This document shows, in pieces, positions 1 to 53,057 of a stretch of 53,057 nucleotides of DNA. Each line of letters begins with the position of its first letter. Position 1 is the first letter of the stretch. The translations under genes and the position numbers were made by a program. This DNA is from Syntrophaceae bacterium. Its GTDB lineage: Bacteria > Desulfobacterota > BSN033 > UBA1163. The notes under the pieces are model-generated. The model saw only the letters and a program-made list of their open reading frames with translations. It ran no database searches and was not told the origin of the DNA. The DNA is taken from assembly GCA_013388645.1 (NCBI GenBank), contig JACAEV010000131.1, forward strand, positions 1 through 53,057. Direction: 5' to 3'.

Positions 1-7
1 ATTTAGA

Positions 8-1189
8 TTATGTTTTCCCTTGGACCTTCAGATAGTCTTTCCAGAATGGGGAGATATCTCTTAATCTCTGAATAATTGGGGGAAGGTGTTCGATGATGTA
101 ATCCATCTCCTCTTTTGTATTATAGATAGAGAGGCTGAAACGGATCGAACCGTGAGCCGCAGTGAAAGGAACCCCCATGGCCCTCAGGACATGAGATGGT
201 TCGAGCGAACCGGAGGTGCAGGCCGAGCCAGAAGAAGCGCAGATTCCGAGGTCAGAAAGCAGAAGGAGAATGGATTCTCCTTCCACATATTCAAAGCTCA
301 CGCTCACGGTGTTAGGAAGTCTGTTGAGTCGATCTCCATTGACCAAGGTATTAGGAATTTTCTCCAAAATTTTCGCTTCAAGATAATCTCTCAGGGCTTT
401 GATCCTTGTGTTTTCTTCATCGAGATGGGCTTTAGCTAACTCGCAGGCTTTTCCAAGACCAACGATATAAGGAACATTTTCTGTCCCTCCCCTTCGACCT
501 TTCTCCTGATGACCACCAATCAGAAAGGGTGAAAACTTAGTGCCTTTCCGGATATAGAGAACCCCTATTCCCTTTGGGGCATGGAGTTTATGCCCGGAGA
601 TGGAGAGCATATCCACCTTCGACTTTTTCATATTGAGAGAGATTTTCCCTGCTGCTTGGACGGCATCCGTGTGGAAGGGGATTCCCCTTGCTTTAACAAT
701 CTCACCAATCTCTTCAATGGGAAAGATCACTCCGGTTTCGTTATTGGCATACATAACGCTAACCAGAACCGTTTCGTCGGTGAGGGATTCTCTCAACTCA
801 TCCAGATCTAAACGTCCCTCTCGATCCACAGACAGTTCAGTTACACGATAACCCTTTCGAGCTAAATAGGTCGAGACGTTGTTCACGGCGGGATGTTCGA
901 CTCGAGTGGTAATAAAATGTCGCTTCTCCGGATAGGAATCGAGGGTTCCCAATATCGCTGCATTATCACTCTCTGTCCCACAGCTGGTAAAGACAATCTC
1001 CGATGGTTCTGCACCTAAGAAATCTGCCACCTTTGCCCTCGCTTCATCCACCTTCCTCTGAACCTGTCCTCCAAAAAAGTGCATGCTCGAGGGATTCCCA
1101 TAAAGTTCAGAAAAGTAAGGTAGCATCACCTCTACGACCTCCGGAGCTACTTTTGTCGTCGCATTGTTATCTAAATAGATGGTCTTCAC
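8..1189 (-). CDS. nifS: Cysteine desulfurase, NifS/IscS family
   Basis: MKTIYLDNNATTKVAPEVVEVMLPYF...; PLP lysine motif SISGHKLHAPKGIG; active-site Cys loop CASSGSACTSGSLEPSHVL; adjacent to nifU. Confidence 0.95.
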   Translation of the reverse strand: MKTIYLDNNATTKVAPEVVEVMLPYFSELYGNPSSMHFFGGQVQRKVDEARAKVADFLGAEPSEIVFTSCGTESDNAAILGTLDSYPEKRHFITTRVEHPAVNNVSTYLARKGYRVTELSVDREGRLDLDELRESLTDETVLVSVMYANNETGVIFPIEEIGEIVKARGIPFHTDAVQAAGKISLNMKKSKVDMLSISGHKLHAPKGIGVLYIRKGTKFSPFLIGGHQEKGRRGGTENVPYIVGLGKACELAKAHLDEENTRIKALRDYLEAKILEKIPNTLVNGDRLNRLPNTVSVSFEYVEGESILLLLSDLGICASSGSACTSGSLEPSHVLRAMGVPFTAAHGSIRFSLSIYNTKEEMDYIIEHLPPIIQRLRDISPFWKDYLKVQGKT

Positions 1190-2028
1190 GGCCTGACCTC
1201 CTCCAACTCAATATCGTCGCTCACAAATTCTCTCAATTTTGTTTCCACATACTTTTTCAAGGTAAATTCAGAACTCGGGCAAAAAGAGCATTTTCCCCTC
1301 AGGGCGACATACACTTTATTCCCTTCCACATCGATCAGCTCTAAGTCGCCTCCATCGGCTTTTAAAGCAGGAATGATTTCTCTCCCCAATGTTTCCTCGA
1401 CTAACTTGATTTTCTGGATGTTTGTCAACTTCTTTTTCTCTGCCTTGGGAGGAGGTGCTTCTTTCTCCATCTCCTTTCTCACTTTTTCGATGATCGCCTC
1501 AATCTTGGGATGGCATTGCTCACACCCACCTCCAGCCTTTGTATAATAAGTCACCTGCTCTACCGTCTTAAGATCGTTCTCCCGGATTGCCTTGATGATC
1601 TCTCGATCCGTTACCCCAAAGCATTTGCAGATGATCTCAAAATCCTCTTTAACTACTTTTTCACCACGATAGTTGGCGATGGCAGCCTCAAGCGCTTCTC
1701 TTCCCATGACCGAGCAGTGCATTTTTTCTTCAGGAAGCCCGCCCAGATAGTTAGCAATATCCTGATTGGTAACCTTCAGGGCCTCTTCAAGGGTCATTCC
1801 CTTGATGATCTCTGTGAGGGCGGAAGAGGAAGCGATGGCACTTGCACAACCAAAAGTTTTAAACTTCACATCTTTAATCCGTTTCTTCTCATCCAATTTG
1901 AACGTCAGCCTCAGGGCATCCCCACAAGCCAAGGAACCCACTTCACCGGCTCCGTCTGGATTCTCTATCTCTCCAACATTTCTTGGATTTAAAAAATGAT
2001 CCTTTACCTTTTCAGTGTAATCCCACAT
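1186..2028 (-). CDS. nifU: NifU-type Fe-S scaffold (IscU-like N-domain, BFD-like [2Fe-2S] domain, C-terminal Nfu domain)
   Basis: N-terminal FLNPRNVGEIENPDGAGEVGSLACGDALRL; central CKCFGVTDREI...CEQCHPKI; C-terminal ALKADGGDLELIDVEGNKVYVALRGKCSFCPSS; 4-bp overlap with nifS. Confidence 0.93.
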   Translation of the reverse strand: MWDYTEKVKDHFLNPRNVGEIENPDGAGEVGSLACGDALRLTFKLDEKKRIKDVKFKTFGCASAIASSSALTEIIKGMTLEEALKVTNQDIANYLGGLPEEKMHCSVMGREALEAAIANYRGEKVVKEDFEIICKCFGVTDREIIKAIRENDLKTVEQVTYYTKAGGGCEQCHPKIEAIIEKVRKEMEKEAPPPKAEKKKLTNIQKIKLVEETLGREIIPALKADGGDLELIDVEGNKVYVALRGKCSFCPSSEFTLKKYVETKLREFVSDDIELEEVRP

Positions 2029-2195
2029 AGGAAACCCCCAATGATCTTAATGATGACAAATAATTATAAATTCAATTCCTGTAAGACGTCAACTTTTTTA
2101 TTGAATTTAGACGTCTTCTTTACCAATTGTGGATTTTCTGAAGTACCTTGATTCATCCCCGTTTTTAAATTAATATTGAATGAGAGGATGATCTA

Positions 2196-2360
2196 ATGAA
2201 ATTAGACAAAGAGACTTTGATTGATCTGATCTGTAAGCATTGTGATTTCTATAAGGAATCCGATAAGGATCTGGAATGTGGAGCTTACAAAATCTTGAAG
2301 GGACTCTTAGATAAAAAGATCATCACCCCTGAAGAGATCTCTGATGCCCTCCGAGAATAA
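2196..2360 (+). CDS. 54-aa Cys-containing small protein in the radical SAM locus
   Basis: My translation: MKLDKETLIDLICKHCDFYKESDKDLECGAYKILKGLLDKKIITPEEISDALRE*. Upstream GAGAGG; its end overlaps the start (2344) of the radical SAM gene, which supports translational coupling. Absent from the supplied ORF track. Confidence 0.7.
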   Translation: MKLDKETLIDLICKHCDFYKESDKDLECGAYKILKGLLDKKIITPEEISDALRE

Positions 2361-3510
2361 ATTTATCACACTGACGCCTCACACCGCTTTAAAAAATCTT
2401 GAGAAACCCTATCTTTACGACATTCAGAATGACGAAATCTATGAACTGAACAGCGATGCCTATCAATTTCTCCTTAAATTGTGTAGGGGCGAAAAACCCT
2501 CTGTCCGAAAAGAGGATGAAGCATTTATCCAATTTTGTCTCTCTGAAAATTTAATCGCCTTTTCAGAAACGCCTCTTCAGAGAAAAATGCCCTTGAAGCC
2601 GTCCCCCATCCCTTCGCTTCGTTATCTCGAGCTCCAAATCACGAATCGGTGCAATCTCCAGTGCCGACACTGTTATCTCGGAGAGAGCTCCCATCGGGAT
2701 CTTTCTTTGAAACGAATTCAAAAAGTGTTAGAAGAATTTGAAGAAATCCAAGGCTTGAGGCTCCTCCTCTCCGGAGGGGAACCTTTACTCCATCCTCATT
2801 TTTGGGAGATGAATGATATTCTGCGAAATTATCCATTCCGATCTGTTCTTCTTTCGAATGGCACATTGATTACCGAGGAGGTTGCCAAAAGGTTACGCGT
2901 TCATGAAGTTCAGATCAGTCTTGACGGGATGAGAGAGGGCCACGAAACCCTTCGAGGAAAGGGAACCTTCGAAAAAACCATGATGGCCATAGACCATCTC
3001 CAAAAAGTCAACCTCAAGGTATCGGTGGCCACGATGATTCATCGTAAAAATTTATCAGAATTCGACCAGCTTGCGTCTTTCATTAAATCCAAGAACATTG
3101 AGGAGTGGAATGTGGATGTTCCTTGTGTGGAGGGAAGACTGAAAGCAAACCAGGAGTTTTGGGTTTCGCCCTCCGAAGCAGGCCACTATCTGGGTTACGG
3201 TTACGGAGGAGGATTTCATGGGTCAAAAAATAATTTTACTTGCGGAGCCCATCTTTGTGCTATAATGGTAGACGGGACTATTTGTAAGTGTGGCCTTTTT
3301 AGTGAGGAACCAGTAGGATCGATTGAAGAGAGTCTTCGGAAAGGGTGGGAGCGTGTCCCTCGCATCCTCCTAAAAGACCTCACTTGTAAATGCCCAGTGA
3401 TGGAGGAGTGCCGGGGCGGTTGCCGTTACCGGGCTAAAGTTCAAGGTGATTTGTTTCAACCGGACCTCTTTCAGTGTTATGCAAGAGGGATCTTGAAAGG
3501 AGGTGAATGA
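2344..3510 (+). CDS. Radical SAM/SPASM peptide-maturase-like protein with PqqD/RRE-like N-terminal region
   Basis: Radical SAM motif ITNRCNLQCRHCYLG; SPASM-type Cys-rich C-terminus CGAHLCAIMVDGTICKCGLF...CKCPVMEECRGGCRYRA...FQC; N-terminal YLYDIQNDEIYELNSDAYQFLLKLCRG resembles PqqD-type peptide-binding domains. Confidence 0.9.
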   Translation: MPSENKFITLTPHTALKNLEKPYLYDIQNDEIYELNSDAYQFLLKLCRGEKPSVRKEDEAFIQFCLSENLIAFSETPLQRKMPLKPSPIPSLRYLELQITNRCNLQCRHCYLGESSHRDLSLKRIQKVLEEFEEIQGLRLLLSGGEPLLHPHFWEMNDILRNYPFRSVLLSNGTLITEEVAKRLRVHEVQISLDGMREGHETLRGKGTFEKTMMAIDHLQKVNLKVSVATMIHRKNLSEFDQLASFIKSKNIEEWNVDVPCVEGRLKANQEFWVSPSEAGHYLGYGYGGGFHGSKNNFTCGAHLCAIMVDGTICKCGLFSEEPVGSIEESLRKGWERVPRILLKDLTCKCPVMEECRGGCRYRAKVQGDLFQPDLFQCYARGILKGGE

Positions 3511-3511
3511 T

Positions 3512-3574
3512 ATGACCATCAAGAAGGTGGCCAAAAACTTCTCCGCTCTTTGCAAATGTAAAGCATCTTGTTAA
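3512..3574 (+). CDS. Putative 20-aa RiPP precursor peptide MTIKKVAKNFSALCKCKASC
   Basis: ATG at 3512 with strong SD AAAGGAGGTG at 3497-3506, directly after the radical SAM stop; basic N-terminal leader-like half and C-terminal C-x-C-x3-C at the very end; TAA at 3572-3574. Confidence 0.65.
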   Translation: MTIKKVAKNFSALCKCKASC

Positions 3575-3585
3575 AGCGTTCTTCG

Positions 3586-3618
3586 AGGGGCTTCTTCTCA
3601 AGAAGAGAAGGAGCCCCT
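3586..3618 (+). terminator. Strong hairpin between candidate precursor peptide and ATP-grasp-like gene (terminator/attenuator or processing site)
   Basis: AGGGGCTTCTTCTC-AAGAA-GAGAAGGAGCCCCT, 14-bp arms with one mismatch; no immediate T-run, so attenuation rather than full termination is possible. Confidence 0.5.
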
Positions 3619-3685
3619 ACTTTGCAGGAAAAAGATTGAAAGAAAAACCACAGGTCTGATGACCTGTTTTTTTTATATATCAAAA

Positions 3686-4597
3686 ATGTATCTCGGAATT
3701 GACTTTCTCATCACTTCCGAACTCAAGCTCTACCTGGTGGAAATAAATGTAGGTCTCCCCGGTGGCGCCCACGAATATCATCTCGCTCATCGGGTTCATT
3801 TCGGAAAACCTTCGGATATTTTTACACGGATCGAGCGGACCTCACGAAAAATTTACGGAAAGACATTTAAAGATTACCTTCACTCACTTCCCTTCATTGA
3901 GAGTCTCAAACCACTCAAGATATGGATGGATGGAATGGGACCCCTTCCAAAAACCTTCCATCCGGGATTGAGGCTTGAAGATAAATGGAATCAGTACCAA
4001 TTGATCCATCCCATCGCACCCATGCCTGAGACGATTATTTTTGACCCGGAAGATTTAATCGGAGCCGAACGCTTCATCGAAAGAAAGAAAAAGGTTGTTC
4101 TGAAGCGACGTGTGGGAAGAGGTGGAAGGGATTTTAAGGTGATCTCGGAACCGTTCGCTTTACGGGATTCACCTCCCCCCATTCATCACTATCTTCTCCA
4201 GGAATATGTTGAAAGCAAGATCAATGGATATAGTTTATCTATCCGGGCTGTTGCATTTGGAGGAAAATTCATGTGCATGTATGCCAATCTTTCTACAAAA
4301 ACCTATTCTAATCATGGGAACCTATTCTTTATCTCACCTGGAACCTACTTTGGATTGAGCAAAAAGAATTTTAAGACCCAATCCTTCAATCAAAAATCAT
4401 GGGAGGCCAAGATATGGTTTGGCGAAAATGAGCCACCCTATTTGAAACACAATCTTTATGAAGATGATGTGGCAAAGGCAACACTCTTTATTCCTCCGCC
4501 CATTTTAAAAACAATCAAAGAACTAACTATAAAAGTTGAGAGATTTTATGATAGCTTAGACCTCCTTAGCTTACCAAAAGCCTGCTTCGAAGATTAA
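3686..4597 (+). CDS. ATP-grasp-like protein (possible peptide ligase/tailoring enzyme; apparent permuted motif order)
   Basis: MYLGIDFLITSELKLYLVEINVGLPGG resembles the ATP-grasp C-terminal catalytic motif; KKVVLKRRVGRGGRDFKVI and YLLQEYVESKINGYSLSIRAVAFGGKF resemble the central/N-terminal ATP-grasp motifs. The track's ATG at 3659 is probably upstream of the true start. Confidence 0.6.
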   Translation: MYLGIDFLITSELKLYLVEINVGLPGGAHEYHLAHRVHFGKPSDIFTRIERTSRKIYGKTFKDYLHSLPFIESLKPLKIWMDGMGPLPKTFHPGLRLEDKWNQYQLIHPIAPMPETIIFDPEDLIGAERFIERKKKVVLKRRVGRGGRDFKVISEPFALRDSPPPIHHYLLQEYVESKINGYSLSIRAVAFGGKFMCMYANLSTKTYSNHGNLFFISPGTYFGLSKKNFKTQSFNQKSWEAKIWFGENEPPYLKHNLYEDDVAKATLFIPPPILKTIKELTIKVERFYDSLDLLSLPKACFED

Positions 4598-4912
4598 TAT
4601 GGCAAAGCCTTCATTTATCTATTAAATAAGATTTAAATTTATACATTTGTATAATTTTTTTATTCATAAATAATATAATAATATCAAATAATTATATTAA
4701 TATTAAAGTAGTTATGCTCAACAAAAAGTATAATTTTTTAATACACTTTGGTTTAACGTTAAATCACTATCAGGATTTTTTTATTAAAAAAAATGAGTAT
4801 AATCAATTTGTTATAAATTTATGTCGCTATATTCAAAGAGTTGGCATTAGGTATGCAGTTCCTAAGGTTGAGGTGATTAAAACCTCAAATAAAAAGAAAG
4901 GGGGAATAGGCC

Positions 4913-5197
4913 ATGTTAGAAAAAAGACAAATTTTAAAAAGTGGGTTGATTGGAGCAGCGGTGATGCTTTCTGCCACACCAGCGTTTGCGAGGTCTATCG
5001 AATTAAAGGGGGCTGGCACAGCTCTCTGGATCTTCTTGATTATTGGTGCTATCATCGTCCTTCTTCAATTGATTCCGGCAGCAATCCTCTTCTTCAGCTT
5101 TATCGGGACGGCTACAACGAGTGCCCTGAAGAAAGAGAAGAAGGTGGAAGAGGAAGTGGTTCTTCCAGGTTCAGAGCCTGTTGCCGTGAAAAAGTAA
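4913..5197 (+). CDS. Small membrane protein with signal-like N-terminus, unknown function
   Basis: MLEKRQILKSGLIGAAVMLSATPAFARSIELKGAG...LWIFLIIGAIIVLLQLIPAAILFFSFIG; SD AAAGGGGGAATAGGCC upstream. Confidence 0.75.
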   Translation: MLEKRQILKSGLIGAAVMLSATPAFARSIELKGAGTALWIFLIIGAIIVLLQLIPAAILFFSFIGTATTSALKKEKKVEEEVVLPGSEPVAVKK

Positions 5198-5297
5198 GAT
5201 TGACATAAGTTAAGGGTTTTGATAGAAAGAAAAATGATTCAATGAGGCTTGAGCTGAAAACCCGTTTCTGTCATCTTATTAATAAGAGGAGGGAACC

Positions 5298-5519
5298 ATG
5301 AACATCAAATTAAATGCCGCAAACATCGTGAGCATTATTATTTTGATGTGCATCCTGGCAGCGATGGTCTCAATTGCTGTCATGCAGGTCGTAAGAACCG
5401 TCGAGGATATCGGTCCCAAAATCTATGTCGTGGGAGGGGCGGTGGCTGTGGTGGGAGCAATCATCCCCATCATGTTAATCATCCTCGTCAAACATATAAA
5501 GAAACACTATCAAGATTAA
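5298..5519 (+). CDS. Small two-TM membrane protein, unknown function
   Basis: MNIKLNAANIVSIIILMCILAAMVSIAVMQVV...YVVGGAVAVVGAIIPIMLIILVKHIKKHYQD; RBS GAGGAGGGAACC. Confidence 0.75.
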   Translation: MNIKLNAANIVSIIILMCILAAMVSIAVMQVVRTVEDIGPKIYVVGGAVAVVGAIIPIMLIILVKHIKKHYQD

Positions 5520-5565
5520 AAATCTTGATTCGTGGTTGACAATTTTCTGTTCCCCTCGATATATA

Positions 5566-5604
5566 TAAAAAGAGCAGGGGTGTTTATCCCCTGCTCTTTT
5601 TTGT
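5566..5604 (+). terminator. Rho-independent terminator
   Basis: AAAAAGAGCAGGGG-TGTTTAT-CCCCTGCTCTTTTTT: perfect GC-rich stem plus T-run. Confidence 0.9.
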
Positions 5605-5622
5605 TATGATAAAATACTAAGG

Positions 5623-5755
5623 AGTCCATAATTGAAAAGACATAATCTTCTGAAAATCTCCCCTTATCCCTCTTTGCCAAAGAGGGGTAATTCCTCCCTT
5701 TACAAAAGGGAGGGAAGGAGGGATTTGGTCTTCAATGTCCATACAATTATGGACT
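5623..5755. repeat. MITE-like element, family 1, copy 1
   Basis: Terminal inverted repeats AGTCCATAATTG (5623-5634) and CAATTATGGACT (5744-5755); internal palindromes CCCTCTTTGCCAAAGAGGGG and CCTCCCTTTACAAAAGGGAGG. Confidence 0.85.
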
Positions 5756-5845
5756 GATTAGTAATTCGTCGAATGGATGATAAACTGAGACTGTGCCGCT
5801 ATGTGTTAAGTCCCTATCGGGGAGTGTTATGATGAGGAGGAAGCC

Positions 5846-6946
5846 ATGAGTGGTGAAACATACAAAAGATTGGCCAAACACTTATCATCGTTAGGTATGG
5901 GCTATCCGGAAAAAGAAATACTCTTAGAGATTCTACAAGAGAACTTTACCCCTCTGGAAGCCGAGGTGGCCTTGGCTATTCCCACGAAAGTCATTCCTTT
6001 TGAACCCACCCCTGTTTCAGAGATCATCCCCTCTCAAAACATCTCCAAAGAGGAATTGGAATCGATCCTGTCAAATTTAGCCCAGCGGGGACTTCTCTTT
6101 TCAAAAAAGATGAAAGACGGAAGCTTGGGCTACGCTCTACAACAGTTTGGGCATGGTTTTCCCCAAACCTTTTTCTGGAGAGGTGTCAATACACCGTTTG
6201 CAAAAAAGATGGCAGAGCTGATCGCAAAATATTCGCGTACGGAACAACTCAAAGAAGCCTATGGGAGCACCAAAACAAAGGCCTTTCGTTATATCCCGGC
6301 CACTCCATCTTTTGAGCCAGAGAGTCATGCCGTATTTCCTTTTGAGATGATGGAAAAAGTTATTGAGAAAGTGAAGGTGATTGCCCTGGCCCATTGCGTC
6401 TGTCGAGCAACCGCCCTTCTGATTGGAAAGAAACGGTGTGACCATTCTCTTGAAAATTGTATCAAGTATGATGAATTGGCAGAATATCTAATTGAGAAAG
6501 GAATCGGAAAGGAGATCACAAAACAGGAAGCCCTGGAGGTAATCCGGAAGTCAGAAGAAGCTGGTCTGGTTCACATGGTTGACAATGCAAGAGAGGGGAT
6601 CAAACATACCTGTAACTGCTGCGGCTGCTGTTGTTGGAATGTGGGGACGATTAGGAGAAAGAAAATTCCGAGGGATGTTTTGATGGCCACTTACTTTCTC
6701 AGGGAAACGGACAAGGAGAAATGTACTGGCTGTGGAGAATGTGTGGAGATCTGCCCTGTTCAGGTCATTAAGATGCAGGGCGACTTTCCCGTAATTGATA
6801 AGGAGTGGTGTATTGGTTGTGGGGTCTGTGCTGTCCCCTGCCCTACTGGAGCAATCAAACTGGTGCGAAAATCAGATGCCATCCCCCCGAAAGACTTCAA
6901 AGAATTACACCATGAGATTTTGAGAGAGCGAAAACCCGCATCATAA
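5846..6946 (+). CDS. 4Fe-4S binding protein (two C-terminal ferredoxin-type clusters, extra Cys-rich motif)
   Basis: CTGCGECVEICP and CIGCGVCAVPCP; additional HTCNCCGCCCW motif; SD AGGAGGAAGCC. Confidence 0.85.
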   Translation: MSGETYKRLAKHLSSLGMGYPEKEILLEILQENFTPLEAEVALAIPTKVIPFEPTPVSEIIPSQNISKEELESILSNLAQRGLLFSKKMKDGSLGYALQQFGHGFPQTFFWRGVNTPFAKKMAELIAKYSRTEQLKEAYGSTKTKAFRYIPATPSFEPESHAVFPFEMMEKVIEKVKVIALAHCVCRATALLIGKKRCDHSLENCIKYDELAEYLIEKGIGKEITKQEALEVIRKSEEAGLVHMVDNAREGIKHTCNCCGCCCWNVGTIRRKKIPRDVLMATYFLRETDKEKCTGCGECVEICPVQVIKMQGDFPVIDKEWCIGCGVCAVPCPTGAIKLVRKSDAIPPKDFKELHHEILRERKPAS

Positions 6947-6947
6947 C

Positions 6948-7007
6948 GCATAACGACAAAGGTCAGCGGGGGCTGTGAGCCATCCGCTGGAATAATTTGT
7001 TATGTGC
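6948..7007 (-). other. Integron attC site (attC2, distal to the hicAB cassette)
   Basis: Minus strand: GCACATAAC AAATTATT CCAGCGG ATGGCTCACAGCC CCCGCTGACC TTTGTC GTTATGC; R''/R' and CAGCGG/CCGCTG (L''/L') complementarity. Confidence 0.8.
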
Positions 7008-7013
7008 AGAGCT

Positions 7014-7343
7014 TTATTGACTTAACTTCGAGCTGGCAAGACGATTCAGACTGACTCCAGACTCTGCTGCTTGGATTGCAAGTTTTCGATGAATTTGCGG
7101 AGGAACCCGCACGATGAATTTGCCGCTGTAATGCCTGCAGGCGATTGGCTCAGGAATAGCTTCACCTTCTTTATGCATATCCTTCACGACATCTTCAACT
7201 AATTTACGGATCCCTTTTAAGGCTACTCCTGGAGTCTTAGCGAGCCAACTTAAGCTGGGAAATTCAGCACACAACCCTACATACTCGTTATCGTCTTCAG
7301 ACCAGGTTACGCGATAGGTATATCGATCATTTTTCAAAGCCAT
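7014..7343 (-). CDS. hicB: HicB-family antitoxin
   Basis: YTYRVTWSEDDNEYVGLCAEFPSLSWLAKTPGVALKGIRKLV (HicB fold) plus RHH-like C-terminus GKFIVRVPPQIHRKLAIQAAESGVSLNRLASSKL. Confidence 0.9.
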   Translation of the reverse strand: MALKNDRYTYRVTWSEDDNEYVGLCAEFPSLSWLAKTPGVALKGIRKLVEDVVKDMHKEGEAIPEPIACRHYSGKFIVRVPPQIHRKLAIQAAESGVSLNRLASSKLSQ

Positions 7344-7557
7344 AACCTACCTCCAATCTTTCAATAGCCAACAGCACCTGTTTCACCTGGTATGCCTTGG
7401 CTTTTCCTTTATGGTTCTGAATATTTATTCGGGGATCACCCTGCCATGGGGTTTTATAAATTCGATGACTGCTCCCGCCTTGACGAGGTTCACCAAAAAA
7501 ATGATCACATACCTTACATAGTTCGCTGAATCGAACATCTCTTGGATTTCGCCACAT
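7327..7557 (-). CDS. hicA: HicA-family toxin
   Basis: VCDHFFGEPRQGGSSHRIYKTPWQGDPRINIQNHKGKAKAYQVKQVLLAIERL; GSSH catalytic-His motif; overlaps hicB. Confidence 0.88.
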   Translation of the reverse strand: MWRNPRDVRFSELCKVCDHFFGEPRQGGSSHRIYKTPWQGDPRINIQNHKGKAKAYQVKQVLLAIERLEVGYGFEK

Positions 7558-7660
7558 TTGTTCAAGTATGTCATCAATTGCGGGTATATAATTATAGTAT
7601 CATTATTGGTATCATTGTCAAGAGTTGATTATAGGTGAGATGGAAATATTCACTTTTTAT

Positions 7661-7753
7661 GCACATAACAATAGAAATAAGGCGCGGGGGCGCTGACCTA
7701 CGCTAAAAGGCGACGGGGCTATCACCCGTCGCCTTGATTGACTGGTTATAGGC
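7661..7753 (-). other. Integron attC site (attC1, between the secreted-protein cassette and the hicAB cassette)
   Basis: Minus strand: GCCTATAAC CAGTCAATC AAGGCG ACGGGTGATAGCCCCGTCGCCTTTTAGCGTAGGTCAGCGCCCCCG CGCCTT ATTTCTATT GTTATGTGC; R''/R' ends, AAGGCG/CGCCTT L boxes, internal hairpin. Confidence 0.85.
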
Positions 7754-7758
7754 TTTTC

Positions 7759-8085
7759 TCATTTCGTTGAAAGCGATGCCGACGGTAACGATATGGATGT
7801 GACAATCTTGAAGGCTTCCTCCTTCGAGAAACCGTGTTTAATAAGGGCTTCATAGAAATTTTTGACGTATTGAGCCATCTTCTCGGCTGAATCGGGTTTA
7901 GAGATAACAGCCAGCTGAGCCTCAATCATTGCCTCCATCATCTTTCCCATCATGGGCGCCATTGCACCAAAAGCAACCTCCATTTGCTGCCGTATTTCCT
8001 CTGGCGAGGGTTGAGGACGCTTTTCTTGTGCATCAACGACGCTGACGAGAACAAAAAACAATGTGAAAACCAGTAGCTTCTTCAT
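7759..8085 (-). CDS. Small exported protein, unknown function (integron cassette gene)
   Basis: MKKLLVFTLFFVLVSVVDAQEK signal peptide; Met-rich helical segment GAMAPMMGKMMEAMIEAQL; RBS AGGAGG; flanked by cassette-end sequences. Confidence 0.78.
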   Translation of the reverse strand: MKKLLVFTLFFVLVSVVDAQEKRPQPSPEEIRQQMEVAFGAMAPMMGKMMEAMIEAQLAVISKPDSAEKMAQYVKNFYEALIKHGFSKEEAFKIVTSISLPSASLSTK

Positions 8086-8117
8086 GGTTCCTCCTTCTCG
8101 ATAAATTGATATTGTTT

Positions 8118-8126
8118 GCCTATAAC
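8118..8126 (-). other. attI-like / first-cassette boundary core
   Basis: GCCTATAAC (plus strand) is the perfect complement of GTTATAGGC at 7745-7753, and lies about 175 bp upstream of the integrase start, as expected for attI plus the 5' end of the first cassette. Confidence 0.65.
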
Positions 8127-8300
8127 GATTAATAGACGAATTCCCGATTTGTTTATAATGAGTCTTTCTTGATTTAATTTCTTACCACTTTTTACCTATG
8201 TCGTCTATAAAATTCTTGATTCTGTTTCGCATTTTACATGTAATAGCACAAAATGCGAATTTCGTATAATATTGCAATTTTGTCAGATTGGGAGTTTTAA

Positions 8301-9357
8301 GTGAAAGAGAGAATATTACCTGAGTTCCAGGACTTTCTCCTTTCCCGTTCTCTTGTTCCTGAAAAGAATGTGTCTTTTTATGCTTATTGGGTAAGTAAAT
8401 TCTTGGCTTTTTCAAACCGAAATGAGGATCTCGGGCCTGATCTGAGGTTTCAAAAGTTCTTAAACCAGTTGAAATCACAAAAGAAGATAGCTGATTGGCA
8501 GATCAGACAGGCAGAGGAGGCGCTCCGACTGTATTTTCATCATTTTCTGGATGGTAAAATCTCAATACTCTCTCCCAACCTCCCACAAAAAAGCTTCCCG
8601 ATCCTTCGGAAATCTTTGTTGAAGTGCGTGAAGCGATACGCATCAAGCATTATTCTTACAGAACGGAACGTTCTTATATGGACTGGGTTGAAAGGTTTTT
8701 TCATTACATCTCTCAGGTAAAAAAGAAAGATCTTCATCTTGCTGGCTTAGACTCAGGCGATGTAAAGGATTTTCTGAGTTACCTGGCATTAACAAAAAGG
8801 GTCTCATCCTCGACCCAAAACCAGGCCTTCAATGCCCTTCTGTTCCTTCTCAGGGATGTGCTGAAGACAGAGCTTGGTGATTTGAGTAAAACAGTCAGGG
8901 CAAAGCGCGGACAAAGATTACCAGTCACTTTGTCTCCAGAGGAAGTTCAGGAGTTATTTCCCCACTTACTAAGGAGTCCATAATTGAGAAGACATAATCT
9001 TCTGAAAATCTCCCCCGCCCCTCTTTTCCAAAGAGGGGTCATTCCTCCCTTTGGCAAAGGGAGGGAAGGAGGGATTTATCTTTGATGTCTACACAATTAT
9101 GGACTGATTAATAAAACGGTTCAGAATGCCGTAAAAGAAGCTGTGAGAAAGGCAGGCATTGTCAAGCATGCATCGGTGCATACTCTCAGGCACAGCTTTG
9201 CCACACATCTTCTAATGGAGTGAATATCAGGGAGATCCAGAATTTACTCGGTCATAAACATCTTGAAACCACAATGGTCTATACCCATGTGTTAAGAGAT
9301 ATGGTGAGCGTTCCAAAAAGCCCCCTTGACAATCTTTACAACAAAAAACCTCTTTGA
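8301..9357 (+). pseudogene. Integron integrase (IntI-type tyrosine recombinase), decayed
   Basis: VREAIRIKHYSYRTERSYMDWVERF...STQNQAFNALLFLLRDVL...VRAKRGQRLPVTLSPEEVQELF // [35 protein letters not shown] ... NIREIQNLLGHKHLETTMVYTHVL...KSPLDNL. Frameshift at the A6 tract near 8585, MITE-like insertion with loss of the central catalytic region at 8975-9105, further frameshift near 9215. Confidence 0.9.
8975..9105. repeat. MITE-like element, family 1, copy 2 (inside the integrase pseudogene)
   Basis: AGTCCATAATTG at 8975-8986 and CAATTATGGACT at 9094-9105; same internal palindromic core as copies 1 and 3. Confidence 0.88.
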
Positions 9358-9492
9358 CTATGATACTTCTTTCCATTTTCAGCGGAATAAGTATTTAAAA
9401 CATCAAAAAAAGGGGGGGCATCATTTCAGAACTCCTTTTGATACTTTTTTTAACTCATGCAAAAACATATGGTGAAGATTTCAAGCAGGCCC

Positions 9493-9795
9493 TTCCCCGA
9501 AGGGTCTTTTCTTTTCCGCAGGACCATTTTTCTCATCCTGAATTAAAACCGAAGGGGGGTACTACTTTGGCTATCTCCAATCCTTTAACAAGGATTTAAA
9601 ATCCTTTGGCTATCAACCTACTTTTTTCAGAACGGTTTTCTTAAGGATCAGGGATTGATCACCCAGAAATTAACACGAGTGACCAATTAAGAGGGAAGTG
9701 TTAAAATAGGAAAAACATATCAGGGAACCCCATCAAGGCAATGGGCTATGTGGAATTAACTGGATATGCCGAGGCTTTTGCAAAGGGTATTTAAG
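9493..9795 (+). pseudogene. Remnant of an AttH/CrtC-like (lipocalin-like hydratase family) gene
   Basis: Frame-broken fragments PRRVFSFPQDHFSHPELKPKGG / YYFGYLQSFNKDLKSFGYQPTFFRTVFL and AMGYVELTGYAEAFAKGI*; matches my memory of AttH-type motifs (DHxxHPxxKTEWWYxTG, FGYQLTFFR, GYVELTGY). Confidence 0.5.
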
Positions 9796-9977
9796 ATGAT
9801 TGACCTTAGCCCATAAATGATGCAATGAGTCTTTTGGGCAAAGCTTAGGAACCAGTTTGGTTTTGGGTTGATAGGTTAAGGTTAAAGAGCCCAGGACGAA
9901 TGACCTTACCCTTTAACGAAACGGGCATCATAGCCCTAACCTTAGATAACGGACTTTTTACCCAAGGGAGAATCAAA

Positions 9978-12047
9978 ATGGATCAACTCTTCAATCCAAA
10001 ATCCGTTGTCGTGATCGGTGTCTCAGAAAATCCTGATAACCTCGCACGGATCATTGCCGAAAACCTTTTTGAATTTCAATTCAATGGCGAAATCTTTTTA
10101 GTCGGAAAAAAGGAAGGCATCCTCTTGGGGAGAAGAATCTGTACTTCCATGGAGGATCTTCGAGAGGGAATCGATGTCGCGGTCATCCTCACGCCTGCTC
10201 AAACCGTCCCCGAGATATTGGAATCTTGCGGGAGAAAAAAAATTCGTTGGGCGATCATCGAGTCAGGAGGGTTCAGCGAATACTCTGAGGAAGGAGCCAA
10301 ATTAGAAAAAGAGGCGCTCCGCACTGCAAAAAAATGGGGAATTCGAATGGTGGGTCCAAATGGAATCGGAATTCTCAATTTTGAAAATGGCTTTGTCGTC
10401 GCTTTTCCCCCTCTCAACCGAAAGGCCGTCCGGAAGGGAAAAGTTTCGCTCCTCGTTCAAAGTGGAGGCGTCTCCCTCACTTACCTCAATCTTCTTTCAA
10501 GCGCCAGCGTGGGCATCTCTAAAATTGTGAGCATGGGGAATAAGTTGGACCTTAACGAAATCGATTACCTCCAATACCTCATCCAGGACCGTCAGACAGA
10601 AATCATCGGCATTTATTTGGAAAGCATCCAAAGAGGAAGAGAATTAATCGAACTCGCTCGATCGACATCCAAACCCATCATCCTTCATAAAGCCAATACC
10701 GGAGAGGCAAGTAGAGAGATTGCAAAGCTTCATACCGCAGCTCTTGCCAACGATGATAGGATTGTCGATACGGCCCTGAAACAGGCAGACATTGTCAGGG
10801 CCAAGGATTTTCGGTCTTTTATCAATGCCGTAAAAGTACTCTCACTTCCTCCCATGAAAGGAAATGATCTGGTCATCCTCTCCCGCTCTGGAGGCATTGC
10901 CATCGTGGCTGCCGATTCAGCCGAACGCTATGGGTTCCGGCTCTCTCCCATGAAGAAGAGCTTTCAAAAACGCATCCACAGCTATTTCAGAGCCAAAGTG
11001 ATCCAACCGACTAACCCTTTGGACTTAGGAGACCTCTTCGACTTCGATCTCTATACCAAGATCCTTGAACAGGTACTCAAAATTAAGACGGTAGATGGAA
11101 TGATCTTCCAACACGCCGCAGTCGGAGAAGAGATGAAACCATCCCGAAAGCTGATCCAAGCGGCCCAGGAACTTTCCTTCCGTTACCAAAAGCCCGTGGC
11201 TTTCTGTTACCTGACGGAAGAAGAGGAATTAGCTTACATCAAGAGGGCTTTTGATTATCCGATCTTCATCGAGCCGGAAGACGCCTTAAGCGCTTTAGCG
11301 ATTTCGAGGGAACACTATCGCAAACGAAAGATTTCAAGGGAAAAACCTCCCACCTATTCGGTTCATCGCGCTCATATCACGCAACTCATTCTGAAAACAC
11401 ACCGAGCAAAAAAGGAGCTTCTTCTCCCAGAGGCTTTTGAAATCCTAAAGGCTTATGGCATCCCTGTAGCAGATTATCAACTTGTTCAAAAAAAAGAAGA
11501 GTTGAAAAAGGCGTTAAATGAAATAAAAGGCCCGGTTGCCCTGAAGGTCATTTCACCAGAGATCTCACACAAGTCAGATGTCGGGGGAGTTGTCCTGAAT
11601 CTGCGTAATTTTTCTGAAGCAGAAAGAGCCTACAGCAAGCTAAATCAATTGACTCAAAGAGGATTTTCAGGAGTGCTTGTCCAAGAGATGATCACGGGCG
11701 GGAAGGAAATCATCTTAGGAGCGAAGCGAGATCCTTCCTTCGGTCCAGTGATTCTCTTTGGACTCGGAGGGATTTATGTGGAGGTATTCAAGGAGAGTTC
11801 GCTTCGGGTGGCTCCAATCAATCGAGCCGAAGCAGAGGAAATGATCTCAGAATTGAAGACTGCAAGCATTCTCAAAGGCATTCGAGGAGAACGGCCTCTG
11901 GATATAGAGGCGTTGGTTGAAAATCTTCTCAAACTTTCCCAGTTGATGATCGATTTCCCTGAGATTGAAGGAATTGATATCAATCCCGTAAAGGTATTGG
12001 AAAAAGGAGCTGTGGCAGTGGATGCCCGTATCTTGTTATCGAGGTAA
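9978..12047 (+). CDS. ADP-forming acyl-CoA/acetyl-CoA synthetase, fused alpha-beta
   Basis: MDQLFNPKSVVVIGVSENPDN CoA-binding domain, GPNGIGILN, SGGIAIVAADSAERYG, C-terminal ATP-grasp GPVALKVISPEISHKSDVGGVVLNL. Likely start is the internal ATG at 9978. Confidence 0.92.
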   Translation: MDQLFNPKSVVVIGVSENPDNLARIIAENLFEFQFNGEIFLVGKKEGILLGRRICTSMEDLREGIDVAVILTPAQTVPEILESCGRKKIRWAIIESGGFSEYSEEGAKLEKEALRTAKKWGIRMVGPNGIGILNFENGFVVAFPPLNRKAVRKGKVSLLVQSGGVSLTYLNLLSSASVGISKIVSMGNKLDLNEIDYLQYLIQDRQTEIIGIYLESIQRGRELIELARSTSKPIILHKANTGEASREIAKLHTAALANDDRIVDTALKQADIVRAKDFRSFINAVKVLSLPPMKGNDLVILSRSGGIAIVAADSAERYGFRLSPMKKSFQKRIHSYFRAKVIQPTNPLDLGDLFDFDLYTKILEQVLKIKTVDGMIFQHAAVGEEMKPSRKLIQAAQELSFRYQKPVAFCYLTEEEELAYIKRAFDYPIFIEPEDALSALAISREHYRKRKISREKPPTYSVHRAHITQLILKTHRAKKELLLPEAFEILKAYGIPVADYQLVQKKEELKKALNEIKGPVALKVISPEISHKSDVGGVVLNLRNFSEAERAYSKLNQLTQRGFSGVLVQEMITGGKEIILGAKRDPSFGPVILFGLGGIYVEVFKESSLRVAPINRAEAEEMISELKTASILKGIRGERPLDIEALVENLLKLSQLMIDFPEIEGIDINPVKVLEKGAVAVDARILLSR

Positions 12048-12375
12048 ATTCTCAAAATCGATTCCCCTCTATAAAGTATCAACGCGATCCAATGAAGACA
12101 TGGTGAAAAGACATCTATTGATCATATGGTGATGGCTTTTTTTAAAAAAGGATGGATATTAAGGACAACGTGATAAAATGTCACAGTAAAATCAAAATTT
12201 GACACAAAATAACACTTCGCTAAGCCCCCCTTTCCATAATATTCATTAATTTCAATATATTATGATTCTTGTTCTTTGGCATGACAATTGCTTTTGTCGT
12301 AGATAAATTCTTTTCATTTTGATATTTATGTTTAAATAATACAATCTATCAAATAACCACTTAGGCCTTTGAGCA

Positions 12376-12708
12376 ATGGAAACCTCCATGGAGTCTCCAG
12401 GGAAATTTCTAAAAAAGGAGAGGGAAATACGGAACATCCCCTTGGAGGAGATTTCTAATTTCACCAAGATTAAGGAGGATTATCTCAAGGCCATCGAAGA
12501 AGATAAATATGAGCTCCTCCCTCACTCATTATATGTAAAAGGATATTTAAAAGGTTATGCCAAATATCTTTCCCTTGATCCAATCCATATCATTCTCCAA
12601 TATGAAAATTATCTAAAAAGCCTCCTGCCTACTGATCCCATCAAGTTGACACAGCCGGTTTCGCCTCCGAAAAAGAGCCCGCGGTCGTGGTTCATTTTCT
12701 CTTTCTAA
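12376..12708 (+). CDS. RodZ-like helix-turn-helix protein (short)
   Basis: GKFLKKEREIRNIPLEEISNFTKIKEDYLKAIEEDKYELLPHSLYVKGYLKGYAKYLSLDP. Confidence 0.8.
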   Translation: METSMESPGKFLKKEREIRNIPLEEISNFTKIKEDYLKAIEEDKYELLPHSLYVKGYLKGYAKYLSLDPIHIILQYENYLKSLLPTDPIKLTQPVSPPKKSPRSWFIFSF

Positions 12709-12779
12709 AAAGGGAACTATTGAAAAATTAAAAGAGGGCCATGGCAGGGTGGGCCCTGCCATGAGTTGGATTAGACTAT

Positions 12780-14048
12780 TTAAGTTTCCAGAAGAATCAG
12801 ATCTGGGTCTTCGAGTCGGGCGACCACCGTGTTGAGAAATCGGGCTCCCTCTCCACCATCGACCACCCGATGGTCAAAAGAGAGGGATAAACTGAGTATC
12901 TTTCTTACCACTAACTTTCCATTTCTCACCACCGGCGTATCTTTAATCTTTCCAACACCCAGGATGGCCACTTCGGGATAGTTGATGATCGGCGTGGCAT
13001 AGATTCCTCCTAATGCCCCGTAGTTAGAGATGGTAAAAGTCCCCCCTTTTAAATCAGCCAAATCGATCGTCCGATTCCTTGCTTTTTCAACCAACTTGGT
13101 TAACTCATCTGCGATCTGGAGGATGGATTTATCTTTTGCATTCTTCACCACAGGGACCATCAATCCCTCAGGGGTATCGGTAGCAACGCCAATATTAAAA
13201 TACTTTTTCAGAATGATCTCTTCATTTTCATCATCCATTGAAGCATTGAGATAAGGATGTTCACTCAAACCTGCGATGACAGCCTTGATGATGAAGGGAA
13301 GGATGGTGAGTTTGATCCCCTTCTTTCCAGCCGCCTTTTTCTCCTTCTCCCTGATCTTCCACAATGCCGTGACATCCGCCTCATCCATGGCCGTTACATG
13401 GGGTGCCGTATATTTTGATTTGACCATTGCCTTGGCAATGGATCGCCGAACACCCCGAAGAGGAATTCGTTCAACATACCCGTAGAGGTCATATTTCTTT
13501 ACTTTGGCTATCTTCTTTTCCGGTTCGACAGGTTTCTCCTTAGCTTCGGCAAATTGGCGGACATCTTTTTCTAATACCCTACCTTCTGCTCCAGTGCCTT
13601 GAACCTGATTGATGTCAACGCCTAATTCTTTTGCGATCGCTCGAACCGCCGGTGTGGCCAGGGCATGTTTACTGACCAGGGGTCTCTTAACAGGTTCAGC
13701 CCCTTCTGCGACAGCAAGAACTTCTTCTGGCGCCTCCTCCAGCTCACCCACTACCCCCACTGATTTAGGCCTTGAAGGTTGAGCGGCCAATTCCTCTCCT
13801 CTCTCTCCAAATACGACAATCACCTGGCCGACTTGAACAATCTCTTTTTCTCTGGCCAGTATTTTAAGAATGACCCCGGTTTTTGGAGAGGGAATTTCCG
13901 CAAGGGCCTTATCGGTTTCCACTTCAACCAGAGGTTGCCCTTCTTTTACTTCGTCTCCCTCTTTGACCAACCAGCGGACGATTTCACCTTCCGTCAATCC
14001 TTCTCCAATATCAGGAAATTTAAATTCGAAAGTCATAAAATCCTCCAC
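12780..14048 (-). CDS. 2-oxoacid dehydrogenase E2 (dihydrolipoamide acyltransferase)
   Basis: Lipoyl motif EVETDKALAEIPSP, peripheral-subunit-binding VRAIAKELGVDINQVQGTGAEGRV, catalytic SLSFDHRVVDGGEGARFL. Confidence 0.95.
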   Translation of the reverse strand: MEDFMTFEFKFPDIGEGLTEGEIVRWLVKEGDEVKEGQPLVEVETDKALAEIPSPKTGVILKILAREKEIVQVGQVIVVFGERGEELAAQPSRPKSVGVVGELEEAPEEVLAVAEGAEPVKRPLVSKHALATPAVRAIAKELGVDINQVQGTGAEGRVLEKDVRQFAEAKEKPVEPEKKIAKVKKYDLYGYVERIPLRGVRRSIAKAMVKSKYTAPHVTAMDEADVTALWKIREKEKKAAGKKGIKLTILPFIIKAVIAGLSEHPYLNASMDDENEEIILKKYFNIGVATDTPEGLMVPVVKNAKDKSILQIADELTKLVEKARNRTIDLADLKGGTFTISNYGALGGIYATPIINYPEVAILGVGKIKDTPVVRNGKLVVRKILSLSLSFDHRVVDGGEGARFLNTVVARLEDPDLILLET

Positions 14049-14187
14049 AAAAGTCTCATCGGAAAATTGGAATGTTGGAATGTTAGAACAATGGGGAGAA
14101 GAAACAATGATACAAAAATCGGATAAAAATTGATCTTTTTGAATTTTAGATCCATCACTCCATTATTCCAGTGTTCCCTCTTTCTAT

Positions 14188-15165
14188 TTAAAAACTTATT
14201 ACTTTCTTGATTGCCATGATAATCCGCTTAGAATTAGGAAGATAATAGTGCTCAGATTTTGCAAGGGGGACGGGGATATCAAACCCAGTCACCCTTTCAA
14301 TGGGTGCTTGAAGAGAAAGAAGGGCTTTCTCGTTAATGAGAGCAATGATTTCAGCACCTAAACCGCAGGTCTTCGGTGCTTCGTGAACAATGACCCCTCT
14401 CCCTGTTTTTCGAATCGAAGTGACAATGGCCTCGACATCCATCGGTGAGATGGTCCTCAAATCAATGACCTCCGCCTCGATTTTATCTCCCCTCAACTGC
14501 TCTGCGGCATTCAATACCTCACGGACCATTGCCCCCCAAGCGATGATGGTGACATCCTTGCCCTCCTGAACCAATCTGGCCTTTCCAAGAGGAATGGTGT
14601 AATCCCCTTCGGGAACCTCTTCCCGGATCGCACGATAGATACGTTTGGGTTCCAAAAAGAGAACAGGATCGTGCCCCCTAATGGAAGAAAGAAGAAGGCC
14701 CTTGGCTTCATAAGGAGTGGAAGGAGTGACAACTTTGATTCCTGGAGTATGAGCTAAGATTGCCTCGGGACTTTCGGAGTGATGTTCCGGGGCATGGATG
14801 CCACCTCCATAAGGAACCCTGATGACCAATGGACAGATAAATCTTCCTCTCGATCGGTTTCTCATCCGGCCGATGTGGTTGGTGATCTGATCCAGACAGG
14901 GATAAAGAAAGCCATCAAATTGAATTTCGGCAACGGGAAGAAGTCCATAGAGGGCCATTCCCAAGGCTGTCCCAACGATCCCTGACTCAGCCAAAGGAGT
15001 ATCGATGACTCGATCCGCACCAAATTTTTCTTGTAGGCCGTCGGTGACACGAAAGACGCCCCCTTCTCTTCCAACATCTTCTCCCAAGACAACCACCCGG
15101 TTGTCTCTTTCCATTTCCTCTCGAAGAGCAAGATTGATTGCTTCCACCATATTGAGTTTAGCCAT
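14188..15165 (-). CDS. Pyruvate/2-oxoacid dehydrogenase E1 beta subunit
   Basis: NMVEAINLALREEMERDNRVVVLGEDVGREGGVFRVTDGL...DTPLAESGIVGTALGMALYGL...EIQFDGFLYP. Confidence 0.95.
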   Translation of the reverse strand: MAKLNMVEAINLALREEMERDNRVVVLGEDVGREGGVFRVTDGLQEKFGADRVIDTPLAESGIVGTALGMALYGLLPVAEIQFDGFLYPCLDQITNHIGRMRNRSRGRFICPLVIRVPYGGGIHAPEHHSESPEAILAHTPGIKVVTPSTPYEAKGLLLSSIRGHDPVLFLEPKRIYRAIREEVPEGDYTIPLGKARLVQEGKDVTIIAWGAMVREVLNAAEQLRGDKIEAEVIDLRTISPMDVEAIVTSIRKTGRGVIVHEAPKTCGLGAEIIALINEKALLSLQAPIERVTGFDIPVPLAKSEHYYLPNSKRIIMAIKKVISF

Positions 15166-15300
15166 AACCAGATCCTTCTTTCGCGAGAAAATTTTATGAC
15201 CATGTCCCTGCCTATCGTAGACAGGAGAAACAAAGATTTTAAATCCTAAACTCGAACCCCTAAACTCTAATCAAGCTCAAATGTCCGAAACACAAATCTT

Positions 15301-15427
15301 CAATTGAAAAGACATATCGTTCTGAAAATCTCCCCTTATCCCTCTTTGCCAAAGAGGGGTAATTCCTCCCTTTACAAAAGGGAGGGAAGGAGGGATTTGA
15401 TCTTCAATGTCCATACAATTATGGACT
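15301..15427. repeat. MITE-like element, family 1, copy 3 (left terminus truncated/diverged), between E1 alpha and E1 beta genes
   Basis: CAATTGAAAAGACAT...same core...CAATTATGGACT at 15416-15427. Confidence 0.82.
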
Positions 15428-15437
15428 GATTAATAAT

Positions 15438-16511
15438 TTATAAGGTGGTCTTCAAATACGCCAGCTGTTCTTTTAAGGATGATGTCATCTCCGCATAAAC
15501 ATATTTAAAAATCTCTTCCACCCCTGGCGCGGGAACGGCTTCAGCGTCTTTGACCACCTGGTCGATATCTTTTTGTGCCTCCTCAGTGAATCGCTGTTCC
15601 ACCTCTTCGCTCCAAAGATCTTTTTCTTTGAGATAAAGCCTCAATCGGATCATGGGGTCGAGTGGTTTCCAAGGCTCTATCTCCTCATCCTTCCGATACT
15701 TGGTTGGATCATCTGCTGTGGTGTGAGGCCCGAATCGAAAGGTGACTCCTTCAATCAGTGTGGGACCGCCTCCGGACCGTGCCTTTTCAACTGCCTCCTT
15801 TGTTGCAACCAAGACAGCAAAGAGATCATTGCCGTCTATCTGAATTCCATCAAATCCGTAGGCCATTGCCTTCTGTGCAATGGTCTTCGAGGCAGTCTGA
15901 ATAGACCTCGGAACAGAGATGGCATATTGATTATTCTGGCAGAAGAAAATAGTCGGGGTTTTGAAGACCCCTGCAAAATTCATCGCCTCATGAAAGTCGC
16001 CTTTCGAGGTCGCCCCATCCCCGAAGTAGGCAATCGTAACAATCGCATCGCCTTTGAGCCTCGCAGCCCAACCCAGCCCTACCGCATGGAGCGGATGAGT
16101 CCCCACAGGAATCGAAACGGGTAAAACATTAACATCCTCTGAAGCCCGGCTTCCTTCCTCGTTCCCCATCCAGTAAAGAAAGATGGTTTTGAGAGGAATC
16201 CCCATCATCAGAGTTGCTCCTAATTCTCTAAAGGCAGGGAAAACCCAGTCTCCCTTTTGAAGTACCGCTGCACTCCCTACCTGGCAGGCTTCCTGACCCC
16301 AGATGGGCGCATATGTCCCCATCCTCCCCTGTCGTTGAAGTATCAATGCCCTCTGATCTGCCAGCCGAATGAAAAGCATCTTCTGATAAAGATGAAAAAT
16401 CTCTTGGTCGCTGATTGGAGGTTTTGAATCGGGTTGAAGCGTCCCATCAGGTTTAAGAATCTGAAACGTCTTCCCCTTTAGTGGATGATAATCCTCGAAT
16501 AAACCCATCAA
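15438..16511 (-). CDS. Pyruvate/2-oxoacid dehydrogenase E1 alpha subunit
   Basis: ThDP motif YFGDGATSKGDFHEAMNFAGVFKTPTIFFCQNNQYAISVP; RFGPHTTADDPTKYR. Confidence 0.95.
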   Translation of the reverse strand: MMGLFEDYHPLKGKTFQILKPDGTLQPDSKPPISDQEIFHLYQKMLFIRLADQRALILQRQGRMGTYAPIWGQEACQVGSAAVLQKGDWVFPAFRELGATLMMGIPLKTIFLYWMGNEEGSRASEDVNVLPVSIPVGTHPLHAVGLGWAARLKGDAIVTIAYFGDGATSKGDFHEAMNFAGVFKTPTIFFCQNNQYAISVPRSIQTASKTIAQKAMAYGFDGIQIDGNDLFAVLVATKEAVEKARSGGGPTLIEGVTFRFGPHTTADDPTKYRKDEEIEPWKPLDPMIRLRLYLKEKDLWSEEVEQRFTEEAQKDIDQVVKDAEAVPAPGVEEIFKYVYAEMTSSLKEQLAYLKTTL

Positions 16512-16627
16512 CTTCTCCTTCTCAATAGAATGAGATAATATTGAAATGTTGGAACCCTGGGCAAAAAGAGAATAGAATAGTCTTATTTCTATTCACCCAA
16601 TATTCCATTATTCCATTTTTGATGATC

Positions 16628-16745
16628 TCGTAAAAAGTCTGAAAAGGCCATTTTCTATCATTCCTGCGCATGCAGGAATCCAGTATTTTCATGTAGTTAG
16701 AATTCCCTGGATTCCCGTTTTCACGGGAATGACGACTTTTTACGA
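16628..16745. repeat. Third inverted-repeat element type with TCGTAAAAAGTC termini
   Basis: TCGTAAAAAGTC (16628-16639) and GACTTTTTACGA (16734-16745); inner ATTCCTGCGCATGCAGGAAT and ATTCCCGTTTTCACGGGAAT palindromes. Confidence 0.85.
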
Positions 16746-16772
16746 TTCCATCATTTTTCCAATATTCCTATT

Positions 16773-17048
16773 TTATTGTTCCAACGCCCATTTCTTCAAT
16801 CTCTCATAATCTGCTGAGCCGCAAATCCATTTCCCTGTCTTCTTATTGAAGAAAAAAGGAACGCCACCACAATAGCCTTTGTCAAACTCTCTCATCATTC
16901 TGGCATTGGCTTCATTATGCCACACCTCGAGTTGCTCGATCTTAACCCCTGCTTCATCCTCTAACCTCTCCACGAGAGGGATCATTTTGTGGCAGTGCGG
17001 TCATTCTGCTCCGGTAAATTCCAAAAGATAAAATTCTTCTGTCGTCAT
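16773..17048 (-). CDS. Probable thioredoxin-like selenoprotein with UxxC motif (in-frame TGA = Sec)
   Basis: Translation with TGA (plus-strand 17001-17003) as U: MTTEEFYLLEFTGAE-U-PHC-HKMIPLVERLEDEAGVKIEQLEVWHNEANARMMREFDKGYCGGVPFFFNKKTGKWICGSADYERLKKWALEQ. SD AAAGGAGGAGGAAG before the ATG. The track only shows the part downstream of the TGA. Confidence 0.8.
16965..16979 (-). promoter_or_regulatory. Candidate bacterial SECIS hairpin
   Basis: RNA-sense CCUCUC-GUG-GAGAGG, apical loop at nt 28-30 after the UGA; G-containing small apical loop on a perfect 6-bp stem. Confidence 0.65.
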
Positions 17049-17115
17049 TCTTCCTCCTCCTTTCACGATCTATCAGGGCTAAAGCCCTGAGCTACATTCA
17101 ATCAAATGCCGTAAC

Positions 17116-18144
17116 TCAACCCTTCAGGGCTGACGGTAACAGTGCCCTCCGGATCAGTCTGGCAATGGGAATGTAAAGAATGATTAAAACCATGACAGGA
17201 AGCAGGGATGCAATCAGGGCATCTGATTGATATCCCTCGACCAAGTAGGCAAGAATGAGCAAGATGGCAGTGAAATTATGAGTACAAATCATTCCGAAAT
17301 TGGCAGGGGCCATCTTGCTGGGTTCCTGATAAAAAGCTCTTAAAATGGACAAGGTCTTATAAGCGATGGGAAGGGTCAATAAAGTAATTAATCCGAGCAC
17401 GGGAATCTTCTCCAAGAGGACACCTAAAAAGATCGCTCCATAAGCAGAAAAAAGACTCAGGATAAATAACCAGACCCCTGCCTCTCTCCCAAAACGAGCC
17501 ACTAAATTGAGCTTCCCTCCCTTTCGGTCTTCTTCATAATCAGGAATCTCATTAATGGTGATCATTGAAAAAAGCATGATTCCAAAAGGGAGCGTCCCCC
17601 AGAAAGCCTCCCAGGAGATTCTTTGAGTTTGGACATAATAGGCTCCGAGACCAATCCCAGGCCCGAAACAGAGAAGTTGCGCTACCTCCCCAAGACCTCG
17701 ATAACCAAACCGAATAGGTGGGGCAGTGTAAAAATAGGCACAGAAAAAACCGATCCCTAAAAGAAGAAGGATAAAGCTTCCTCTCACGCCCCCCAAAAAA
17801 ACACCGATGCCAATGGCAGTTATGTAGAAGGTGATAAAAACTTTTTTCATCTTTTGAGGTTCGATCAGCCCTGAAGAAAGGAGACCGCTTCCTCCTGTAT
17901 AGGGATTTTTCCCATCGGTGGCAAAGACATCAACCAAATGGCGGAAGTCATAATAATCATCCGTCATATTCAGAGCCATATGATTGAGGAGAAGGCCCAG
18001 GATGACCAGAAGGAAATATCCTGGGGAAAATATTCCATCGGTGTTCCAGGCAATCATTCCACCCAAAATCCCCGGCATGAAGCTGGCGGAGGTGAAATGG
18101 AACCGAAAAGCCTTCCACCAGATTTTCCAAGTTTCAACTTGCAT
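17116..18144 (-). CDS. UbiA-family prenyltransferase (MenA-like)
   Basis: NMTDDYYDFRHLVDV Asp-rich motif, second motif NEIPDYEEDRKGGKLNLVARFG, multiple TM segments. Confidence 0.88.
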   Translation of the reverse strand: MQVETWKIWWKAFRFHFTSASFMPGILGGMIAWNTDGIFSPGYFLLVILGLLLNHMALNMTDDYYDFRHLVDVFATDGKNPYTGGSGLLSSGLIEPQKMKKVFITFYITAIGIGVFLGGVRGSFILLLLGIGFFCAYFYTAPPIRFGYRGLGEVAQLLCFGPGIGLGAYYVQTQRISWEAFWGTLPFGIMLFSMITINEIPDYEEDRKGGKLNLVARFGREAGVWLFILSLFSAYGAIFLGVLLEKIPVLGLITLLTLPIAYKTLSILRAFYQEPSKMAPANFGMICTHNFTAILLILAYLVEGYQSDALIASLLPVMVLIILYIPIARLIRRALLPSALKG

Positions 18145-18145
18145 T

Positions 18146-18547
18146 TTAACCTTTTTTCTTTCTTATTAAATAATCTAAACTCAACCGCCCTGGTCCTTGG
18201 GAGAGCAAGAGCAAGCATCCACCGAACATGCTCACATTCTTTAAGAACATGATCATCTGCATGCGATCAGCAAAATTTGTATGAAATATGAGAGTGGTCG
18301 GAATTAAAAAGACGAGGATCAAGAGAGCTCCAATTCGAGTAAAATACCCTAAGATGATCGTGACGCTGCCTACCAATTCAAAGACAATGGCACCGAACAA
18401 GAAAAAGGAGGTATTCGACATGCCGAATTTGGCCATGTACTGGGCCGTCCCCTCGAAATTTCCAATCTTTCCGATCCCTGAATTCAAAAAGATTAAGGCA
18501 AGAAGAATTCTACCAATCAAACTCCCAAAGGCTTTTAACCATTCCAT
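18146..18547 (-). CDS. DoxX family membrane protein
   Basis: IGRILLALIFLNSGIGKIGNFEGTAQYMAKFGM...LVGSVTIILGYFTRIGALLILVFLIPTTLIFH. Confidence 0.88.
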   Translation of the reverse strand: MEWLKAFGSLIGRILLALIFLNSGIGKIGNFEGTAQYMAKFGMSNTSFFLFGAIVFELVGSVTIILGYFTRIGALLILVFLIPTTLIFHTNFADRMQMIMFLKNVSMFGGCLLLLSQGPGRLSLDYLIRKKKG

Positions 18548-18583
18548 TTACGGATCTCCTTCTACAAAAAAAGGGTTTAGGAT

Positions 18584-19078
18584 TTAAACTAATTTAAGGT
18601 CTTTATATTTCTTCACATGCTCAACTAATCCACCATCGTTAAGAATTTTTTTCATTACCGGTGGAAAGGGTGTAAAATGGATCGTTTCATTTTGTGTGTG
18701 ATTGACAATCTGTCCCCCTTCGATGGAGAGCTCGATGATATCCCCCTCCATAAACCTCTCTGTATCACAGATGATGGCTGGCAGGCCGTTATTAAAAGAG
18801 TTCCGATAAAAAATTCGGGCAAAACTCTTCGCTAATACCGCTTGAATGCCGTTCATTTTGATGACAATAGCAGCATGTTCCCGACTCGAGCCCAACCCAA
18901 AATTATGACCCGCCACAATAAAATCACCTGCCGACACCAACTCAAAAAAACCAGGCCTTTCATATTCCAAAATATGTTTCGACAATTCGGGTAAATTGGA
19001 CCGCAGATAGAAGTAGCGACCTGGAATAATATGGTCTGTACTGATGGCATCGCCAAACCTCCACACCCTTCCCTTCAT
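18584..19078 (-). CDS. leuD: 3-isopropylmalate dehydratase-type small subunit (LeuD family)
   Basis: GRVWRFGDAISTDHIIPGRYF...VAGHNFGLGSSREHAAIVIKMNGIQAVLAKSFARIFYRNSFNNGLPAI. Confidence 0.88.
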   Translation of the reverse strand: MKGRVWRFGDAISTDHIIPGRYFYLRSNLPELSKHILEYERPGFFELVSAGDFIVAGHNFGLGSSREHAAIVIKMNGIQAVLAKSFARIFYRNSFNNGLPAIICDTERFMEGDIIELSIEGGQIVNHTQNETIHFTPFPPVMKKILNDGGLVEHVKKYKDLKLV

Positions 19079-19095
19079 TTTTCACCCCTTAAGGT

Positions 19096-19330
19096 TAATC
19101 CCTCAGTTACCGGTTTGGCAAAGAACCGAGAGGGATGTTGGAGAAAATTTTGGAGCGGTCACCTTCGCTTCGTTCTTCAACTCCATAGGGTTATTCAGCA
19201 TGTTTCACGAGTCCCTCAAATCCATGAATCCAACCTTACCCTTAAAAATAAACTTCCCATCCGGATTCTAAAATTTTCGGAAGCATCCCTCTCAAAACGA
19301 TGGGATTCATAATTCATAACGGAGGGATTA
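19096..19330. repeat. MITE-like element, family 2, copy A (between leuC and leuD)
   Basis: Termini TAATCCCTCAGTTA and TAACGGAGGGATTA; inner inverted pair GAGAGGGATGTTGGAGAAAAT / ATTTTCGGAAGCATCCCTCTC; homologous along its length to 28017-28252. Confidence 0.78.
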
Positions 19331-19333
19331 CCC

Positions 19334-20587
19334 TTATAGATATTTTCTTGGGTCCGCGATCTTTCCTTCAATGGCCGTGGCAGCCGCCACCGCTGGCGAG
19401 CCAAGATAGATGAAGGACTTGGGGCTACCCATTCTCCCTTTAAAATTTCTGGGTTGAGTCGCCAGGCACACTTCTCCATCTCCTAAAACACCTTCATGAA
19501 GTCCGACGCAGGCCCCACAACCAGGGGGCATGGCCATGGCTCCAAATTCGATAAGGGTCTCCATCGTTCCATCTTTTAAAGCTTCTAAATAAACCCGGCG
19601 AGATCCTGGAGTGACAATCATCCGTGTTTGGGGATGAATCCTCTTACCCTTTAATATCTTTGCTGCAATTTGAAAGTCCTCTAACCTCCCATTGCAAGAG
19701 GTCCCGAGATAGACCTGATGCACCTTGATATTACCCATCTCACCAATCGTCTTGATATGGTCTACTTGATGGGGACAAGCGATGGTGGGTTTTAGCTCTT
19801 TTGAATGAATGACCATTGTTTTTTCATAGACCGCATCTGGGTCGGGGGACAGACTTTTGAAATCCTGAGGTCTCTCCATCTGAATCAACCAATTCCGGGT
19901 CACCTCATCCGAAAAGAAAAGCCCAACCTTGGCACCAGCCTCCACAGCCATATTGGCAATCGTCATCCTACCTGCCATCCCAAGATGTTGTATTGCATCC
20001 CCTGTAAACTCAAGGGCTTTATAGGTTGCCCCGGCTGCACCTATTTTCCCAATAAGATGAAGAATGATATCCTTCCCGTAAACACCGATGGGAAGTTCCC
20101 CCTCGACCACAACCCGAATGGTCTCAGGCACCCTCAACCAGATCTTCCCCAAGGCAATGGCCACTGCAGCGTCCGTTGAGCCCACGCCTGTTGCGAAAGC
20201 TCCTAAGGCGCCTCCTGTGCACGTATGGGAATCTGCTCCAATCACCACATCTCCCGGCCTCACCTCCATCTCTGCTACAACCTGATGAGAGATGCCATTT
20301 CCGACATCAGAAATCTGGCTACCTGTCCTTTCTGCAAAATCCCTTAAAAAAGAATGGTCATTACTCAATTCAAACCTTGGGCTGGGGGCGGCATGGTCAA
20401 GAAAGAAAAATGTCTTCTTTGGATGATAAACATTCTTGAGACCCATCTCCTCAATTTTTCTTATCGTTAGAGGTCCTGTCCCGTCCTGGGTATAAACAAG
20501 GTCCACCTTTGCAACAACGATCTCCCCTGCTCGAACCTCTCGATCTGCATGTTCACTCAATATCTTTTCGGCCAATGTCAATCCCAT
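19334..20587 (-). CDS. leuC: 3-isopropylmalate dehydratase-type large subunit (LeuC family)
   Basis: GADSHTCTGGALGAFATGVGSTD; YLGTSCNGRLEDF; MPPGCGACVGLHEGVL cluster Cys motifs. Confidence 0.9.
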   Translation of the reverse strand: MGLTLAEKILSEHADREVRAGEIVVAKVDLVYTQDGTGPLTIRKIEEMGLKNVYHPKKTFFFLDHAAPSPRFELSNDHSFLRDFAERTGSQISDVGNGISHQVVAEMEVRPGDVVIGADSHTCTGGALGAFATGVGSTDAAVAIALGKIWLRVPETIRVVVEGELPIGVYGKDIILHLIGKIGAAGATYKALEFTGDAIQHLGMAGRMTIANMAVEAGAKVGLFFSDEVTRNWLIQMERPQDFKSLSPDPDAVYEKTMVIHSKELKPTIACPHQVDHIKTIGEMGNIKVHQVYLGTSCNGRLEDFQIAAKILKGKRIHPQTRMIVTPGSRRVYLEALKDGTMETLIEFGAMAMPPGCGACVGLHEGVLGDGEVCLATQPRNFKGRMGSPKSFIYLGSPAVAAATAIEGKIADPRKYL

Positions 20588-20754
20588 ATGGACCCCCCAT
20601 TTCGACCACTCATGGGTTCACCTTGAGAGGACTCCCTCTTTATTTTCATCTCCATGAACCCCTATTCATTTTTATACCATAAGTTTCCTTCCTATTCACC
20701 TTGAATTTATAAAATCCAATACTTATCTTTTAATTAGAGAGAGGGGGTGTTGTT

Positions 20755-21054
20755 ATGGACAATAGAATTCAATTAGCACCATGTGGCTGTGTTTCTCATG
20801 ACGATCAAAATGGTCGCCTAAAAATTGAATTGGAGCTCCCTGGGGTTGACAAAAAAGATATCACCCTGGAGATGAGAAAAGATAGTTTTTGCATCTCGGC
20901 CCCGAGAGGTGGGGATACGGAATATTCAGGTTGCTTTATGCTGGCCCACGAGGTTATCCCTGACAAAACAGAGGCCAAGTATGAAAGCGGTCTTCTCCAA
21001 ATCTTCGCCCCCATAAAAGACTGGGAACATAAAGTGAATATAACGGTTCAATAG
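20755..21054 (+). CDS. Hsp20/alpha-crystallin family small heat-shock-like protein
   Basis: DDQNGRLKIELELPGVDKKDITLEMRKDSFCISAPRG...YESGLLQIFAPI. Confidence 0.85.
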   Translation: MDNRIQLAPCGCVSHDDQNGRLKIELELPGVDKKDITLEMRKDSFCISAPRGGDTEYSGCFMLAHEVIPDKTEAKYESGLLQIFAPIKDWEHKVNITVQ

Positions 21055-21077
21055 AGGGGATCAACTCTAAAATTTCT

Positions 21078-21110
21078 AAGCCCTTCCAATTTTGCGGTGG
21101 GGCTTTTTTT
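21078..21110 (+). terminator. Rho-independent terminator after the Hsp20-like gene
   Basis: AAGCCCTTCC...GGTGGGGCTTTTTTT. Confidence 0.7.
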
Positions 21111-21232
21111 CTTTCAGATACCCCTCTCTTGCTCGGATCTCTATTTTGGATGAAGATTTTTATTGACAACTTTGACTGAAAGTGCAAACTTACATACCAT
21201 ATTTCAGTTATCTGCATAGAAAGGAGAAAAAA

Positions 21233-21418
21233 ATGAAAGTCCGCGTTGATAAGGAAACGTGTGTAGGGGATGAAACATGCGTGGATACTTGTCCTGAAGT
21301 TTTTGAAATGCAAGGAGATGTGGCCATCGCCAAAATGGAAGAGGTGCCTAAAAACCTGGAGGAAAAAGTGAAGGCCGCAGCAAAAGACTGCCCTGTAGAA
21401 GCGATCATCATCGAATAA
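21233..21418 (+). CDS. Ferredoxin (small, single-cluster type)
   Basis: MKVRVDKETCVGDETCVDTCPEVFEMQGDVAIAK...AAAKDCPVEAIIIE; SD AAGGAG. Confidence 0.92.
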   Translation: MKVRVDKETCVGDETCVDTCPEVFEMQGDVAIAKMEEVPKNLEEKVKAAAKDCPVEAIIIE

Positions 21419-21457
21419 CAGGTTTGTTCAAAGGGTTCTCTTAATAAGAGTGGAGGT

Positions 21458-21742
21458 TCAAAAAAGAGTCCTCTCCGTTTCTTGAAGCAACTGGCGCGCA
21501 ATGATGAGCCTCATGATCTGGGCGGTTCCCTCATAGATCTGAATGACCTTGGCATCTCTCATCATTTTTTGCACTGGATGCCATTTTGTGTACCCCATCC
21601 CGCCTTAGATTTGTACGGCATGGGTGGTCACTTGCTTAGCCACATCCACCACAAAAGCCTTGGCCGTGGCGGCTTCTTTGGAAAATCGTCTCGCTTTTTC
21701 TTGAAGGGCCCTCTGATCCGGTGTTAAGTCAAATCCGATCAT
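21458..21742 (-). pseudogene. Acyl-CoA dehydrogenase remnant (N-terminus joined to C-terminus, plus in-frame TAA)
   Basis: MIGFDLTPDQRALQEKARRFSKEA joined directly to [63 protein letters not shown]; central ACAD domain missing; TAA where the family usually has a residue before GGxGY. Confidence 0.85.
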
Positions 21743-22617
21743 CTCTTTTCTCCATAGGAATAAAACCCCCTACCCGTCTTGACTCCCAAATATCCCGCTT
21801 CGACATATTTGGTGAGAAGGGGACAGGGACGATATTTATCTCCAAAGGCTTCCTGAAGGACACTCATCACAGATAGTACCGTATCCAATCCCACTAAATC
21901 AGCAAGCTCTAATGGGCCCATCGGATGATTGGCCCCCATCTTCATAATGGCATCGATATCTTCCGCTTTTCCCAAACCTTCGTAAAGGGTATAAATTCCC
22001 TCGTTCATGAAACTGAAGATCAATCGACTCGATATAAATCCAGGAAAATCGGATGCCTCCAAAGGGGTTTTACCCATTTTAAGACTGAGTTCCCGAGTTA
22101 TCCGAAATGTTTCATCCGAAGTGACCAGTCCCCGGATGATTTCAATCAGCTTCATCACAGGTGCAGGATTGAAAAAATGCATTCCAATCACGCGATCTGG
22201 CCTCTGGGTGATTGAAGCGATTCGGGTGATAGAGATGGAAGAGGTATTGCTTGCCAGGATCGTTTCCCTCGGCGTCACCTCATTGAGCTTTTTAAAAATC
22301 TCCCACTTCAGAGGAATATTCTCGACTGCGGCTTCAATGATGAAATCACATTTTCCTAAATCTTCCAATTTAATGGTCGTCGAGAGCTTCTGGAGGATTT
22401 CCTCTTTTTCAGAGGTTGTCATTTTCCCTTTTTGAACCCGTTTATCAAAATCTGTGACAATTCTCATTCTTCCCTTCTGGACCGCCTCCATCGTCACATC
22501 CCTCATCAGGACATCAAACCCAGAACCCACGGCAACCTCTGCAATCCCACTCCCCATCTGCCCAGCACCCACTATTCCTATTTTTTTAATCTCCATAAGC
22601 ATCTCCTCCCTGTTCAT
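21739..22617 (-). CDS. 3-hydroxybutyryl-CoA dehydrogenase
   Basis: IKKIGIVGAGQMGSGIAEVAVGSGFDV; ASNTSSISITRIA; RVIGMHFFNPAPVMKLIEII. Confidence 0.93.
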   Translation of the reverse strand: MNREEMLMEIKKIGIVGAGQMGSGIAEVAVGSGFDVLMRDVTMEAVQKGRMRIVTDFDKRVQKGKMTTSEKEEILQKLSTTIKLEDLGKCDFIIEAAVENIPLKWEIFKKLNEVTPRETILASNTSSISITRIASITQRPDRVIGMHFFNPAPVMKLIEIIRGLVTSDETFRITRELSLKMGKTPLEASDFPGFISSRLIFSFMNEGIYTLYEGLGKAEDIDAIMKMGANHPMGPLELADLVGLDTVLSVMSVLQEAFGDKYRPCPLLTKYVEAGYLGVKTGRGFYSYGEKR

Positions 22618-22818
22618 TTAATTTCTTAAATTATAACCTGGTTTAAGGATTCTTAATAACCCTTTTTAATCACAGACTATTTTTTAAATTCCCCAGGAAG
22701 GTACTTGTCTTTGATCTCTCTGAGATGATTGATCTTTCCTTCATCGATTTTGTTCAGGTAGCTGGTCCATCGATGGAGAGGTTTGGTAAGGTCTGTCAGG
22801 AGGGATTGGAAAGGCATT

Positions 22819-24123
22819 TCAGATTGATTCAGATTGAAATATCTCCCGTTTTTTTTCCTCTTTCTCTGTTTCCCAGATGGAGATCACAGGAAAAAACTTT
22901 GAAAATAAGATGATGGCTAAAGTGAATCCAGCGCAGAGACCAGCCATCATTGACCACTCCACCCATGAAGGCATGTAAGCACCTCGCACATAGGGAAGCC
23001 GAGGTTCACTTAAGGTGGGGATGATGATGAGGTAGCGTTCCAACCACATCCCGATCAGAACGGAGATGGAGGTGATCGATGTTCCCAAAATAGTCCTTGT
23101 CCTTTTTAACGCAAGGATGGGAAAGGGGATGATAAAACAGAAGAGGACCATCAGCCAGAAAAGAGGTGAATATTTTCCTGCCATTTTTGACCAGAAGACA
23201 GCTAACTCATCAACCCCTCCGCCATAGAACGTCGTAAGATATTCGGCAAGAGTAAAATAAAACCAGAGAAGCGACATGGTGAGGAGCAGAAGTCCCAGGT
23301 TGTTGAAATGGATGGGGTGGAGGTAGTCTTCCAGGTGATAAACCCTCCGTAAAATGGCCGCCACAAGAATAATGGCAGCAATTCCCGAATAGATGGCACC
23401 TGCCACGAAATATGGACCGAAGATCGTTGAGTGCCACATGGGTTGTGTCTGCATCCCAAAAACCCAAGAGACGACGGTATGGACACTCACCGCAATAGGA
23501 ATGACAGCGATGCAGAGAAAGGTAGAAGCCTTTTTCAGTATTCGCTCCTGCCTCTCCGTCCCCCTCCATTCTAACGAAAGGAGTTGATAGACCCATTTTC
23601 GGCGTGGAAAATGATCTCGGAGAAGAGCAATATCAGGGATCATCAGCACATAGAGAAACACAACGCAGGTAACGAAATAAGTCATGATACAGGTGAAATC
23701 CCAAAGGAGCGGAGATCTGAATTGAGCATGAATGGCAACCCAATGAAACTTAATAGAACGGCCCAAGTCAAAAAGGATATTGGTCGGACCCGCTGCTAAG
23801 GCGAAGACCGTCACCACCTCTGCCGCACGCGTAATGGGGGTTCTCCATCCCGCATTTGTTATTCTTAAGATGGCAGAGATGAGTGTCCCAGCATGACTGA
23901 TTCCGATGAAAAAGACAAAATTGACAAGATAAAAAGCCCAGGACATGGGATGACCCATACCCGTCACTCCCAGACCCCAAACATATTGCCAACCAAAGGC
24001 AAAGAAAGACCAAGAAAAGAGGATGGCGAGGGGAATAACGGTCGCCCAGAATGGCCATCTCATCTGAGTCAATGGGGCAAAGATTTGGCGATGTCTTTGG
24101 GCAATGGTTTCGCTATCCCCCAT
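22819..24123 (-). CDS. NrfD/PsrC-type integral membrane subunit (ActC/QrcD-like)
   Basis: MSWAFYLVNFVFFIGISHAGTLISAILRI; SVHTVVSWVFGMQTQPMWHSTIFGPYFVAGAIYSGIAAI; about 10 TM segments; context with FeS, MopB and cyt c. Confidence 0.88.
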   Translation of the reverse strand: MGDSETIAQRHRQIFAPLTQMRWPFWATVIPLAILFSWSFFAFGWQYVWGLGVTGMGHPMSWAFYLVNFVFFIGISHAGTLISAILRITNAGWRTPITRAAEVVTVFALAAGPTNILFDLGRSIKFHWVAIHAQFRSPLLWDFTCIMTYFVTCVVFLYVLMIPDIALLRDHFPRRKWVYQLLSLEWRGTERQERILKKASTFLCIAVIPIAVSVHTVVSWVFGMQTQPMWHSTIFGPYFVAGAIYSGIAAIILVAAILRRVYHLEDYLHPIHFNNLGLLLLTMSLLWFYFTLAEYLTTFYGGGVDELAVFWSKMAGKYSPLFWLMVLFCFIIPFPILALKRTRTILGTSITSISVLIGMWLERYLIIIPTLSEPRLPYVRGAYMPSWVEWSMMAGLCAGFTLAIILFSKFFPVISIWETEKEEKKREIFQSESI

Positions 24124-24808
24124 TCCATTCCCCTTCCTTTAAATAATAAACCTTGGGTTCTGTCCCCATTTCTTCCAACAATCTGAAGGCTCGGCGGCTC
24201 TTGGAGAGTTTTGAGACCTGACTCTTTGAGTCATTGAGATCTCCAAAATAGATTGCCTCGCTCGGGCAGGTCTCTACGCAGGCAGGAATAACTTCCCCCT
24301 CCCTAATCCTTCGTTTCTCCCTTTTGGCTTTCTCTTTTGCCTTACGAATCCTTTGAATACAAAAGTTACACTTTTCTGTAATTCCTTTTCTTCGTTGGTA
24401 AACATCCGGGTTGAACCCCTTTTTATATTCTTCCGGCCAGGTGGGTTCATACCAGTTGAAATATCGAACTGAATAGGGACAGTTGGAGATGCACATTCGG
24501 ACACCAATACATCGGGGATAAACTTGTGCCACGATCCCTTCTGGATTTTTGTATGTGGCCGCGACAGGACAGACAATCGTACAGGGTGGACGGTCACAAT
24601 GCATACAGGGGATGGGAATAAAGCGCATCTCCACATCTGGATAATTTCCTTTTACTTCTGAAACGAGATTCATCCAGAACTTCGCCCTTCCTAATTTGGA
24701 TTCTTTCTCTCCTGCAAAGGAGACGTTATTTTCCTGGCGGCAAGCTATCACACAGGCCTGACAGCCTGTGCATTTATCTAAATCGATGACCATCCCCCAT
24801 CGGTACAT
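24113..24808 (-). CDS. Ferredoxin-type multi-FeS subunit (ActB C-terminal-part/QrcC-like)
   Basis: CTGCQACVIACRQEN; CMHCDRPPCTIVCP; third motif CIGVRMCISNCPYSVRYFNWYEP (one Cys replaced, 3Fe-4S-like); CNFCIQRI...CVETCP. Confidence 0.9.
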   Translation of the reverse strand: MYRWGMVIDLDKCTGCQACVIACRQENNVSFAGEKESKLGRAKFWMNLVSEVKGNYPDVEMRFIPIPCMHCDRPPCTIVCPVAATYKNPEGIVAQVYPRCIGVRMCISNCPYSVRYFNWYEPTWPEEYKKGFNPDVYQRRKGITEKCNFCIQRIRKAKEKAKREKRRIREGEVIPACVETCPSEAIYFGDLNDSKSQVSKLSKSRRAFRLLEEMGTEPKVYYLKEGEWNGG

Positions 24809-24899
24809 ATCAACCTCATGTCTGTGTCTGTCCTCCGTGTGCGGGGTTAGATGAGAACATCAAATCCGCAATCTGCATTCCGAAATCCAAAATTACAAA

Positions 24900-27284
24900 T
24901 TATGCTTTATACACCTTCACTCTCGTTGAAAAGGGAGAAACAAATCCACCCAGATAGTCGTATTCTCTCACGAGTATATCATTTGGGTTCATTCCTCTTC
25001 CTTTCGCCCAGCGGCCATAAGCCTTGTGACCCTGTCCATAGGGTATATGGATGACATTTGGATGTGCCCCAGGGAAGACCCGTGCTTTCCCTCTCAATTT
25101 TCCTGTATTCGACTCCACCCAGATGAAGTCTCCGTCCTGAATCCCCATCTTCTGTGCAGTTTCTGGATTGATCTCAACCCAGGAGTCCCATTTCTCTTTC
25201 AAATGAGGACCTAAGATCTCTTGGAGGAAAGGCTGATTGGCTCCTCTCCCTTCTGCTGTGGTCATCAGTTTATAGTGAATGAGGTAGAATGGAAACTCCT
25301 TCTCTTCACCAACCCATCTGGGTCGTTCAAAATGAGGAAGAAAGACTTTGTCTCCTCTCGCTTCCACTTTCATCTCTTTTAATATTTGATCCAGTCCTTT
25401 TCTATTCCTTTTCGATACCTCCTTTAGAGCTCGTTCCATGGTTAAGGAGTAGAATTCAAATTTTCCTGACGGAGTATTAAATTTCTCTCGCCATTCCCCA
25501 AATGGGTAAAAAGAATCCCACCAACCGCCTCGCTCGATTAAGACTTTCCAGAATTCATCAAAATCTTTTGCTTGGACAGATCCTCGTTTCGTTACAAAAA
25601 TCCCTTTGGTCGCTTCCTTCAAAGCTTCTTGAAAATCTTTCCAGGGAAAGGACTTCCCCACGCTTCCACCTATTCTTTTGGCGATATGAATGATGACATC
25701 CCCTGTATTACGGGTGTCATAAAGGGGTTTGTCAAGCGTGGGACTGCGCAATCCAAACATTGGGAAACCCAGCCCGGGCTCCACATGATCATCCTGCCAT
25801 CGCTCGAAATAGGTTCCGTCGGGAAGCACGAGATCTGAAAACATCGTCGTCTCATCCATAAAGGGTGAAAAACTGACGATGAAAGGAATCCTTTCGATGA
25901 CATTTCGAAACGTCTCCGGCTCAGGAAGGCTAAAGAGTGGGTTGGTATAATAAAGCAGAAGTGTGTCGATCGGATAAGAAGTACCTTTTTGAATTCTTTC
26001 CAGAAGGTTTGAAGGAATTTCATCAGCAAAAGGAAATGGAAGGTTTCCTGCTCCATCCAATCGAGGCTTGGAAAGGCTTTTTTCTGCAATCCCGTCTCTT
26101 TGAATAGCAGGCCATTTTTTGAAAGGAGGTTTTCTTTGAAGAAGGACACCCCCGGGATGATCGATGGAGCCCACCAGCGCATTGAGGCAATCCACAGCCA
26201 TCTGTGCATAGGTCCCATTGGTCTGCATCCCTACCCCTCTGCCGGTAATGGCAATGGAGGGTAGATGAGATGAAAATTCTTGGGCAATCCGAGCAATCGT
26301 CTCTTCGGGGACTCCGGTTAACGAGGAAACTTGTTTGGGGGAATATTCCTTGAGGACGAGGGTCTTAAAACCCATATGTGTTTTTCCATCGCTGTCTTTC
26401 CAATCATTGAATCCAAATGTATAACGATCAATAAACGGATAATCATATTTTTTCTCTTGAATGATCCAATAGGCGATTCCCAAAGCCAACGCTCCGTCTG
26501 TACCCGGCTGGATGGGAACCCACTGGTCAGCCTTCGATGCGGTTACAGAGAATCGCGGCTCAATCTGAACCATCTTTCCCCTGATCCCGGGTCTTCCTCT
26601 TCTTAGAAATCCATACCCCCATAGGTTTCTCAACGAAGGCCTCGACGCTTCCAGAAGACTGGTTCCAAAGGAGAGAACATAATTCACCTTCTCCCAATGA
26701 GTGGCCAGAAAGTCTTTTACACCCATGGTGAAGAGATGACCTTTCAGGATGCCTTCCGATCCCCTAACAGGATTTCCAAGATGATTGGGAGAACCATAGG
26801 CTTCCATGAATCGCGCCATCAATTCAGCCATGTGGCCACGATACCTCCCTCCCAATAACATCAGATGATGAGGGTTTCCTTCTTGGCGGAGGGTCTTCAA
26901 TCTCTGGGTGACAAGGTCTATTCCTTCCTCCCAGGAAATCTTCTCCCAATTTCCCTCCCCCCGTTTTCCTTTTCTTTTTAAAGGATGACGGACTCGGTCG
27001 GGATCGTAAAGGACCTGAAGTCCAGACTGTCCCTTTGGACAAAGCCGTCCTTTATTGATGGGATAATCTTTGATCCCTTCCAATTTAACTGGCCAACGCA
27101 TGATCGACCGAATTCGAAGCCCGCAACCCCCAGGGCATTGAAGGCAGATGCCTGTTGACCAATACTCCTCATATGGAATCCATTCTCCTTCCTTGGGCAG
27201 GGCGTGGAGAAGTTCCTCCGGCAGAGTCATCCCGAAAGTAGCTGCCCCGATCAGTTTCAGTAATTGTCTTCGGTTAATTTTCAT
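24900..27284 (-). CDS. Molybdopterin-oxidoreductase-family (MopB) subunit with TAT-like N-terminus
   Basis: NRRQLLKLIGAATFGMTLPEELL; CLQCPGGCGLRIR...GRLCPKGQSG; VNYVLSFGTSLLEASRP; MopB-type C-terminal domain. Confidence 0.9.
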   Translation of the reverse strand: MKINRRQLLKLIGAATFGMTLPEELLHALPKEGEWIPYEEYWSTGICLQCPGGCGLRIRSIMRWPVKLEGIKDYPINKGRLCPKGQSGLQVLYDPDRVRHPLKRKGKRGEGNWEKISWEEGIDLVTQRLKTLRQEGNPHHLMLLGGRYRGHMAELMARFMEAYGSPNHLGNPVRGSEGILKGHLFTMGVKDFLATHWEKVNYVLSFGTSLLEASRPSLRNLWGYGFLRRGRPGIRGKMVQIEPRFSVTASKADQWVPIQPGTDGALALGIAYWIIQEKKYDYPFIDRYTFGFNDWKDSDGKTHMGFKTLVLKEYSPKQVSSLTGVPEETIARIAQEFSSHLPSIAITGRGVGMQTNGTYAQMAVDCLNALVGSIDHPGGVLLQRKPPFKKWPAIQRDGIAEKSLSKPRLDGAGNLPFPFADEIPSNLLERIQKGTSYPIDTLLLYYTNPLFSLPEPETFRNVIERIPFIVSFSPFMDETTMFSDLVLPDGTYFERWQDDHVEPGLGFPMFGLRSPTLDKPLYDTRNTGDVIIHIAKRIGGSVGKSFPWKDFQEALKEATKGIFVTKRGSVQAKDFDEFWKVLIERGGWWDSFYPFGEWREKFNTPSGKFEFYSLTMERALKEVSKRNRKGLDQILKEMKVEARGDKVFLPHFERPRWVGEEKEFPFYLIHYKLMTTAEGRGANQPFLQEILGPHLKEKWDSWVEINPETAQKMGIQDGDFIWVESNTGKLRGKARVFPGAHPNVIHIPYGQGHKAYGRWAKGRGMNPNDILVREYDYLGGFVSPFSTRVKVYKA

Positions 27285-27406
27285 TATCGATCGTCAGTCG
27301 AGAGATGTAAAGCGTTGGAGATCACTTTTTACTCCTAACCCCTTACCTTCTTAGATCTATTTTCACACGATGCACTTTGCTCCATGTTCTCTCCGATTTT
27401 CTGCGA

Positions 27407-27958
27407 TCAGCTCGAGTGGCATGTATAACAATCGTTGCTCGCCCCTCTTTTTTGGTGGCAGTCCATGCACCACTCCATATAGTTTCTGTCAACCATCTGG
27501 ATGGGTCTTTCCTTCACACCAGTAAAACCGTGGCAAACGGAACAGTTCACCTTATTCTGGATGTGAATCCAGTGAGGGAAAACAACAAATTTTGGAAGTT
27601 CATACATACGGTTCCATGGAATTTCCCTATTTGCCTTCACATAGTCGATCACTTTCAATGCCTCAGGTCGCTTGCTCATGACATCCGTTGCATGGCAGGC
27701 ACGACAAAGCTCAATGTTTGGGATCCCTGCAGCACGATACCTTTCTATATACCGATGGCAGAAGGAGCAGTTTAATTGAACCGCCTCTTTGTGATGGAGG
27801 TGATTGAAAAGAACGGGTTGATCCACAGAGATCCAACTAAAAATTGGAAAAATTGAATAAAAAATGGATTCGGTTTGATAACGATAGCGATAATAAACAA
27901 ATATGGAGAGAATGACGATGATCAAAATAAAAATTAAAAAAGCGAGTTTCTTTTTCAT
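27407..27958 (-). CDS. Membrane-anchored pentaheme cytochrome c (ActA/QrcA-like)
   Basis: Five CxxCH motifs: CSFCH, CRACH, CSVCH, CMDCH, CYTCH; N-terminal TM anchor. Confidence 0.9.
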   Translation of the reverse strand: MKKKLAFLIFILIIVILSIFVYYRYRYQTESIFYSIFPIFSWISVDQPVLFNHLHHKEAVQLNCSFCHRYIERYRAAGIPNIELCRACHATDVMSKRPEALKVIDYVKANREIPWNRMYELPKFVVFPHWIHIQNKVNCSVCHGFTGVKERPIQMVDRNYMEWCMDCHQKRGASNDCYTCHSS

Positions 27959-28016
27959 TTTTATTATCTATATGGGATAGTCTGTAAATCTGTCAAGAAG
28001 AAATTCGGCAGAATGG

Positions 28017-28252
28017 TCATCCCTCTGTTTCGGGTACAAAACAGGACCGATAGGGATGCTGGAGAAAATGTTAGAACGGGAACCTTAGCCTCGCTCTTTA
28101 ACTTGATCGGTTCATTCAGTATATCTCACGACTCCATTCCATCAGTGAATCCAGCCTTATTATTAAAGAGTATATTCCAACCCGTATTCTAAGGATTTTC
28201 GAAAGCATTCCTGTCGGGACGATGGAGTGCCTAACCCGTAACTGAGGGATGA
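28017..28252. repeat. MITE-like element, family 2, copy B
   Basis: Termini TCATCCCTCTGTTTCGGG and CCCGTAACTGAGGGATGA; collinear homology to 19096-19330 with nearly the same length (236 vs 235 bp). Confidence 0.78.
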
Positions 28253-28269
28253 CGCAGAATGGCATTCCA

Positions 28270-29136
28270 TTAATAAAATAGATGATCCACGGTGAGCAAG
28301 ATCATCACCACCAAAGCATAGGAGTTTATGCTTTTGAAATGGAACTCCGAAGAAAATGGGTGGTAAGGGGCGCTAATTAATTTCAAAGATTTCCACAACA
28401 GCCAAAATGCAATAAAAAATAAACTCCCATGGATCAGATGAGATTCCACCATCCCAAATAGGGGCATCATCATACAGGCTGCTGCGGTCGCAAAGATCCA
28501 GATGAAGGTAATCCGACTGAGTTGTAAAGAAGTAAATATTCTACTGAGTGAAGGTAGTCCAGCTTTCTCATAATCCCTTCCGAATTTTAATAGGAGAAGC
28601 CAGAAATGAGGCACTTGCCATATAAAAAAGAAAAACGATATGGCAAGGATGGGTGGGTCAAGCGAAAAAAGACCTTTCCCGGAAACCCAGCCTATTAATG
28701 GAGGAATAGCACCAATCAATGCTCCTGGGATGGCAGCAAAGGCAGTCTTTCTCTTTAGCAAGGTGTAGAATCCGTTGTACCAAAGCATGGCGAAAAGCCC
28801 TAAGCCCAAAGCCGACTTAGGGGCACCTAAAAGAAGGATAACAGATCCGAATAGTAGGAGGCTAATTGAAAATGTTAAGGCTGCCGATGGAGATAGTTTC
28901 TTTGAAGGGATCGGGCGTCCTCGGGTTCGATCCATCCGTTGATCATGCTCTCTCTCCTGGTATTGATTGAGGGCACAAGAACCGGAGGCGAGAAAAAAAA
29001 CACCCAGGATCGGGAGGATTATTTCTGTAGACCATTCTCGGCGGGAGAGGATGAATCCTGTAGAAGTGGAAAGGGTTGAAAAAAAGGCAATTCTGAATTT
29101 GACCAATTCTAAGAGAATCCTTGTCCATTTTGCCAT
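28270..29136 (-). CDS. ctaB: Protoheme IX farnesyltransferase (heme O synthase)
   Basis: NQYQEREHDQRMDRTRGRPIPSKKLSP; FFFIWQVPHFWLLLLKFGRDYEKAGLPSL. Confidence 0.93.
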   Translation of the reverse strand: MAKWTRILLELVKFRIAFFSTLSTSTGFILSRREWSTEIILPILGVFFLASGSCALNQYQEREHDQRMDRTRGRPIPSKKLSPSAALTFSISLLLFGSVILLLGAPKSALGLGLFAMLWYNGFYTLLKRKTAFAAIPGALIGAIPPLIGWVSGKGLFSLDPPILAISFFFFIWQVPHFWLLLLKFGRDYEKAGLPSLSRIFTSLQLSRITFIWIFATAAACMMMPLFGMVESHLIHGSLFFIAFWLLWKSLKLISAPYHPFSSEFHFKSINSYALVVMILLTVDHLFY

Positions 29137-29148
29137 GACTATCGCTCG

Positions 29149-30069
29149 TTATTTCAAATCCTTAATATAGTGGACAAGTTCAGTGAGTTCATCTTCCGTC
29201 AATGCCTGGGGGGGCATAATAGGAGGATAACCTACGACCACATACGTATTCGGCTTCAGTATATATGTCCTAATAAAGGCCTCATCTGCTATTACCGTCT
29301 GCTCCTTTCCGTCTATCAATACCCTCTCTTCTTTACCAAATAAACCCTTAAGAGTAGGACCCACCCTTGGAGTTCCGTCGACGCTGTGGCAAGCTACACA
29401 CCCTTTTTCATGGAAGAGCTGAGCTCCACCCGGTTTCCCCTTAGTCGCTTCTATTTCTTTCCCCCTCTTTTGAATCCACTGATCAAACTCATCTACAGGA
29501 ATTACCACAATCTTCGTGACCATATTGGCATGTTGCAGTCCACAATACTGCGTACAGAATACATCAAATGTCCCCACTCCGGTTGGCTGAAACCATAATG
29601 TATTGGTCATCCCTGGCACCACATCCTGCTTAATTCTGAATGCCGGTGCATAGAAACCATGAATCACATCTTGTGAAGTAAGCGATAACTTGACCGGCTT
29701 TCCCACGGGGACTTTTAGCTCCGTACTTTTCACACCATTTTCATACTCAAAAAGCCAGGACCACTGCCGTGCAATCACCTTGACTTTCAGAGCATCACCA
29801 GGAGCCTTTTTCAAGAAATTAAAGCCCGTCAACCCATAATAAAACATGGCCAGAACCAGGAGCGTGGGGACGATGGTCCAAATGATTTCAAGCCAGATGT
29901 TTCCATGAATATCAGAGGGTTGAGGATTTCTCTTCTTCCTATACCGGATCACAAAATAGACCATTAAAAAGGTGATCAGGCCGAGGAGGAAAACAGTGAT
30001 GGCCAGAATGAAAAAGAAAACTTGATCAACGACTTCTCCGGATAAACCCGTCGCCCACGAAACGAACAT
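29149..30069 (-). CDS. coxB: Cytochrome c oxidase subunit II with fused cytochrome c domain (caa3 type)
   Basis: CuA motif CTQYCGLQHANM; DVIHGFYAPAFRIKQDVVPG; C-terminal heme motif GCVACHSVDGTPRVGPTLKGLFG. Confidence 0.94.
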   Translation of the reverse strand: MFVSWATGLSGEVVDQVFFFILAITVFLLGLITFLMVYFVIRYRKKRNPQPSDIHGNIWLEIIWTIVPTLLVLAMFYYGLTGFNFLKKAPGDALKVKVIARQWSWLFEYENGVKSTELKVPVGKPVKLSLTSQDVIHGFYAPAFRIKQDVVPGMTNTLWFQPTGVGTFDVFCTQYCGLQHANMVTKIVVIPVDEFDQWIQKRGKEIEATKGKPGGAQLFHEKGCVACHSVDGTPRVGPTLKGLFGKEERVLIDGKEQTVIADEAFIRTYILKPNTYVVVGYPPIMPPQALTEDELTELVHYIKDLK

Positions 30070-30081
30070 GATCGTTTTTCC

Positions 30082-30369
30082 TCAACGAAAAGCCACGTCA
30101 GAAAATGTCAATCCGATAAACACCGTCAGGGCAGCCAGAACAATTGGAATCATGAGTTTAAAGAGCAGCCCTGTTTCATATTTGAGATGCATGAAGTAAC
30201 TGAGCACCAGCCCGGATTTGATGGCGGCGATGATCAGGACGATGGCGATGCTCAGAAGACCTAAATCCATCCCTGCCATGGATACGGTGATCCCTGTTAA
30301 AATCACTAATGCCAGCCATACAAGAATATAGGTTCGATACTTTCTATTCTTCATGGATAATTCTTTCAC
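30082..30369 (-). CDS. Cytochrome c oxidase subunit IV-like protein
   Basis: Three-TM small protein, AIKSGLVLSYFMHLKYE motif, position in cox operon. Confidence 0.82.
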   Translation of the reverse strand: MKELSMKNRKYRTYILVWLALVILTGITVSMAGMDLGLLSIAIVLIIAAIKSGLVLSYFMHLKYETGLLFKLMIPIVLAALTVFIGLTFSDVAFR

Positions 30370-30410
30370 CCCTGATTCGTTTTCTTATTCCCCTTTTACG
30401 AATAAAAGGC

Positions 30411-31007
30411 TTATGTGATTAAGTAAAATAATGGGAAGAGGAAGATCCATATAATATCCACAAGATGCCAGTACAATCCGGTGTTCTCTAAGGGAACGAA
30501 GCGATGTTCATTGATCTTCCCTTTCATCACCAAAACCAGCATCGCAGAAAGAATAAAAAGGCCTATCAGCACATGGAGACCATGCAATCCCGTCATGGAA
30601 TAATAAAGACCAAAGAAGAGAATCTCCCCTTTGCTGCGGCCTAAGAGACGGGGGGAATTGGGATAAAGGCCATGTCCAATCTTGGCCGTCCATTCTACAT
30701 ATTTAATTCCAAGAAATAGAATTCCTAAAAAAATGGTAGCCAACAGGAAAAGCCCCGATAATCTGCGGTTCCCTTTTTGGACGAAGAAGATGGAAAGGAC
30801 AATGGATAAACTGCTGGTGATGAGTATGAGGGTGTTGAATGTGCCGAGGACTCGATCCAGTTCCCATGCGGCAAGATGAAAATCTATGGGATTTTTGTAA
30901 CGGTAAGAAGAATAAAGAATAAACAACCCTCCAAACAGAAGTATTTCTGATAGGAGAAAGAGCCACATCCCGATTTTTGAGCCCATATCGTCCCGATGCG
31001 TTTCCAT
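30411..31007 (-). CDS. coxC: Cytochrome c oxidase subunit III
   Basis: KIGMWLFLLSEILLFGGLFILYSSYRY; YSMTGLHGLHVLIGL; YWHLVDIIWIFLFPLFYLI. Confidence 0.94.
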   Translation of the reverse strand: METHRDDMGSKIGMWLFLLSEILLFGGLFILYSSYRYKNPIDFHLAAWELDRVLGTFNTLILITSSLSIVLSIFFVQKGNRRLSGLFLLATIFLGILFLGIKYVEWTAKIGHGLYPNSPRLLGRSKGEILFFGLYYSMTGLHGLHVLIGLFILSAMLVLVMKGKINEHRFVPLENTGLYWHLVDIIWIFLFPLFYLIT

Positions 31008-31118
31008 AACAATCTTCGTGATTCTTTAACCCAAATGGCTATTCTATAGTTTCAGGGTTTATCTCCCAAGATTTTCGCCCGAACCTTTAAATCCCGGGCT
31101 CCTTGAACCCTTTAAGGA

Positions 31119-32738
31119 TTATCCAAATTCATATGGCCCTTTTCCCACAATGGGAATTTTTTCAAAATTATGGGTGGGTGGAGGTGAAGGAATTTGCCAT
31201 TCCAGGGAGGCTCCTTTCCACGGATTATCTTCTGCCTTTTCTCCTCTCCGGAGACCTTGAATGAGATTGAAGAATATCCAAATCAGCCCAGCGATGAGAA
31301 TCCAAGACCCGATGGTTGAGATGAGATGAAGCGTATGGAACGGAGGGGGGTAGTCATAATACCTCCTGGGCATTCCTTCCCAACCCAGAATTAACATAGG
31401 AAAATAAAGAATGTTAAATCCGATGAATAAAATGATCCACCCTCCTATGGTTCGTTTCATGTCATACATTTTTCCAAACATCTTTGGAAACCAGTAGTGG
31501 AGGGCGGCCAGGAAGCCAAACCCCATCCCCCCAAAAATGATGTAATGAAAATGCCCGACGACCCAGTAGGTATCATGGAGATGCATATTCACCGCAAGGG
31601 CCCCTTGGATCAAACCGGTCAGCCCTCCAATAGAAAAGAGAAAGATAAACGTGAGGGCAAACAGAAGGGGTGGCTTTAATTCAATCGAACCTTTGTATAA
31701 TGTCGCCACCCAGTTGAATACCTTGATCGCACTGGGAACGGCGACTAAAAAAGTCAGCAGGGAAAAGATCACGCTGGCGAAGTCGCTCTGTCCGCTGACA
31801 AACATATGGTGACCCCAAACCAGGGAACCCACGCTGGCAATCGCAATGCTTGAAAAGGCAATGGCTTTATATCCGAAAATATTTTTCCTAGAAAAAACAG
31901 GGATCACCTCAGAAACCACCCCCATGGCTGGAAGGATCATGATATAGACCGCCGGATGGGAATAAATCCAGAAAAGATGCTGGTAGAGAAGGGGGTCCCC
32001 ACCTTTGGCAGGGTCGAAAACACCTATACCAAAATATCTTTCGATCATGATGAGGGCGAAAGTAATTCCAATGACGGGTGTGGCAAGAATTTGAACCCAG
32101 GCTGTGGCATAAACTCCCCACACAAAAAGAGGGAGACGAAACCAGCTCATACCAGGGGCTCGAAGCCGATGAGTCGTCGTTACGAGATTGACTCCAGTCA
32201 GGATCGAGGACATCCCCAAAATAAAAACTCCAAAAACCGCAAGGGGAACATTAACGGTCGTTCGTAGGCTGTAAGGGGCGTAAAAAGTCCAGCCCGTATC
32301 AATAGGCCCTCCCGCAGTAAAAAGGGAGAGAAAAACAATTGCTGCACCAGAGGCATAGAGCCACCAGGAGAGGAGGTTGATCTTAGGGAAAGCCATGTCC
32401 CTGGCGCCGATCTGGATCGGTAAGAAGAAGTTACCGAAGATCGCCGGAATAGCTGGGATGACCACCAGAAAGATCTGGATGATTCCGTGCAAAGTAAAAA
32501 TGGCATTGTACATCTGCGGTTTCATCAGGGGAAACCCCGGAGCAATCAGTTTCAACCGCATCAGAAATCCAAAGAAGACAGCCACGGAGAAGAATAAAAG
32601 GATCAAGCCAAGATAAAGCAGACCGATTCTCTTGTGGTCCGTTGAAAGAATCCATGCAAGGATTCCACGATACTTCCCCTGATGATCATAAAAACTGGCG
32701 GCGGGATAGGTTTTCTCCAATACCCCATTTTGGGTCAT
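31119..32738 (-). CDS. coxA: Cytochrome c oxidase subunit I
   Basis: Heme/CuB ligand motifs WIYSHPAVYIMILPAMGVVSE, WGHHMFVSG, HDTYWVVGHFHYI; FTLHGIIQIFL. Confidence 0.96.
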   Translation of the reverse strand: MTQNGVLEKTYPAASFYDHQGKYRGILAWILSTDHKRIGLLYLGLILLFFSVAVFFGFLMRLKLIAPGFPLMKPQMYNAIFTLHGIIQIFLVVIPAIPAIFGNFFLPIQIGARDMAFPKINLLSWWLYASGAAIVFLSLFTAGGPIDTGWTFYAPYSLRTTVNVPLAVFGVFILGMSSILTGVNLVTTTHRLRAPGMSWFRLPLFVWGVYATAWVQILATPVIGITFALIMIERYFGIGVFDPAKGGDPLLYQHLFWIYSHPAVYIMILPAMGVVSEVIPVFSRKNIFGYKAIAFSSIAIASVGSLVWGHHMFVSGQSDFASVIFSLLTFLVAVPSAIKVFNWVATLYKGSIELKPPLLFALTFIFLFSIGGLTGLIQGALAVNMHLHDTYWVVGHFHYIIFGGMGFGFLAALHYWFPKMFGKMYDMKRTIGGWIILFIGFNILYFPMLILGWEGMPRRYYDYPPPFHTLHLISTIGSWILIAGLIWIFFNLIQGLRRGEKAEDNPWKGASLEWQIPSPPPTHNFEKIPIVGKGPYEFG

Positions 32739-33559
32739 CCTGACGACTCCTTTTCAACGGGCTTTCTCTTTCCCTTAAAAACGAGAAATAAAATCAATGA
32801 TAGGGCAAAAAGCAAAGAGACAATTCCAGTGACTTTTAAAGTATTGAATACGTATTTTCTTCCTTTCGGATCATAGCTGAAGCAAAATCTCAGGGCTTTG
32901 CTGAAAGTGGGTCCGACCTTTCCTTCCGATGCTTCCAGCAGAGCCATTTTTATGTCAAATGGAAGGAACTCTGTGCCATAAATGTAACGCGTGATCTTCC
33001 CATCGGAAGAGAGGATGACCAGTGATACAGGATGCAAAAAATCTTGCCCCTGTTTTTTAAAATGAAACCCGATGGCACCGGTCAGTTGTTGGATGTTTTC
33101 TTTATCCCCGGTTAAAAATGTCCAAGCATCTTCAGGGAATGGTTTTTCAATCATCTTCAGAACCATTTTTTTCTTTTCAAGAGCGAGGTCAGGTTTCTCA
33201 GTTTCGTCAAAACTGAATGCCAGCACTTGGTATTCTTTGCCGAGTTCAGAAGGCCTCTTATTTATGACCCCGGCCAAATTAAATAATAAGAAACTACAGA
33301 CATTGGGGCATCTGTAATAAACCGGAGCAAGAATGGTGGGCTTACGGATCAGCTGTCTTAAACGGATGGTATCGTCATTTTCATTTCGAAAGGTTAGATC
33401 AAGGGATATAACCTGGCCCAATTTTTCTTCTATTCCAATACCTTCCTCCCCTTTCGGATGCTCCACATGACCATCAAGGCTCTGGTGGAGAAAAAGGAAA
33501 AAGATAAACACCAAAATAATTTTAATACATTCCCTCCTCTGAATCATTCTACGGATCAT
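32735..33559 (-). CDS. SCO1/SenC-family copper chaperone
   Basis: APVYYRCPNVCSFLLFNLAGV (CxxxC); FLHPVSLVILSSDGKITRYIYG. Confidence 0.9.
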   Translation of the reverse strand: MIRRMIQRRECIKIILVFIFFLFLHQSLDGHVEHPKGEEGIGIEEKLGQVISLDLTFRNENDDTIRLRQLIRKPTILAPVYYRCPNVCSFLLFNLAGVINKRPSELGKEYQVLAFSFDETEKPDLALEKKKMVLKMIEKPFPEDAWTFLTGDKENIQQLTGAIGFHFKKQGQDFLHPVSLVILSSDGKITRYIYGTEFLPFDIKMALLEASEGKVGPTFSKALRFCFSYDPKGRKYVFNTLKVTGIVSLLFALSLILFLVFKGKRKPVEKESSG

Positions 33560-33697
33560 TCCTTTTTGAGTCTCCCATAAGAAATTATCCCATTCCAGGA
33601 CTTAAAATCAACAGAGAAATAATAATTCGATATATCTCTGAATTGTGACGAAACTTCATATTGACACACTCTGTTGGTATAGATATAAAGTATAGTC

Positions 33698-34723
33698 ATG
33701 AAAAAGATCCTCGCAGGGGATGTGGGTGGGACAAAAACACGCCTTGGTCTCTTTGACGTGTCCAAAGGTCGCTTTCACCTCCTATCTGAGAAAATCTATT
33801 TAAGCCAAAATTACAAAGGGTTGGAGAACATCCTCGGAGATTTTCTGAGAGGACAAGGAGAGGTCGCTTCTGCTTGCTTCGGGGTGGCGGGACCTGTCAC
33901 CCAAGAAATCGTCATTGCGACCAATCTCCCGTGGTGGATCGACATCCAATCCCTCCGAAGAATACTCCCTTTTAAAAAGGTAGAAGTGATCAATGATCTG
34001 GTGGCCAATGCTTATGGAATCTCCATTTTAAAGAAGAGGGATTTTGAAATTTTAAATGTGGGCAAAGCGAGGGAGGGAAATCAGGCCCTCATCTCTGCCG
34101 GAACAGGCTTGGGGGAGGCGATTCTCTTTTGGGATGGCAAACAACATGTCCCTTCCCCTTCTGAAGGAGGACATGCTGAATTCGGGCCTAGAAATCATTT
34201 GGAATTAGAACTGTTTCATTTTCTCTCTGAACGTTTCGATCATGTCAGTTATGAAAGAGTCCTTTCGGGAGAAGGCCTTTTCCATATTTACCAATTCCTC
34301 AAGGATTCAAAAAAGTTTGGCAGTGAACCACTGTGGCTTTTAGAGAAGATCAAAAGAGAAGACCCGGCAGAAGTGATTTCCGAAATGGCTCGCCTCAAAA
34401 AAAACAGGCTTTGTATCCAAGCACTGAATCTTTTCACCTCCATCTATGGCGCAGCGGCTGGAAATCTTGCCCTTCAAGTAATGGCCGTTGGGGGAGTTTT
34501 TATTGGAGGGGGAATCGCACCCAAGATTATTTGGAAACTGAAAGAGGGGACGTTCATGAAGGCCTTCAAAAACAAGGGAAGGTTATCCCATCTTGTAGCG
34601 CCCATCCCTGTGAAGGTGATTATGAATGAAAAAACAGCTCTGCTGGGTGCAGCCGCTCGGGCGATGGCTCTCTTAAAGGATGAATCTCCGATCGCTAAAT
34701 CAGATGATCATAGGAGCGGGTGA
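33698..34723 (+). CDS. glk: Glucokinase (Glk family)
   Basis: [61 protein letters not shown]. Confidence 0.93.
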
Positions 34724-36315
34724 TGAAAAGCATCGAAGAATGGGAACGATATAAAAGGGATCTCGCTTTCAATCCCGAGATCGGGTTGATGATAGATATC
34801 AGCCGAATGAAGTTCCCAACAGGCTATTTCAATCGGATGGCACCTCAAATGCAAAAGGCATTCCAAGACATGAAGGCGCTGGAGTCGGGGGCCATGGCTA
34901 ACCCGGATGAAAAAAGAATGGTGGGCCATTACTGGCTTCGCGCTCCGGAATTGGCCCCGAAAAGAGAAATCACCCGAGACATTCAGAAGACCCTTCAGGC
35001 CATCAAAGAGTTCACCCAAAACGTCCATGCTGGAAAAATAACCTCTCAAAAAGGGAAGCCCTTTTCTCGAATCCTGATCATTGGCATTGGCGGATCAGCC
35101 TTGGGCCCTCAGTTTGTATCCGATGCACTCCGAACCTTCAAAGACCCGATGAAACCCTATTTCTTTGATAATACGGATCCGGATGGGTTCGACCGAGTTT
35201 TAGGAGAATTAAAAGGAGCATTATCAGAGACGATGACCATTGTCATCTCAAAAAGTGGTAGCACCATCGAAACCCGTAATGGAATGGTTGAGGCAAAAGC
35301 GGTTTACCAGGCAAAAGGACTCCGTTTCGACAGACACGCGGTGGCGATCACCAGGACAAATAGCGATTTGGATCGTATTGCCAAAAGAGAGGGATGGATG
35401 GCGAGGTTTCCCATGTGGGACTGGGTCGGTGGACGTACTTCAGAGACTTCGGCCGTGGGCCTTCTCCCGGCTGCTCTCCAGGGGATAGATATTGATGCAC
35501 TCTTAGAAGGTGCTCGCCTTTGCGATGAGGTAACGCGCAAGCAAGACTCTCGAACCAATCCCGCCGCCCTTTTGGCACTTGCATGGTATCACGCAACAGG
35601 AGGTCGTGGGGAAAAAGATATGGTCATCCTCCCTTATAAAGATCGACTACAACTCTTCCCAAAATATCTCCAGCAACTCATTATGGAATCCCTTGGCAAA
35701 GAAAAAGATCTCAACGGTCACATTGTTCATCAAGGGATTTCCGTTTACGGAAATAAAGGCTCCACGGATCAACATGCCTATATCCAGCAACTTCGGGAGG
35801 GGGTGAATAATTGTTTTATTACCTTTATTGAAGTGCTCAAGGACCGGGAAGGTCGTTCTTTCACCATAGACGGGAAGGCGACCAGCGGAGATTATCTGAA
35901 TGCTTTTTTACAGGGAACTCGAAGAGCGCTCAGCGAAAAGGATCGGGAATCCATCACCCTGACGATTCAAAAGATAGATGCCCGTTCCATCGGCGCTTTG
36001 ATCGCCCTTTTTGAGCGAGCCGTTGGTTTCTATGCATCGCTAATCCATATCAATGCCTATCATCAACCTGGTGTCGAGGCCGGGAAAAAAGCGGCAGGAC
36101 AATTCATCCAACTTCAGGCGAAGGCCCTTGCCTTTCTGAAGAGAAAAAAAGGGAAGTCTTTTACATCAGAGGAGGTCGCCTCGGCGATCGGTGCAGAGGA
36201 AGAAGCGGAGGTGATATTCAAATTATTGGAGCATGCAGCGTCGAATGGGGACCATCCAATTAAAAGAAAATTGATGAATCCTCCTTTTCTATCCCGATAC
36301 CAAGTGAAGGCCTAA
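34723..36315 (+). CDS. pgi: Glucose-6-phosphate isomerase
   Basis: [64 protein letters not shown]. Start overlaps the glk stop. Confidence 0.93.
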
Positions 36316-38873
36316 TCCGTAGAGACCGGCCGAGGGTCGGTTGGGGGGGGATTGATCATTTTTGAGAATTTTTCTACATGAAATCCCAGTTTCTCTGCCA
36401 AAATAATTAAACGGGGGGGAAAGGGTTGGGCTGTCCCGTTTCCCCACCAATACTTTTCAAGCCCTCCGATGGATTCATCCAGTATCTCTTTCATTGAGTT
36501 TTGTGCCTCTTCTATAGAAATGCCTAAATTCCACTTCTCCGTCAAATCGAGAAGGGTCATGATTTCCTCAATTTGCTCAGCCTGCTGTGCAAGGTCAATC
36601 CCTTTGCTTTTTTGAAGGGCACTCATTTTCTCCATTAAAATCTCGTTCAAAACTGACAAAGATCTCTCCTCCTTGAGATGGTACTCATGCACCTTGGCCT
36701 CTTCTAAAATCTGGTCGATCTGCCCCCTTCCGAGGGTTGTTTTAAAATCTTTTTTCAATGCGTTGATCTCCTGAAATAAACGATGGCCAAGCGTGATTTC
36801 AGCAGCCACACGAATTTCGTAGGGAATGTCCAACCCTTCTTTGGACAAAGCCTCAACGACCTGTTTGGTCTTGTCAAAAAGGTCAGCGTAAATCTGGCAA
36901 TGCTCATCAAATTCTTTTTGGATGAGTTTTTGAAAGATCGCCTGTCTTTCCTCCTTGAAGGTATCTTGTATGGTAAAGATTTGACTCCCAAGGAGCAAGG
37001 TGAGAATTTTGGCCATCTCCTCCTCACCCTTCCCAAACCCTTCCAATGTTTTTTCCCTTAAGACATCGAACGGGAGATCTCCATTTTTTTCTGAGACCCA
37101 GGTTCGAAAAACCTTTTTCTCGGAGGGAATCAATCCAAAGAGAAATTCCTTAGGCTCGGGAATCACCTCAGAGGTCACTTTCACCTGCCCTAAAACCAAT
37201 AAGTCCTTTTCTTCCCCAATCTTTTCGTAACGAACCTTTTCCACCCAATAGGAAAAGATTTTCTTCTCCCCATCCCCACCGTCAAATAAAGAAAAGATGG
37301 CAAAGTGGTTGACGACGTTAGCGGGGATCACCCATCTCGGTTTTACAAAAGAATGATAAATTTGGTCACCCCTCCCCATCTCGGGGAGATTGCTTTTGGC
37401 TTCAGTTAAACATTGAATGAATTTTTTCTCGATCTCTCTGCCTGCCATCTCTTCTACTATTTGGATCGCCCTGGCCGCATGTTGGAGGATGAGAATCGTC
37501 TCTAACCCCGCCAAATCCGCGAAGAACCAGCCACAACTCGTATACATCTGTAAGGCATGCCTCTGCATTTCCAAAAGTTTAAGTCCGGTGATTCTTGCTT
37601 TTTCATCGAGGTCTTTCGTTCCGTACTGCTCAAAGAAGGTGTTGATTTTTTCAGAAGACCGACGAAGGAGGACTTCAATATACCCATTTCGGGCATCCCA
37701 GACATCTTTAAATATTCTCTCTCCCTCTCTTTCAAAGACCAATCCGAGTTCATCCCTCAAGAGATCGAGAGCCTCTCTCAGGGGTTTTCTCCATTTTTGA
37801 TTCCATCCAGGTCTTCCTCCGGTGCTGCATCCACAATCTTCTTTCCATCTCCCTACCCCATGGGCACAGCTCCACGAGGTCCCCTCTCCTTCTGGTCCTT
37901 CATCAATCTCAACTTCGTAAACAGGGGGAAACCGCTTCAGGTAGGCAGCGTAATTGATCACCTCAAAGCCTCTTGTTGGAAACCCTTTTTCTAAGGCATA
38001 AGCCAAAGCCATGTCCCCAAATTTTTTATGATGACCATAGGTCTCCCCATCGGTCGCGATGTGAATCAATGGAGGTCTCTCTTTTGATTCCTGGTAGAAT
38101 TGAACAAATCGATCGCAGAAGAGGTCACCATCTTTTAAGAGATCCCCAAAAGCGATCTCTTTGGAAATCGTCCCGTTGTAAAAAAAGAGGTCAATGAATT
38201 GGTCCAACCGTTTTTTCCCAGAAGAGTCCCTGATAAAACATCGGTAGGGTTGAGTGGAATCGATCCGACCCTGGGAAACATCCGTCCATCTCTTTCCCCC
38301 AAAGGGCCGGACCCTCAGTGCCTGAAAGGGACTTAGGATGACAAACCGGATGCCATGCTTGACCAACCCCTGAAGAGTGGGATAGTTCACTGCCGTCTCA
38401 GGAAGCCACATCCCTTCTGGTTTCCGTCGAAACCTTTTCTCAAAATCAGCCATTCCCCAGAGAATTTCTGTCTCTTTATCCCTCTCGTTCGCCAAAGGCA
38501 TGATGATGTGGTTATAAACCTGTGCGATGGCATTCCCATGACCAAACCTTTTTAAACCTTCCCGATCTGCCTCGAGAATCTTTTGATAGACAGAAGGGAA
38601 CTTCTTTTCTAACCAAGGAAGAAGTGTAGGACCAAAATTGAAACTCATCAAAGAATAATTATTATGGATGGCTAAGATCTTCCTCTTTTCGTCAAGGATA
38701 CGGGCGTAGGCATTGGGCCGATAGCATTCCATGGTAATCCGCTCATTCCAGTCATGGAAGGGATGAGCGCTTTCTTCAGCCTCAACCATCTCAAGCCATG
38801 GGTTTTCTCGGGGAGGCTGGTAGAAATGACCATGAAGGGCTACAAAAGCGTCTTTGATTTTTGGTTTAACCAA
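36312..38873 (-). CDS. Glycoside hydrolase family 57-type / DUF3536 protein
   Basis: [80 protein letters not shown]. Track start 38993 overlaps sdhB; a TTG start near 38873 is more plausible. Confidence 0.88.
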
Positions 38874-38881
38874 TTCCTTAT

Positions 38882-39595
38882 CTACTCTTTGGGTTGTTTC
38901 GCATCGTAGATGCGTTTTTTGATCTGTCCGATCTGTTTGGTCACGGGGATCTCTTTCGGGCAGACCTCGGTGCACTTCCACCGAGTCTGACATCCCCAGG
39001 CACCGTTTTTCTGATCCAGGAGGGCGATCCTTTCCTCCGAACCTTCATCTCTTGAGTCAAAGAGATAACGAAAGGCCCGAACCAATGCAGCGGGCCCGAC
39101 ATAATCTTCTGTCTCTTTGTTCTGATTGACCGGACAGGAGGCGGTACAGCAGGCGCAGAGGATGCAACGAATGGCCTCTTCAAATAGTTTGTGGTCCTCT
39201 GGAGATTGTTTCCTCTCCTGGTCGGGTGGAGACGTTTTGGTGAGTAGATGGGGTTTGATGGAAAGATATTTTTCAAAAAACGGGACCATATCCACGACCA
39301 AGTCCTTGACCACTCTAAAAACGGGCAATGGCTCAATGAGAACCTCTTCCTTAAACCTTTTAACCAGTTTTTGACAGGCCAGACCACAAATTCCGTCGAT
39401 CCTCATCCCGTCAGAACCGCAGACACCATGGCCGCAAGACATTCGAAAAGACAAGGTTGGGTCTTGCTCCCAACGAATGCGGTTGAGACAATCGAGAAGC
39501 CGATCCATGGGATCGGCTTCCACCTTAAACGTCTGATAGTACGGCGTCTCGTCTTTCTCCGGGTCAAAACGGAAGATTTTTAATTTAATAAGCAT
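38882..39595 (-). CDS. sdhB: Succinate dehydrogenase/fumarate reductase iron-sulfur subunit
   Basis: RMSCGHGVCGSDGMRIDGICGLACQ; CILCACCTASCPV; CTEVCPKEIPVTKQI. Confidence 0.93.
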   Translation of the reverse strand: MLIKLKIFRFDPEKDETPYYQTFKVEADPMDRLLDCLNRIRWEQDPTLSFRMSCGHGVCGSDGMRIDGICGLACQKLVKRFKEEVLIEPLPVFRVVKDLVVDMVPFFEKYLSIKPHLLTKTSPPDQERKQSPEDHKLFEEAIRCILCACCTASCPVNQNKETEDYVGPAALVRAFRYLFDSRDEGSEERIALLDQKNGAWGCQTRWKCTEVCPKEIPVTKQIGQIKKRIYDAKQPKE

Positions 39596-39656
39596 TCACC
39601 ACCTCAAAATCAGCCCTCTCCCCCTTTAGCAAAGGGGGGTGGGGGGATTTGTTCGA

Positions 39657-41381
39657 TCAATAAACCCTTGTCTCCGGTTGGAAGCGTGTGATCTTCACAG
39701 GCTTATATCTTATTTCCGGCCCTTTGGGTGTCTGAAAAACAAGTGTGTGTTTTAAAAAGTACCGATCTGCTCGTCCTGGAAAATCTTCCCGAAAGTGAGC
39801 GCCACGACTTTCCCTCCGATGAAAGGCACTGAAAAGAATCACTTCGGAGAGATGGAGTTGATGAGATAATTCCATTGCCTCCATTAACTCATAATTAAAT
39901 GCCTTTCTTGGGTTCGTCACCCTAATCTTTTGATAACGCTCCTTCAGAGACCGAATTTCTTCGATCCCATTCTTCAGCCCCTCCTCATTTCGAAATACGG
40001 AGCCGACGTCCATCATCAGGGACTGCATCCTTCGCCGAATTTCATCCACCTTCTCTTTCCCGCTCGAGTTGGATAATTGTTTGATCCTCTCCTCCAGAGT
40101 CTTCAACGGGTCGCCTGACAGAGGTGTATGTTGATATTGTTGAATCGCTTTCTTCATCGCCAACCCGCTTCTTCGCCCAAATACAAGCAAGTCGAGAAGG
40201 GAATTGCAGCCAAGCCGGTTTGCACCATGAACCGATACGCACGCACACTCCCCGGAGGCATATAACCCCTGGGCGACCGCACCCTTTTCGTCCTTCAGGA
40301 CTCTTCCATCCACATCCGTGGGGATGCCCCCCATGACATAATGACAAGTCGGTTGAACAGGAATGGGGTCATAGACGGGATCGACCCCTAAATAAATTCT
40401 CACAAAGGAGGTGATCTCCCAGAGCCTTTCCAGAATCTTCTCTTCCCCAAGATGTGTGAGATCGAGATGAACATAATCCTTTCCGGAAATCCCTTTCCCT
40501 TCTCTGATCTCAGTAACAATGGCGCGGGAAACCACATCCCTCGCCGCCAGATCCTTTACCGTTGGAGCGTATCGTTCCATAAATCGCTCACCCAATCGAT
40601 TCCGTAAAAATCCACCCTCGCCTCGGGCGGCTTCGCTCACCAGAATCCCCAGAGGATAAAGCCCAGTGGGATGAAATTGGATGAATTCCATATCTTCCAA
40701 CGGAATTCCTGATTCATAGGCTAAGGCGAGACCATCCCCTGTGGAGGCAAAACTATTGGAAGTGGTTTTGTAAATTTTCCCACATCCACCTGTGGCCAAG
40801 AGGATGGCTTTGGCCTGCAGAAGATGGAGTTCACCGGTCGCCAGGTCATAGACCACGACTCCTCGATAACGATCACCCTCCAAGATGAGGGAGAGGACAT
40901 AATGTTCAGAATAGAATTTTACGCGTTGTCGTAAACACTGGTCATATAAGGTATCGAGAACGACTCTCCCTGTTCGGTCCGCTGCATAACATGCTCTCCT
41001 CACAGGGCCTTTCCCATAGTCTCGGGTATGGCCTCCGAACTTGCGTTGCGCAATCTTTCCTTCTGCCGTGCGACTGAAGGGCACACCCATGTGTTCCAAT
41101 TCATAGATGACCCGTGGAGCGTCCTTCACCATAATCTCGATCGCATCCTGATCACCGAGATAATCACTTCCCTTAACGGTGTCGAAGAGATGCCATTCCC
41201 AATGATCCTCTTCATCATTCCCAAGTGAAGCGGAAATCCCGCCCTGGGCTGCCCCGGAATGGGAACGGGTAGGATAGACCTTGCTCACCAAGGCCACATC
41301 AGCCTGCCCTGTGCACTCCACCGCCGCACGAAGGCCTGCCAGACCAGTTCCTATAATAATGATGTCATGTTGAAAGATCAT
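39657..41381 (-). CDS. sdhA: Succinate dehydrogenase/fumarate reductase flavoprotein subunit
   Basis: IIIIGTGLAGLRAAVECTGQADVALVSKVYPTRSHSGAAQGGISA; QFHPTGLYPLGILVSEAARGEGGFL. Confidence 0.95.
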   Translation of the reverse strand: MIFQHDIIIIGTGLAGLRAAVECTGQADVALVSKVYPTRSHSGAAQGGISASLGNDEEDHWEWHLFDTVKGSDYLGDQDAIEIMVKDAPRVIYELEHMGVPFSRTAEGKIAQRKFGGHTRDYGKGPVRRACYAADRTGRVVLDTLYDQCLRQRVKFYSEHYVLSLILEGDRYRGVVVYDLATGELHLLQAKAILLATGGCGKIYKTTSNSFASTGDGLALAYESGIPLEDMEFIQFHPTGLYPLGILVSEAARGEGGFLRNRLGERFMERYAPTVKDLAARDVVSRAIVTEIREGKGISGKDYVHLDLTHLGEEKILERLWEITSFVRIYLGVDPVYDPIPVQPTCHYVMGGIPTDVDGRVLKDEKGAVAQGLYASGECACVSVHGANRLGCNSLLDLLVFGRRSGLAMKKAIQQYQHTPLSGDPLKTLEERIKQLSNSSGKEKVDEIRRRMQSLMMDVGSVFRNEEGLKNGIEEIRSLKERYQKIRVTNPRKAFNYELMEAMELSHQLHLSEVILFSAFHRRESRGAHFREDFPGRADRYFLKHTLVFQTPKGPEIRYKPVKITRFQPETRVY

Positions 41382-42562
41382 GTGGATCGCTCTTCGATGG
41401 GAATATACTCACATGCCTGAGGGCCACAGTATGTCCCGATATAATCGGCATCAGGACGATAGAGTTCAGGTTTGGGTTGGGCCTCGGCAAACTTCTCTTC
41501 GATGATATGGGCGGACCAACCCGAGATTCTTGAGAGAGCAAAAACAGGAGTGAAAAGGTCAATGGGAATTCCCATCATATGATAAACCGAGGCACTATAG
41601 AAATCGACATTGGGATAAATTTCTTTCCCTTTTAATGCCTTAAATTCTTCTTTGGTCGCAGCCTCAATCTCTTTGGTCATTTCATACCATTTCTGATCTC
41701 CTATACGTTCTGCCAATTTTCCACAGATCTTACGAAGGATTGTCGCCCTGGGGTCTTCCGTGTGGTAGACCGCATGCCCCATCCCCATCACTTTCCCCCC
41801 TTTTTGTAATCTTTCAGAAACCCAAGATTTCACCCGGGCCACCTCTCCAATCTCCAGAAGCATCCTCATCACTTCGCTGTTCGCTCCTCCATGGAGTTCT
41901 CCTGAAAGGGCTCCAATGGCGGCAGCCACGGCGGCATAAAGATGGGCATGTGTTGAAGCCACTTCTCTCCCCGCAAACGTGGAGGCATTAAAAGAATGCT
42001 CGGCATGAAGAATCAAACAGATATCAAAGTCTCTTGCCGTGTCTGTATCAGGAAGAGACCCGGATAGCATATATAAGAAATTTCCAGCATGAGGAAGGTT
42101 AGGATGCGGAGGAACAGGTTTTTTTCTCTCTCGAATTCGATGCCAGGCCGCAATGACGGTGGGCAGCTTGGCAATGAGCCAAAGGGCCTTCCTCAAATTC
42201 GCCTCCTTCGTCTCCTCATTTAATCGAATATCATAACTCCCCAAAATAGGGACTACCGACTGTAATACATCCATGGGATTCGCTGATTGGGGTAACATCT
42301 TCATATACTCTAAAACAGCGTGAGGGATGTTTCTCTCTGAAATGAGTTCCAATTGAAATCTCTTCAACTCCTCTCGGGTCGGGAGTTGGTCGTTCAGAAG
42401 GAGGAAAGAAACCTCTTCAAAGGTGGAAGATTGGGCGAGGTCAATAATATTGAACCCTCGATAAATCAGAATCCCCTTCTCTCCATCGACATCCGAAATC
42501 CGGGTATCTGCTACTCTGACTCCCCGAAGTCCAATATTTTTAACATCCAATCCCTCTTTCAT
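41378..42562 (-). CDS. Citrate synthase (citrate synthase/2-methylcitrate synthase family)
   Basis: GILIYRGFNIIDLAQSSTFEEVSFLLL; LILHAEHSFNASTFAGREVAST; MGMGHAVYHTEDPRATIL; NVDFYSASVYHMMGIP. Confidence 0.94.
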   Translation of the reverse strand: MKEGLDVKNIGLRGVRVADTRISDVDGEKGILIYRGFNIIDLAQSSTFEEVSFLLLNDQLPTREELKRFQLELISERNIPHAVLEYMKMLPQSANPMDVLQSVVPILGSYDIRLNEETKEANLRKALWLIAKLPTVIAAWHRIRERKKPVPPHPNLPHAGNFLYMLSGSLPDTDTARDFDICLILHAEHSFNASTFAGREVASTHAHLYAAVAAAIGALSGELHGGANSEVMRMLLEIGEVARVKSWVSERLQKGGKVMGMGHAVYHTEDPRATILRKICGKLAERIGDQKWYEMTKEIEAATKEEFKALKGKEIYPNVDFYSASVYHMMGIPIDLFTPVFALSRISGWSAHIIEEKFAEAQPKPELYRPDADYIGTYCGPQACEYIPIEERST

Positions 42563-42692
42563 CCCGATGACTCTCTCCTAACCATCTATCGCTGATCGCA
42601 ATCCCATGACCCTTTATGGCCAGATTCCAACCTTCGCGTCCGGTCGAGGGAAAATTCCCTTAACCTCATAATATAAAAAGCTTGCCAATGAT

Positions 42693-44624
42693 TCAAGCCT
42701 TTCCTCTACGAATATAGTTTAATAACCCTCCCGCAAGAAGAACTTCTCTTTCCCTTGTGTTTAACCCGTGGGAGACTTCAAACATTCTTTTTTGGGTCGT
42801 ATTTTCAACTCTGAGGAGGCTCTCGCCTTGAATGGCACGTCTGAGATCAGTGATTCGAAGATGGTCTTCCTGTCGAATCTTTAAAAATTCATCAGGGTCT
42901 TTAAAGGTCAAAGGGAGAACTCCAAAATTAATCAGATTGGAACGATGAATGCGAGCATAGGATTTTGTGATGATAGCCTTGATGCCAAGGTACATGGGAG
43001 CCAGGGCAGCGTGCTCCCGGCTTGAACCCTGCCCATAATTTTCACCCCCTAAGATAAATCCACCTCCCATTTCTCTTGTCTTCTTAAAAAAGTCAGGGGC
43101 CACCCTCTCAAAGAGGTGTTTTGAAATCGCAGGGATATTGGATCGAAGAGGAAGAATCCTTGCTCCAGCTGGAAGGATGTGATCAGTGGTGATATTGTCT
43201 CCCACTTTCAGAATGACGAAACCCTCTATGACATCCTCTAAAGGACCTCGGAGAGGGAGAGATTGAATGTTGGGACCACGTTCGACCACTATGGTTTCGG
43301 GTTTCGAAGCGGGAGGCAAAATGAGACTGTCATCGATTAAAAATCTTTGGGGCATAGGGATACGGGGTGGTTTTAGCCCCAATGTCCTTGGATCGGTGAT
43401 CGAACCCTTCAACGCACAGGCAGTGGACACATAAGGGCTGGCTAAGTAAACTTGATCTTCGGGTGTCCCACTTCGACCTAAAAAGTTACGGTTCATTGTC
43501 CGAATGGAAACAGCCTGGGAAGGAGGAGCCTGACCCATTCCAATACATGGACCGCAGGCAGCCTCTAAGATGCGGGCTCCTGCACTGATAAGCATGGCCA
43601 GGGCTCCGTTTTGAGCAATCATCTCAAAGACTTGCTTTGACCCCGGCGTAATGGTCAGGCTGACATCCGGATGAATCTTTCTCCCTTTGAGGATTTTGGC
43701 GACACTCATTAAATCGAAATAGGATGAATTGTTGCAACTCCCAATACAGACCTGTTTCACTGCTTTTCCAGCCACCGCTCTGACCAGACAGACTTTATCT
43801 GGGCTGGAGGGTTGAGCGATGAGAGGCTCTAACTTGCCAAGATCGATTTCAATGATTTGATGATATTCTGCATCCTGATCTGAATGAAGGGGAATCCAGT
43901 CCTTCTTCCTTCCTTGAGCCTTCAGAAACTCAAGCGTCTTCTCATCACTTGGAAAGAGGGTGGTCGTCGCTCCCAGCTCTGCTCCTAAATTGGCAATGGT
44001 CGCCCTTTCTGGAATGGAAAGCGTCCCCACTCCTGACCCACCAAATTCAAAAATTTTTCCTATCCCTCCTCGTACCGTTAATCGCCTCAACAGTTCCAGC
44101 ATAATATCCTTCGAAGTAACCCAAGCGGAAAGTTTTCCTTTCAATTTCACTAAAACAATTTCTGGCATCTTGAGATAAAAAGGTTCTCCTGCCATAGCCA
44201 AGGCGACATCAAGCCCTCCCACGCCAATTGCGATCATTCCCATGGCTCCGGCATTAGGGGTATGGCTGTCGGCGCCGAGAAGAGTTTCTCCGGGTTTTGC
44301 AAAACGTTCTAAATGAACTTGATGACAGATTCCATTGCCGGGTTTAGAAAAGTAAATCCCATATTTGGCAGCAAAGGTTTGGAGAAACCGATGATCATCT
44401 GCATTCTCAAACCCTGTTTGAAGCATGTTATGGTCTACATAGCTGATGGAGAATTTGGTCTTCACCCTTGGAATCCCTAACGCCTCAAATTGGAGATAGG
44501 CCATGGTCCCTGTGGCATCCTGGGTGAGGGTCTGATCAATGGCAATGGTGATCTCTTCATTGGTCTCAAGGGTTCCGCTCACCAGATGAGACTCAAAAAT
44601 TTTTTGCACGAGATTCTTCCCCAT
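42693..44624 (-). CDS. Aconitate hydratase (short, homoaconitase-like type)
   Basis: GADSHTPNAGAMGMIAIGVGGLDVALAMAG; EAACGPCIGMGQAPP; GENYGQGSSREHAALAPMYLGIKAIITKSYARIHRSNLINFGVLPL. Confidence 0.93.
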   Translation of the reverse strand: MGKNLVQKIFESHLVSGTLETNEEITIAIDQTLTQDATGTMAYLQFEALGIPRVKTKFSISYVDHNMLQTGFENADDHRFLQTFAAKYGIYFSKPGNGICHQVHLERFAKPGETLLGADSHTPNAGAMGMIAIGVGGLDVALAMAGEPFYLKMPEIVLVKLKGKLSAWVTSKDIMLELLRRLTVRGGIGKIFEFGGSGVGTLSIPERATIANLGAELGATTTLFPSDEKTLEFLKAQGRKKDWIPLHSDQDAEYHQIIEIDLGKLEPLIAQPSSPDKVCLVRAVAGKAVKQVCIGSCNNSSYFDLMSVAKILKGRKIHPDVSLTITPGSKQVFEMIAQNGALAMLISAGARILEAACGPCIGMGQAPPSQAVSIRTMNRNFLGRSGTPEDQVYLASPYVSTACALKGSITDPRTLGLKPPRIPMPQRFLIDDSLILPPASKPETIVVERGPNIQSLPLRGPLEDVIEGFVILKVGDNITTDHILPAGARILPLRSNIPAISKHLFERVAPDFFKKTREMGGGFILGGENYGQGSSREHAALAPMYLGIKAIITKSYARIHRSNLINFGVLPLTFKDPDEFLKIRQEDHLRITDLRRAIQGESLLRVENTTQKRMFEVSHGLNTREREVLLAGGLLNYIRRGKA

Positions 44625-44813
44625 AAATTACCTTTCGCATATCTGTGTAATCGGTTATTAATCAGTGTAATCAGAAATTTCGAACCTTCTTGGAAATCTC
44701 AAAAATGATAATCGATGCTTTTCTAATTTGTCAATCTGAGCTCATTGATAATTCAATCCTTTTCAAATAGAATATTTAGAAAATTTAAATTCGCCGGTCA
44801 AAGGAGAAAGAAC

Positions 44814-46244
44814 ATGGTTGTTTTAAACAGAGAATATCGGATAGAAAGAGACTCCATGGGAGCGGTGAAGGTACCAAAAGAGGCTTGCTACGGTGCTCAG
44901 ACGCAGAGGGCAATTGAAAATTTTCCCATCAGCGGTTGGCGTTTCAGCAGAGAATTGATCTACGCTTTAGGTCTTATCAAATATGCCTCGGCAAAAACCA
45001 ATCTTAATTTGGGACTTCTGGGAAAAAGGATGGCCAAAGCGATCGGGCAGGCATCTCAAGAGGTAATGGAGGGGAAATGGGATGAGCAATTTGCGATCGA
45101 TGTTTTTCAAACCGGCTCCGGGACCTCCACCAATATGAATGCCAACGAGGTGATTGCAAATCGTGCGAATGAAATGCTGGGAAGAGAAAGGGGGACCTAT
45201 CAGCCTGTTCATCCCAACGACCATGTGAATTTAGGGCAATCGAGTAATGATGTCTTTCCTTCTGCTATTCACATTGCCTCTACCATCCTTCTCCATCAAA
45301 AACTCCTGCCAGCCTTAAGAGATCTTCATCGAGCATTACGAGATAAGGGAAGAGAATTCCACTCCATCCTTAAAATTGGAAGAACCCATCTCCAAGATGC
45401 CACGCCGATTCGATTGGGTCAGGAATTTGAAGGTTATGCACGTCAAGTGGAATTGGGGATGGATAGAATACAGAACGCCTTGAAGTCCCTCGTTGAACTT
45501 CCCTTGGGGGGCACAGCGGTAGGAACAGGGATCAATACGCATCCTCATTTTGCAAAAAAAGCCATCGCCATCATCAATCAAAAAACAGGTTATCGTTTCT
45601 CTGAGGCCGCTGATCATTTTGAGGCTCAGGGTGCCAAAGATGCATTGGTAGAAATGAGCGGAACCTTAAAAGCAGTGGCGGTGAGTTTAATTAAAATTGC
45701 GAACGACATCCGATGGCTGGGATCGGGCCCCCGATGTGGAATTGGAGAAATCCGTCTCCCAGAGACTCAACCTGGTTCCTCGATCATGCCCGGAAAAGTT
45801 AACCCCGTCATCCCTGAATCCCTCGTCCAGGCATGCGCCCAAGTGATTGGGAATGATTCAGCCATTACCCTCGGGGGGCTCAGTGGCAATTTTGAACTCA
45901 ATGTCATGATGCCATTGATCGCTTACAATCTGCTGCAATCCCTTCGACTTCTTGCCAATGGGATAAACAATTTTTCTAAAAGATGCATCCGGGGGCTGAA
46001 GGCAGATCGAAAGCGTTGCGAAGAGATGATCGAAAAGAGCCTGGCGCTGGCTACCGCATTAACCCCCAAAATCGGATATGAGGAGGCCGCCCGAATTGCT
46101 AAAAAGGCATACGTTCAAAATAAAACCATCCGTCAGGTGGTGGTGGAGGAAGGGATTCTTTCAAAATCAGAATTGAAGGATTGCCTTGATCCCCGATCCA
46201 TGGTCACCCCCATGAAAACGAAAATGGAAAAAGTCTCATCCTGA
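44814..46244 (+). CDS. fumC: Fumarate hydratase class II
   Basis: RDSMGAVKVPKEACYGAQTQRAIENFPI; TGSGTSTNMNANEVIANRA; PGSSIMPGKVNPVIPESL. Confidence 0.95.
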   Translation: MVVLNREYRIERDSMGAVKVPKEACYGAQTQRAIENFPISGWRFSRELIYALGLIKYASAKTNLNLGLLGKRMAKAIGQASQEVMEGKWDEQFAIDVFQTGSGTSTNMNANEVIANRANEMLGRERGTYQPVHPNDHVNLGQSSNDVFPSAIHIASTILLHQKLLPALRDLHRALRDKGREFHSILKIGRTHLQDATPIRLGQEFEGYARQVELGMDRIQNALKSLVELPLGGTAVGTGINTHPHFAKKAIAIINQKTGYRFSEAADHFEAQGAKDALVEMSGTLKAVAVSLIKIANDIRWLGSGPRCGIGEIRLPETQPGSSIMPGKVNPVIPESLVQACAQVIGNDSAITLGGLSGNFELNVMMPLIAYNLLQSLRLLANGINNFSKRCIRGLKADRKRCEEMIEKSLALATALTPKIGYEEAARIAKKAYVQNKTIRQVVVEEGILSKSELKDCLDPRSMVTPMKTKMEKVSS

Positions 46245-46270
46245 TCATTTAAAACCAATAGGTGGCAGTT

Positions 46271-47038
46271 TTACCTTCCTTTCAGATAGAAGATGAGAAT
46301 GATCCCTCCAAAAATCATGAAGGCTGAAAGCGTCTGCCCCATGGTGAAGGGACCCAAAATAAATCCGAGCTGAGGGTCGGGTTCCCTGAACAACTCCACA
46401 AAAAATCGAAAGATCCCATAAATCGAAAGAAACAAGGCTAACAATCCACCCGTTGGAAGTTTTTTATCTTTGAGAAACCAGAGGATCAAAAAAAGAGCTC
46501 CCCCCTCCAAAGCGCTTTCATACAGTTGAGAGGGATGTCGAGGCAGGTCTCCCCCTTTCGGGAAGATCATCGCCCATGGGACTTGAGTGACTCTTCCGTA
46601 GAGCTCCCCATTGATGAAATTCCCAATTCTTCCTAAACCCAGTCCAATCGGAGCGGTAACGATGAAGAGGTCTGCGATCTTCCAGAACGACTTTTTATTT
46701 TTCCAGGAAAAAAGAATTCCAACGAGAAGGACGCCGATCAACCCTCCATGAAAGGACATGCCCCCATGCCAGATGGCAAATGCCTCGAGGGGATCGGAGA
46801 GGTACATCTTCAGGTCATAAAAGAGGACATACCCTAACCGGGCTCCGATGATGAGTCCGAGGATGAGATAAAAATAGAGATTTTCGACCTCCAGTTTTGA
46901 AATTCCAAAATCTTTTTTCTTCATCTGGTACCGGACAAGGAGGTAGGAGGCAAGAAATCCAAACACATACATTAACCCATACCAACCCACACGAATCGGA
47001 CCCAGCTCGATCAGGATAGGATTAATATCGATGCGCAT
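46271..47038 (-). CDS. lgt: Prolipoprotein diacylglyceryl transferase
   Basis: VGWYGLMYVFGFLASYLLVRY; GARLGYVLFYDL; HGGMSFHGGLIGVLL; GRIGNFINGELYGR; RHPSQLYE. Confidence 0.95.
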   Translation of the reverse strand: MRIDINPILIELGPIRVGWYGLMYVFGFLASYLLVRYQMKKKDFGISKLEVENLYFYLILGLIIGARLGYVLFYDLKMYLSDPLEAFAIWHGGMSFHGGLIGVLLVGILFSWKNKKSFWKIADLFIVTAPIGLGLGRIGNFINGELYGRVTQVPWAMIFPKGGDLPRHPSQLYESALEGGALFLILWFLKDKKLPTGGLLALFLSIYGIFRFFVELFREPDPQLGFILGPFTMGQTLSAFMIFGGIILIFYLKGR

Positions 47039-47228
47039 GACTTACTCCTGATACCTCTATCTTATTGGAGAATGAACAAAGATTCAAGCACCTTGAATAT
47101 TTCTACGCTGACCTGTCCGCCCTTCGGGATGATTTATCTCTCAATGGGTCTCGGTCTCAAAAAAAGGCTGACAAAGACGGGTTTAAATTGACGTCGCTAA
47201 ATAATTCTTGTATAATTTCTCCAATCTT

Positions 47229-48734
47229 ATGGAAGAGCTCTCCAAGAAACAACAGATCCTTCAGGACCTGAAGAAATTCATTCTCTCCAAGGCCTCTATT
47301 GTCTATATCCTCTCGGATGAAGAAGACCGGATGGAGGGGCTACTTAAGGAACTCAGCGCCACCTTTCAACCCAGGCCCAAACTCTTCATCTGGAACCCCT
47401 TCCAGGGGTTATCGGGAGAAAACGAGAAGAATGAAAACTTGAAGAATCCCATCGACGCCCTCGATAAAGTGATTCAGAGCTCCGAACAGGCCTTTTATCT
47501 CTTTGAAGGGCTTCATCCTTTTTTAAAGACGGATCCTTTCCTCCCAAGAAAATTAAAGGATCTCCATCGCGCTCTCCGAAATCGTTATGCGACCCTTTTC
47601 ATAGTGGCACCGATTCAGGTTGTCCCGGACGAACTGAAGCGAGATATGGTCGTCTATGATCTCCCCATGCCAGATGCAACGGAAGTGGAGCGGACCTTGA
47701 TGGGAGTCATCTCTGCCAGCCCTCAAGCTTCAAAATTAGCAGAGTCCCTTACGCCGGAGTTGAAAGACCGATTGGTCAAAGCAGCCCTCGGCCTCTCTCT
47801 CGACCAGGTGGCCCGGGCTTTCCGAAGTGCCCTCATTGGAAGGACCACCATCGATTCCTCTCTCATTGATGCGGTTATCGAAGAAAAAGGACAGTTGATT
47901 CGGAAATCCGGAATCCTCAACTTAGTGACCCATCGGCCTTCCCTGGAGGATATCGGTGGGCTGGAAAATCTCAAAGAATGGCTAAGAAAAAGGTCAAAAA
48001 TTTTAAGCAGCGAGGGGATGTCTTTTGGTCTTTCACTTCCAAAAGGAGTTTTGATCACCGGCCTTTCAGGATGTGGCAAAAGCCTCTGTGCAAAAGTATT
48101 CGCCTCTTTTTGGCAGATCCCTCTGCTCCATCTTGACATGGCCCGACTCTACGATGGAACCATTGGAGAGCCAGAAGAAGCTCTCCAGGTCTCCCTTCGG
48201 ACGGCAGAGTCTGTAGCACCGTGTGTGCTCTGGATTGACGAAATAGAAGCAGGGATCAGCATCCAGAGTCAAAAAGCGGGCGGGGGAACGCAATCTCGAG
48301 TTTTTGCTTCTTTCCTTACCTGGATGCAGGAGAAGGGTGCTTTTGTCTTTATCGCGGCGACCGCCAATGTGATCGAACTCCTTCCCCCTGAAGTGTTGCG
48401 AAAAGGTCGCTTTGACCAAATCTTCTTTGTCACCCTTCCCAATCCACAAGAAAGAAAGTCCATCTTCTCCATCCATCTGAAGAAAAATGGGGCGGATCTG
48501 TCACGGTTCAATTTGGATATGTTGGTAAAAGTGACTGAGGGGTTTAATGGTGCCGAGATTGAACAGGCAGTCAATGGAGCGATGATCGAGGCCTTCAACT
48601 CAGGTCGGCCGATCAATGAGCAGGATCTGGTGATCTCGGCTGGGAATATCGTCCCGCTCTCAACCACCATGAGGGAAGAAATCGGGAGGATGGAACGCTG
48701 GGCCTACAATCGAGCCATTCCAGCCTCGAAGTAA
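47229..48734 (+). CDS. AAA+ ATPase, Ycf46-like
   Basis: N-terminal non-ATPase region; GLENLKEWLRKRSKIL; Walker A LITGLSGCGKSLCAKVFA; Walker B PCVLWIDEIEAG; RKGRFDQIFFV. Confidence 0.85.
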   Translation: MEELSKKQQILQDLKKFILSKASIVYILSDEEDRMEGLLKELSATFQPRPKLFIWNPFQGLSGENEKNENLKNPIDALDKVIQSSEQAFYLFEGLHPFLKTDPFLPRKLKDLHRALRNRYATLFIVAPIQVVPDELKRDMVVYDLPMPDATEVERTLMGVISASPQASKLAESLTPELKDRLVKAALGLSLDQVARAFRSALIGRTTIDSSLIDAVIEEKGQLIRKSGILNLVTHRPSLEDIGGLENLKEWLRKRSKILSSEGMSFGLSLPKGVLITGLSGCGKSLCAKVFASFWQIPLLHLDMARLYDGTIGEPEEALQVSLRTAESVAPCVLWIDEIEAGISIQSQKAGGGTQSRVFASFLTWMQEKGAFVFIAATANVIELLPPEVLRKGRFDQIFFVTLPNPQERKSIFSIHLKKNGADLSRFNLDMLVKVTEGFNGAEIEQAVNGAMIEAFNSGRPINEQDLVISAGNIVPLSTTMREEIGRMERWAYNRAIPASK

Positions 48735-48736
48735 AA

Positions 48737-49051
48737 TCAATAATCTTCTTTGTCCTCGTCGTCGTAATCTTCCTCTTCGTAATCGCCTTCTTCTAAATCC
48801 TCTTCTTCTTCCTCCTCCTCTTTCTCCTCTTTTTTCTTCCGTTTTATTTTGAAGTTGATCTTCTCTAAACTATCATCCCCAAGATCATCGATCACCTCAT
48901 TAAAAAACATGGCCAGAGAAATGACATACTCTTCGGGTAATTCCCGGAACCACTCGATGACCCTCTCCGCCATTTCCATCTTCTCACTGGTGGAAGAGTC
49001 CTCTATCAGATCGATGGCCTTACGGTAGTGCTTATTGAATGCCCGGATCAT
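48737..49051 (-). CDS. Small protein with highly acidic low-complexity C-terminal tail
   Basis: MIRAFNKHYRKAIDLIEDSSTSEKMEMAERVIEWFRELPEEYVISL...KRKKKEEKEEEEEEEDLEEGDYEEEDYDDEDKEDY. Confidence 0.7.
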   Translation of the reverse strand: MIRAFNKHYRKAIDLIEDSSTSEKMEMAERVIEWFRELPEEYVISLAMFFNEVIDDLGDDSLEKINFKIKRKKKEEKEEEEEEEDLEEGDYEEEDYDDEDKEDY

Positions 49052-49130
49052 AAAATAATTCTCGCCTCCTATTCAATTTTATATTCTACTTCATTATACT
49101 TCCCTTCCCCTTAAGGGACAATAAAAATTT

Positions 49131-49892
49131 TTATTCAAATCGCATGACCTTGACTCCGATGAAGTCCATTTGGGAAAGATAGTCTTTCAGCAAAACCTCC
49201 CTCACCCTCCCTCCTTTTCCTTTTGTTCCACTGGCATGAATCAGATAGACTGGGCTATCATCTCCCATCTTTCGACTCTTCTCAATCTTGATGATTCCAA
49301 TATGTCCGATCACTTCCCCTCTTACCCTCTTCTCGGGTTTTTTTGCAAAATAAATAATGTCCCCGTTTTTAAACCTTTTGATACCACTTAACAGCTCAGG
49401 GGGAGGAAGAATCTCGACAAAATCCTTTCCCCTTGAGCCCTTTATCTTACTTATTTTCCCTAACTCAGAGGTTATCTCCTTCCCCCATTTTCCACTCACA
49501 ATCATATCTTCTCCATATTCAAAGCGGTCCTCATAATTGACGACTTTTCCATCCTGAAGAATTCCCTTTGAATAGAATCTCTTTTCCAAGGCGATTTGGA
49601 TCGCCTCATCAGGAGTTTTACTTAAGGCAAGTTCCACTGCACGGAAGGTCAAATACATACAATCCACCTTCTCGTCTGCCACAATGGTTGCTTTGGAGAC
49701 GTAGTCCCCCAATGGATCCGTATCATACGGAACACCTAAAAACCTCTCTGCCCAGAAGACAATCCTTTCCCCAATGGGTTTGCTCTTCAAGGAAGTTTGG
49801 AATTTTTGAATCTCCTCATGGGTGAGTGCGTAACAGGGCTGAAGGAATAGGAAAAAGATAAGAGGAAAAACGAGAGTTTTTGTTAGATTCAA
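49131..49892 (-). CDS. DUF1460-family (NlpC/P60-like amidase-like) exported protein
   Basis: Signal peptide; RIVFWAERFLGVPYDTDPLGDYV...VDCMYLTFRAVELAL; FKNGDIIYFAKKPEKRVRGEVIGHIGII. Confidence 0.82.
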   Translation of the reverse strand: MNLTKTLVFPLIFFLFLQPCYALTHEEIQKFQTSLKSKPIGERIVFWAERFLGVPYDTDPLGDYVSKATIVADEKVDCMYLTFRAVELALSKTPDEAIQIALEKRFYSKGILQDGKVVNYEDRFEYGEDMIVSGKWGKEITSELGKISKIKGSRGKDFVEILPPPELLSGIKRFKNGDIIYFAKKPEKRVRGEVIGHIGIIKIEKSRKMGDDSPVYLIHASGTKGKGGRVREVLLKDYLSQMDFIGVKVMRFE

Positions 49893-49998
49893 TTTTTAAA
49901 TTCCCTGATTCTTAATGTTGTTCTACCTGGTGCAAACCGGTTCAAACCCTGGCTTCTTTGAGACCCCACAAACCCTACATCGCTGGAGAGAAGTTCGG

Positions 49999-51551
49999 CT
50001 AATCCATATACCCAATCCCCTGGAGCTTTTTTCTCATCTCTTTTTCTTCTGCTTCTGTCATGGCAAATTCAGCAGCATCGATCTCCAGAGGAATATCTTC
50101 AGTTCGAATGGGAGAAGCCTTCAGCGCCTCAGGCTCCAGGGCCTCCGTTAATACCTTCCCATCAAAATCCTGTGGCACCGGAAGCCCCAAAAGGTAGAGG
50201 GCCGTTGGAGCAACATCCATCACATGTGCCCCCTCGATGATCTTCCCCTTTTTGATACCAGGACCTTGGAGAATGAGAATTCCTTCAAGTCGATGAGAAC
50301 TCTGGCCCACTCTACTCCTCTTAAAGATTTTATCTTTAACTCGGTCGTTAAGGGTATAGTCGCCATGAGGGATAAAAGCGATATCGGGTGCCATTTTTAA
50401 ATGGGGACCCCAATAAATATCTTCCCTCTGATAAACATGTTCAAGGATGCATCTTCCCTCTTCCTCATCCACGATGGAGTGAAGTTCTTCAATAATATGA
50501 TTTCGCAGCTCATGATATTTTTCAGGTAAGACGATGCCTTCTGGCTCTCTTCCCATCAGGTTGATCCTGATCCCATATCCATACCCTGTATTGACGAAAT
50601 AGGCTTGAGTCTTTCCCCAATGAATTTCAGACCTCTTCTTACTCCACAGCCCTTTTATTTTTTGTATCAGGGAGGGTTCTTCTTTACGGTGAAAAAGGCC
50701 CATATCCAGCTTTTCTCTATAGGAACCCCTCACTCGCTTGCTCACTAAAAAACCTTTTTCTTTAAGCCAAGAGTTGAGATAGAAAGTTTTCTGAGTCGAG
50801 CCGAAACCATGATCCGACATCATCAGAATGACATCTTCCTCTTTCAATAACTGCATCAATTGTCCGATCCTCTCGTCGATTTTCACATAGAATGGAAAAA
50901 GACACCGATCTTTTTCCCCCCACAGGAAATGCTGCATCCAATCGGTTTCCATGATCACGAAGACAAAAAGATTCCATTCTTTGGTCATCAGATATTTTGC
51001 CACTCTAAAACGGGTCTCCAACGTTTGGTAAATCTCACTCAGGAAGGCCTCCTCATGGAAATCTTTAAGTTGATCGCCATCGGCCTCGGCCCACCATCTT
51101 CCCAACCTCTCTTCCAGCTCCTGCCCTATCTCCTTGGGATAGATGAATTCACCCTGAGTGGGGGCTGGGATCCCGCTGATCATGATTCCTTCAATCTCCC
51201 GGGGGGGTAAGTCATAGGGACATATAGAATAATACTCTTTTTGCCCTTCGCTCCAGCAAGATCCCAAAACCTTTTCGACCGGATATGGCTTGAATTGACC
51301 AAAACCTTTTTATAAGAGTTTGGCTTGAACGTAATGAAATCAAATACCCCATGTTTGCCAGGGTTCACTCCAGTCATGAAAGAGGTCCAGGCCGGGGGGG
51401 TCACGGGTGGGATCGTGCTTCCAAGACGACCATAAGTGGACCCCTCCACCATTCTTTTTAAATTTGGGAGCCTTCCCTCTTTGATCCAGGGATCGAGGAG
51501 ATCGAAAGTAGCCCCATCCAGACCGATGACAAAAACTCTTGCTGTGCTCAT
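49999..51551 (-). pseudogene. Type I phosphodiesterase/nucleotide pyrophosphatase (alkaline-phosphatase-like) gene, frameshifted in a poly-C tract
   Basis: N-part MSTARVFVIGLDGATFDLLDPWIKEGRLPNLKRMVEGSTYGRLGSTIPPVTPPAWTSFMTGVNPGKHGVFDF (51180-51551) and C-part IEGIMISGIPAP...LMMSDHGFGSTQKTFYLN...VMDVAPTALYLLGLPVP; frames meet at the C7 tract near 51201-51207. Confidence 0.85.
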
Positions 51552-51630
51552 TCCTCATTAACCCTTTTGAAGCTCAAAAAAGACCGTCTTCATAGCAAGG
51601 GGAATCATTTTTATAAAACTTCCAGAAAAC

Positions 51631-51733
51631 CCTAGGCTTTTAAGCCTGGGGATGAATGGTGCCCGGAGCGAGGCGGAATAATCCGGCGAAGCCGGGAAGC
51701 CCGGAATAAACCCTGGCCTTCAGGCCAGGGAGT
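51631..51733. repeat. Stacked palindromic segment (possible IS200/IS605-type end or structured RNA remnant)
   Basis: CCTAGGCTTTTAAGCCTGGG ... CCGGCGAAGCCGG ... CCCTGGCCTTCAGGCCAGGG within about 100 bp of non-coding sequence. Confidence 0.45.
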
Positions 51734-51734
51734 T

Positions 51735-52787
51735 TCATTTTATCAACGGATGTTGATTCAAAAGATCATAAAAACTTTTTGCAATGAATTCAGATCCTTT
51801 ATCGGTGTAATGAAAATTATCGCCGAAATATTCTAAAGTTTTTGGAATCAAATGGTCATTGTCAATAAAAAACAGATTTTCATCTCTGGCTATTCTTCTG
51901 ACAGCGTCATTGGCTTTTTGGGTAGCGTCCAGAACCCCTTCTTCGGACAATTCAATACAATAGGTAAGGCGAGTCGCCAATAAAATATGCTTATGGATAT
52001 CTTTATTAATGGGAGTAATGAGGGCAGGATAGGTGGAAAGGACTGGAACAATATGATTCTCTTTGAGATAGTGAACAAATAATCGTAAATCCCTCTCAAA
52101 TTCCAAAATCATATTTTCTGGTACTTCCTCCATCGGTTTTTTATGAAGCAGATGTTTTTTCTCTTTTTTCCTAATCCTTCTACGTAGCCTCCATAGATGG
52201 AGTCGGGTGGACCACTGCTTCCCCAAACATCTCTCTATGACCCCTTCAAGGCTTGGAAGCGTGTCACCGACCGTGCGAATTTTATTCAAAATATAAACAA
52301 CCCATTTCTGATCGCCTTCCTCTTTAAGATGCCTCCCCTTCTTTCTTATCATTTTATTTACTGAATGCTTCCTCCTTCCCCCTCTCATCAACTCCTTGAA
52401 GTAGATTAAGTAGGCTTGAAGGATAATCACGATGTCAGGCCTCAATGGCAAAAGATATTTTTCAACATAATCTTTTTTCCTTTTTAAATTGAGCCCCACC
52501 ACCGATGCATTGATGACCTCTACTCTCGGGAATCTATCTCTATACATCACCCCTAATTGGGAAGGCCATTCCTTATCTTTGCTCTCATAAAATCCGAATG
52601 TCTCGGATACCCCTAAACAAAAAATCCTAATGTGCCCTTCCCTTTTTTCCTTTTCCATTTCTTTCCCCCTGAAGCCGAGGGAATTGATCTCCCACTTTCC
52701 GTATCTCGCACTTGGGATGTTGTGAGGAATACCACCTTGGTCTACTTCAACAAGAATTGAATAAAGATCGTTTAGCTTCATGGTCAA
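51735..52787 (-). CDS. SGNH/GDSL-hydrolase-like protein
   Basis: IRIFCLGVSETFGFYESKDKEWPSQLGVMYRDRFPRVEVINASVVGLNLKRKKDYVEKYLLPLRPDIVIILQAY; C-terminal FFIDNDHLIPKTLEYFGDNFHYTDKGSEFIAKSFYDLL. Confidence 0.78.
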   Translation of the reverse strand: MTMKLNDLYSILVEVDQGGIPHNIPSARYGKWEINSLGFRGKEMEKEKREGHIRIFCLGVSETFGFYESKDKEWPSQLGVMYRDRFPRVEVINASVVGLNLKRKKDYVEKYLLPLRPDIVIILQAYLIYFKELMRGGRRKHSVNKMIRKKGRHLKEEGDQKWVVYILNKIRTVGDTLPSLEGVIERCLGKQWSTRLHLWRLRRRIRKKEKKHLLHKKPMEEVPENMILEFERDLRLFVHYLKENHIVPVLSTYPALITPINKDIHKHILLATRLTYCIELSEEGVLDATQKANDAVRRIARDENLFFIDNDHLIPKTLEYFGDNFHYTDKGSEFIAKSFYDLLNQHPLIK

Positions 52788-53057
52788 ATGATTATTTTAA
52801 TAGATAAGGATACCTTTTTTTGATGGGTAACGGTAACAAAAACTTATGGGGATGTCAATCAAAATGGCTACTGACCTTCTATCCCTTTTGAAGAAACAGA
52901 CGGCCAGAAGGGTCTAAAATAGGGTTAGAATTGGTGAGAAAGGAAAAAAGTAATTTTACCTTCATACTGCAACCATCCTCCCGCAAAAGCGGATGAGCTT
53001 GAAGTCTATCAATAGGCTACCCTAGTCCATTCAGCGAGAGACGACGAAAGGGGGACG

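Follow-up and report, generated by a model that had tools for sequence, protein, structure and literature searches.

Bufferins, oxazolins and methanobactins are copper RiPPs made with MNIO enzymes, in which peptide cysteines are altered so as to chelate copper; one enzyme pair may serve several precursor genes, and precursors are rarely found without the enzyme (PMC12452194). The locus analyzed in this work lies in a stretch of DNA of 53,057 nucleotides (hereafter "the window", meaning the whole stretch that was analyzed) and resembles these systems in having cysteines of a ribosomal peptide as the likely core and several precursors per enzyme, the metal binding being putative here. However, the MNIO systems use an MNIO (DUF692) enzyme and a partner protein, whereas the enzyme encoded here is a radical SAM/SPASM protein; moreover, a Sec signal is present in the precursors of bufferins and oxazolins, whereas the peptide described here consists of 20 aa without any signal. 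In the gene lists of the loci, as read by eye, no MNIO (DUF692) gene stood out.

As in SCIFF/CteB, SkfB, AlbA and PapB, an RRE-like domain (here a predicted one), a radical SAM domain and a SPASM domain are combined with a Cys-bearing peptide; nevertheless, this peptide is much shorter, an extra Cys-rich partner domain and a cupin are present, and an exporter is missing. The very short and nearly invariant precursor accompanied by a SPASM maturase recalls PqqA/PqqE and MftA/MftC, from which the locus differs in its core residues and in the downstream processing genes, which were not seen here. Small Cys-containing ORFs in copper operons are also known from CruR/DUF2946, but CruR is about 145 aa long, exported, provided with CXXC and RAPP arrest motifs and devoid of a maturase (PMC9426467), while our peptide is often the last one of its operon and requires a maturase gene in the genome. 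In the window's family an ATP-grasp-like gene lies close to a small peptide, which is reminiscent of graspetides; this gene, however, is not conserved with the peptide family, and the window's peptide offers no Asp/Glu acceptor.

The combination of genes, which the original prediction (a reading of the DNA sequence alone) had not recognized, is likewise undescribed in NCBIfam, Pfam and the literature searched, and no radical SAM copper RiPP or peptide sequence of this kind is described in that literature, whose coverage leaves out most subscription journals. It apparently represents a bacterial peptide-maturation system new to description.

Organization of the Locus

The four consecutive same-strand genes originally proposed are all present on the + strand, in the order 54-aa CxxC protein, radical SAM protein, 20-mer and ATP-grasp-like protein (Table 1). 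The 54-aa ORF overlaps the start of the maturase ORF, and the ATG of the peptide is found one base past the maturase stop codon, its Shine-Dalgarno sequence sitting in the last codons of the maturase; a strong Shine-Dalgarno is kept at most homologous peptides. The first hairpin downstream of the peptide is a probable mRNA 3' structure. Since two hairpins separate the peptide from the ATP-grasp-like gene, the transcription unit would embed the genes for the 54-aa protein, the maturase and the peptide, and the ATP-grasp-like gene is probably located on a separate transcript. The start of the latter is placed at 3659 by the mechanical ORF list, an ATG that falls within the terminator-like hairpin, and at 3686 by the homologue alignments; position 3686 is to be preferred because all homologues begin aligning there.

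Table 1. Features of the locus, with positions counted from the first nucleotide of the window
Feature	Position	Strand	Evidence
54-aa protein, stand-alone short form of the Cys-rich partner domain (ICxxCDFYKESDKDLECGAxKIL)	2196..2360	+	Domain HMM
Radical SAM/SPASM maturase, 388 aa	2344..3510	+	PF04055, invariant Cys, AlphaFold2/Foldseek
Shine-Dalgarno sequence AAAGGAGGTG of the peptide, within the maturase 3' end	3496..3505	+	Sequence
Candidate 20-aa precursor peptide MTIKKVAKNFSALCKCKASC, stop included in the coordinates	3512..3574	+	>60 aligned members; maturase co-occurrence
Strong hairpin just 3' of the peptide, perfect 14-bp stem	3586..3618	+	-26.6 kcal/mol, z = -4.7
Terminator-like hairpin followed by a T run (ACAGGTCTGATGACCTGTTTTTTTT)	about 3650-3674	+	Sequence, hairpin analysis
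ATP-grasp-like protein, putative lineage-specific accessory	3686..4597	+	PF02655, homologue alignment

The Maturase

The maturase matches PF04055 (radical SAM) with E = 1e-22 and contains the cluster motif CNLQCRHC, whose three cysteines, spaced CX3CX2C, are invariant. The SPASM domain is complete, in that seven cysteines (C300, C316, C348, C350, C356, C360 and C378) are invariant across 28 members and follow the scheme CX9-15GX4C ... CX2CX5CX3C ... C, with C300-X10-G-X4-C316 in the window. The first spacing of the second SPASM motif is CXC in the window and CXXC in the other members. The AlphaFold2 model (pLDDT 92) has as its best Foldseek matches the RiPP maturases SkfB, at the top, and SuiB, with PqqE as a fold neighbour. 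As for sequence models, the protein lies far below every NCBIfam cut-off, including those for sactipeptides and ranthipeptides; StsB, CcpM, PapB and AlbA all remain far under cut-off, so that by these models it does not belong to a described sactipeptide or ranthipeptide maturase family. The PqqE and MftC models gave 54-87 bits, where the cut-offs lie at 381 and 265; for one homologue (L173), the mycofactocin maturase model was the best match. An identity as a pVip defence protein was discarded, as the matches reflect the generic radical SAM core.

The PqqD/RRE-like N-terminal region that had been proposed is plausible from the predicted fold, since the first 85 residues are wHTH-like and RRE-like in the AlphaFold2 model (bbbb-aa-b, pLDDT mostly above 80), but sequence profiles (PDB and Pfam) gave no RRE match and did not confirm it.

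The 20-aa Peptide

The family consensus is M-[KT]-I-K-K-[VI]-x-[KR]-x3-[GT]-[LT]-C-K-C-x-x-S-C-stop, positions 9-11 being free. According to tblastn searches of relatives, the 20-mer accompanies nearly every close maturase homologue and, unexpectedly, is also found upstream of distant maturases. It lies after the maturase in the window's family (f1) and in Nitrospirota, and about 400-1,500 bases upstream of it in most other Desulfobacterota-type families. Among the oriented loci (42 in the window's phylum and 40 in Nitrospirota), the peptide, where found, is exactly 20 aa long, with a single 19-aa case (L218). Residues I3, C14, K15, C16 and C20 are invariant in 64 sequences, and S/T19 is nearly so; across these 64 copies synonymous codon changes are frequent, the invariant residues included, and pN/pS ranges from 0.13 to 0.23 in close pairs. 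The 20-codon ORF is therefore confirmed as a real, conserved gene under purifying selection at the amino-acid level. This supports the original prediction of an undescribed, RiPP-like pair of maturase and peptide, in that homologous loci do carry a conserved Cys peptide and its codons are constrained. Neither MTIKKVAKNFSALCKCKASC nor MKIKKVVRTQRGLCKCKSSC matched NCBIfam at E <= 1, including the short-peptide families geopeptide, CbpA and SbtA to which that prediction had pointed, a result obtained with HMMs that have low power for 20-mers.

Distribution of the Peptide, the Maturase and Their Partners

In the window's phylum 38 of 396 genomes encode the maturase, as do 80 of 245 Nitrospirota genomes; at E <= 1e-60 it was retrieved from one of 199 genomes of the Desulforamulus phylum and from none of 199 genomes of an Acidobacteria-type phylum. 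Many of the sampled genomes are probably MAGs. Gene calls in GC-rich loci relied on a codon-score gene caller, plain ORF clustering being swamped by antisense ORFs, and neighbour genes were named by profile in part, otherwise by eye.

In Nitrospirota the peptide was counted with a strict pattern, so that genomes scored as lacking it may carry a diverged version; it occurs in 65 of the 80 genomes with the maturase vs 1 of the 165 without it (p = 2e-43; Fisher tests assume independent genomes or loci, and kinship makes the p values overstate certainty). Most loci are physically linked, as expected of a RiPP precursor encoded with its modifying enzyme. A chance match is excluded, because the strict pattern was found in 66 of the 245 genomes and a reversed control pattern in none. 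The seven maturase-less genomes of the window's family all lack the peptide. Where no peptide lies beside the maturase, one is usually present at another place in the same genome, and unlinked peptides are kept in two genomes (G012 and G005) and in eight Nitrospirota genomes. About 11 small Nitrospirota genomes have a maturase and no peptide recognizable by the strict pattern; they look like one group (L246, L248-L250), which makes up most of the unexplained cases.

The 54-aa protein is matched (E = 3e-5) by an HMM of full-length Cys domains, whose pattern is CxxxCxYYKPGKxExxxCxG ... CxxCxFxxxxCDF ... PCGG. In 39 of the 42 Desulfobacterota-type loci the domain either forms an N-terminal fusion with the maturase or is encoded beside it, in some lineages by a separate gene upstream; its gene is divergent in 9 of 40 Nitrospirota loci; fusions join it to the maturase (L154, L160 and L173) or to a cupin (L230 and L242), and a Bacillota-type locus (L296) has an adjacent 76-aa version. 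The inclusion of the 54-aa CxxC gene in the system is thus borne out by the HMM match and by the fusions and adjacency seen elsewhere. Downstream of the maturase, about 21 Desulfobacterota-type loci encode a His-tailed cupin. Pfam, NCBIfam and PADLOC provided neither a name nor a fitting defence family for the Cys domain, and for the cupin a weak Cupin_2 match was the only one in Pfam and NCBIfam. Judging from gene neighbourhood and fusions, maturase and peptide have the Cys domain as their general partner, joined by the His-tailed cupin in many Desulfobacterota-type loci. The strongest statement that the data allow is that the maturase and the 20-mer form one functional unit with the Cys-rich partner domain.

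The ATP-grasp ORF scores 28.4 bits with PF02655, above the gathering score. Its gene is present in nine of the ten maturase-bearing genomes of the window's family vs none of the seven maturase-less ones (p = 4e-4, overstated by kinship as above), is unlinked in G007 and was not found beyond this family among 59 relatives searched, some of them distant ones with the same peptide. Hence, of the four genes expected to occur together, peptide, maturase and Cys domain do so, whereas the ATP-grasp-like gene, limited to the window's own family and not always linked, does not qualify as a part of the core system.

Copper and Metal Context

Many Nitrospirota genomes harbor an additional peptide, unlinked and with His (or Tyr) as residue 17, that is CKCHxSC (H-type). 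A P1B-ATPase gene is found within about 3.5 kb of 14 of the 16 unlinked loci with X17 = H/Y (L275-L290) vs none of 82 maturase loci (p = 4e-15, which kinship among loci again inflates in certainty), and a fifteenth one (L284) has a similar ATPase gene at 3.8 kb. A scan with NCBIfam TIGR01511 (copper-translocating P-type ATPase) took in the ATPases of eight H-type loci (L276, L280, L282, L283, L285, L286, L288 and L289) and of L296, all of which exceeded the cut-off. L296 encodes, one after the other, a CopA-type ATPase, the Cys domain, the maturase and the CKCHASC peptide, with a terminator at the end. At H-type loci, copper-operon genes are often found 30-300 nt downstream of the peptide, and the neighbours include, in L282, a CopA-like multicopper oxidase and, in L290, FeoB together with a regulator of the MerR family. 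Other companions are Met-rich exported proteins and YHS-thioredoxin-reductase-like proteins. No P1B-ATPase is near one more unlinked H-type locus (L293), and no copper ATPase is near the H-type peptides that lie beside the maturase in L151 and L165. The heavy-metal and copper link of the peptide copies had not been part of the original prediction.

Most K-type loci are located away from metal genes. At single loci, ZnuA with a Fur-type regulator (L143), ZIP (L147), a Peripla_BP_2/BtuC/FecC-like ABC transporter (L157) and ArsP_1 (L150) were found, and these scattered neighbours lend weak support to a link with metals. The His-rich cupin tails were also counted as metal context of the K-type loci. 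Many Nitrospirota K-type loci neighbour SOD-, rubrerythrin- or TPR-lipoprotein-like genes, named by eye.

Discussion

We consider it fairly probable that the locus encodes a RiPP-like system in which the maturase-modified 20-mer would act as an intracellular ligand of a metal, probably Cu(I). The peptide combines a basic N-terminal half (M-x-I-K-K-V-x-K) with the invariant CKCxxSC end. The MxIKKV segment might represent the recognition sequence, bound by the RRE-like N-terminal domain of the maturase, which, by means of 5'-deoxyadenosyl radical chemistry and two SPASM auxiliary clusters, would act on the CKCxxSC core. This end is proposed as the modification site because of the enzyme family of the maturase, and the change would most likely be a thioether or another Cys-centred modification. 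From the genomic context, the product might be a soft-metal ligand, most likely of Cu(I), buffering the metal or handing it over inside the cell; it is the H-type copies and L296 that suggest a Cu(I)-handling product. The single maturase would act in trans on the CKCHxSC peptides of copper-efflux operons, and the ATP-grasp-like protein and the His-tailed cupin would serve as accessories in particular lineages. No conserved exporter or protease was found at homologous loci.

A more ambitious version of this idea, which we advance tentatively and regard as possible though somewhat short of probable, is that of a radical-SAM-dependent intracellular copper-buffer RiPP, in which one maturase with its Cys-rich domain would activate several CKC(K/H)xSC peptides in trans, forming an oxygen-independent counterpart of the MNIO-made bufferins and methanobactins that would be common in Nitrospirota and Desulfobacterota-type bacteria. 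The peptide may represent a new kind of made-to-order metal-binding peptide. A putative, apparently uncurated radical SAM RiPP family is added, with a precursor among the shortest and most invariant known; it spans three phyla, being present in about one third of the sampled Nitrospirota, about one tenth of the genomes sampled from the window's phylum and one or more Bacillota-type genomes, and a role is proposed for three otherwise unnamed genes, those for the 20-mer, the Cys-domain protein and the His-tailed cupin. If the product were a copper ligand, radical SAM chemistry would be able to make metal-handling RiPPs, a role documented so far mainly for MNIO enzymes, and anaerobes or microaerobes would gain a counterpart of the MNIO systems.

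Other explanations have to be weighed against that of a modified metal ligand. The CxC motif is a natural Cu(I) ligand, and the peptide might be a mini-metallothionein, or else a metal- or cysteine-sensing leader ORF like CruR, the radical SAM enzyme acting elsewhere. A leader would agree with the frequent position of H-type peptides shortly upstream of copper-operon genes and with the existence of copper-responsive upstream ORFs (CruR, PMC9426467). However, the peptide follows the maturase in the window's family, in L296 and in Nitrospirota, and in the first two it leads nothing, because hairpins or a terminator come after it; moreover, MxIKKV and the 20-aa length are conserved, selection operates on the amino acids, and there is no RAPP-type arrest motif. 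A leader role is disfavoured by the frequent position of the peptide as the last one before a terminator and by its dependence on the maturase gene, which holds for unlinked copies too; the same dependence (65/80 vs 1/165) argues against an unmodified peptide, so that we regard the whole explanation as rather unlikely. The short, nearly invariant peptide and its SPASM enzyme might also produce a redox or radical cofactor, the peptide being cannibalized to a small molecule as in the PqqA/PqqE or mycofactocin pathways, which would be in keeping with the PqqE fold neighbour and the top match of L173 and would account for the retention across phyla and for the oxidative-stress-like neighbours in Nitrospirota. 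Still, PqqB/C- or MftC-F-like processing genes were not seen as conserved neighbours, the core has three cysteines in place of Glu/Tyr or Val/Tyr, and a general cofactor would not predict the clustering of H-type peptides in copper operons; we therefore deem a cofactor unlikely.

The fuller form of the original prediction, in which a graspetide-type ATP-grasp ligase and the maturase act on the same 20-mer, draws on the restriction of the ATP-grasp-like gene to maturase-bearing genomes of the window's family, but appears improbable in view of its absence from the 59 relatives searched outside this family, distant peptide-bearers included, of a 20-mer that offers Lys, Ser and Thr only as possible acceptors, of the terminator-like hairpins between the two genes in the window and of the unlinked gene of G007. 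Even less probable, in our opinion, is a conventional secreted thioether RiPP, that is a sactipeptide or ranthipeptide bacteriocin or signal: a SPASM radical SAM enzyme with a Cys-rich peptide and the folds of SkfB and SuiB as the nearest ones would suit it, whereas the maturase misses every NCBIfam sactipeptide and ranthipeptide cut-off widely. Besides, a bacteriocin is disfavoured because the peptide is near-invariant, hardly varying between phyla, which sets it apart from antagonistic peptides, and because no conserved transporter or exporter, protease or immunity gene accompanies it.

A last point concerns the ATP-grasp-like protein, for which a profile search of the PDB found nothing. It is possible that this protein is circularly permuted, since its N-terminal GIDFLI...EINVGLPGG is similar to the motif that ATP-grasp proteins usually have at the C-terminus and aligns with the C-terminal part of the PF14397 and PRK12458 profiles, a hint that stays at the profile level because the AlphaFold2 model reached a pLDDT of 38 with only 7 sequences.

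Separate Occurrence of Maturase and Peptide

Small Nitrospirota genomes harboring the maturase (loci L246, L248, L249, and L250) revealed no recognisable copy of the conserved 20-residue Cys peptide, either within 5 kb or by pattern, and it may be that their maturases act on a diverged substrate. The reverse arrangement was found in G637, the sole case of a peptide among the 165 sampled Nitrospirota genomes in which no maturase was detected; two CKCHxSC peptides are located on its contig C89, at 1876 and 3603. As for duplication, genome G006 carries, on contig C81, a broken second copy of the run of 54-aa gene, maturase, and ATP-grasp gene (locus L178), interrupted by in-frame stops and frameshifts, the intact copy lying elsewhere in the genome.

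Surrounding Genes

The NifS/IscS-like and NifU-like genes of the window are divergent from the maturase operon; cysteine desulfurase/NifU-like genes also adjoin it in loci L139–L141, and two Nitrospirota loci, L212 and L213, have a NifU-like gene upstream.

Other elements of the window
Feature	Position	Strand	Basis
Cysteine desulfurase (NifS/IscS-like) and NifU-like scaffold with C-terminal NifU domain	8-2028	-	
CCCTCTTTGGCAAAGAGGGG-type short repeated palindromic-looking element	5632-5757, 8984-9085, 15277-15414		
HicB-like and HicA-like ORF pair, possible toxin-antitoxin module	7014-7557	-	by eye
Genes like parts of alternative complex III/molybdopterin-type respiratory complex	24113-27958	-	by eye
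Cytochrome c oxidase-like run (heme O synthase, subunits II, IV, III, I)	28270-33559	-	by eye

The cytochrome c oxidase-like run, which would encode copper enzymes, is about 25 kb away from the peptide locus and is accompanied by a possible SCO-type protein, recognized by eye; the protein encoded at 32735-33559 (-) received no name from NCBIfam. The short repeats are possibly MITE or REP-like.
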